A stretch of DNA of 35,894 bases, from positions 1-35,894 of the forward strand of contig LLYT01000019.1 in the NCBI GenBank assembly GCA_002049545.1. The letters are read 5' to 3'. Position 1 is the first letter of the stretch. Each line of letters opens with the position of its first letter. Positions 1 through 35,894 of this stretch are shown one piece after another. Below the pieces are notes generated by a model. It searched no databases, was not told the origin of the DNA, and saw nothing but the letters and a program-made list of their open reading frames with translations. This DNA is from Deltaproteobacteria bacterium tcs-42. GTDB lineage: Bacteria; Desulfobacterota; Desulfuromonadia; Desulfuromonadales; Geopsychrobacteraceae. Made by a program: the position numbers and the translations under genes.

Positions 1-310
1 CTTCTCCCGCCCGCCTCACGACGTAGCGAGTTACTTACCTCCGGCAACCCCGTTCGATGGGTGCGACGGGGAGGTGCTACCCGGAGTGATAATCCTGATG
101 TTGGCCTCCTATGTCTCTCACGGTTACACAGGGACGGACTGTCACCGTCACTGAGGGAAACGGGCTGCGAGTCGCCCGTTACGGGACAACTTTATAAACT
201 CATCAGAATTTCAATCTGATTCGGTATCCCGGAGGTGAATCCAGCGGAATTGCCTGGATAATATCGCTCAAGTTCCCGATTCCATACCCTCATCAAATAG
301 CGATATTTTC
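1..310. other. Structured non-coding stretch, unidentified
   Basis: No convincing gene is seen here. The first 190 bases are rich in complementary segments. CTCCGG near 40 can pair with CCGGAG near 80, enclosing CCCCGTTCG / CGACGGGG. GGAGTGATAATCC near 82-94 is a small hairpin. AACGGGC / GCCCGTT at about 160-181 is a perfect 7-bp stem. A GTGCGAC followed by a hairpin of this kind resembles the 5' part of domain I of bacterial group II introns. No reverse-transcriptase gene and no domain V was recognised, so this is only a guess. A 9-bp inverted repeat (AATATCGCT at 260-268, AGCGATATT at 299-307) lies just past the stop of the leftward small gene and could end its transcript. Confidence 0.3.
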
Positions 311-580
311 TCAAGCAACAGGGACGACAGACGGCCCGGAAAAAAACCATGAAACAGCCAGCCCATCTTTCAAGTTATCCCAGGCAAACATACTGACACC
401 AACAAATCCGACTGTAATCAACAATAGAATGATCGCAAACGACAAGGAGACCAGAGCAGGTTTGGGGCAATCCTTGCGGTAGCAGAGCCAGGCAAGGTGG
501 AAACAAAGCAGACTTAAAGGGGCAGACAATACAACCATCATAGCGAATAATCCATTCTCATAATTTGATCTACAAAACAT
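311..580 (-). CDS. Small hypothetical membrane protein
   Basis: This 89-residue reading frame is not a family I recognise. Two hydrophobic segments are visible, at about residues 13-34 and 42-67, separated by a short basic, cysteine-containing loop (CYRKDCPK). That predicts a two-helix inner-membrane protein. No good ribosome binding site precedes the ATG at 580. An internal Met-Met pair at residues 14-15 is an alternative start and would leave both helices intact. The frame stands alone between the structured stretch on its left and the inverted-repeat element on its right. A weak hairpin follows its stop. It may be real, but it could also be a chance frame. Confidence 0.35.
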   Translation of the reverse strand: MFCRSNYENGLFAMMVVLSAPLSLLCFHLAWLCYRKDCPKPALVSLSFAIILLLITVGFVGVSMFAWDNLKDGLAVSWFFSGPSVVPVA

Positions 581-886
581 CTACTTATAACCGGTTAAGT
601 TCCAACGTATCAACACTATTAACAGGATGTTGAAAAAGTCCCATCCTGGGCCTTTTCAACTCCACAAGCCGAAAATTCGATTTCCGTCTTGTTCACAAAA
701 TCAAGGACTTAGAAACCAGTCCTCGATTTTGGTCGCCCGTCCATGGGCTCCACAGGCTGTTTTTCAACAGCCTGTTAAGCGACAACAAGAATCTTGAACA
801 GGCTCAAAAACACCTGAATACGATGGAAATGGAATTTTCGTCAGCACCTCCACCATACCCATCGACAGTCAAAAAGCAGATACACA
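581..886. other. Intergenic region, mostly the inverted-repeat element
   Basis: This 306-base gap separates the small leftward gene from the 3' end of aat. About half of it is the element at 619-778. In the remainder (779-886) I see no gene and no canonical terminator with a T run. Confidence 0.5.
619..778. repeat. 160-bp MITE-like inverted-repeat element
   Basis: The ends are inverted copies of one another: the left end reads TTAACAGGATGTTGAAAAA and the right end, on the other strand, TTAACAGGCTGTTGAAAAA, one mismatch in 19. Inside, AAAATCAAGGACT (697-709) faces AGTCCTCGATTTT (718-730) and makes a second stem with one mispair. No coding frame is present. The form is that of a small non-autonomous mobile element or palindromic intergenic repeat. 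No second copy was found in this window. It lies about 110 bases past the aat stop and could also stop that transcript. Confidence 0.6.
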
Positions 887-1570
887 TTATATAAAATTAC
901 TTTCTAACGATCCTGAGGGGACAGCTGCTTTCTGCAAATATTGCAAAAACTCGTGTCGGGAAATCTCCTGCGCTCCCAAACTGAGAAGATGATCGGTTGT
1001 CTGCTGACAATCGAGAAATTCAAAGCCCTTTTGCCGTAAAGAATCGACCAGGTGCACCAGCACAACCTTTGAAGCATTATTACTGCGACTGAACATCGAT
1101 TCACCAAAAAAGCAGCGCCCGATACAAACCCCGTACAAACCACCCACCAACTGATCCCCCTCCCAACATTCAACCGAATGGGCAAACCCGAGTTGGTGCA
1201 ATCGCGTATATGCTTTTTCCATTTCTGGAGTAATCCAGGTGCCGCTACCATCGAGACCGGCTCTCAATCGACGACACCAGTAAATAACCCCGGCAAAATG
1301 TTCGTTGCAACTGATTCGAAAGGGTTGCTTGCGCATAAAACGTTGGAGAGAACGTGAGATGTGCAGTTCCCCGGGGAAAAGGACGCAGCGAGGATCGGGA
1401 GACCACCAGAGAATCGGGTCTCCAGGACTGTACCAGGGAAAGATCCCCAGACTATAAGCCAATAACAAACGTTCCGGGGAAAGGTCTCCGCCGACCGCCA
1501 GAAGACCGTTATCTTCTGCTGCCTCAACCGGAGGAAACCAGAGTTCATCATCCAGCTGGTAGCAAGCCAT
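887..1570 (-). CDS. aat: Leucyl/phenylalanyl-tRNA--protein transferase
   Basis: Aat transfers Leu or Phe from aminoacyl-tRNA to proteins with N-terminal Arg or Lys, making an N-degron read by ClpS. The 227-residue protein has the family landmarks: WFPPVE at 11-16, GLLAVGGDLSPERLLLAY..GIFPW at 22-46, WWSPDPR at 55-61, GTWITPEM at 110-117, GESMFSR at 156-162 and DCQQTTDHL near 187-195. The ATG at 1570 shares its A with the TGA of clpA (TGATG). A TTG one codon upstream is possible but less likely. There is no clear Shine-Dalgarno sequence, so translation probably depends on coupling to clpA. It is the last gene of clpS-clpA-aat, so enzyme, adaptor and unfoldase are made together. Confidence 0.96.
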   Translation of the reverse strand: MACYQLDDELWFPPVEAAEDNGLLAVGGDLSPERLLLAYSLGIFPWYSPGDPILWWSPDPRCVLFPGELHISRSLQRFMRKQPFRISCNEHFAGVIYWCRRLRAGLDGSGTWITPEMEKAYTRLHQLGFAHSVECWEGDQLVGGLYGVCIGRCFFGESMFSRSNNASKVVLVHLVDSLRQKGFEFLDCQQTTDHLLSLGAQEISRHEFLQYLQKAAVPSGSLESNFI

Positions 1571-3834
1571 CAATCAAATCGAAAAGAAAATTTACCCGAT
1601 TGATATCCAACCCGAACCCTGCCACCTTTGCGCAATTCACCAAAAAGAATTTTTTCGGCCAATGGGTCATTCAACTCAGCCTGAATTAAACGTGCCAGGG
1701 GACGCGCACCAAATAACGGGTCATAACCGAGCCGACCAAGCTCCCGCCGTGCGGCAGCAGAAACCTTGAGAGTGACGTTCTGCTCGGCCAACTGTGACGA
1801 CAACTCCAAAAGAAACTTGTCGACAACCTGCAACATGACACTTTCATCAAGGGGCGCAAAGTTGATGACGGCATCGAGTCGATTACGAAATTCGGGAGAA
1901 AATACTTTTTCGATCTGATTTTTGGGGGCTTCGGCAGTGCGATGACCAAAACCAATCGGGACAATGTTCATATCCCGCCCACCGACGTTGCTGGTCATAA
2001 TCAGAACAATATTCCGAAAATCAACCTCTTTGCCATTGTTGTCAGTCAAGGTTCCATGATCCATCACCTGTAACAAGATATTGAACAGGTCGGGATGAGC
2101 TTTTTCGATTTCGTCAAGAAGCAGCACCGACCAGGGATTCTTACCCACCTCTTCGGTTAACAATCCCCCCTGATCAAAACCAACATATCCTGGAGGGGAT
2201 CCAATCAGCCGGGCAACCGAATGCTTCTCCATATATTCACTCATGTCGAAACGTAAAAACTTGACCCCGAGTTGCTGTGCCAGCTGTTTTGCAACTTCGG
2301 TTTTGCCCACTCCGGTCGGCCCGGTAAAAAGGAGAGAACCGACGGGCTTATCGGGATGACCAAGCCCGGCACGTGAGCGGTGGATTGACTTGACCAGACT
2401 TTCAAGTGCAGGATTCTGACCAAAAACTACCCGTTTCAGATCGCGTTCAAGATAGCGCAAGCGGTGGCGATCACTTCCTGCAACCGTGGGCATCGGAACA
2501 CGTGCCATCCGTGCGACGACCCGTTCAATATCATTTATATTGACCGACCGCTTCGGATGCCCATCCAAACGATGCTGTGCACCCGCTTCGTCAATCACGT
2601 CGATTGCCTTATCGGGCAAATGTCTCTGCGGAAGATGCTTTATCGACAACTGCACCGCTGATTCGAGCGCTTCATCGGTAAAATCAGCTTTATGGTGTTG
2701 TTCATAGCGGGGGCGTAAGCCCTGCAGAATCTCGAGTGTTTCATCACTGCTTGGTTCGTGCAGATCAATTTTCTGAAACCGGCGAGACAGGGCACGATCC
2801 TTGTCGAACAGATTTCGATACTCCTCGTAGGTGGTCGAACCGATACAGCGCAATTCACCTGAACCGAGCGCCGGCTTGAGAATATTAGATGCATCGAGCG
2901 ATCCCCCGCTGGTCGCACCCGCTCCAACAATCGTATGAATTTCATCGATAAAAAGAATCGCCTGGTCACGTTTTTGTAAAGCACCAACCACCGCCTTAAG
3001 GCGATCTTCAAAATCTCCGCGGAATTTGGTGCCAGCCAGCAATGCTCCCATGTCGAGAGTGAAAAGTTCAGCGTTCTTCAGGAGCTCAGGGACATCCCCT
3101 TCGACCACCCGCAGTGCCAGCCCCTCAGCCATAGCGGTCTTCCCAACCCCCGGTTCACCGACAAAAAGAGGGTTATTTTTCCGCCGCCGACAGAGAATCA
3201 GGACGGTTCTTTCCAATTCCCGGTTCCGTCCGATCAAAGGGTCAATCTTGCCATCTTTAGCCCGGGCAATCAGATCAATCGTAAAAGACTCCAGAGGGTC
3301 GGCTGGTTGTTGTTTTGGCTTGGCGGGTTCATCTGGAGTGGGATCAGCGGGGCGCTGGTTTGGTTTTTCACGGGTACTAGCAGAAGGTTGGCCATGGGAG
3401 ATCTGATCGAGCAGATCAACCCGCTCAATTCCCTGCTGCTGAAGAAAAAAACAAGCATGCGAATTCTCTTCTTCCAGAATAGCGGCAAGCAGATCACCAA
3501 TCCCAACCGCCTCCTGCTGTGAAGCCTGCAAGTGCAATACGGTTCGCTGGAGCATCCGCTGTAAAGCCAACGTCTGCCGAGGGACATCTTCATCCGCATC
3601 AACGTCTGTCGTTTCGGGAAGAGACTCGATACTTGTCTCCAGAAAATCTTCCAGATTTTTTTTCAGGCCAGCAATATCACCACCACAAGAGACAAGAATC
3701 TGTTGACCAGCTCCTTCAAAAAGCAACGCGTAGAGGACATGCTCAGTCGTCAGGTATTCATGCCGCCGTCGCTGAGCCTCACGAACCGCCAGAGTAAACG
3801 CAATCTGCACATCTTGTTTAAACATTTCTGCCAC
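1570..3834 (-). CDS. clpA: ATP-dependent Clp protease ATP-binding subunit ClpA
   Basis: ClpA is the hexameric AAA+ unfoldase that feeds substrates into ClpP. The 754-residue protein has the N-domain (about 1-145) that docks ClpS, then a Pro/Lys-rich linker at 150-180. The first ATPase has Walker A GEPGVGKT at 226-233 and Walker B ILFIDE near 293-298. The second has GPTGVGKT at 505-512 and LLLDEIEKAHP near 571-581. An IGF loop (PIGFGH near 626-631) matches the tripeptide that binds ClpP. clpP itself is not in the window. The start is a GTG at 3834, with GAGGAGG about 11 bases upstream inside the end of clpS; an ATG three codons later is possible. Six bases separate it from clpS, and its stop overlaps the aat start. 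Confidence 0.97.
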   Translation of the reverse strand: MAEMFKQDVQIAFTLAVREAQRRRHEYLTTEHVLYALLFEGAGQQILVSCGGDIAGLKKNLEDFLETSIESLPETTDVDADEDVPRQTLALQRMLQRTVLHLQASQQEAVGIGDLLAAILEEENSHACFFLQQQGIERVDLLDQISHGQPSASTREKPNQRPADPTPDEPAKPKQQPADPLESFTIDLIARAKDGKIDPLIGRNRELERTVLILCRRRKNNPLFVGEPGVGKTAMAEGLALRVVEGDVPELLKNAELFTLDMGALLAGTKFRGDFEDRLKAVVGALQKRDQAILFIDEIHTIVGAGATSGGSLDASNILKPALGSGELRCIGSTTYEEYRNLFDKDRALSRRFQKIDLHEPSSDETLEILQGLRPRYEQHHKADFTDEALESAVQLSIKHLPQRHLPDKAIDVIDEAGAQHRLDGHPKRSVNINDIERVVARMARVPMPTVAGSDRHRLRYLERDLKRVVFGQNPALESLVKSIHRSRAGLGHPDKPVGSLLFTGPTGVGKTEVAKQLAQQLGVKFLRFDMSEYMEKHSVARLIGSPPGYVGFDQGGLLTEEVGKNPWSVLLLDEIEKAHPDLFNILLQVMDHGTLTDNNGKEVDFRNIVLIMTSNVGGRDMNIVPIGFGHRTAEAPKNQIEKVFSPEFRNRLDAVINFAPLDESVMLQVVDKFLLELSSQLAEQNVTLKVSAAARRELGRLGYDPLFGARPLARLIQAELNDPLAEKILFGELRKGGRVRVGYQSGKFSFRFD

Positions 3835-3840
3835 CGCTTC

Positions 3841-4161
3841 TCAAGCCTCCTCAAGGGTACATCGCAACGGAAATCCTGCTTTGCGAGCTTTTAAACGTGC
3901 CCGGGAAGCTTTGGTTTCTGCTATTGCATGGGGGAAGGTTCCACAATATCCAACCCCTTGAAAATGGATCGTCAACATGATTTTTTCTGCTTCTGTCGCG
4001 GATTTAAGGAAAATATCCTGCAAAACCTCAACAACAAACTCCATCGTGGTGTAATCGTCATTATGCATCAAAACTTTAAAGAGCGATGGGGTTGTGACCT
4101 GCTCCTTTGTTTTGTTACAATCTTTGGTTTTATTCCCGCTATGGGTTTCTGAATTTTCCAT
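3841..4161 (-). CDS. clpS: ATP-dependent Clp protease adaptor ClpS
   Basis: ClpS binds proteins with bulky N-terminal residues and delivers them to ClpA. This 106-residue protein shows the N-degron pocket: N34-D35-D36-Y37-T38-T39-M40-E41-F42-V43, and H66 in TIHFQGVG. These positions match the E. coli numbering as I recall it. The first 25 residues are polar and rich in Lys, Thr and Asn, as expected for the mobile N-terminal extension that enters the ClpA channel. The ATG at 4161 has AGGAAAG about nine bases upstream. It is the first gene of the clpS-clpA-aat operon, and a plausible promoter lies at 4199-4227. Confidence 0.96.
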   Translation of the reverse strand: MENSETHSGNKTKDCNKTKEQVTTPSLFKVLMHNDDYTTMEFVVEVLQDIFLKSATEAEKIMLTIHFQGVGYCGTFPHAIAETKASRARLKARKAGFPLRCTLEEA

Positions 4162-4198
4162 TTTCTGAACTTTCCTGTTCTGCTACTCAATTATTACG

Positions 4199-4227
4199 GC
4201 TATACTAACATAGACTGATGATAACAA
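4199..4227 (-). promoter_or_regulatory. Possible sigma-70 promoter for clpS-clpA-aat
   Basis: Read leftward, TTGTTA (4227-4222), a 17-base spacer and TATAGC (4204-4199) would start a transcript near 4192, about 30 bases before the clpS ATG. Both hexamers are only fair matches. Confidence 0.3.
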
Positions 4228-4261
4228 ACAGTCCCACAAACGGCCAGAGAGGGAACAATCA

Positions 4262-4630
4262 ATGAGCCTGAGACTCAGCAACCGACGCAAACACCCCGAC
4301 CTGACCCTTCGCCTGCTGGCCTGGTCAAATGCTGCAGCAGTTATTTCACTGGCGATTGCTGTGGTTATTATTGCTATAGCCAAACCGAAGCGAATGAATT
4401 TTCTCGATCACTTCTATGGCGTACAACGTCTCAACCCCACCTGGAACATGGATTTAATCGGCTATGTCGGTATCATGCTCCTGCTGAGTTTCGTCACCAG
4501 CATCGTGGGATTATTCCTCAATAGCAAACGTCTGCGGCGTAAGAGTGACCATATCCATGCCACCTTGGTTCTGAGTCTGATTGCCTCCACAATCAGTTTA
4601 TTTTTCTACCTTAAATTCACCTTAAGTTGA
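4262..4630 (+). CDS. Hypothetical three-helix membrane protein
   Basis: I do not recognise this 122-residue protein. It has three hydrophobic segments, near residues 21-43, 65-86 and 100-118. The N-terminus (SNRRKHPD) and the second loop (NSKRLRRKSDH) are basic, and the loop between helices 1 and 2 holds FLDHFYGVQRLNPTWNMD. The positive-inside rule puts the N-terminus and second loop in the cytoplasm. An AGAGGGA lies about six bases before the ATG at 4262. It is divergent from clpS and followed by a separate promoter, so it is probably a single-gene transcript. Good start signals and regular helix spacing make it a likely real gene. Confidence 0.7.
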   Translation: MSLRLSNRRKHPDLTLRLLAWSNAAAVISLAIAVVIIAIAKPKRMNFLDHFYGVQRLNPTWNMDLIGYVGIMLLLSFVTSIVGLFLNSKRLRRKSDHIHATLVLSLIASTISLFFYLKFTLS

Positions 4631-4681
4631 AAAAATTATCAGCCTGCATTACAAAGCAACGAAAAACCACCCGATTAACCC

Positions 4682-4710
4682 TTGAATTTACAGCTTTATG
4701 TCTGTAATAT
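4682..4710 (+). promoter_or_regulatory. Sigma-70 promoter for the SH3/coiled-coil gene
   Basis: TTGAAT (4682-4687), a 17-base spacer and TAATAT (4705-4710) form a good match to the housekeeping promoter. Transcription would start near 4717, leaving a 33-base leader before the ATG at 4750, with GAGAG as ribosome binding site. Confidence 0.6.
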
Positions 4711-4749
4711 TAACCATCTACAACCCATAAAATTCAAAGAGAGCGTGAT

Positions 4750-5421
4750 ATGAAAATCTCGTTACATTCTATTCTCTTCGCCCTTTTATTCCTGCTTGCG
4801 ACCTCTTCTGCATATGCAGAAACCCGCTATATTTCCGATCACCTGATTGTGACGGTCCGAAGCGGCAAAGGGAATCAGTATAAGATCCTGGAGACATTAC
4901 CGACTGCAACCCCGGTAGAGATTCTGGACGAGGACAAGTTTTTCGTCAAGGTGGTCACGCCAAAAGGAGTTGAGGGCTATATCCGTAGTCGTTATGTCAG
5001 CAAGGACACGCCCAAAAGTATTCAAATTGAGCAGCTGAATAAAAAGATAGAGACGTTAAAACAACAGCTGGCAACGCAACTGCAAGACACAAAATCCAGT
5101 CAAAGCAAAGCGAGTCACCACAAAACCAGAATCACTGAACTCTCTTCACAGCTGGCCAAAGCCCGGCAGGAACTGGACACAGCCAGCAGTGAATACAAAA
5201 ACCTGCTAAGCAAGTCAGAAAATGTTCTCAACCTGAGTGCCGAAAATGAACAACTGGCCGAAAAAAACAACTTGCTGAACAGTGAATTATTGGTGTTGCG
5301 CGAAGAAAACCAGAATTTTCATCGTTCCAACATGATTCAATGGTTTCTTGCCGGTGGCGGTGTTTTCTTTGGTGGATGGATCATCGGTAAAATTTCTCGC
5401 AAAAAACAACGCAGATTTTAA
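4750..5421 (+). CDS. SH3-domain, coiled-coil, membrane-anchored envelope protein (YgiM-like)
   Basis: The 223-residue protein starts with a signal peptide (1-23, cleavage expected after SSAYA). A bacterial SH3 domain follows at about 24-85, with RSGKGNQYKILETL and GVEGYIRSRYVS typical of the fold. Residues 90-195 form a long heptad-rich coiled coil, and a single helix (about 199-217) precedes a basic tail (SRKKQRRF). This is the layout of the TIGR04211/YgiM family. The SH3 domain and coiled coil should sit in the periplasm, anchored by the C-terminal helix. Bacterial SH3 domains often bind peptidoglycan or peptides, but the ligand cannot be read from the sequence. The gene has its own promoter and no operon partner. 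Confidence 0.85.
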   Translation: MKISLHSILFALLFLLATSSAYAETRYISDHLIVTVRSGKGNQYKILETLPTATPVEILDEDKFFVKVVTPKGVEGYIRSRYVSKDTPKSIQIEQLNKKIETLKQQLATQLQDTKSSQSKASHHKTRITELSSQLAKARQELDTASSEYKNLLSKSENVLNLSAENEQLAEKNNLLNSELLVLREENQNFHRSNMIQWFLAGGGVFFGGWIIGKISRKKQRRF

Positions 5422-5656
5422 GCTCTATTCTATGCTTTGTGCGCAATCGGCTACCAACAGTCTGCAATTTTGAAACGCTAGAATCAGGAACCAAGACCGA
5501 CCCTGCAGCCAAGATAAAAACGTGGCAACAAATGTAGTTTTTTGTGGCTGACTGACGGAAAGTCGAAGTGGATATCCGGGTGAATCGGGTAAATAATTTT
5601 TCTCAGCTGGCTGCACATCCCAACAGCAACAGATAGGTCAATATGGATTTTATTGT

Positions 5657-6895
5657 ATGACTCATGCTCGCCCAGCAATTCTCTTTGTTGACCACGAACA
5701 AGACACCCTGCAAAGGCTCCGACAATTATTACAGGGCGAAGCCTGGGAGTGTCACTTCGTCTCCAGCGCCGCCGAAGCCATGAAATATTTGCAAAAGCAT
5801 CGAGTCGACATGGTCGTGTCTGACACTCAAACCGCCGACATGGATGGCCATCAGCTGTTTGCTGAAATCCACAAGCTTTATCCCGGTATCGTACGTATAT
5901 ATCTCAGCAGTTACGCCAATCAGGACAATGTTATCAAGGCCCTGGCAGAAGGATACTGTCAGCAGATCATCCCGAAACCATGGATTGATCAAGAACTGAA
6001 AGAGATTCTTCGCAGTGCAATACGTCAGAGTCACCAACAAAAAAAACACAGCCTTGCGTTTCAGGCTCTGATTAATTCGATCCCTCTCCTCCCTGCACTC
6101 CCCGAGAGCTACTCCAACGTTCGTGCCTGCATTGTCGGTGATGAAGTTAATATCGAAAAAATGGCCGATTATATCAGCCAAGATGTTGCTATTTCCAGTA
6201 TCCTCTTACATTGGGCAAACTCGGCCCTTTTCGGTCAGCGTTTCCAGGTTGATACGATCAAAAAAGCGATCATCGTCCTCGGCACCGATATTGTCGAAAA
6301 CCTTATTCTTTCAGAATCGGTGAATCGCACCATCGCAGCAAAACTCCCCGAGATTAAAGGGTTCGATTTTGGGCAATTCAAGAAACATTCAATGGCGACC
6401 GCAGTCCTCTCCAGACTCTTGATTAAATCACTTCATCCGACCGATTTTGTCCATCATGATCGTGCTTTTGTCGCTGGTCTTCTCCACGATCTGGGGAAAC
6501 TCGCTGCAGCGAGTTTCTTTCCCATGCAATTTGAGACGGCAATTGAATTTGCCAAGAACCGAAAACTCCCACTAACAGAAGCCGAAATGGCAACGTACGG
6601 AACCCAGCATGCGGAACTTGGTGGTTTCCTTGCTGAATGGTGGGCCTTACCACCCTTTATCGTTAATGCAATCTGCTGGCATCACCAGCCCCATTTAACT
6701 TCCATTGATCAAGATGTCGTAGCAGCCGCCCATGTTGCCAACCTGCTCAGCTACCAATTCCATTACGGCTCCAATGGGGACACCTGTTTACGCGGCATTG
6801 CCGACAATTACCGGGAAAAATTCTACCTGTCTGAAGAAGCAAATGAGATTCTCCGTGCCAAAACTGACCAGACGATTAGCGCCCTCGCACAGTAA
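5657..6895 (+). CDS. Response regulator: receiver plus HDOD domain
   Basis: The 412-residue protein begins with a receiver domain (about 5-122). Its probable phosphoacceptor is D56 (VVSD), with the acidic pair at D12/E14, a Ser of YLSSY at the switch position, and K107 (PKPW). An HDOD domain covers about 135-345. It keeps HDLGK near 277-281 and WHHQPH near 341-346, residues that many HDOD proteins lose. HDOD proteins usually act by protein contacts in signalling, motility or stress control. No cognate kinase is adjacent. The start is not marked by a strong Shine-Dalgarno. A five-codon frame (ATG 5643, TGA 5658-5660) ends in an ATGA overlap with this ATG. The next gene encodes a c-di-GMP protein, suggesting a shared pathway. 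Confidence 0.92.
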   Translation: MTHARPAILFVDHEQDTLQRLRQLLQGEAWECHFVSSAAEAMKYLQKHRVDMVVSDTQTADMDGHQLFAEIHKLYPGIVRIYLSSYANQDNVIKALAEGYCQQIIPKPWIDQELKEILRSAIRQSHQQKKHSLAFQALINSIPLLPALPESYSNVRACIVGDEVNIEKMADYISQDVAISSILLHWANSALFGQRFQVDTIKKAIIVLGTDIVENLILSESVNRTIAAKLPEIKGFDFGQFKKHSMATAVLSRLLIKSLHPTDFVHHDRAFVAGLLHDLGKLAAASFFPMQFETAIEFAKNRKLPLTEAEMATYGTQHAELGGFLAEWWALPPFIVNAICWHHQPHLTSIDQDVVAAAHVANLLSYQFHYGSNGDTCLRGIADNYREKFYLSEEANEILRAKTDQTISALAQ

Positions 6896-6976
6896 TTTAT
6901 TCACCTCCTTCTGCCACGAACAACCACACCAAACAAAGAACAAATGAATCTCCCTGCAGCAAGCAACGGGGTATCG

Positions 6977-7010
6977 AAATTCTGGGTGGGCAACTGCCCA
7001 CCCAGAATTT
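6977..7010. repeat. Perfect 16-bp inverted repeat, possible terminator
   Basis: The left arm (6977-6992) reads AAATTCTGGGTGGGCA and the right arm (6995-7010) is its exact complement, with two bases between. It would form a very stable hairpin about 80 bases after the receiver-HDOD stop. No long T run follows, so it is not a textbook intrinsic terminator. It could act as a bidirectional terminator, an mRNA 3' stabiliser or a protein-binding palindrome. Confidence 0.6.
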
Positions 7011-7018
7011 GCGTCACC

Positions 7019-7053
7019 AATCACAGGTGGTGGGCGGTGCCACACTTGTGATT
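7019..7053. repeat. Imperfect inverted repeat
   Basis: AATCACA (7019-7025) pairs with TGTGATT (7047-7053), and GTGG (7027-7030) with CCAC (7040-7043). The result is a stem with a small internal bulge, directly after the perfect palindrome and about 60 bases before the promoter of the GGDEF-EAL gene. Confidence 0.45.
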
Positions 7054-7114
7054 AACGCGACAAGCCGCGGGAAATTTGAACCGGCATTGATTAGATTAAA
7101 TTACTAAATTAAGT

Positions 7115-7143
7115 TTGACTAACCACGCAACAGTTGGCATAAT
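7115..7143 (+). promoter_or_regulatory. Sigma-70 promoter for the GGDEF-EAL gene
   Basis: TTGACT (7115-7120), a 17-base spacer and CATAAT (7138-7143) each differ from consensus at one position. The predicted start near 7150 leaves a 55-base leader ending in a run of A and G before the ATG at 7205. Confidence 0.65.
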
Positions 7144-7204
7144 ACGATTTTGCAGTTGACTTGTATCCCTACAATCTCAAAAAAAAGGGGGGGATGGCGA
7201 CCAT

Positions 7205-9385
7205 ATGACTCAACGTATCAATCCAGTGATTCTGACAATTGATGATGAAGAAAATATCCGGGATAGTTTCCGCATGTTTTTGGAAGATTATGATTATCAG
7301 ATCGTTGAGGCTGAAAATGGTCAGCAGGGGTTGGATCTATTTTTCCAGAAAAAACCAGACCTGGTGCTCTGCGACCTGAGAATGCCGGAAATGGATGGCC
7401 TTGAGGTTATCGAAAAAATCAAGCAGGAGTCCCCCGACACCCCTATCATTGTTGTATCCGGCACCGGCATCATTGGTGATGCCATCGAAGCAATCCGCTG
7501 TGGTGCATGGAACTATCTGCTGAAACCCATTCAGGATATGTCTGTTCTGCTCCACGCCATCAACCAGGCCATGGAACGCTCTCGCCTTGTTGTTGAAAAC
7601 CGCGCCTACCAGGAACACTTGGAAGAAGAAGTCACCAAACGGACCCGAGCATTACAAAAAGCGGTTAAAGATCTGAATCAATCGCACCTTAAATTAAAAA
7701 ATAGCGAACAGAAATACCGCGTCATTTTTGATAATTTACAAGATGTTTATCTGGAAATGCAACTTGATGGAAAAGTGACCGAAATCAGTCCATCAATTTC
7801 TCATATTTCTCAATATTGCCGCGAAGACATCCTCAGCACCAATATCGATAAGATTTTCCCCAACCCAAATGACCGGGATCGATTGTTTACCCAATTAAAG
7901 ACCCAGAATAAAATTTCTGATTACGAACTCCATCTTCTGGATAAAGACAAAACCCTGATTCCCTGCTCTCTTAGTGCCAGTTTTCAGATGGGTCTGAATC
8001 AGACAGAAGATAAAATTTGTGCAACCTTACGTGATATCACCGAGCGCAAGCTCGCTGAGGAAAGGATTGAATACCTTGCGTTTTATGATGCTCTGACCGA
8101 GCTTCCCAACCGGCGCTTACTGCTTGATCGCCTGGAGCAGAACATCTCTCGGGCACGCCGCTATGACCATTTCGGGGCCATGCTTTTCCTTGATCTGGAT
8201 CGCTTCAAAAACATTAACGATTCTTTGGGACACCCGGTGGGCGATGTTCTTTTGCAAGAGGTTTCTAAACGGTTACTCCACGACCTGCGTAGTGAAGACA
8301 CTGTGTCACGACTCGGCGGAGATGAATTTGTCATGCTTCTCCCCGACCTGGGTCCCGATTCAACCAATGCGGCGGCAGTGGCACAACAAAAAGCCGAGAA
8401 CATCAGGGGGCATCTGGCAGAAAAATATTTTATCGATGGGCATGAACTCCACATCACACCAAGTATCGGTGTCGCCATGTTCCCTTCCGGAAAGGAAGGC
8501 CAGGAAACGGGTGACGACATCCTCCGCTATGCGGATACCGCCATGTATCGAGCTAAGGACGATGGACGCGATACAATTAGATTTTTTCTGCCAAGTATGC
8601 AGGCGGCAGCAGATTCCAGACTGGCCACCGAAAAAGAATTACGCCACGCATTGGAGCGAGGGGAATTGACCCTCTATTTTCAACCACAAGTCGACGGTCA
8701 AGGTCAGATTCTCGGAGCAGAGACCCTGGCACGCTGGCAGCATCCCGAAAAGGGCTTTATTTCACCTGCAGTCTTCATCCCCATCGCAGAAGCGACCGGC
8801 CTGATTCTGCCAATTGGAGAGTGGGTTTTACGTACTGCTTGTGAGCACTTAAAAAGTTGGAATGATCAGGGCCTCCCGGTTCATCACCTTGCTGTCAATG
8901 TCAGCCCTCGTCAGTTTCGCCAGCCAAACTTTGTCAGGCAGGTGAAGAGCATCCTCGAAGAAACGGGGGCAGATCCAAACCAACTGGGCTTTGAATTAAC
9001 CGAGGGGATGGTGATTGATAACATTCCGGATACCATCGAGAAGATGGAATCACTAAAGAAACTGGGGATTGAGCTATCGATTGACGATTTTGGTACGGGT
9101 TACTCTTCACTGGCCTACCTGAAAAAAATGCCACTGGACATTTTAAAGATTGATCAATCCTTTATCAGCGACATTGAAACCGACACGAATGATGCTGCCA
9201 TTGTTCATACCATTATCGCCATGGCAGCTCACCTGGAGCTTAAAGTTATTGCAGAAGGGGTAGAGACCAAATTTGAGCTCGATTTTCTGGAAGAAAAGGG
9301 TTGCCCTCTCTATCAAGGCTACCTCTTCAGTCGACCGGTGCCAAATGAGCAATTCATTGAGCTACTGAAAAATGGACAACTTTGA
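7205..9385 (+). CDS. Receiver-PAS-GGDEF-EAL cyclic-di-GMP signalling protein
   Basis: The 726-residue protein has a receiver domain (1-125; D57 in VLCD, K107 in LKP), a coiled linker (about 135-168), a PAS domain (168-280), GGDEF (about 288-462) and EAL (about 473-720). The cyclase site GGDEF at 371-375 is intact, and R362-S-E-D365 fits the RxxD inhibitory site five residues before it. D347 in GHPVGD is the usual c-di-GMP type residue. In the EAL domain the signature is ETL (506-508) rather than EAL. The other landmarks, NVSPRQF, ELTE, DDFGTGYSS, KIDQSF and VIAEGVET, are present, so phosphodiesterase activity is likely. The receiver and PAS domains probably choose between synthesis and breakdown. 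It has its own promoter and may work with the preceding HDOD regulator. Confidence 0.94.
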   Translation: MTQRINPVILTIDDEENIRDSFRMFLEDYDYQIVEAENGQQGLDLFFQKKPDLVLCDLRMPEMDGLEVIEKIKQESPDTPIIVVSGTGIIGDAIEAIRCGAWNYLLKPIQDMSVLLHAINQAMERSRLVVENRAYQEHLEEEVTKRTRALQKAVKDLNQSHLKLKNSEQKYRVIFDNLQDVYLEMQLDGKVTEISPSISHISQYCREDILSTNIDKIFPNPNDRDRLFTQLKTQNKISDYELHLLDKDKTLIPCSLSASFQMGLNQTEDKICATLRDITERKLAEERIEYLAFYDALTELPNRRLLLDRLEQNISRARRYDHFGAMLFLDLDRFKNINDSLGHPVGDVLLQEVSKRLLHDLRSEDTVSRLGGDEFVMLLPDLGPDSTNAAAVAQQKAENIRGHLAEKYFIDGHELHITPSIGVAMFPSGKEGQETGDDILRYADTAMYRAKDDGRDTIRFFLPSMQAAADSRLATEKELRHALERGELTLYFQPQVDGQGQILGAETLARWQHPEKGFISPAVFIPIAEATGLILPIGEWVLRTACEHLKSWNDQGLPVHHLAVNVSPRQFRQPNFVRQVKSILEETGADPNQLGFELTEGMVIDNIPDTIEKMESLKKLGIELSIDDFGTGYSSLAYLKKMPLDILKIDQSFISDIETDTNDAAIVHTIIAMAAHLELKVIAEGVETKFELDFLEEKGCPLYQGYLFSRPVPNEQFIELLKNGQL

Positions 9386-9574
9386 TGGCGTCGCCATCCC
9401 ATGAGTTGTTGCGAAAGCATCAACTTTCAGTTACCCCGGGATAGTATTGTCCCACCACTTCAGCACAAACCCTTTCGGGATTTCCTATCCAATTTCGCAT
9501 CAATATGTGGTATCAACGACAGTGAAAAGCAATTCAACACGCCAGCACTAAATTATTCTTGGGAGGAACTTGGC

Positions 9575-10099
9575 ATGAGCACACGACCGATTGTAAAAAT
9601 AGAGACAAACAAAGGGTCAATCGTCATTGAACTGAATAGTGATAAAGCGCCTGTCAGCGCTGAAAACTTTCTTACTTATGTTCGTGACGGTTATTACGAT
9701 CAAACAATTTTCCACCGGGTCATCCCGAACTTCATGATTCAGGGTGGTGGATTTACCCCTGAGATGGCCCAGAAAAGAACCCGGGGAGAAATCAAGAACG
9801 AAGCCGACAACGGGCTGAAAAATTTTCGCGGCACACTCGCTATGGCCCGCACTCAAGTGGTTGACAGTGCTAGCAGTCAATTCTTTATCAATCTGGCCGA
9901 CAACGACTTTCTCAATCATCAGGGGAAAACTCCCAATGGCTACGGCTATGCTGTCTTCGGACAAGTGACAGAAGGGATGGAAGTTGTCGATGAAATTGCC
10001 AAGGTCAGCACCGGAAACAACGGCCACCATCAAGACGTCCCAAAAGAGGCTGTCATTATTGAAGGGATGTCAATTGAACAAGCTCCTGCCGCCGATTGA
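9575..10099 (+). CDS. ppiB: Peptidyl-prolyl cis-trans isomerase, cyclophilin type
   Basis: This 174-residue cyclophilin catalyses proline cis-trans isomerisation during folding. Visible landmarks are the catalytic-arginine segment [13 protein letters not shown], then [18 protein letters not shown] and [15 protein letters not shown]. There is no signal peptide, so it is cytoplasmic (PpiB type). The frame is open upstream to an ATG at 9401. The ATG at 9575 is the true start because GGGAGG lies a few bases before it and the family fold begins at [13 protein letters not shown]. The extra 58 codons upstream do not resemble cyclophilin. It precedes aguA by 15 bases and may share its transcript. The symbol is by family, not proven orthology. 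Confidence 0.93.
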
Positions 10100-10114
10100 T
10101 GGTAGAACCTGAAC

Positions 10115-11155
10115 ATGGGACACCAGTTCAAAAACATCCTGCGGCTCCCCGCCGAATGGGAGCCGCAGGATGCAATTCTCCTGGCCTGGCCACACCAACA
10201 CACCGATTGGCGACCAATCCTCAAGCAAGTCACAGAAGTCTACAGCGAACTAGCTTACCAGATCAGCCGTTTTGAGGCTGTTATCATCATGGCACCGGAA
10301 CTTAAGCCTGTTCGTGATGCGCTACAAAAAACAGACATTGATCTCTCCCGCATAGAGCTATTTCAGGTCGATACCAACGACACCTGGGTTCGTGATTTCG
10401 GTCCGCTGACGGTTTTCAATAATAACAATCCCCAACTACTCGATTTTATTTTTAACGGCTGGGGGCTGAAATTTCCAGCAGACAAAGATAATCAGGCAAC
10501 TCAGAATCTCTACAATACGGAAGTATTCAGGGGGATAAAAATGCATGCTTGCGACTTGATTCTGGAAGGGGGCAGTATAGAGAGTGATGGCAGTGGAACA
10601 CTCTTGACAACATCAGCCTGTCTGCTCAACCCAAATCGCAACCCCACCCTGAACAAAGGAGAACTTGAATTGAAACTCTCCGAACTGTTGGGATTCAACC
10701 ATTTTCTCTGGCTCGAACACGGCTGGTTGGCCGGTGATGATACCGACTCTCATGTCGACACCCTGGCTCGGCTGTGTCCCGATGATACAATTGTCTATGT
10801 CCAATGTGGCGATGAGACGGATGAGCACTATCCGGCATTGCAACAAATGGAACAACAGCTGGGGCGATTCAGGACCCAACAGGGACAGCCATTCCGCCTG
10901 CTCCCACTCCCCTGGCCACAAGCATGCTATGATGGCACTGAGCGCTTGCCGGCGTCCTATGCAAATTTTCTGATCATTAACAAAGCGATTCTGGTTCCAA
11001 CCTATAACGATCCTGCTGATACCCTGGCTATAAAAATCATTGGCCAGGCCTTTCCCGATCGAGAGATTATTGGCATTGATTGTCGTCCGCTGATCAAGCA
11101 GCACGGTTCCCTGCACTGCATAACCATGCAACTGCCACAAGGAGTCCTGTCATGA
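10115..11155 (+). CDS. aguA: Agmatine deiminase
   Basis: AguA hydrolyses agmatine to N-carbamoylputrescine and ammonia, the first step of the arginine-decarboxylase route to putrescine. The 346-residue protein shows the agmatine/peptidylarginine deiminase family features: PAEWEPQDAILLAWPH near 12-27, NDTWVRDFGP near 89-98, LEGGSIESDG, a GDDTDSHVD segment, and the catalytic Cys at about 335 in GSLHCITMQLP. The next gene, which overlaps it by four bases (ATGA), encodes the enzyme for the following step. The ATG at 10115 has no strong Shine-Dalgarno. A perfect 15-bp inverted repeat lies in codons 7-20. Arginine decarboxylase is not in the window. Confidence 0.95.
   Translation: MGHQFKNILRLPAEWEPQDAILLAWPHQHTDWRPILKQVTEVYSELAYQISRFEAVIIMAPELKPVRDALQKTDIDLSRIELFQVDTNDTWVRDFGPLTVFNNNNPQLLDFIFNGWGLKFPADKDNQATQNLYNTEVFRGIKMHACDLILEGGSIESDGSGTLLTTSACLLNPNRNPTLNKGELELKLSELLGFNHFLWLEHGWLAGDDTDSHVDTLARLCPDDTIVYVQCGDETDEHYPALQQMEQQLGRFRTQQGQPFRLLPLPWPQACYDGTERLPASYANFLIINKAILVPTYNDPADTLAIKIIGQAFPDREIIGIDCRPLIKQHGSLHCITMQLPQGVLS
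10135..10172. repeat. 15-bp perfect hairpin inside the start of aguA
   Basis: CATCCTGCGGCTCCC (10135-10149) and its exact complement (10158-10172) flank an 8-base loop. The stem is GC-rich and begins 20 bases after the aguA ATG, within conserved codons (LRLPAEWEPQD). No T run follows. It could slow ribosomes or polymerase, or mark the end of part of the ppiB transcript. Confidence 0.6.
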
Positions 11156-12036
11156 AATCTTTAAAAGTCGGCCTGGTGCAACAAAGTTGCACCCCTGACC
11201 AAAGAACAAACATTGAAAAGTGTTGCAGACAAATCGGTCAGGTTGCGGCCAAAGGTTCAGAGTTAGTTGTTTTGCAGGAGCTGCACAACAGTCATTATTT
11301 CTGTCAAACGGAGAATACCACCCATTTTGATCTGGCAGAAAGTATCCCGGGTGCCACGACGCAGAAATTTGCTGAACTGGCAAAAAAACTAGGGATTGTT
11401 CTGGTCATCTCGTTGTTTGAAAGGCGCGCCGCAGGGCTATACCACAACACCGCTGTGGTTCTTGAAAAGGACGGTAGTATCGCTGGCACCTATCGAAAAA
11501 TGCATATTCCCGACGACCCGGGCTACTACGAAAAATTCTATTTTACCCCGGGGGATTTGGGATTCAATCCGATTGAAACTTCAGTCGGAAAACTGGGGGT
11601 CCTGATCTGCTGGGATCAATGGTATCCCGAAGCAGCCAGATTGATGGCTCTTGCGGGAGCAGAGATACTGATCTATCCAACCGCTATCGGCCACAGCCCG
11701 GACGATAATCCGGCAGTGCAGCGACGCCAACTGGCCGCATGGATGGCAGTGCAACAGGGCCATGCCATCGCCAATGCCATTCCGATCATTACGGCAAACC
11801 GGGTCGGCTTCGAAGCTGATCCGAGTCAGGCGACCGCCGGGATATATTTTTGGGGAAGCAGCTTTGTTGTAGGATGTCAGGGGGAAGTTCTTGCCCAGGC
11901 AAGTGCAGACACAGAAGAACTTTTATCTGTCAATCTCAACTTGGATCACAGCGAAAAAGTTCGACAGCTATGGCCATTTTTCCGTGACCGACGCATTGAT
12001 CAGTATCAGGAAATACTGAAACGTTTTCGCGATTGA
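11152..12036 (+). CDS. aguB: N-carbamoylputrescine amidase
   Basis: AguB hydrolyses N-carbamoylputrescine to putrescine, CO2 and ammonia. The 294-residue protein is a nitrilase-superfamily enzyme with the Glu-Lys-Cys triad: E43 (VVLQELHN), K116 (YRKMHIPDDPGYYEKFYF) and C153 (LICWDQWYPEAARL). The ATG at 11152 overlaps the aguA stop (ATGA) and follows AAGGAG at suitable distance. An upstream in-frame ATG at 11080 lies within aguA and adds 24 residues that do not belong to the fold. Linkage with aguA gives agmatine-to-putrescine conversion. A terminator follows directly. Confidence 0.96.
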   Translation: MKSLKVGLVQQSCTPDQRTNIEKCCRQIGQVAAKGSELVVLQELHNSHYFCQTENTTHFDLAESIPGATTQKFAELAKKLGIVLVISLFERRAAGLYHNTAVVLEKDGSIAGTYRKMHIPDDPGYYEKFYFTPGDLGFNPIETSVGKLGVLICWDQWYPEAARLMALAGAEILIYPTAIGHSPDDNPAVQRRQLAAWMAVQQGHAIANAIPIITANRVGFEADPSQATAGIYFWGSSFVVGCQGEVLAQASADTEELLSVNLNLDHSEKVRQLWPFFRDRRIDQYQEILKRFRD

Positions 12037-12045
12037 ACCTCACTA

Positions 12046-12093
12046 AAAAGCAAAAAGGACAGCTCCGGTAACAGATCTGCCCTTTTTGCTTTT
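12046..12093. terminator. Bidirectional intrinsic terminator between aguB and metK
   Basis: AAAAGCAAAAAGG (12046-12058) and its exact complement CCTTTTTGCTTTT (12081-12093) form a 13-bp stem with A-rich and T-rich flanks on each strand. It serves the convergent aguB (rightward) and metK (leftward) transcripts. Confidence 0.8.
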
Positions 12094-12111
12094 ACTACCA
12101 ATGAACCATAC

Positions 12112-13281
12112 CTATAATCCAGCACGGGATCGAAGCGAATCAACCCGATCGGTTATTTCCCAGGTAAATCCAGGCAACTCCCTCCCGAAATGACCATAAG
12201 CTGCTGTCTGGCGATAGATTGGCCGGAGCAGGTCAAGCTGCTGGATAATTGCCGCAGGGCGCATATCAAACTCATCCCGTACAATCTCGGCAATTTTATT
12301 TGATGGGATTTCCCCGGTACCAAAGCTATTGATCATCACAGAAACGGGTTCCGCAACACCAATTGCATAGGCGAGCTGGACTTCACACTTGCGTGCCAAC
12401 CCCGCAGCAACAATGTTTTTTGCAACATAACGAGCCATATATGAAGCACTACGATCGACTTTTGACGGATCTTTGCCACTGAATGCCCCGCCACCATGCG
12501 AGCCCTGACCGCCATAGGTATCAACAATAATCTTTCGTCCGGTCAAACCACAATCCCCCATGGGCCCTCCAACAACAAAGCGTCCGGTCGGGTTGATCAG
12601 GTAGCGAGTTTCTTTGTCAAGAAGATCAAGTGGGAGGATCGGCTTGACCACTTCCTCAATAACGGACTCTTTCAGATCATCATAACTCACATCCGGTCCG
12701 TGCTGAGTTGAGATGACGACAGTATCAATCCGCTGTGGTTGGTCGTCAATGTACTGAATTGAAACCTGAGATTTACTATCGGGACGCAGAAAATCGAGCA
12801 CGCCACTCTGGCGAACATCGGCAAGTTTCTGTGTCAGTTTATGGGCAAAAGTAATCGGCATTGGCATCAACTCAGGTGTTTCATCACAGGCAAAGCCGAA
12901 CATCAGTCCCTGATCGCCGGCACCCTGCTCTTTGTACATCCCCTCGCCCTCATTCACTCCCTGAGAAATGTCGGGAGACTGCTGGTCTATCGAGGTCATC
13001 ACAGCACAGGTTTTATAATCAAACCCGATGGCTGAATCGTTGTAGCCAATGTCTTTGATAGTTTGCCGGACAATGGCAGGCAGATCAGCATAGGCACTTG
13101 TGGTAATTTCTCCGGCAATCATTGCCATACCAGTCGTCACCAATGTTTCACAGGCCACTCTGGCTTTAGTATCCTGTTCGAGAATGGCATCAAGAACGGC
13201 ATCAGAAATCTGGTCAGCTACCTTATCGGGATGTCCCTCTCCCACCGATTCAGACGTAAATAAAAAGTCGGTCATCGCCAT
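12112..13281 (-). CDS. metK: S-adenosylmethionine synthetase
   Basis: MetK makes S-adenosylmethionine from methionine and ATP. The 389-residue length is usual. Visible motifs are [23 protein letters not shown] near 9-31, [16 protein letters not shown] at 120-135 (family hexapeptide GAGDQG) and [17 protein letters not shown] at 263-279. The ATG at 13281 is preceded by AAAGGA at about ten bases. An ATG two codons later is possible. It lies 27 bases after ptsI on the same strand, so it is probably the last gene of the PTS operon. No SAM-type riboswitch is visible in that short gap. Its neighbour across the terminator makes putrescine, and SAM feeds polyamine synthesis, though that link is contextual only. 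Confidence 0.97.
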
Positions 13282-13308
13282 TTGTATTTATCCTTTTCTT
13301 TTATATTG

Positions 13309-15090
13309 TTATATCCGCGGTCGCGCAAAAATATCGGGCAACCGACTCCGCATTTCCTGCTCAATCGCAGTAGAAACCTCTTTGCTGCTCGTCAAGGACA
13401 ATAACTTATCTACCAACAATTTACCATCCTGCCTGGATATCTGCCGTAACACCCGCTTAACTCTCGGAATACAGGCTGGATTCATAGATAGCTCGTCCAT
13501 TCCAAGCCCAACCAATACCAAGGTATAAAGTGATTCACCAGCCATTTCACCACAGATACAAATTCCGGTACCAGCATCATTGGCCGCATCACAAGTTGCC
13601 TTTAACGCGCGTAATATTGCAGGGTGCAAAGGCTCGTAGAGATAAGCAACATGTTCATTTCCCCGATCTACAGCAAGAAAGTATTGAATCAGATCGTTGG
13701 TGCCAATCGAGAAAAAATCGACTTCAGGCGCCAACAAAGAGGCAATCATAACTGCTGACGGGGTTTCAATCATAATTCCGATATCAAGATTGGGATCGTA
13801 ACTAAGCCCCTCTTGATCTAACTGAGCTTGAATCTCGCACAAAATCTTCTTACAGGCCCGGATTTCGGCAACGCCACTGATCATCGGGAACAAAATCCGG
13901 ATTTTACCACAACTGGAAGCGCGTAATATTGCCCGCAACTGAACCTTGAACAGACGTTCCTCGTGGAGAGAGAAGCGAATGCCCCGCAACCCCATTGCCG
14001 GGTTAGCCTCATCTTCGAGGTTCAATTCAGGGACAAATTTATCACCACCAATATCAAGGGTGCGGATTGTAACCGGTTCCCCTTCCGCCTGTTGAAGTAT
14101 TTCACAATAGGAGCGGTACTGCTCTTCTTCATCGGGGGGTTCACTTCGCCCGAGATAGAGAAATTCTGTTCGATAAAGACCAATCCCTTCGGCAGCATGC
14201 TTTTTAGCTTGCTCCATATCACTGGCAATTTCCAGGTTGGCACGCAAAGCAACATGAACCTGGTCTGTAGTTAATGCCGAAAGATCACGATAACTCTCAA
14301 GGTCCCGTTCCAGGTATTCGTAGGATTGCTGGCGTTCAAGATACTCCCTGGAGGTCTCTTCCGAGGGATTAAGAACAACGACTCCACTGGAGCCATCAAT
14401 AATGACCGGTAACCGATCATAAACCATTGATGTAATGGATTCTAAACCAACAACTGCCGGGATATCCAATGAGCGGGCCAGAATTGCAGTGTGGGACGTC
14501 CGTCCCCCCTTATCGGTGATAAATCCAAGGATCTTGGATCTGTCCATCTGCATTGTTTCTGCCGGAGACAGATCATGAGCAACCACCAGCGATTCCTTAC
14601 CGATATTGTCAATTGTACGCTCACTGACACCAGTGAGAATACGTAACAGACGATCTCCAACAGCGTCAACATCGGAACGCCTCTCCCGCAGGTATTCGTC
14701 GTCAATATTGTCAAACAATGCCCGGAGTTGCTCAAGAACCTGCGACAAAGCACCCTCAGCATTCATTTGTGCGCGAATCGCTTTTTTGGTGCCATCGACC
14801 AACATCTCATCTTCAAGAATGAGCAAATGGGTATCAATGATATACAGATGTTCGCGCAGATGTTGCTGCCTGGAAACTGCCTGCTTGATTTTTTGCAGCT
14901 GTTCCTGAGCGCGTTCAATCGCTTGTTGAAAACGCAACAATTCAGCCTCGACCTCTGTCGACTCAATCAAGACTTGATCAACCAGAGGGTGCTGATCAAG
15001 CAGACTGACTGCACCGATAGCGATCCCCGGAGAAACCCCGATCCCAACCAGATAAGTGTCTTTAGCGACCTTAATCTTCACCAAAACCAT
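13309..15090 (-). CDS. ptsI: Phosphoenolpyruvate-protein phosphotransferase (PTS enzyme I)
   Basis: Enzyme I takes phosphate from phosphoenolpyruvate onto a His and passes it to HPr. The 593-residue protein has the N-terminal swivelling domain with the active His at 200 (GGRTSHTAILARSLDIPAVVG) and the C-terminal PEP-binding barrel with FGTNDL-like FSIGTNDLIQY and CICGEMAGE. There is no N-terminal GAF domain, so it is PtsI rather than PtsP. The frame overlaps ptsH by 20 bases when started at ATG 15090. GAGG lies only about three bases before that ATG but about eight before an in-frame GTG at 15081, so the shorter form (590 residues) is a real alternative. Confidence 0.95.
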   Translation of the reverse strand: MVLVKIKVAKDTYLVGIGVSPGIAIGAVSLLDQHPLVDQVLIESTEVEAELLRFQQAIERAQEQLQKIKQAVSRQQHLREHLYIIDTHLLILEDEMLVDGTKKAIRAQMNAEGALSQVLEQLRALFDNIDDEYLRERRSDVDAVGDRLLRILTGVSERTIDNIGKESLVVAHDLSPAETMQMDRSKILGFITDKGGRTSHTAILARSLDIPAVVGLESITSMVYDRLPVIIDGSSGVVVLNPSEETSREYLERQQSYEYLERDLESYRDLSALTTDQVHVALRANLEIASDMEQAKKHAAEGIGLYRTEFLYLGRSEPPDEEEQYRSYCEILQQAEGEPVTIRTLDIGGDKFVPELNLEDEANPAMGLRGIRFSLHEERLFKVQLRAILRASSCGKIRILFPMISGVAEIRACKKILCEIQAQLDQEGLSYDPNLDIGIMIETPSAVMIASLLAPEVDFFSIGTNDLIQYFLAVDRGNEHVAYLYEPLHPAILRALKATCDAANDAGTGICICGEMAGESLYTLVLVGLGMDELSMNPACIPRVKRVLRQISRQDGKLLVDKLLSLTSSKEVSTAIEQEMRSRLPDIFARPRI

Positions 15091-15337
15091 CCTCTATTAA
15101 TTCTGCGATAACATCCATCGCGTGCTGTTCGTCGGCACCATCCACAGTCACAGCAATATCTGTCCCCTGTGGTGCCGCAAGGAGTAAAATCCCCATGATG
15201 CTCTTGCCATTGACTTCGATATCGTCTTTGATCAAATTGACATCAGAATCGAATCTATTAGCCGTCTGCACAAATTGCGCAGCCGCTCTGGCATGTAATC
15301 CCAAGCGATTGACTATTGTAAAGTTACGATTTTGCAT
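15071..15337 (-). CDS. ptsH: Phosphocarrier protein HPr
   Basis: HPr carries phosphate from enzyme I to EIIA. This 88-residue protein has the catalytic H15 in GLHARAAA and a conserved S46 in NGKSIMGIL, the site used by HPr kinase/phosphorylase. hprK is in the same operon, so both modifications are plausible here. GAGGGG lies about ten bases before the ATG at 15337. It follows the EIID gene by 15 bases and its end overlaps ptsI by 20 bases. Confidence 0.97.
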   Translation of the reverse strand: MQNRNFTIVNRLGLHARAAAQFVQTANRFDSDVNLIKDDIEVNGKSIMGILLLAAPQGTDIAVTVDGADEQHAMDVIAELIEDGFGED

Positions 15338-15352
15338 AATTTAACTGACCCC

Positions 15353-16126
15353 TCATGATGCGATTAGAAAAACCATATCAGCCCAGAATAATCCGATGAG
15401 AAAAATACTGGCGACGGTTATAAAAACCAACAATAACGTTGATAGTCCTTTGCGTGCCACCAACCCCAACAGGACCATAGGAAGAAGGGTGAACAAACCT
15501 AACCAGCCAGGTAACTGCTGTTGATTCAAGTGGGAGAAAACCATAAAAGCACTCAATCCACCGAGGATAACAATTGCGGTTTCCTTGGTGTGGATAGCCC
15601 AGTCTGGCAATCGATGTTTTTGTATCCACTCAACCGATTCCATCCCCTGGCGATAGCCGCGCACAAAAAAAACGGTCCGAAACACGGTTGGCACTAAATT
15701 ATAAGTCAGTACAAATATCAATGGCGCCCAGAGAATCCCTTTGATCGCGAGGAAAAGGGTGATTCCCGCAGCCAAGGGTCGCAAACCACCCCAAAAAAGG
15801 GCATCACCAATCGCGGCATAGGGGGCAGCAACCATCTCTTTAAAATCATCAATCTTCAGCACCGGATCTGCAATCCCGGAGGCCTGATCTTCTTCCAGCT
15901 TCAAAACGGCACCAGCGACCATGGGTGCCAGATACACATGTGTATTAAAATAACCAACATACTTACGACTGACTTCTATCAGTTTTTCATCACGATAGAG
16001 TTTCCTCAGCCCGGGCAACAGGGAGTAGAAAAAGCCGATCCCCTGCAATCGTTCAAAGTTCCAGCTGGCCTGCAGTAATAAAAGACGAAACCAGATATAT
16101 AAACGTGTCCGCCATGAGATCGTCAT
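15353..16126 (-). CDS. PTS mannose/fructose/sorbose family IID component
   Basis: EIID forms, with EIIC, the membrane channel of mannose-class PTS. This 257-residue protein contains LLLQASWNFERLQGIGFFYSLLPGL near the start and the family-typical GYFNTHVYLAPMVAGAVLKLEE segment. AAPYAAIGDALFWGGLRPLAAGI follows, then several hydrophobic stretches in the second half. It is a little shorter than ManZ of enteric bacteria but has no obvious gap. The ATG at 16126 follows the EIIC stop by two bases; a longer frame from 16174 would run into EIIC and adds no family sequence. The substrate cannot be deduced. Confidence 0.88.
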   Translation of the reverse strand: MTISWRTRLYIWFRLLLLQASWNFERLQGIGFFYSLLPGLRKLYRDEKLIEVSRKYVGYFNTHVYLAPMVAGAVLKLEEDQASGIADPVLKIDDFKEMVAAPYAAIGDALFWGGLRPLAAGITLFLAIKGILWAPLIFVLTYNLVPTVFRTVFFVRGYRQGMESVEWIQKHRLPDWAIHTKETAIVILGGLSAFMVFSHLNQQQLPGWLGLFTLLPMVLLGLVARKGLSTLLLVFITVASIFLIGLFWADMVFLIAS

Positions 16127-16128
16127 CA

Positions 16129-16818
16129 CTACACCAACCACATCAACAGAAAGGACATACCAAAAGAGGCACAAAACAGAGTAATCGCCCTGCTGACATT
16201 AATCGTCCCCAGAATAACGGCAATTCCAACCAGCGGAAGAGCCAGTTGAATCCAGGCAGAGGAATGACTGAGTGATTGTTGCAGAAGGGGCCAAAGAAAC
16301 GGGACAATCGACAAACCACCAAGGACAATAATCGCGTAAGTCCCGACCGACGCTAGAGAAAAACTTGTCAGCCCGCGCAAATGCTGAAATTCAGCCCCCA
16401 GCAAAGAACCTCGATCGAGGGCCGAATCAACCTGCTTTATCAGCCGGACATTGTACTGCCTGGCAATATGATCAAAGTATTGCCCCACCTTGCCCAGGGG
16501 AATTGCAATTAATAGACAAAGAAGCAACAATTCCATCCCTGAAGCATTGAGTGTCTCACCCAGAACAATCGCCAGGACACTACTTGCAATGGCCACCTGG
16601 GTGTCGTCAGGTGGGACTGCTGCTCCAACCGGTAAACGTGCCAGCCACAGCAATTCAACCATCACCCCGATCTGTAAGCCGACCAGGGGTTCACCAAGTG
16701 CAAGAGCCGTCAAAGGAGCTGCCACAATTGGCCTTGAAATCATAATCTGTAAAATCGCGACACGATCTAACCCACAGATCAGGGAGATCAGAGCCCCAAA
16801 AGCCAGACTGACGGTCAT
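16129..16818 (-). CDS. PTS mannose/fructose/sorbose family IIC component
   Basis: EIIC is the other membrane subunit of the mannose-class permease. The 229-residue, very hydrophobic protein shows the family signature GEPLVGLQIGVMVELLWLARLPVGAAVPPDD near 42-73 and several helices after it. It is somewhat shorter than enteric ManY. It starts with an ATGA overlap (16815-16818) with the EIIB stop and is followed two bases later by EIID. EIIA, EIIB, EIIC and EIID are all present in order, so transport, and not only regulation, is possible. No sugar-metabolism gene in the window names a substrate. Confidence 0.88.
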   Translation of the reverse strand: MTVSLAFGALISLICGLDRVAILQIMISRPIVAAPLTALALGEPLVGLQIGVMVELLWLARLPVGAAVPPDDTQVAIASSVLAIVLGETLNASGMELLLLCLLIAIPLGKVGQYFDHIARQYNVRLIKQVDSALDRGSLLGAEFQHLRGLTSFSLASVGTYAIIVLGGLSIVPFLWPLLQQSLSHSSAWIQLALPLVGIAVILGTINVSRAITLFCASFGMSFLLMWLV

Positions 16819-17312
16819 GACATCCCCCCCTTCAAAGCAGGGATCAATCTACGCCAGGGTTGTTCCCCATCAGCAGGAATGCAACGAGAGGTAATCTTGA
16901 TTCCTGCCCGATCAAGGATCTCCAGATCGTCCACATCGGCAGGATTCAAGAACAAAGTACAACTGAGCCTGGCCTTGCCTCGATCTGCATGGAGATTACC
17001 AAGATTCAACTGGTCGTATTTTAAGCCGTCACGATATGCACGCACCGCATCGGACGTTGTACCGAATAACAAGAGCACCCTGCAGCAACTGAGTTGCGAC
17101 GATTTCAACAAATCAACAGACTCTGCAACCGTACCAATTTCAACTCGCACCCGGCTGGGAACCGAAGCCTGCATCATCATTTTTTTCAAACGATTCCCGG
17201 CGATAATATCGTTGGCGACAACAATACAATCGGCACCAACAAAGGGAACCCAGGCCTCCAAAACCTGGCCATGAATTAAACGATTATCAATACGGGTCAG
17301 AACAAGGCTCAT
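16815..17312 (-). CDS. PTS mannose/fructose/sorbose family IIB component
   Basis: EIIB accepts phosphate from EIIA on a His and transfers it to the incoming sugar. The 165-residue protein begins SLVLTRIDNRLIHGQVLEAW, with H14 the expected phosphorylated residue in the RIDxRLIHGQV motif. The rest fits the family in length, including the VANDIIAGNRLKKMMMQ segment. The ATG at 17312 is favoured over a TTG one codon upstream because TGGAGA sits at correct distance from the ATG. A 20-base gap separates it from EIIA, and its end overlaps EIIC by four bases. Confidence 0.92.
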   Translation of the reverse strand: MSLVLTRIDNRLIHGQVLEAWVPFVGADCIVVANDIIAGNRLKKMMMQASVPSRVRVEIGTVAESVDLLKSSQLSCCRVLLLFGTTSDAVRAYRDGLKYDQLNLGNLHADRGKARLSCTLFLNPADVDDLEILDRAGIKITSRCIPADGEQPWRRLIPALKGGMS

Positions 17313-17332
17313 CAATTCTCCAATGCGTCGGT

Positions 17333-17740
17333 TTAAACCCGACGTAGCAGTTCAGAGGGGCGCATAATTGCATTTTGGCCGTAATCTTCAAGCAGTGCTG
17401 TCAGACCGTCAAGGTCTTGATTGACGCGAGCACCAACCGCCTTGATCAACATCGGCAAATTAACCCCGGTAAGAACTTCAACCACCCCCTCGTGGAGAAA
17501 TTCGGCACTGATATTGGTCGGTGTCCCCCCGAATAGATCAGTTAAGATGATTGTTCCATCACCATCTTTTCCAACCAGGCTCACCGCTTTCTCCAATTCC
17601 TCTTTGGCAACATCAACCGGCATATCACGATCGATACTGACTGCAGCAACGGCCTTAAGTGGGCCAAGTATCAGCTCCGTTGCATGCAATAGCTCATTTG
17701 CCAATCCAACATGGCTCACAACCACAACACCGATCATCAT
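17333..17740 (-). CDS. PTS mannose/fructose family IIA component
   Basis: EIIA receives phosphate from HPr. The 135-residue protein has the fold start IGVVVVSHVGLANELL, with the active His at position 10 (or 9 from the second ATG), and the TDLFGGTPTNISA signature. It begins directly after the rapZ stop. Two ATG codons are adjacent, and the spacing from AAGGGG favours the second (17737). EIIA, EIIB, EIIC and EIID are four separate genes here, without the EIIAB fusion of E. coli ManX. Confidence 0.92.
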   Translation of the reverse strand: MMIGVVVVSHVGLANELLHATELILGPLKAVAAVSIDRDMPVDVAKEELEKAVSLVGKDGDGTIILTDLFGGTPTNISAEFLHEGVVEVLTGVNLPMLIKAVGARVNQDLDGLTALLEDYGQNAIMRPSELLRRV

Positions 17741-18601
17741 TTACCCCTTGTCAATATCACGGTGGTTAACTCGGAGAACAACATCGGCTTCAGGAAAACT
17801 GCTATAAAGATCTTCAACAATCGAAACACTTCGGTGTCTGCCTCCCGTACAACCGATTGCAACCGTCAAATAACTTTTCCCCTCAGCACGATAATGGGGC
17901 AGCAAAAAACCGAGCAAATGATCGAGGTGATAGCGAAAGTCACGGCAAGCCTGCTGCGAAAGAACATATTCCCGCAAGGTGGAATCCAGACCCGTCAGCG
18001 GCCGTAATTCATCGATATAATGGGGATTGGGTAGAAACCGCACATCGAAAACCAGATCAGCAGCAGGAGGCAAACCGTAGCGATAGCCAAACGATTCTAG
18101 ATTCACAATCAGCAAAGATTCGTGTTCTTCTCCCAGGAAATCAAGCATCAGGTCACGCAGATGGCGGGAATTCAGGTTACTGGTGTCGACGATCTTTGTC
18201 GCTGAATCCCGCAGCATGTGCAGTTGACGGCGCTCCTTTTCTATTCCATCCAGAACGGTTTCGGAAACTGCCAGAGGGTGTGAACGGCGTGTTTCCGAGT
18301 AGCGGCGCTGCAATACAGTATCTACCGCTTCAAAAAACAGGATATCCAACGTGTACCCATCCTGCCTTAGTTGCTCAAAAACCTTCTCGTAATCGGTCAA
18401 GAAACCACGGTTACGAACGTCTATAACAACTGCAACGTCAGCGTTCGGGGTCAATCCTTCACCAGCACGCCGCATAAAATCGGGGAGCATGACCAGTGGT
18501 AAATTATCCACAACAAAAAAGCCCTGATCCTCAAGAACTCTGGCCGCAGTACTTTTCCCGGACCCCGACAAACCGGTCATGATCAGGATGCGTCGATTCA
18601 T
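17741..18601 (-). CDS. rapZ: RNase adapter protein / nucleotide-binding protein RapZ
   Basis: RapZ (YvcJ/YhbJ family) is a P-loop protein. In E. coli it senses glucosamine-6-phosphate and guides RNase E to the GlmZ RNA; whether that applies here is unknown. The 286-residue protein has Walker A GLSGSGKST at 10-18, VVIDVRNR in the Walker B region, and the conserved C-terminal block GCTGGRHRSVSIVEDL. It starts by an ATGA overlap with hprK and ends directly at EIIA. Association with ptsN, hprK and PTS genes is common in proteobacteria and supports a regulatory role in the phosphorelay. Confidence 0.95.
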   Translation of the reverse strand: MNRRILIMTGLSGSGKSTAARVLEDQGFFVVDNLPLVMLPDFMRRAGEGLTPNADVAVVIDVRNRGFLTDYEKVFEQLRQDGYTLDILFFEAVDTVLQRRYSETRRSHPLAVSETVLDGIEKERRQLHMLRDSATKIVDTSNLNSRHLRDLMLDFLGEEHESLLIVNLESFGYRYGLPPAADLVFDVRFLPNPHYIDELRPLTGLDSTLREYVLSQQACRDFRYHLDHLLGFLLPHYRAEGKSYLTVAIGCTGGRHRSVSIVEDLYSSFPEADVVLRVNHRDIDKG

Positions 18602-19572
18602 TCCAGATCATCCCCGATAATAGTGTGAGAATGGAGATGCGCTGCCGCAGCCATCCGTTTTTCCAGAAGGTCCTGGAACTCAAGAGCACTATGATAACCC
18701 ATTTCTTTCAATAGTTGATTGCGTGCCGCGACTTCAACAATGGTACTGATATTCCGCCCCGGAGCGACAGGAATCCGGACAAAGGGCAAATCAACGCCGT
18801 GAATATTAAAGAATTTCTCTTCCAGTCCGAGTCGATCGTACTCCTTGTCATCTTCCCACTTCACCAACTCAACGACGAGGTCAATCTTTTTACGCTCCCG
18901 GATTGCGGCGACACCAAAAAGATGTTTAATGTTGAGAATACCCAAACCACGGATTTCCATATGGTAGTGGAGCAGATCCATCCCTTCGCCAAAGACAACC
19001 GAAGGAAGTTTAAAACGCACCTTGATGATGTCATCGGCAACCAGTCGATAACCACGCAGAATGAGCTCAAGGGCACATTCGCTCTTGCCAACCCCACTTT
19101 TGCCCTGGAGCAAAACACCGATACCAAGAACATCCATCAATACGCCATGAAGTGTTGATGTTGGCAACAGGCGTTCTTCGAGAAAACGGGTCAGCAGTGC
19201 GATAAAGTTAGAACTGAGATGTTTGGTTCGCAGCAGTGGAATATTTCCTGCTTCAGCTTGTTGCAGAAAATAATCCGGAGTTTCCTGATCTTTAGTAACG
19301 ATCAGACAAGAAAGGTTTGTGCGACACAGTGCTCGCAAGGTTTCGACCGCTTTTTCTCGAGACAAGGTTTCCAGAAAACTCAGTTCAGTGGAACCAATGA
19401 TTTGCACTCGATCCGGATGCAAACTGTCTGTGTAGCCTGCCAACGCCAATCCGGGTTTCTGAATTCTTGGAACTGAAACGACATTGGACAGCCCACCTGA
19501 ACCGGACAACAGTTCGAGATCGAGGCCTGCTTCTTCTTCGTCAAGAATTTCCTGGATAGTGAGTTTTGGCAT
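18598..19572 (-). CDS. hprK: HPr kinase/phosphorylase
   Basis: HprK phosphorylates HPr at Ser46 with ATP or pyrophosphate and removes that phosphate, thereby gating the PTS. The 324-residue protein has a regulatory N-domain (1-130), H142 in STLHGVL, the P-loop GKSGVGKS at 157-164, and the family signature EIRGLGILNIKHLFG around 206-220. The last is needed for phosphorylase activity. Its target Ser is present in the ptsH of this operon. The start ATG at 19572 has no strong Shine-Dalgarno and is 45 bases after the ptsN stop codon. The stop overlaps rapZ. Confidence 0.96.
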   Translation of the reverse strand: MPKLTIQEILDEEEAGLDLELLSGSGGLSNVVSVPRIQKPGLALAGYTDSLHPDRVQIIGSTELSFLETLSREKAVETLRALCRTNLSCLIVTKDQETPDYFLQQAEAGNIPLLRTKHLSSNFIALLTRFLEERLLPTSTLHGVLMDVLGIGVLLQGKSGVGKSECALELILRGYRLVADDIIKVRFKLPSVVFGEGMDLLHYHMEIRGLGILNIKHLFGVAAIRERKKIDLVVELVKWEDDKEYDRLGLEEKFFNIHGVDLPFVRIPVAPGRNISTIVEVAARNQLLKEMGYHSALEFQDLLEKRMAAAAHLHSHTIIGDDLE

Positions 19573-19623
19573 AATTTCAATAAACCGATTTTCGGTAGAA
19601 TAACAAAAAGAGGTTCTCTGAGA

Positions 19624-20085
19624 TCAGCTCTGTCCCTCTTCATCGAGAATAATCTGGTAAATTGCCTCATGATCTGGAGCATCCAGCAGTTTTTTTCTGA
19701 CAGAAGCATCCTTTAACAGCTTGGAAACCCTCGCCAGAGTTTTCAAATGGACACCGACAGACTCCTCGGGTGCAATCAGCAGGAAAAACAGATAAGCCGG
19801 CTGCCCATCCATCGATTCAAAATCAACTCCGGAATGACTACGCCCAAAGACCAGTTTCAGTTCAGGAATTCCTGCCAATTTACCGTGAGGGATCGCTACG
19901 CCATCCCCGATTCCGGTACTACCCAGCTTTTCCCGTTCCTGTAAAACCGCAATGACATCATCCCGGTTTAAAGAAGGCTCACAGGAGATCAGTGAATCGG
20001 TTAATTCTGCAAGGGCCTTAGGTTTATCTTTTGCCTGCAAATCGGCAACAATAGCCTGAGAATCCAGTAGTTCAGATATTTTCAT
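19624..20085 (-). CDS. ptsN: PTS IIA-like nitrogen regulatory protein (EIIA-Ntr)
   Basis: EIIA-Ntr is a phosphorylated regulatory protein with no transport partner, affecting nitrogen, potassium or envelope control in various proteobacteria. The 153-residue protein carries the fructose-type EIIA fold, with the active His at 67 in GVAIPHGK and the REKLGSTGIGDG segment before it. I take ATG 20085 as the start; a GTG two codons upstream (20091) is possible, and neither has a good ribosome binding site. It follows a strong terminator by about 20 bases, so its expression probably requires read-through. It is the first gene of the PTS operon. Confidence 0.93.
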   Translation of the reverse strand: MKISELLDSQAIVADLQAKDKPKALAELTDSLISCEPSLNRDDVIAVLQEREKLGSTGIGDGVAIPHGKLAGIPELKLVFGRSHSGVDFESMDGQPAYLFFLLIAPEESVGVHLKTLARVSKLLKDASVRKKLLDAPDHEAIYQIILDEEGQS

Positions 20086-20111
20086 AGTCACAATCTTATC
20101 TTGTCAGCAAT

Positions 20112-20152
20112 AAAAAAATACGGGTCTTTTTCACACGATGAAAAAGACCCGT
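20112..20152 (-). terminator. Strong intrinsic terminator after hpf, before ptsN
   Basis: Read leftward, ACGGGTCTTTTTC (20152-20140) pairs exactly with GAAAAAGACCCGT (20132-20120) around a 7-base loop and is followed by ATTTTTTTA. This is a classic rho-independent terminator on the minus strand, 12 bases past the hpf stop. Confidence 0.85.
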
Positions 20153-20163
20153 CTCACCAATAT

Positions 20164-20712
20164 TTAACTCCCCTGAGGGACGATCAAACCATAATTTCCA
20201 TCTTTGCGCCGATAAACAACATTCATCTCTTCAGAATTATCATCGGTAAAAGCAAGAAAATCTTTACCCAGAAGATCCATCTGCATGACCGCCTCTTCCA
20301 CCGACATCGGCTTGACAAAAAATGAGTGAGTGCGGATAATTTCAGGGCCTCCATCCTCCTCATCAACACTTGCGGCAGCAAAAACGGTTTTCTCCAAGCG
20401 CCGCTGAATCCCACTATCCACCTTGTGTTGCTTTAATTTATCTTTATAACGCTTCAACTGCCGTTCAATTTTATCAACCATCAAATCGATAGCGGCATAC
20501 ATATCTTCTTTACTTTCAGTACTCTTCATGGTCAACCCTTTAGCGACCATGGTAACCTCGGCTCGATGGTTTATTTTCTTCTGCACTGATAATACCACCT
20601 GGGCATCGATGGGCTCATCGATGTACTTTTTCACCCGGGCCAATTTATCTTCCACATAGCTGCGAATGGCATCACTGCTTTCCATGTGGCGGAAGGTAAC
20701 GGCAATTTGCAT
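20164..20712 (-). CDS. hpf: Ribosome hibernation promoting factor, long form
   Basis: Long HPF binds the decoding centre and dimerises 70S ribosomes into inactive 100S particles. The 182-residue protein has the N-terminal S30AE domain (MQIAVTFRHMESSDAIRSYVEDKLARVKKY onward, to about 100). A basic, variable linker and the C-terminal dimerisation domain (about 125-182, EIIRTHSFFVKPMSVEEAVMQMDLLGKDFLAFTDDNS) follow. The ATG at 20712 has a near-perfect AAGGAGG eight bases upstream, which settles the start against a longer open frame from 20805. It follows rpoN with a 116-base gap containing a perfect TATAAT, so it may have its own promoter. A terminator follows. Confidence 0.96.
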   Translation of the reverse strand: MQIAVTFRHMESSDAIRSYVEDKLARVKKYIDEPIDAQVVLSVQKKINHRAEVTMVAKGLTMKSTESKEDMYAAIDLMVDKIERQLKRYKDKLKQHKVDSGIQRRLEKTVFAAASVDEEDGGPEIIRTHSFFVKPMSVEEAVMQMDLLGKDFLAFTDDNSEEMNVVYRRKDGNYGLIVPQGS

Positions 20713-20764
20713 AGGGCAACCTCCTTGCTTCAACAGGCTCCGGTATGGAGTCTGGATTGGTTCA

Positions 20765-20793
20765 ATTATAACGCAAAATCGGCCATGAAGCAT
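20765..20793 (-). promoter_or_regulatory. Possible promoter for hpf
   Basis: Read leftward, a perfect TATAAT (20770-20765) lies about 53 bases before the hpf ATG. The matching upstream hexamer at 17-base spacing, ATGCTT (20793-20788), is poor, so an activator or alternative recognition would be needed. Confidence 0.4.
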
Positions 20794-20828
20794 CTCATTC
20801 CTCACGGCTGAAAGAAAATGTTAAACTC

Positions 20829-22283
20829 TCAAAAGAGTCTTTTGCGCTCCGTCGATGATCCAAGACCGAGCATTTCCCGATATTTGGTTACGGTACGACG
20901 AGCAATATGAATATCCAGCTCAGCCAGAAGACCAACGATCTTCTGATCTGAATAAGGTTTTTTGGGATTTTCTTCAGCGATAATTTCTTTGATACGTCTT
21001 TTCACACTTTCCGAAGCAACGGCATCTCCATCAGTCGTATTAATTGCACTATTAAAAAAATATTTCAATTCAAACAACCCTTGCGGGGTCTGTACATATT
21101 TATTGGTTGTCACCCGGCTGACCGTCGATTCGTGCATCTCAATATCGTCAGCAACATCGCGAAGAACCAAAGGTTTCAGATGTTCTATGCCATGGTCGAA
21201 AAAATCGCGCTGAAACTTGACAATGCTGGTTGTCACTTTATAGATAGTGCGCTGACGCTGATGAATACTTTTAATCAACCAGACGGCACTGCGCATTTTA
21301 TCCTGAATGTACTCCCCGGCTTTTTTATCAACCGCTTTCGAATCGGTTAACGCATTTCGGTAAAAAGAATTGATTCGCAAATTCGGCAGACCATCGTCGT
21401 TCTGAGTCACCACATATTCGTCACCGACCTTATGGACATAAATATCGGGAGAAATATAGTGAACATCTTCTTCGTTATAGACCCTTCCGGGCCTTGGATC
21501 CAAGCCGGAGATCAGTTTGGCTGCATTCAACACATCGTCAAGGGAAACCTTGAGCGCCTTGGCGATAACAGAGTATTTGCGCCCTTCCAGCTCATCAATA
21601 AAATCACGTAAAATCGTTGCCGCCAGAGAATCGGACAACGCGATTCGCTCCAGTTGGAGCAGCAGGCATTCCTGAAGATTTCGACCAGCGACACCGGCTG
21701 GATCAAACTGCTGTACCCGCTTGAGGGTGGCCTCAAACAACTCCAGATCCTGTCCCGAAGTTTGTGCCATCTCTTCCAGACTGGCATACAGATAGCCCAC
21801 ATCATCGAGATTACCGATAATTTCGGCCGCCACTTGCCGTTCTGCATCGGAAAACAGCGAAAGACCCAGTTGCCACATCAAATGGTCATTCAGACTTTCA
21901 TGCCGGGTCAGCAAACTCTCATAAGATGGTCGATCTTCATGATCCTCATAACTGTTGCGTGTATCGCTACTATTCAGGTTGTAACCTTCAAGATAAGTCT
22001 GCCAGTCGATATCGTTCATCCCCTCCGACTCGGCTTTAACTTCCTGCTCAGGAGCGGCCTCAGCTGGGGTGACCGACTCCCCTTCCAGATTGGCTACCCC
22101 TTCATCATGCTCCTCTTTTGTCTCGACACCCTCTTCCAGTAACGGGTTTTCAGCTAATTCTTCAGTCACAACGTCAACCAGTTCCAGCCGCGACAGTTGC
22201 AGTAATTTGATGGCCTGCTGCAACTGAGGGGTCATCACCAGTTGTTGACTGAGTTTAGCTTGTAATCGTAGATCAAGAGCCAT
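20829..22283 (-). CDS. rpoN: RNA polymerase sigma-54 factor
   Basis: Sigma-54 directs polymerase to -24/-12 promoters that need AAA+ activators. From ATG 22283 the protein has 484 residues. Region I is Gln/Leu-rich (QAKLSQQLVMTPQLQQAIKLLQLSRLELVDVV). The acidic region II follows (GVETKEEHDEGVANLEGE to SEGMNDIDW), then the core-binding domain, a helix-turn-helix region, and the RpoN box ARRTVTKYRE near the C-terminus. That box is one residue off the common ARRTVAKYRE. An ATG four codons upstream (22295) is also possible; a longer frame from a TTG at 22352 is not supported. It follows lptB, the usual proteobacterial order. No convincing -24/-12 site was seen in this window. Confidence 0.96.
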   Translation of the reverse strand: MALDLRLQAKLSQQLVMTPQLQQAIKLLQLSRLELVDVVTEELAENPLLEEGVETKEEHDEGVANLEGESVTPAEAAPEQEVKAESEGMNDIDWQTYLEGYNLNSSDTRNSYEDHEDRPSYESLLTRHESLNDHLMWQLGLSLFSDAERQVAAEIIGNLDDVGYLYASLEEMAQTSGQDLELFEATLKRVQQFDPAGVAGRNLQECLLLQLERIALSDSLAATILRDFIDELEGRKYSVIAKALKVSLDDVLNAAKLISGLDPRPGRVYNEEDVHYISPDIYVHKVGDEYVVTQNDDGLPNLRINSFYRNALTDSKAVDKKAGEYIQDKMRSAVWLIKSIHQRQRTIYKVTTSIVKFQRDFFDHGIEHLKPLVLRDVADDIEMHESTVSRVTTNKYVQTPQGLFELKYFFNSAINTTDGDAVASESVKRRIKEIIAEENPKKPYSDQKIVGLLAELDIHIARRTVTKYREMLGLGSSTERKRLF

Positions 22284-22371
22284 AGTGTTATTCATTCCAA
22301 GGGCAGGCACCGCCTGCCGGAGTTTTCCGGTTGTGAACAATCGAGCGACCAACCGTCACCATTGTCCGTCA

Positions 22372-23097
22372 TTAAAGTCTGAACTTGTCTCCCAGATAAA
22401 TTTCCCGAGCGACAGAACTGGCAGCAATTTCTTCAGGGGTACCAAATTCAAGCAACGCCCCCTGATTCAGTATATACGCTCGATCGCACACACCAAGCGT
22501 TTCACGAACATTGTGATCAGAAATCAGGATACCAATCCCCCGTCCTTTGAGCTGGGAAATAATATTCTGAATATCGATCACAGCAATCGGATCAATCCCG
22601 GCAAAGGGTTCATCCAACAACAGAAACGCAGGTTCAAGGACCAGTGACCTGGCAATTTCAACCCGCCGTCGTTCTCCCCCGGAAAGGGCATAGCCCTTCG
22701 AATCGCGAATGTGGGCAATATTCAAATCGTCCAGTAACTCTTCCAATCGATGCTGCTGATCCCCCCTGGTGAGCTTCAGCGTTTCTATAATCGCCAACAG
22801 ATTTTCCGCGACGGTCAACTTACGAAAAACCGATGCTTCTTGCGGCAGATAAGAGATTCCGGAACGGGCGCGCCGATACATGGGTAACTCGGTGATATTC
22901 TGATCATCGAGAAAAACTTTTCCCTGATCGGGCTTTGCCAGCCCAACCACCATATAAAAGCTGGTGGTTTTACCTGCACCATTTGGACCCAAAAGGCCAA
23001 TCACCTGACCGGAGTGAACCTCCAGGTCGACTCCAGAAACAACTTCGCGCCCCGCATAAGACTTATGCAAACCGGTTGCTTTAAGAACTCTGCTCAC
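22372..23097 (-). CDS. lptB: LPS export ABC transporter ATP-binding protein
   Basis: LptB powers extraction of lipopolysaccharide from the inner membrane with LptF and LptG, which are not in this window. The 241-residue ATPase has Walker [10 protein letters not shown] at 37-45, a Q-loop ([14 protein letters not shown]), signature [15 protein letters not shown] from 138, Walker [13 protein letters not shown] from 158 with catalytic E163, and H-loop [10 protein letters not shown]. It starts with a GTG that overlaps the lptA stop (GTGA), with AGGAAAAG seven bases upstream. rpoN follows. Confidence 0.96.
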
Positions 23098-23594
23098 TGC
23101 TTTTCCTGTTTCTGTTCAGGAATAATGACCGCCCTGACCCGGCCATTTTCAGAGCTTTCAACCAGACTTCGGTTTTCTTTCAGATAAAGGGTAATTTCAT
23201 CCCCCGAAATATTATTCTTGCCCTGCGTAACCTCAGCATTTCCACTGAGAACCAACTTCTCTTCCAACTGGTAGAAAACCGCTTTTTCCGCTGTAGCAAT
23301 TCGGTCAAGCTGGATAACTCGCACCCCACCAAGCGCTTCGAGTCGCTCGACTTGATCTTGATCCGGTTGCAGAAAGACAATCAGCTTTTCCGCATAAAGT
23401 GTCATCTCCCCCTGCCTGGCAATGACATCCCCGATAAAAATCGATTGCCGCTGTTGTTGCAACACTTCCAGCTGTTGTGCCGTAATTTCAACGGGTTGAT
23501 TTCTGTCCAGCTCAGGCTTTGTGTCATCCGCAAAGACAACTGGCACACACCAGCAGAGCAGACCAGGCAATAACAAAAAAAACCATCGACGCAT
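23094..23594 (-). CDS. lptA: LPS transport periplasmic protein LptA
   Basis: LptA forms the periplasmic bridge that carries LPS from LptC to the outer membrane. The 166-residue protein starts with a signal peptide (1-22, ending VVFA before DDTKPE), followed by an OstA-like beta-jellyroll with [39 protein letters not shown], typical of the family. The C-terminus is charged (EQKQEKQ). Three bases separate it from lptC, and its stop overlaps the lptB GTG. Confidence 0.92.
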
Positions 23595-23597
23595 AAT

Positions 23598-24167
23598 CTA
23601 TTTTTTCTCCCTGCCCGCCGGATGCAACAGCATCCAGACATTCTCTTTCACCAGCATACGACCTTGATCGATATCAACCTGCAACCCGGTTCCCGTCAAC
23701 TCCAGTTGGGGAGAGAAAAACCGAAAGGAATCGGCGGTACGCAACTGACGAAGCGGATCATCGTAATGCAACCGCTCGGTAAAGAGCTGCTCCCCACGCT
23801 CGGTATTCAAGACAACATTTCCCCAGAGATCAATCTGACGCGTATCTTGGGCTAACTGTCCCTGGTCGGCACGCAGATTGATATCACCAAACTGCCCGGT
23901 GCCGTAAAACAACAATTTGACCGCTTCAAGTTCTGCCAAGCTGCTATCACGTTGATATTCTGCCTGATCAGCGTCGAGAGTCCAACTTTGTTGACCATCC
24001 TCATTCTGGGTGTAATGGAGATCCTCCAGAGCAAGATCAATATCATCGGGCAACATATTGAGGACTTCTTCCGGACCCTGCTGCTGCAGATGCCGATAAA
24101 TAACTGTCGTCAACACAACCACAGAAACCAGAATCAGAAGAGCCAGCAAGTGCCGTAAATTTAACAT
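23598..24167 (-). CDS. lptC: LPS export system protein LptC
   Basis: LptC is the bitopic inner-membrane protein that hands LPS to LptA. This 189-residue protein has one N-terminal helix (about 5-25) and a periplasmic jellyroll with DLHYTQNEDGQQSWTLDADQAEYQ and a later LWGNVVLNTERGEQLFTERLHYDD segment, both LptC-like. Sequence conservation of LptC is low, so the call also leans on its place between kdsC and lptA. The ATG at 24167 shares one base with the kdsC stop (TGATG). Confidence 0.9.
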   Translation of the reverse strand: MLNLRHLLALLILVSVVVLTTVIYRHLQQQGPEEVLNMLPDDIDLALEDLHYTQNEDGQQSWTLDADQAEYQRDSSLAELEAVKLLFYGTGQFGDINLRADQGQLAQDTRQIDLWGNVVLNTERGEQLFTERLHYDDPLRQLRTADSFRFFSPQLELTGTGLQVDIDQGRMLVKENVWMLLHPAGREKK

Positions 24168-24700
24168 CAGCCCCGTACAGAATCAGAGTCAAAGTATCTC
24201 TTTGTCAGTTCATCCCACTGCCCCGAAGCCTGCAGCAGCAGATCACAAATTTCCCGGACCGCACCGCGACCACCGGAGTGAGATGCGACAAAGTCAACCA
24301 AAGGAGCAACATCAGGGACAGCATCAGCAACAGTTGCGCTGAACCCGACCCGACGCAAAATCGGCAGATCGACCACATCATCACCAACGTAAGCGACCTG
24401 CTCATCGGTCAATCCCTGCTCGGAAAGGATTTCCAGATACGGTTCCAGTTTACGCAAAGCTCCCTGGTAGAGGATGTCAATCCCCAGTTCTTTAGCACGT
24501 CGACTGACAATTTCAGATGAACGTCCGGTGATAATACCAACCTTGATCCCGGCACGCTGGAGCATCTTCAACCCATGGCCATCTTTCACATCAAAAGCTT
24601 TCAGTTCATTGCCCCGATTGTCATAGATAATCCGACCATCGGTCAGAACCCCGTCAACATCAAGTAACAGCAGTTTGATGTTAGCCAGTCGATCCTGCAT
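24167..24700 (-). CDS. kdsC: 3-deoxy-D-manno-octulosonate 8-phosphate phosphatase
   Basis: KdsC removes phosphate from Kdo-8-phosphate to give Kdo. The 177-residue HAD-family protein has the nucleophile motif D14-V-D16-GVLTDG, then IITGRSS, a Lys in ALRKLEPYLEIL, and GDDVVDLPILRRVG. It lacks a large cap domain, as expected for tetrameric KdsC. The ATG at 24700 shares a base with the kdsD stop (TGATG); the TTG just upstream is less likely. It stands between kdsD and lptC in a run of Kdo and LPS genes. Confidence 0.95.
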   Translation of the reverse strand: MQDRLANIKLLLLDVDGVLTDGRIIYDNRGNELKAFDVKDGHGLKMLQRAGIKVGIITGRSSEIVSRRAKELGIDILYQGALRKLEPYLEILSEQGLTDEQVAYVGDDVVDLPILRRVGFSATVADAVPDVAPLVDFVASHSGGRGAVREICDLLLQASGQWDELTKRYFDSDSVRG

Positions 24701-25662
24701 CAAACCACCCCGGACTTAAGTAGATCGTGCAGATGAACAATACCAACCGGGACCGTTCCCGCTTCATCAGCAAAAACAAATAACGATGTGATCGAATGGG
24801 CTTCCATGAGCTGCAATGCCTTCGCGGCCAAATTATGCCGCAGAATCCTCTTGGGCGCAGTTGTCATCACTTGCTGGATGGGTTGCTGCAAACTCTCCAG
24901 TCCCAATTCCATAATCCGGCGCAAATCACCATCTGTAAAAATTCCGACCAAAACACCTTGACCATCAACAACACCAGTGACACCCAGCTTTTTACTGGTG
25001 ATTTCAAACAAGGCATCGCGCAAGAGGGTTTCTGGCGCTACCAGCGGAATTTCAGCACCCACATGCATCAGATCTTCTACGCGCAGAAGCAGCTGTTTAC
25101 CAAGGGCTCCCCCTGGATGAAAGAGGGCAAAATCCTCTTTCTTGAAGCCCCGTTCTTCCAGCAGAGCCACAGCAAGGGCGTCACCCATAGCCAGAGTCGC
25201 TGTCGTGCTGGCGGTCGGTGTTAGCCCCAACGGGCAAGCTTCTTCAGAAACACTGATATCGAGATGAACATCGCCGGCGATGCCCAAGGTACTTTTCGGC
25301 TTCCCGGAAATCGAAATCAGTGGCAGCCCCATTCTCTTGATCACAGGGAGAATCCGACAGACCTCTTCGGTTTCACCTGAATAGGACGCAGCGATAACGA
25401 CATCTCCCTTTGACAACATTCCAAGGTCGCCATGAATCCCTTCAGCAGGATGGAGGAAAAAGGTCGGGGTTCCGGTAGAGGCCATGGTTGCCGCGATTTT
25501 CTGACAAATCAGCCCCGATTTTCCCATCCCGGTCACAACGACTTTGCCCTGACAATCGAGGATCATCTTGACGGCGCGGGAAAAGTCACCATCGATCCGG
25601 GCCTGCAATGCCAACACAGCGTCAGCCTCAATCTGCAAAACCCGTTTTGCCGTTTCGATCAT
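24700..25662 (-). CDS. kdsD: Arabinose-5-phosphate isomerase
   Basis: KdsD converts ribulose-5-phosphate to arabinose-5-phosphate, the precursor used by KdsA. The 320-residue protein has an SIS domain (about 30-190) with VVVTGMGKSGLICQKIAATMASTGTPTFFLHPAEGIHGDLGM and SYSGETEE. A tandem CBS pair (about 200-320) follows, with GVLVGIFTDGDLRRIME. The domain order and length match KdsD/KpsF. It overlaps kdsA by one base at its start and kdsC at its end. Confidence 0.96.
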   Translation of the reverse strand: MIETAKRVLQIEADAVLALQARIDGDFSRAVKMILDCQGKVVVTGMGKSGLICQKIAATMASTGTPTFFLHPAEGIHGDLGMLSKGDVVIAASYSGETEEVCRILPVIKRMGLPLISISGKPKSTLGIAGDVHLDISVSEEACPLGLTPTASTTATLAMGDALAVALLEERGFKKEDFALFHPGGALGKQLLLRVEDLMHVGAEIPLVAPETLLRDALFEITSKKLGVTGVVDGQGVLVGIFTDGDLRRIMELGLESLQQPIQQVMTTAPKRILRHNLAAKALQLMEAHSITSLFVFADEAGTVPVGIVHLHDLLKSGVV

Positions 25663-26501
25663 CAGCCTTCACTCCCTGCTTCTGTTTGTTTGAAGATTGC
25701 ATCAAATTCGAGGATTTGCTGCAGTAGCGCTTTCACCTGTGCCAACGGCAGGGAATTGGCTCCATCACAGAGAGCCTGATCCGGATCTTCGTGCACTTCC
25801 CAGAACAGACCATCAACACCGGTTGCGGCAGCTGCCCGCGATAAAGCACCAACATACTGTCGTTGCCCTGAGGAAGATCCCCCGGCTCCACCCGGCAACT
25901 GCACTGAATGGGTCGCATCAAAAATAACCGGATAACCCGTCTCGCGCATAATCACCAGTGAGCGCATATCGACAACAAGATTGTTATAACCGAAAGAGAC
26001 ACCTCGCTCCGTCAACAAAATTTTCTCGTTGCCTGTTGAAGCGATTTTCCTGACGCCATGCTCAATATCCCAAGGCGCCAGAAACTGCCCTTTTTTCAGA
26101 TTAACCGGCTTGCCACAATTCCCCGCAGCGACTAACAAGTCGGTCTGGCGACTTAAAAATGCGGGGATCTGCAAAACATCCAGGACATCTGCGGCGGCGG
26201 CAACCTGACCGACATTATGAACATCGGAAATAATCGGCAAGCCAAACTCCTTATTGACCCGCTCCAGAATCCGCAAACCCCGTTCCACCCCAAGACCACG
26301 AAAAGAGGTCACCGAGGTTCGATTGGCCTTATCGTAGGAGGCTTTAAATATCAACTCACACCCCAGGGCCTGAGTGATTTCCTTCAGCCCCTCAGCTATT
26401 CTCAAGGTGAGATTTTCATCTTCAATAGCACAGGGTCCGGCAATTAAAACCAACGGCTTGGAGCCACCAAAACAGACCGGTCCGACATTGACTTGCTGCA
26501 T
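25662..26501 (-). CDS. kdsA: 3-deoxy-8-phosphooctulonate synthase
   Basis: KdsA condenses phosphoenolpyruvate with arabinose-5-phosphate to Kdo-8-phosphate. The 279-residue TIM-barrel protein shows LIAGPCAIEDE, FKASYDKANRTSVTSFRGLG, GLPIISDVHNVGQ and VIFDATHSVQLPGGAGGSSSGQRQYV. C-terminal WEVHEDPDQALCDGANSLPL completes the set. It begins immediately after the pyrG stop and shares one base with kdsD. The gene comes between CTP synthase and KdsD, so substrate and downstream enzymes are co-expressed. Confidence 0.97.
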   Translation of the reverse strand: MQQVNVGPVCFGGSKPLVLIAGPCAIEDENLTLRIAEGLKEITQALGCELIFKASYDKANRTSVTSFRGLGVERGLRILERVNKEFGLPIISDVHNVGQVAAAADVLDVLQIPAFLSRQTDLLVAAGNCGKPVNLKKGQFLAPWDIEHGVRKIASTGNEKILLTERGVSFGYNNLVVDMRSLVIMRETGYPVIFDATHSVQLPGGAGGSSSGQRQYVGALSRAAAATGVDGLFWEVHEDPDQALCDGANSLPLAQVKALLQQILEFDAIFKQTEAGSEG

Positions 26502-28106
<1,605 letters not shown>

Positions 28107-28423
28107 TTACTCATTCCATCCTTCATCTAAAATGGCTGCTCTAGTACAGCTTTAATAAAAAACGCACCAAATCAAAATGATGGTTTCGCAAAAACCAAAT
28201 GAGATGGTCAAGTGAAAAGTTCGCACTCCAAGGCGTAGTGGTTATCCAAGGGTGAAGGCATACATGCTGTATGTTGAAGCCTTAAACAAGCGCTGCAACA
28301 CTGGCGGGCGGACTTTTATACGACGCCATCGAAATCGATTCTACACAGAAACAGAGGTGAAAGAAACCCTGATCATGCAAAAAACCGTCCATATTTAAAA
28401 AAGAGGATAAGAACCCGTTTTAA
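28107..28423. other. Intergenic region between kdsB and pyrG
   Basis: This 317-base gap splits two leftward gene blocks. About half of it is the palindromic repeat at 28179-28330. No good promoter could be assigned to pyrG, and no clear terminator follows kdsB. No gene is seen. Confidence 0.5.
28179..28330. repeat. About 150-bp interspersed palindromic repeat, copy 1
   Basis: The left end GATGGTTTCGCAAAAACC and the right end, read on the other strand (GATGGCGTCGTATAAAAG), are imperfect inverted copies. An inner segment with ATACATGCTGTATGTTGA resembles the inner part of the element at 35656-35805. There is no open frame. It sits between kdsB and pyrG. Confidence 0.6.
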
Positions 28424-29182
28424 TTAATTTTTTTCTGCTGACATAAGCCGGGAAACCCGCTCAAGATCTGCGGGTGTATCAACGCCATGACAACTGTAGC
28501 CGGTCTCTGCCACATACAGCTTAACGCCATGTTCCAGGGCGCGTAGCTGCTCCAGGTTTTCCAGATTTTCCAGTGGTGTTTTCGGCCAGGAAGGATATTC
28601 CAACAAAAATTCCCGGCGATAGACATAGAGACCAATATGGCGCAACAAACCCAATCGGGGCAAAGCTTCAGCAAGTTGGTGAGGAGTCAGATCGCGTGGC
28701 CAGGGAATCGGAGAACGGGAAAAGTAAAGGGCCAAACCCGATTGATCCTTGACCACCTTGACCACATTCGGGTTATGAAAATCATCAATCTGATCAATGC
28801 GGCTGGCAAGTGTCCCCATTTGAATGAGTCGATTCCTGACCAGTGGCACAATAGCCTGATCGACCATTTGCGGATTGATGAGCGGTTCATCTCCCTGGAC
28901 ATTGACAATCAATTCAGCATCAACCTTTGCGGCAACCTCAGCCAAACGATCTGTCCCGGTCGGATGATCGGCTCGCGTCAACATCACTTCGCCACCAAAA
29001 TCCGCAACGGCTGCCACAATACGGGCATCATCCGTGGCAACAATAACCCGGTTCACCATTTTGGCCATCGCAACCCGCTGACATACATGCTGGATCATTG
29101 GCAAGCCATTAATGATTGCCAGGGGCTTTCCGGGAAACCGGGTCGATCCGTAACGGGCGGGAATGATTGCTGTCACTTTCAC
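28424..29182 (-). CDS. kdsB: 3-deoxy-manno-octulosonate cytidylyltransferase
   Basis: KdsB activates Kdo with CTP to CMP-Kdo for lipid A assembly. The 252-residue protein has the nucleotide-binding start TAIIPARYGSTRFPGKPLA, VIVATDDARI, NVQGDEPLINP and the LYFSRSPIPWPRD segment. GTG is the start at 29182, overlapping the lnt stop (GTGA), with AAAGG about eight bases upstream. It is the last gene of the phoH-pgpH-ybeY-corC-lnt-kdsB block, separated by the repeat gap from pyrG and kdsA. Confidence 0.96.
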   Translation of the reverse strand: MKVTAIIPARYGSTRFPGKPLAIINGLPMIQHVCQRVAMAKMVNRVIVATDDARIVAAVADFGGEVMLTRADHPTGTDRLAEVAAKVDAELIVNVQGDEPLINPQMVDQAIVPLVRNRLIQMGTLASRIDQIDDFHNPNVVKVVKDQSGLALYFSRSPIPWPRDLTPHQLAEALPRLGLLRHIGLYVYRREFLLEYPSWPKTPLENLENLEQLRALEHGVKLYVAETGYSCHGVDTPADLERVSRLMSAEKN

Positions 29183-30702
29183 GAATTAAACCTTTCTATG
29201 CGCCGCAAAAAGAGAATAACGAGGAAAATTCCACTGATCCCCAGACAGACATAGGCAAACACATCGCCAAATCGCGTGTAAAATGTTGCTTCAGCCCCCA
29301 TTCCAACCGATCCACTCAATTGCAATGGCTCAAAAATCGGCCCTGCCAGAGCGACATTGCCCGCCGGAGAAATCAGTGCAGAAATTCCGGTATTTGCTGC
29401 CCGGGCAATCCAGATACGATTCTCAATCGCCCGGAATCGGGTCATCGCCAAGTGTTGATAAGGGGCCGATGAGTGCCCGAACCAGGCATCGTTCGTCAAA
29501 TTGACCAACAGGTCACTCCCCTGATGTACATATTTGCGCGCCAGTTGCGGAAAGATTGCTTCGTAACAGATCAACACTCCAAGGTGATGTCCATTCAACG
29601 GCAATGGGCGAACTTTGCCCGGGGAGAAATCGCCGACCCCAACAACCAGCTTATCAATAAAAGCTAATAACTTTCCAAGGGGGACATACTCGCCAAAAGG
29701 GACCAGATGGATCTTGTCGGAACGTCCCAGTTCCTCCCCATCTGCAGCAAAAAGATAAGCACTGTTATAGTATTGATATTTATCGGCAGATAACTGTTGA
29801 TAAGCAGGACTACCAACCAGCAAAGAGACATTCAACTGCTTCGGCAGTTGCCTGACCTGCGCCGCAAGATCTGAATGATCCTGCAGAAAAAAGGGGGTCG
29901 CGGCCTCTGGCCAAATCACTAAATCGGGTCGGCCCTCCAGCGCCTGCATCGACAGGTCCTGATAGCGATCAATGCTCGATTTCCGGTGATCGGGCGCCCA
30001 TTTTTGGGTCTGGTCAATATTCCCCTGAATCAGGGCAACCCGCAGTTGTTCTGTTCGCCGCTCCAGAGGCTGTGCCTCACGCCAGACACCATAACCAAAG
30101 TGACTGATGGAAATCGTGATGATTGCTGCCACCCCCAACCATGCCAATCGACTTTTTGGTGCCGCAATCACTCCAGCGATCGCACAATTCACTGCAACCA
30201 GCATCAAACTGACCCCATAAACGCCGGTCACATCAGAGCTTTGAATCGCCAGAGAAAAATTTTGCTGTGAATAACCGATAATCGCCCAGGGGAATCCGGT
30301 GAACAATGTCCCACGAAGGTATTCGAGGGCGACCCATAAAGGTGGCAAAGTCAACAGATATGGAAGCCTCAGAACCGTTTCAAGGCGACTGGCAATCCAG
30401 GTTGCCAGTCCAAAATAGACGGCAAGGTAAGTCACTAAAAACAGGTAGGCAAGGAGCGAAAAAACGGGTTGCAGACCACCGTAAGTGGTCATAACAAAAT
30501 TCAACCAATAGAGAACCGTAGCAAAAAAAACTGCCCCCGCAGTCAACCCGGAAGCAAACGGACGGTAGCGCATAACCAGCAACAACGGCACCAATGCAAC
30601 CCAGGCAAGGGGGAATAGATCGGGGCGGGGAAAGGCTGCCGCCAGCAGCAAACCAGAACCAGCAGCAATGATCAGGATCCGGTCAGGTTTGACCAGGCGC
30701 AT
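29179..30702 (-). CDS. lnt: Apolipoprotein N-acyltransferase
   Basis: Lnt adds the third acyl chain to the N-terminal Cys of lipoproteins in the inner membrane. The 507-residue protein has six or so N-terminal helices (to about residue 210), then a nitrilase-like periplasmic domain with the triad Glu in VIWPEAATPFF, Lys in DKIHLVPFGEYVP and Cys in GVLICYEAIFP. A final helix lies near the C-terminus. The ATG at 30702 shares its A with the corC stop (TGATG); a TTG one codon upstream is less likely. The order phoH-(pgpH)-ybeY-corC-lnt matches the E. coli ybeZ-ybeY-ybeX-lnt operon with pgpH inserted. Confidence 0.96.
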   Translation of the reverse strand: MRLVKPDRILIIAAGSGLLLAAAFPRPDLFPLAWVALVPLLLVMRYRPFASGLTAGAVFFATVLYWLNFVMTTYGGLQPVFSLLAYLFLVTYLAVYFGLATWIASRLETVLRLPYLLTLPPLWVALEYLRGTLFTGFPWAIIGYSQQNFSLAIQSSDVTGVYGVSLMLVAVNCAIAGVIAAPKSRLAWLGVAAIITISISHFGYGVWREAQPLERRTEQLRVALIQGNIDQTQKWAPDHRKSSIDRYQDLSMQALEGRPDLVIWPEAATPFFLQDHSDLAAQVRQLPKQLNVSLLVGSPAYQQLSADKYQYYNSAYLFAADGEELGRSDKIHLVPFGEYVPLGKLLAFIDKLVVGVGDFSPGKVRPLPLNGHHLGVLICYEAIFPQLARKYVHQGSDLLVNLTNDAWFGHSSAPYQHLAMTRFRAIENRIWIARAANTGISALISPAGNVALAGPIFEPLQLSGSVGMGAEATFYTRFGDVFAYVCLGISGIFLVILFLRRIERFNS

Positions 30703-31592
30703 CAATACTCACCATCTGTGCTATCAGCCACCGCGAGCGGAAAAATTCGAACCTGGCGGACAGCACGCTGATCGCCCTGTTCAATCAGCATATCAAATTC
30801 GCCAACCCTCACTCGCTCACCGACAGCAGGGACCCTGCAGTGATGCTCGACAATATAACCACCAACGCTGTCAAACTTATCCCGCGCCACTTCAATATCA
30901 ATATCAAAATATTCTTCCAACTCTTCAAAATTCAAACGACCATCAACCAGCACACTTCCATCCGGTTGTTCGACCAACCTTTTTTCATCGAGGTCATACT
31001 CATCCTGAATTTCCCCGACAATTTCCTCAATCAGATCTTCGATGGTCACCAGCCCCGAAGTTCCACCATATTCATCAATAACAATGGCAATATGAATGCA
31101 GGTCTCCTGGAACTCTTTAAGCAAAACACGGACTTGTTTCGTCTCGGGAACCAGATAGGGAGGACGGATGATCTCATCAACAGTCATTGCATCGATGGGC
31201 TGCCCCCAGTAATGGAGAAGATCCTTGGCGTAGACCAGACCAACAATATTGTCGATATTATTTTTGTAAACCGGGATTCGGGAATGTCCCGACTGTAGAA
31301 TGGCACTAAGAAGGGTATTGAACGGGGCTTCAGCATCAACGCACACCATATCCGTACGCGGAATCATAATTTCACGCAGAATAGTCTCGTCCAGCTCCAG
31401 GATCGACTGAAGCATGCCCACTTCACCCTCATCTATTATCCCCTGCTGTTCCGAAGCATCGATCAGATCCTGCAGTTCTTCTTCGTTGTTTGCTTGTGGT
31501 CGATGGCTCAACCTACGGATCAACCGCTTCAGCCAGCCATCCGGTTCCTGTGAATGATCGTTGTCCACTTGTTCTTTATTCTCCTGAATCAA
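30702..31592 (-). CDS. corC: CorC/HlyC family CBS-domain protein (YbeX-like)
   Basis: The 296-residue soluble protein has two CBS domains (about 75-195; EIMIPRTDMVCVD and GLVYAKDLLHYWG) with VIDEYGGTSGLVTIEDLIEEIVGEI. A C-terminal CorC/HlyC domain follows (about 210-290; DGRLNFEELEEYF, DSVGGYIVEHH). It lacks the membrane domain of the larger CNNM-type proteins, so it is YbeX-like. YbeX has been linked to magnesium/cobalt efflux and to ribosome maturation; the role here is inferred. A TTG at 31592 overlaps the ybeY stop. A GTG at 31571, preceded by AGGAG, is an alternative start seven codons later. Confidence 0.92.
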   Translation of the reverse strand: MIQENKEQVDNDHSQEPDGWLKRLIRRLSHRPQANNEEELQDLIDASEQQGIIDEGEVGMLQSILELDETILREIMIPRTDMVCVDAEAPFNTLLSAILQSGHSRIPVYKNNIDNIVGLVYAKDLLHYWGQPIDAMTVDEIIRPPYLVPETKQVRVLLKEFQETCIHIAIVIDEYGGTSGLVTIEDLIEEIVGEIQDEYDLDEKRLVEQPDGSVLVDGRLNFEELEEYFDIDIEVARDKFDSVGGYIVEHHCRVPAVGERVRVGEFDMLIEQGDQRAVRQVRIFPLAVADSTDGEY

Positions 31593-32047
31593 CCATTGAG
31601 AGGGAACTCCCGAACTAACAGATCGAAAAGTTCAGATTCCCGGGCTTCCATCCGCTCAGCGTCGCATGCGCTGCCACGTTCGTGATCATAGCCAAGCAAG
31701 TGCAGCACCCCATGAATCAGCAGAAACCAGAGTTCATGCTCAAACGGGATACCAGCCTCAGCCGCATCTGTACCCGCCCGTTCTGCTGAAATCACCACAT
31801 CGCCCAAAACCAGAGGCGACAAACCAGCCCCTTCGCCTTCTTGCATGGCAAAAGAAATCACATTCGTCGGGCGGTCACGTTGCAGGTATTCACGATTGAT
31901 TTCCTGAATCGCGCCATTATCGAGAATCAGAATCGAAAGTTCCGCCTCAGGATATCCCGAGACGCTTAAGATCCTCTGGGCTACCTTCCTCAGTGGCCGC
32001 TTCAGGATCTTGTGGAATCGCTGACAATTTTGTATCTGAATTCGCAC
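31589..32047 (-). CDS. ybeY: Endoribonuclease / rRNA maturation factor YbeY
   Basis: YbeY is a zinc-dependent endoribonuclease involved in 16S rRNA 3'-end maturation and ribosome quality control. The 152-residue protein has the metal site H112-G-V-L-H116-L-L-G-Y-D-H122-E and RPTNVISFA near 59-67. It starts at a GTG (32047) located 101 bases inside the 3' end of pgpH. No ATG, GTG or TTG occurs in the next 35 or so codons, and the N-terminal RIQIQNCQ is family-like, so the overlap looks genuine. Its end overlaps corC by four bases. Confidence 0.94.
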   Translation of the reverse strand: MRIQIQNCQRFHKILKRPLRKVAQRILSVSGYPEAELSILILDNGAIQEINREYLQRDRPTNVISFAMQEGEGAGLSPLVLGDVVISAERAGTDAAEAGIPFEHELWFLLIHGVLHLLGYDHERGSACDAERMEARESELFDLLVREFPLNG

Positions 32048-34355
32048 TTTTGGTTTTTACCTTTTCTCTGGCTGGAACATTTTCTCCGCTATCAACCTTC
32101 TCCCGGACAATATGGACCGGTTCCGGATAATCGACTCGATGATGGAATGATCCGGAAAAAACGCGATTGAAGCTCTTGGCAATCAAGTTTAAATCTTTGA
32201 GGGTCAAATCACACTCATTCAGCTGACCATCAATAAAGATGTTATTGATCAGTTTCTGTACCATTCCCTGGACCCGTGCTGGTGTCGGGTCTGTCAGGGT
32301 CCGACTGGCCGCTTCAACTGCATCGGCCAGCATGATCAGCGCCGCTTCTCTGCTTTGTGGCTTGGGGCCATGATAGCGATAATCGCGCTCATCAACGTGT
32401 TGCACTCCGGGGTTTGCCTGACTTTTTGCCCGATCGTAGAAGAATTTGATCAGCGCTGTACCGTGATGTTGCTGGATAATTTCGACCAATTCAGATCCAA
32501 GCTTGTGTTCACGCGCCAGATCGACCCCATCCTTGACATGTGAAGTCAGAATCAGGGCACTCATCGACGGAGCCAATTTATCATGCTTATTTCGTTGTCC
32601 CCCTGAATTTTCAATAAAATAGAGGGGCTTTTTAATTTTACCGATATCGTGATAATAGGCTGCAACCCGGGTCAGCAGCGGGTTAGCATTAACCGCCTCA
32701 GCGGCAGACTCCGCCAGGTTGCCAACTAAAATAGAGTGGTGATAGGTTCCGGGGGCTTCAATCATTAATTGGCGCAAGATCGGCGCATTCATGTTGGCCA
32801 GTTCGAGCAACTTAATGTCGGTGGTATACTTGAATATGGATTCCACCAACGGGACAGTGCCATTGACAATAACGGCACTGGCCAGCCCGGCAAAGAAACC
32901 GGACCCAAGCTTCCAGAGCAACTGCAGCTCAAAATCGTGGCCGGTCAATAAATGAATTCCGATGATCAGAGCCATGTTGGTTAATCCAATCCATAGCCCG
33001 GCTCGATACAGGGTGGTTCGTTGCTGACAATGACGGACACCGTGTGCACCAACAAGACTGCCAGTCAGGACATAAACCGCCATCAATAAACTGTTACCAA
33101 ACAGGAAACCGACCAGAACAGAACAACAGATAGCAAACAGGAAAGCTGTTTCTGAATTAAGGACAATCCGCACCAACATGGCGCCCAGAGCAAAAGGGAT
33201 GGCATAGAGGTAGGTCGAGGAATCGATGTAAGCGAAGGTACTACCCATTCCAGCAGCAATAAAAATTGATATCTTTATCAGCAGAAACAGGACAATAAAT
33301 ACGCTGGCAAGAAACAACGAATCACGGGAGTCGGGTCGAAATTTTCTGATATTCCTTTGACTGAAATGAAACCCGACATATATCAGTAACAGAGAACAGA
33401 TCAGCAACCCTGCAGCCGTCTGAAAACTGCGGTTATCCAACCCCGAAGTTCGAATCGCCTGCAGCTTGAGAATCTGGTCGGCAGTCACCCGCTCTCCCTC
33501 CCGAACGACCATCTCCCCCTCTTTGACCTGAAACAACACGGGCGCAACCTGTTCTCGTGCATCGAGTTGTCGCTGTTCTGTTGCCTTCTGGTTGATAGTC
33601 AAGCTGGGGCGCAATTGCTGCTGTACCAATTTTAACAACGTCTTCTGCTGAGTCGAAGTTATTCCAGGGATTAAGGCTAACTGCTGTTGTGCCTGAAGCA
33701 AAGCAGCATTCAACCCGATTGTTTGTTCAAACAATCCCGATTCTATTTCTTCCCCCCCGCTGTGCTCAATGGCGACAATGCCCCGATTTCGATCAGCTTC
33801 GAAGGTCTGTAAATTTGCAACGATTGGTCGTTTAAAGATTGGTGTCAGCAGATCCCCGGTCAAATCAGCAATATTTTGATTTGCCGCCAGGTTGAGTATC
33901 GGTCTGAACCCCTCAACCGTCAATGGAATCCCAAAATCGGCCTCTAATTGCAGTAAAAAATCGTCTGCGTTCAAACTTTTAACTCGACTCTGCTGCTGCA
34001 GCAACCCAAGCCCCTTGCGAATCTTTTTAACGGCCTGAGCTCCGGCACCCTTGTCCAGATCGTAAACGATGGGTGTCGCATTGCCTGCCTCATCGCGCTT
34101 TGCCTGAGTCAGCAAAACATCTTCGACCAACAGATCGCGGGGTGATTTAATATTTCGCGTCGCGATATCACCCGGAGCATAATAACCGGGGATCAACCCC
34201 CCTTTAGGGACAATAATCAGAGTCAGCAGGGTTGCGACCAGGACGAGAAGCCCCACCCCCAGTCGTGGCTGTCGATGGTTGCGCAGCCTTTGTACCCCAC
34301 CATTAAAAAAGGTAGCCCGACTTTGAGATGAGTTATTTTTTTCCTCTTTAGTCAT
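31947..34355 (-). CDS. pgpH: 7TM-HD domain phosphohydrolase, PgpH family
   Basis: The 802-residue protein has an N-terminal helix (about 33-52), a large extracytoplasmic domain (to about 305), seven membrane helices (about 307-490) and a cytoplasmic HD domain. The last carries AAYYHDIGKIKKPLYFIEN and a later QQHHGTALIKFFY. This layout matches PgpH, which degrades cyclic di-AMP in Gram-positive bacteria and is widespread in Desulfobacterota. The final 40 residues are a charged, low-complexity tail that partly overlaps ybeY in another frame. GAGG lies five bases before the ATG at 34355. No diadenylate cyclase gene is in this window. Confidence 0.93.
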   Translation of the reverse strand: MTKEEKNNSSQSRATFFNGGVQRLRNHRQPRLGVGLLVLVATLLTLIIVPKGGLIPGYYAPGDIATRNIKSPRDLLVEDVLLTQAKRDEAGNATPIVYDLDKGAGAQAVKKIRKGLGLLQQQSRVKSLNADDFLLQLEADFGIPLTVEGFRPILNLAANQNIADLTGDLLTPIFKRPIVANLQTFEADRNRGIVAIEHSGGEEIESGLFEQTIGLNAALLQAQQQLALIPGITSTQQKTLLKLVQQQLRPSLTINQKATEQRQLDAREQVAPVLFQVKEGEMVVREGERVTADQILKLQAIRTSGLDNRSFQTAAGLLICSLLLIYVGFHFSQRNIRKFRPDSRDSLFLASVFIVLFLLIKISIFIAAGMGSTFAYIDSSTYLYAIPFALGAMLVRIVLNSETAFLFAICCSVLVGFLFGNSLLMAVYVLTGSLVGAHGVRHCQQRTTLYRAGLWIGLTNMALIIGIHLLTGHDFELQLLWKLGSGFFAGLASAVIVNGTVPLVESIFKYTTDIKLLELANMNAPILRQLMIEAPGTYHHSILVGNLAESAAEAVNANPLLTRVAAYYHDIGKIKKPLYFIENSGGQRNKHDKLAPSMSALILTSHVKDGVDLAREHKLGSELVEIIQQHHGTALIKFFYDRAKSQANPGVQHVDERDYRYHGPKPQSREAALIMLADAVEAASRTLTDPTPARVQGMVQKLINNIFIDGQLNECDLTLKDLNLIAKSFNRVFSGSFHHRVDYPEPVHIVREKVDSGENVPAREKVKTKSANSDTKLSAIPQDPEAATEEGSPEDLKRLGIS

Positions 34356-34395
34356 ATATCCTCAATAGCACCAGACACTCCCTGGCGGAACAGTT

Positions 34396-35361
34396 CTAAC
34401 CAATATCCTGACGATCTGCCTGCTGGTAAGCGCGCACGATAGCCTGAACGATTGGGTGACGGACAACATCGACATCGCTGAAGTGAGTAAATGCAATCCC
34501 GGAAACCCCGTTTAACACATCTATAGCATGCAGCAACCCCGATTGGCTATCACGTGGCAGATCGATCTGGGTCACATCACCCGTCACAACTGCCCGACTG
34601 CCGAACCCCAGACGGGTCAAAAACATTTTCATCTGTTCAGTCGTCGTATTTTGTGCTTCATCCAGAATAACAAAAGCGTCATTCAGAGTTCGACCACGCA
34701 TAAAAGCCAACGGTGCAACCTCGACAACCCCCGCTTCCAACAGCGTCTTAACTTTTTCCAAATCGAGCATGTCGTAGAGAGCGTCATAGAGTGGCCGTAG
34801 ATAGGGGTTGACCTTTTCAGACAGATCACCAGGCAGGAAGCCGAGTTTTTCTCCAGCTTCAACCGCCGGACGCACCAGCATGATCCGGTTCACTTCCTTG
34901 CGCATCAATGCTGCAACCCCCATGGCCATGGCCAGGTAAGTCTTGCCAGTTCCAGCGGGACCAATTCCAAAATTTACATGATTCTCCCGAATATTATCGA
35001 TATAACTTTTCTGTGCCAGACTTTTGGGAGTAATCAATTTATTGCGAGCCGAAATAAAAACCGTATCGCAAAAAATATCTCTCAGAGAGGTTGTTGAATC
35101 AGAGGAAAGAATCCGGATCGCATAATCAATATCGGCAGGATAAAGTGGCATGCCTTCACGCAACAAGAAACACAGCTCTTCAAGGAGACGATAGCCGATA
35201 TGCACCTGGGCTGGTTCACCGGACAAGTGAATCTCAGTTCCCTGGCTGCCAAGGCGGATGCCAAGTTTTTTCTCTATCAGTTTTAGATGCTTATTCTGCT
35301 GACCGAACAATTGAGCGGCCAGAGCGGCATCAGCAACGTCAAAATGTTTGCTGGGGCTCAT
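34396..35361 (-). CDS. phoH: PhoH-like ATPase (YbeZ)
   Basis: The 321-residue protein is a PhoH-family P-loop ATPase with Walker A GPAGTGKT at 134-141 and Walker B FVILDEAQN near 231-239. The FMRGRTLNDAF and TRLGFGSRAVVTGDVTQIDLPR blocks are also present. Its N-terminus (about 1-110) is a KH-like region (KHLKLIEKKLGIRLGSQGTEIHLSG). YbeZ interacts with YbeY and is thought to act in RNA or ribosome processing. It is the first gene of the phoH-pgpH-ybeY-corC-lnt-kdsB block, with a good promoter 36 bases upstream. The ATG at 35361 has only a weak ribosome binding site. Confidence 0.95.
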   Translation of the reverse strand: MSPSKHFDVADAALAAQLFGQQNKHLKLIEKKLGIRLGSQGTEIHLSGEPAQVHIGYRLLEELCFLLREGMPLYPADIDYAIRILSSDSTTSLRDIFCDTVFISARNKLITPKSLAQKSYIDNIRENHVNFGIGPAGTGKTYLAMAMGVAALMRKEVNRIMLVRPAVEAGEKLGFLPGDLSEKVNPYLRPLYDALYDMLDLEKVKTLLEAGVVEVAPLAFMRGRTLNDAFVILDEAQNTTTEQMKMFLTRLGFGSRAVVTGDVTQIDLPRDSQSGLLHAIDVLNGVSGIAFTHFSDVDVVRHPIVQAIVRAYQQADRQDIG

Positions 35362-35740
35362 ACGCAGATATTCGCTTGAATAGTATTGTCTTCATCGTCG
35401 TGGAATTTAGCACCAAAACTGGACAAATGCAATACAGAGCTCCAAGTAACTCCCGTTCAGCAGTTGCCTGAAAAAATCAGAATCTGGCATAATGGGCGGG
35501 CAAAAGCCTCGAAACTGATCAGCGCAAACATGGCCATGCACGTCGCCATATTTGTTTGAGGGGAAGAAATACCGATAACACATCGAGGTCCGGAAAAACC
35601 CTGAAACAAGAACGGGCTTTTGACAATATCATCTGCTATACTCGATCTATATATGGATGCCCTCGCAAAAACTCGAGTCGCCCGCAGGCAAAAATTTCGC
35701 TCCACAAGGCTCGGTGTTTTTGCAGGGGCAAAGGGATACA
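35362..35740. other. Intergenic region upstream of phoH
   Basis: This holds the phoH promoter (35404-35432) and the left half of the palindromic repeat that starts at 35656. In 35433-35655 I see no gene and no further clear signal. Confidence 0.5.
35404..35432 (-). promoter_or_regulatory. Sigma-70 promoter for the phoH block
   Basis: Read leftward, TTGCAT (35432-35427), a 17-base spacer ending in TGC (extended -10) and TAAATT (35409-35404) form a strong candidate. Transcription would start near 35397, about 36 bases before phoH. Confidence 0.6.
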
Positions 35741-35805
35741 TCAGACATGTCGAGATCCGGAAAAAACACCGTAACGCTGTGAGGCGGACTTTTTGCGACG
35801 CCAGC
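35656..35805. repeat. About 150-bp interspersed palindromic repeat, copy 2
   Basis: The left end GATGCCCTCGCAAAAACTC and the right end on the other strand (GCTGGCGTCGCAAAAAGTC) agree at 15 of 19 positions. Inner segments such as ATACATCAGACATGTCGA and GGCGGACTTTT match copy 1 at 28179-28330 in order. It is non-coding, except that its right part may supply the last codons of the gene at the window's edge. Confidence 0.6.
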
Positions 35806-35893
35806 GCAATATATTTCGTAACTGTTCAGCAATGCCTTGAGGCACCCATTCCAAGGGCCACTTTGCGCCGTCCATGGCCGTTCGACTGTCGCC
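35741..35893 (-). CDS. 3' end of an unidentified gene (partial)
   Basis: A frame enters from the right edge and stays open for 50 codons to a TGA at 35743-35741. It reads GDSRTAMDGAKWPLEWVPQG, IAEQLRNILR and then WRRKKSASQRYGVFSGSRHV. The first 30 residues look protein-like but match nothing I know. The last 20 are encoded by the palindromic repeat, so the repeat may have replaced the original C-terminus or stop. It could also be a chance frame; the part outside the window would decide. Confidence 0.3.
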   Translation of the reverse strand, partial: GDSRTAMDGAKWPLEWVPQGIAEQLRNILRWRRKKSASQRYGVFSGSRHV

Positions 35894-35894
35894 G

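Follow-up and report, generated by a model that had tools for sequence, protein, structure and literature searches.

What does a complete mannose-class PTS do beside rpoN and lipopolysaccharide (LPS) genes, where no gene for sugar catabolism is at hand? The question is raised by a Desulfuromusa locus that we analysed in a window of 35,894 nucleotides (the whole stretch of DNA considered) and in relatives of the host. An initial annotation of the window had proposed a regulatory circuit tying PEP and sugar-phosphate status to envelope synthesis.

The PTS run and its neighbours

Nine PTS-related genes were found in one run on the minus strand (13309-20091), transcribed in the order ptsN, hprK, rapZ, EIIA, EIIB, EIIC, EIID, HPr and EI, with best Pfam E-values per protein from 1.8e-22 (EIIA) to 3.6e-109 (EI). 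The run and its neighbours, from the upstream side, are:

22372..26501 (-): lptB, lptA, lptC, kdsC-type HAD phosphatase, kdsD-type isomerase and kdsA-type synthase (Pfam); conserved neighbours outside the PTS
20829..22352 (-): rpoN (sigma-54), upstream neighbour, Pfam Sigma54 AID/CBD/DBD; ORF start TTG, true start probably internal
20164..20805 (-): hpf, upstream neighbour encoding a ribosome hibernation factor that has the C-terminal domain, Pfam/NCBIfam; start uncertain
20120..20152 (-): terminator-like hairpin between hpf and ptsN, 15 bp stem and T-rich tail
19624..20091 (-): ptsN, EIIA-Ntr type (PTS_EIIA_2), phosphoryl site H69
18598..19572 (-): hprK, HPr(Ser) kinase/phosphatase, TIGR00679 363.6 bits against a cut-off of 240
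17741..18601 (-): rapZ, RNase adapter family, NF003828 338.5 bits against a cut-off of 244
17333..17740 (-): EIIA, mannose family, PF03610, H10
16815..17315 (-): EIIB, mannose/sorbose family, PF03830, H15 within RIDNRLIHGQV
16129..16818 (-): EIIC, mannose/sorbose family, PF03609
15353..16126 (-): EIID, mannose family, PF03613; start set at ATG 16126 (after EIIC), not at TTG 16174
15071..15337 (-): HPr, PF00381, H15 and S46
13309..15090 (-): Enzyme I (EI), TIGR01417 605.9 bits, H200
12112..13281 (-): metK, Pfam, 27 bp past EI; proposed final gene of the transcription unit

The initial description of a complete mannose-class PTS with HprK, RapZ and EIIA-Ntr in a single run was borne out by Pfam and NCBIfam matches and by its recurrence in relatives. 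Chance or mis-annotation was dropped as an explanation in view of strong Pfam, NCBIfam and PDB matches, and since the same genes recur in the same order in relatives, the run goes beyond chance. The active-site residues reported for it were also present (HPr H15 and S46, EIIA H10, EIIB H15, EIIA-Ntr H69, EI H200) and were invariant wherever the gene occurs in 40 loci of the order and 20 loci of sister families, 7 of the latter giving ptsN and 17 EI (EIIA H10 in 40/40 order and 20/20 sister loci, EIIB H15 in 40/40 order loci). The HprK of the window showed the Walker A, EIRGLGI and PGRN motifs, and its RapZ showed Walker A and all remaining motifs sought. Both partners of the HprK/HPr-Ser couple are therefore present, HprK carrying Walker A and HPr carrying Ser46; S46 was also kept in 7/7 loci lacking hprK, so that this residue alone proves nothing about control by HprK and was dropped as proof of it. 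A genome search found one EI N-terminal domain, that of the PTS run, with no second EI and no PtsP in the genome and no GAF match in the run's EI. As no EI-Ntr (PtsP with GAF) was found, we do not class the system as a strict PTS-Ntr.

The position next to sigma-54 and LPS/Kdo genes was confirmed, rpoN, lptB/A/C and kds genes being found there with the hairpin at 20152-20120 in between. The reported lack of sugar genes held for catabolic ones, none of which was found among the 30 window proteins run through Pfam (ORFs outside these 30 lie mostly near the window ends), but not for sugar-phosphate enzymes of the Kdo pathway, of which Pfam identified two, an isomerase of KdsD type (SIS+CBS) and a HAD phosphatase of KdsC type. 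Neither circumstance is as surprising as it had seemed. A PTS needs no separate sugar kinase, and E. coli manXYZ likewise stands without adjacent sugar genes within the 4 kb looked at, so that their absence beside a PTS is normal. In the E. coli rpoN region (kdsD-kdsC-lptC-lptA-lptB-rpoN-hpf-ptsN-rapZ-npr), kdsD to rapZ have the same neighbours and order as in the window; the rpoN/LPS adjacency is thus an old gene order and no argument for a new circuit. The two systems differ in that E. coli PTS-Ntr has no hprK between ptsN and rapZ and has npr directly after rapZ (region fetched up to npr), whereas the window's EI lies within the run as the only EI found. Likewise, E. coli ManXYZ belongs to the same EIIA, EIIB, EIIC and EIID families as the window's proteins and has many core residues in common with them, but manXYZ lies outside the rpoN cluster, while the EIIBCD run of the window adjoins rpoN-hpf.

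The hairpin at 20152-20120, a strong one, stands between the PTS run and the upstream genes (hpf, rpoN and lpt/kds). A hairpin with a stem of at least 11 followed hpf in 19/40 order loci against 0/120 shuffles, and a second one, seen in a fold downstream of metK, had a counterpart in 26/38 order loci. A scan of 11900-29200 returned 24 terminator-like sites (19.3 ± 4.1 expected), a number not clearly over chance, and missed the hairpin after metK; as this class of sites is near chance, the case for the two hairpins is made by their position in relatives. Judged in this way, the hairpins appear to bound a ptsN-to-metK transcription unit in about half of the relatives. Sigma-54 -24/-12 sites with zero or one mismatch were absent from the window, those with two mismatches numbered 29 (20.9 ± 4.65 expected, a count reached by 5/100 shuffles), a sigma-70 promoter scan gave 21 sites against 20.2 expected, and no Rfam family reached its gathering score in the window.

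Distribution in the order, class and phylum

EIIC was detected in 131/136 genomes of the order and in 84/84 of the good ones, the five genomes without a match being 59-88% complete. A single match was found in 127 of the 131, and the remaining four (G028, G053, G083 and G112) showed two or three pieces or copies, the EIIC frame being split in G112. Within the class, EIIC was present in 75/75 order genomes versus 0/71 others, while EIIA was found in 145 of the same 146, which amounts to a natural experiment separating PTS transport from regulation. Gene order was compared in hand-picked 20-kb loci, of which 40 came from the 131 EIIC-bearing genomes of the order, 20 from the 71 genomes in the rest of the class and 50 from the 83 phylum genomes with a match outside the class (L047/L063, L057/L070 and L062/L068 are pairs from one genome each). 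The order was constant in 40/40 order loci, with hprK present in 33 and missing from 7, and the lpt/kds neighbours stood in the same order as in the window. As in the rpoN cluster, ptsN and rapZ lie downstream of rpoN-hpf and lptB lies upstream. In the sister families, which we take to be Geobacter-type, the run was present without EIIBCD in 20/20 loci, three of which had an EIIA-HPr gap of 896-1135 bases. Outside the class, EIIA-EIIB lay upstream of EIIC in 50/50 fetched loci of the phylum, and rapZ, rpoN or hpf was also near EIIC in 41/50; unlike in the window, where all PTS genes are together, EIID, HPr and EI were not found within the fetched stretch in 24/50. Recent horizontal acquisition was dropped, given the same position and order in 40/40 order loci and an EIIC tree in which a branch (support 94/97) keeps the order EIICs together to one side. 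The block is inherited and order-wide, not a strange local assembly.

Both the block and its link to rpoN and the envelope are already known, as far as the accessible parts of the literature tell. Papers of 2008 and 2011 put forward an ancestral link between rpoN, the PTS and the envelope (PMC2405797, PMC3162934), and the accessible text of the earlier paper describes for Desulfovibrio vulgaris and a proposed ancestral proteobacterial cluster a similar set of rpoN, ptsN, HPr, EI-R, hprK (ptsK) and EIIA-Man, along with a putative permease of the mannose class. The same text suggests that EIIBCD is ancestral and was lost in most lineages (PMC2405797), which the locus counts in the phylum fit. 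The PTS of Pelobacter carbinolicus (Pcar_1929-1936), described in 2012 with a substrate 'yet to be identified', has the same order (PtsI, PtsH, IID, IIC, IIB, IIA, the kinase Pcar_1935 and IIA), and we read Pcar_1935 as RapZ from its position; according to the portion of that paper at hand, it differs from the window's system in that hprK is missing and in that a PtsP is listed (PMC3543383). For the order-wide census, the EIIC signature described below and the hairpins, we noticed no earlier report among the papers found in one open-licence library, judged mostly by title and the start of the abstract.

The permease and the sugar genes of the host

EIIC and EIID are encoded as two distinct membrane subunits of the Man family (PF03609 and PF03613), with best sequence matches to PDB Man-PTS entries at E 1.5e-9 for IIC and 3.2e-31 for IID. 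The predicted fold of EIIC matched nine Man-PTS entries at Z 15.0-16.6, the next row standing at 5.6 (among the nine, the chains 7xtg_D and 8hfs_Y were confirmed as IIC by sequence search). Against NCBIfam, EIIC scored 55.0 bits for mannose-family IIC (cut-off 278) and 35.9 bits for GalNAc IIC (cut-off 300); being this far under both cut-offs, it carries 'mannose' as a family label only. Conserved columns were common to EIIC and E. coli ManY in 21/40 cases and to EIID and ManZ in 29/41. Compared with the nearest relative (L060), the only pair in a usable range since dS was near saturation in most pairs, EIIC was 94% identical with a dN/dS of 0.036 and EIID 91% identical with 0.052, alongside 0.040 for rpoN, 0.042 for ptsN and 0.135 for EIIA. 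Values for EIIC were higher against remoter relatives (0.094 for L057, 0.138 for L056), where synonymous sites are near saturation. EIIC is under strong purifying selection, a result that is new here, and decay of the permease was dropped on the low dN/dS. The permease is probably functional.

EIICs of the order share the signature LDRx4Q ... ExxWxxRxPxG ... PPDDT, which was largely missing from ten transport-type references (E. coli ManY, AgaC and eight plasmid-borne EIICs); in the window, D18, R19, Q24, W58, P63 and D72 differ from ManY. Taking the core description in the accessible text of PMC11403280 together with the alignment and the loops of the predicted model (21-23 and 62-68), the signature would fall in the pocket or core hairpins. 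The locus with a split EIIC (L094) was left out of the EIIC and EIID alignments (A1 and A2). In the EIIC tree (14/40 order rows, 50 phylum rows and the 10 references; midpoint root, with long branches meeting), the references were drawn nested inside the set of phylum rows (86/75), for which two changes are needed, so that with these limits 'subfamily' refers to the reference branch (100/99) and the signature and not to a rooted clade. That the rpoN-linked EIIC/EIID of the phylum form their own vertically inherited transporter subfamily, whose substrate differs from the Man-PTS sugars known so far and which is kept for envelope-sugar salvage or sensing in bacteria that include at least one with no known sugar fermentation, is a tentative proposal that we hold to be less likely than not.

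The search for sugar genes had three levels: 146 class genomes were screened for nagA and nagB, 58 for PFK, and the host genome for PfkB and ROK, with Glk-type glucokinase, mannose-6-phosphate isomerase and glucose-6-phosphate isomerase outside the search. PFK was present in the host and in 57/58 class genomes, so hexose-6-phosphate could enter glycolysis. nagA and nagB were each found in 1/146 class genomes, both in the same one, and classical amino-sugar catabolism is therefore unavailable to nearly all of them. The host genome held no ROK kinase and three PfkB genes, which we read as HldE, a PfkB beside an MTA-phosphorylase-like gene, and ThiE-ThiD, with no catabolic PfkB among them. With neither kinase found in the genome, which is also new here, the PTS is the only free-sugar phosphorylating route that was found.

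Candidate roles of the cluster

We consider it probable, with moderate confidence, that the locus represents the phylum's ancestral rpoN-cluster PTS, complete with a mannose-type permease, acting as a low-flux hexose-type importer and phosphorylator and as a reporter of PEP and energy, and that no new circuit is dedicated to the envelope. PEP would phosphorylate EI and then HPr-H15, from which one branch would run through EIIA-H10 and EIIB-H15 to the cargo of EIIC/EIID, and another to EIIA-Ntr-H69 as a regulatory output. HprK may slow this relay through HPr-S46 according to the energy state, and RapZ, encoded in the same operon, would have a regulatory role of its own. Import and phosphorylation of a hexose-type sugar at low flux would serve salvage or opportunistic use. 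Phosphoryl flow, transport activity and the direction and effect of regulation are all inferred.

The special circuit of the initial annotation, in which the PTS would read PEP and sugar-phosphate status and control LPS and envelope synthesis through RapZ, EIIA-Ntr and sigma-54, was not supported as stated, and we regard it as rather improbable. In enterics, RapZ and phosphorylated PtsN act on GlmS (PMC13104625, accessible part), and a regulatory link of that kind through RapZ and EIIA-Ntr may exist here by analogy; comparative genomics, as given in the accessible text of PMC3162934, ties sigma-54 to envelope genes, and the cluster is conserved in loci of the order and phylum. However, the neighbourhood is inherited and the same as in E. 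coli, a hairpin sets the PTS run off from rpoN and the LPS genes, here as in 19/40 order loci, no sigma-54 site with fewer than two mismatches was found in the window, and neither was an Rfam family at gathering score. Ordinary catabolic uptake, with the host growing on one sugar through this PTS, is unlikely, if slightly less so: the intact transporter with its low dN/dS and the presence of PFK in 57/58 class genomes speak for it, but the catabolic genes sought (nagA, nagB, catabolic PfkB, ROK) were missing, sugar fermentation is not known for P. carbinolicus (PMC3543383, accessible text), and retention of the block across the order contrasts with the spread by horizontal transfer that the available part of PMC2405797 reports for transporters of the mannose class.

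A purely regulatory PTS, with EIIC/EIID as a sensor or phosphoryl sink and no net uptake, seems as doubtful to us as the envelope circuit. The sister families, which keep EIIA, HPr, HprK and RapZ without EIIBCD in 20/20 loci, indicate that the rest of the system works without the permease, and the core hairpins of EIIC carry a distinct signature; against this, EIIB-H15 and many core residues of EIIC and EIID are invariant, which a non-transporting sensor need not keep. That the permease is a vestigial remnant heading for loss is very improbable, even though EIIC is absent from 71/71 genomes of the rest of the class, its frame is split in G112 and the Geobacteraceae PTS is called vestigial in the accessible text on P. 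carbinolicus (PMC3543383), since EIIC is kept in all good order genomes and dN/dS is low for EIIC and EIID alike. On the preferred reading of a low-flux importer, the sharp question becomes which sugar is served by a permease that 84/84 good genomes retain in an order whose P. carbinolicus is no known sugar fermenter. A fructose/mannose PTS has also been described in a narrow-substrate iron oxidiser of a different class, Mariprofundus ferrooxydans PV-1, for which the authors, in the accessible text, suggest use of mannose for stalk or envelope glycans or mixotrophy (PMC3179512).

Gene run beside rpoN

The initial annotation described a single PTS run with HprK, RapZ and EIIA-Ntr in which the active-site histidines were visible, and both points were borne out: the genes lie in one minus-strand series, and the five histidines named below are all present.

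PTS run and hairpins, in transcription order
20829-22352, minus strand: rpoN, first of the run
20164-20805, minus strand: hpf
20152-20120, minus strand: hairpin between hpf and ptsN, 15-bp stem and T-rich tail
19624-20091, minus strand: ptsN (EIIA-Ntr), H69
18598-19572, minus strand: hprK
17741-18601, minus strand: rapZ
17333-17740, minus strand: EIIA, H10
16815-17315, minus strand: EIIB, H15
16129-16818, minus strand: EIIC
15353-16126, minus strand: EIID
15071-15337, minus strand: HPr, H15 and S46
13309-15090, minus strand: EI, H200
12112-13281, minus strand: metK
about 12093-12045, minus strand: long hairpin after metK

Between hprK and EI, adjacent genes either overlap or leave gaps of at most 17 bases; the upstream neighbours of the run are lptB, lptA, lptC and kdsC-, kdsD- and kdsA-type genes. 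Because E. coli K-12 has the corresponding order (kdsD-kdsC-lptC-lptA-lptB-rpoN-hpf-ptsN-rapZ-npr), the proximity of the PTS to σ54 and LPS genes is inherited; likewise, since no sugar gene adjoins E. coli manXYZ (4 kb fetched), the absence of sugar genes beside the run is no anomaly. The block is inherited and already known, and is now confirmed in a further genus. An ancestral cluster of the form rpoN-ptsK-ptsI-ptsO-ptsN was put forward by Comas et al. (2008, PMC2405797), who also suggested, arguing from D. vulgaris, that the EIIBCD genes were perhaps ancestral too and disappeared from most lineages. A link between σ54, the PTS and the envelope was drawn by Francke et al. (2011, PMC3162934). 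Aklujkar et al. (2012, PMC3543383) describe the same PTS in P. carbinolicus, there without hprK, unlike the run reported here, call the PTS vestigial in Geobacteraceae, and do not name the P. carbinolicus PTS sugar. Singer et al. (2011, PMC3179512) and a 2026 review (PMC13104625) present, respectively, a similar puzzle in Mariprofundus and effects of RapZ and PtsN on GlmS in enterics.

Distribution in order, class and phylum

EIIC was present in 131 of the 136 genomes of the host's order and in all 84 that were ≥90% complete and ≤5% contaminated; 127 of the 131 gave a single match, and four had two or three pieces or copies. Among 146 class genomes, 75 carried EIIC, every one from this order, and it was not found in the 71 outside it; EIIA-Man occurred in 145 of the same set. 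The arrangement rpoN-hpf-ptsN-(hprK)-rapZ-EIIA-EIIB-EIIC-EIID-HPr-EI recurred in 40/40 order stretches, hprK being absent from seven (loci L091-L096 and L102). HPr Ser46 and its surrounding residues were unchanged in these seven, a hint that S46 may have some function independent of HprK. The EIIC of L094, from the two-contig genome G112, consists of two overlapping frames, a true break or an assembly error. In sister families, rpoN, hpf, hprK, rapZ, EIIA and HPr were present and EIIBCD absent in 20/20 stretches, with EI seen in 17, ptsN in 7 and an EIIA-to-HPr gap of ≤117 bases in 17. Phmmer did not detect ptsN in the other 13 of the 20 stretches L103-L122, so the EIIA-Ntr branch there is lost, relocated or too divergent.

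Across the phylum, EIIC was found in 88 and EIID in 85 of 297 genomes, always as a single match per genome apart from one whose EIIC came in two pieces. Of 83 loci outside the class 50 were fetched: EIIA-EIIB preceded EIIC in all 50, rapZ, rpoN or hpf was also present in 41, EIID, HPr and EI in 26, and the complete run from rpoN, hprK included, in 23. Twenty-four of the 50 comprised EIIA-EIIB-EIIC with no EIID, HPr or EI within the stretch (e.g. L152-L154, L156-L159, L162, L163, L165); where positions were compared, EIID was encoded elsewhere in the genome, and by our reading a putative RimI-like acetyltransferase gene follows EIIC in 7 of the 10 such loci with downstream ORFs read.

Residues, selection and fold of the permease

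Forty EIIC columns were conserved (39 order sequences), 21 of them identical in E. coli ManY, and 41 EIID columns (40 order sequences), 29 identical in ManZ. Several EIIC residues were frequent in the order and in the phylum loci outside the class and rare among ten transport-type references (E. coli ManY, AgaC and eight plasmid EIICs): D18 (40/40, 44/50 and 1/10, five references being gapped there), R19 (40/40, 49/50, 0/10), W58 (39/40, 41/50, 1/10), P63 (40/40, 47/50, 2/10) and an acidic residue at 116 (40/40, 50/50, 0/10). R61, D72 and Q74 are order traits, weaker in the 50 phylum rows (R in 19; D in 28 plus E in 12; Q absent from the residues listed). All ten references lay on one side of a 100/99 branch in a tree drawn at its midpoint with no known root, a drawing in which they fall among the phylum rows. 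These features are compatible with a separate subfamily of rpoN-linked EIIC.

The window EIIC was up to 94% identical to named Desulfuromusa records, among 17 distinct loci, and Desulfuromusa is taken as the host genus. Against the nearest relative, L060, identity and dN/dS were 94% and 0.036 for EIIC, 91% and 0.052 for EIID, and 94% and 0.042 for ptsN; dN/dS was 0.040 for rpoN, 0.041 for hprK, 0.135 for EIIA and 0.146 for lptA. For four further relatives synonymous sites were near saturation (EIIC dN/dS 0.033 for L046, 0.094 for L057 and 0.138 for L056; not computable for L047), so the evidence for selection on the permease comes from the L060 pair. The predicted EIIC model (mean pLDDT 84.8) fitted nine Man-PTS entries with Z 15.0-16.6, the score dropping to 5.6 at the tenth row; its loops below pLDDT 50 (residues 21-23 and 62-68) were taken for hairpin tips.

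Sugar routes and transcription units

The host genome, a 2.55 Mb draft rated 100% complete of which the window is contig 33, holds one copy each of EIIA-Man, EIIC, EIID and the EI N-terminal domain. ROK kinases were not found in it, and we read its three PfkB genes as a putative HldE with GmhA- and GmhB-like genes adjacent, a PfkB adjoining an MTA-phosphorylase-like gene, and a probable ThiE-ThiD; with these two kinase families covered, the PTS is the sole route of free-sugar phosphorylation found. Both nagA and nagB occurred in 1/146 class genomes, the same one. PFK is present, so a hexose phosphate could enter glycolysis. Judged from sequence, the run would most likely act as a working sugar importer plus energy-status relay. 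The circuit proposed initially, tying PEP and sugar-phosphate status to envelope synthesis, is possible, with no support specific to this locus. Interest centres on the substrate handled by the rpoN-linked EIIC/EIID.

Hairpins were scored by a single criterion (stem ≥11) in 40 order loci with shuffled controls. Such stems followed hpf in 19/40 loci versus 0/120 shuffles and metK in 26/38 versus 1/114, and followed any of 14 other tested genes in at most three loci each. Among 53 loci with hpf and ptsN (three genomes counted twice), the post-hpf hairpin was present in 28, a 7-bp stem stood there in one, and the other 24 lacked a hairpin. At both places a stem recurs in about half or more of the order loci, with sequences that vary between loci. 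Because these hairpins recur, ptsN-to-metK probably forms a unit separate from the rpoN/LPS genes in about half of the relatives; the remaining half gave no sign of one. Two adjacent genes convergent with metK (10115-12036, plus strand), one of agmatine deiminase type (PAD_porph) and one for a carbon-nitrogen hydrolase, presumably belong to a putrescine-type pathway, and the pair is also retained in relatives' loci L063-L070.
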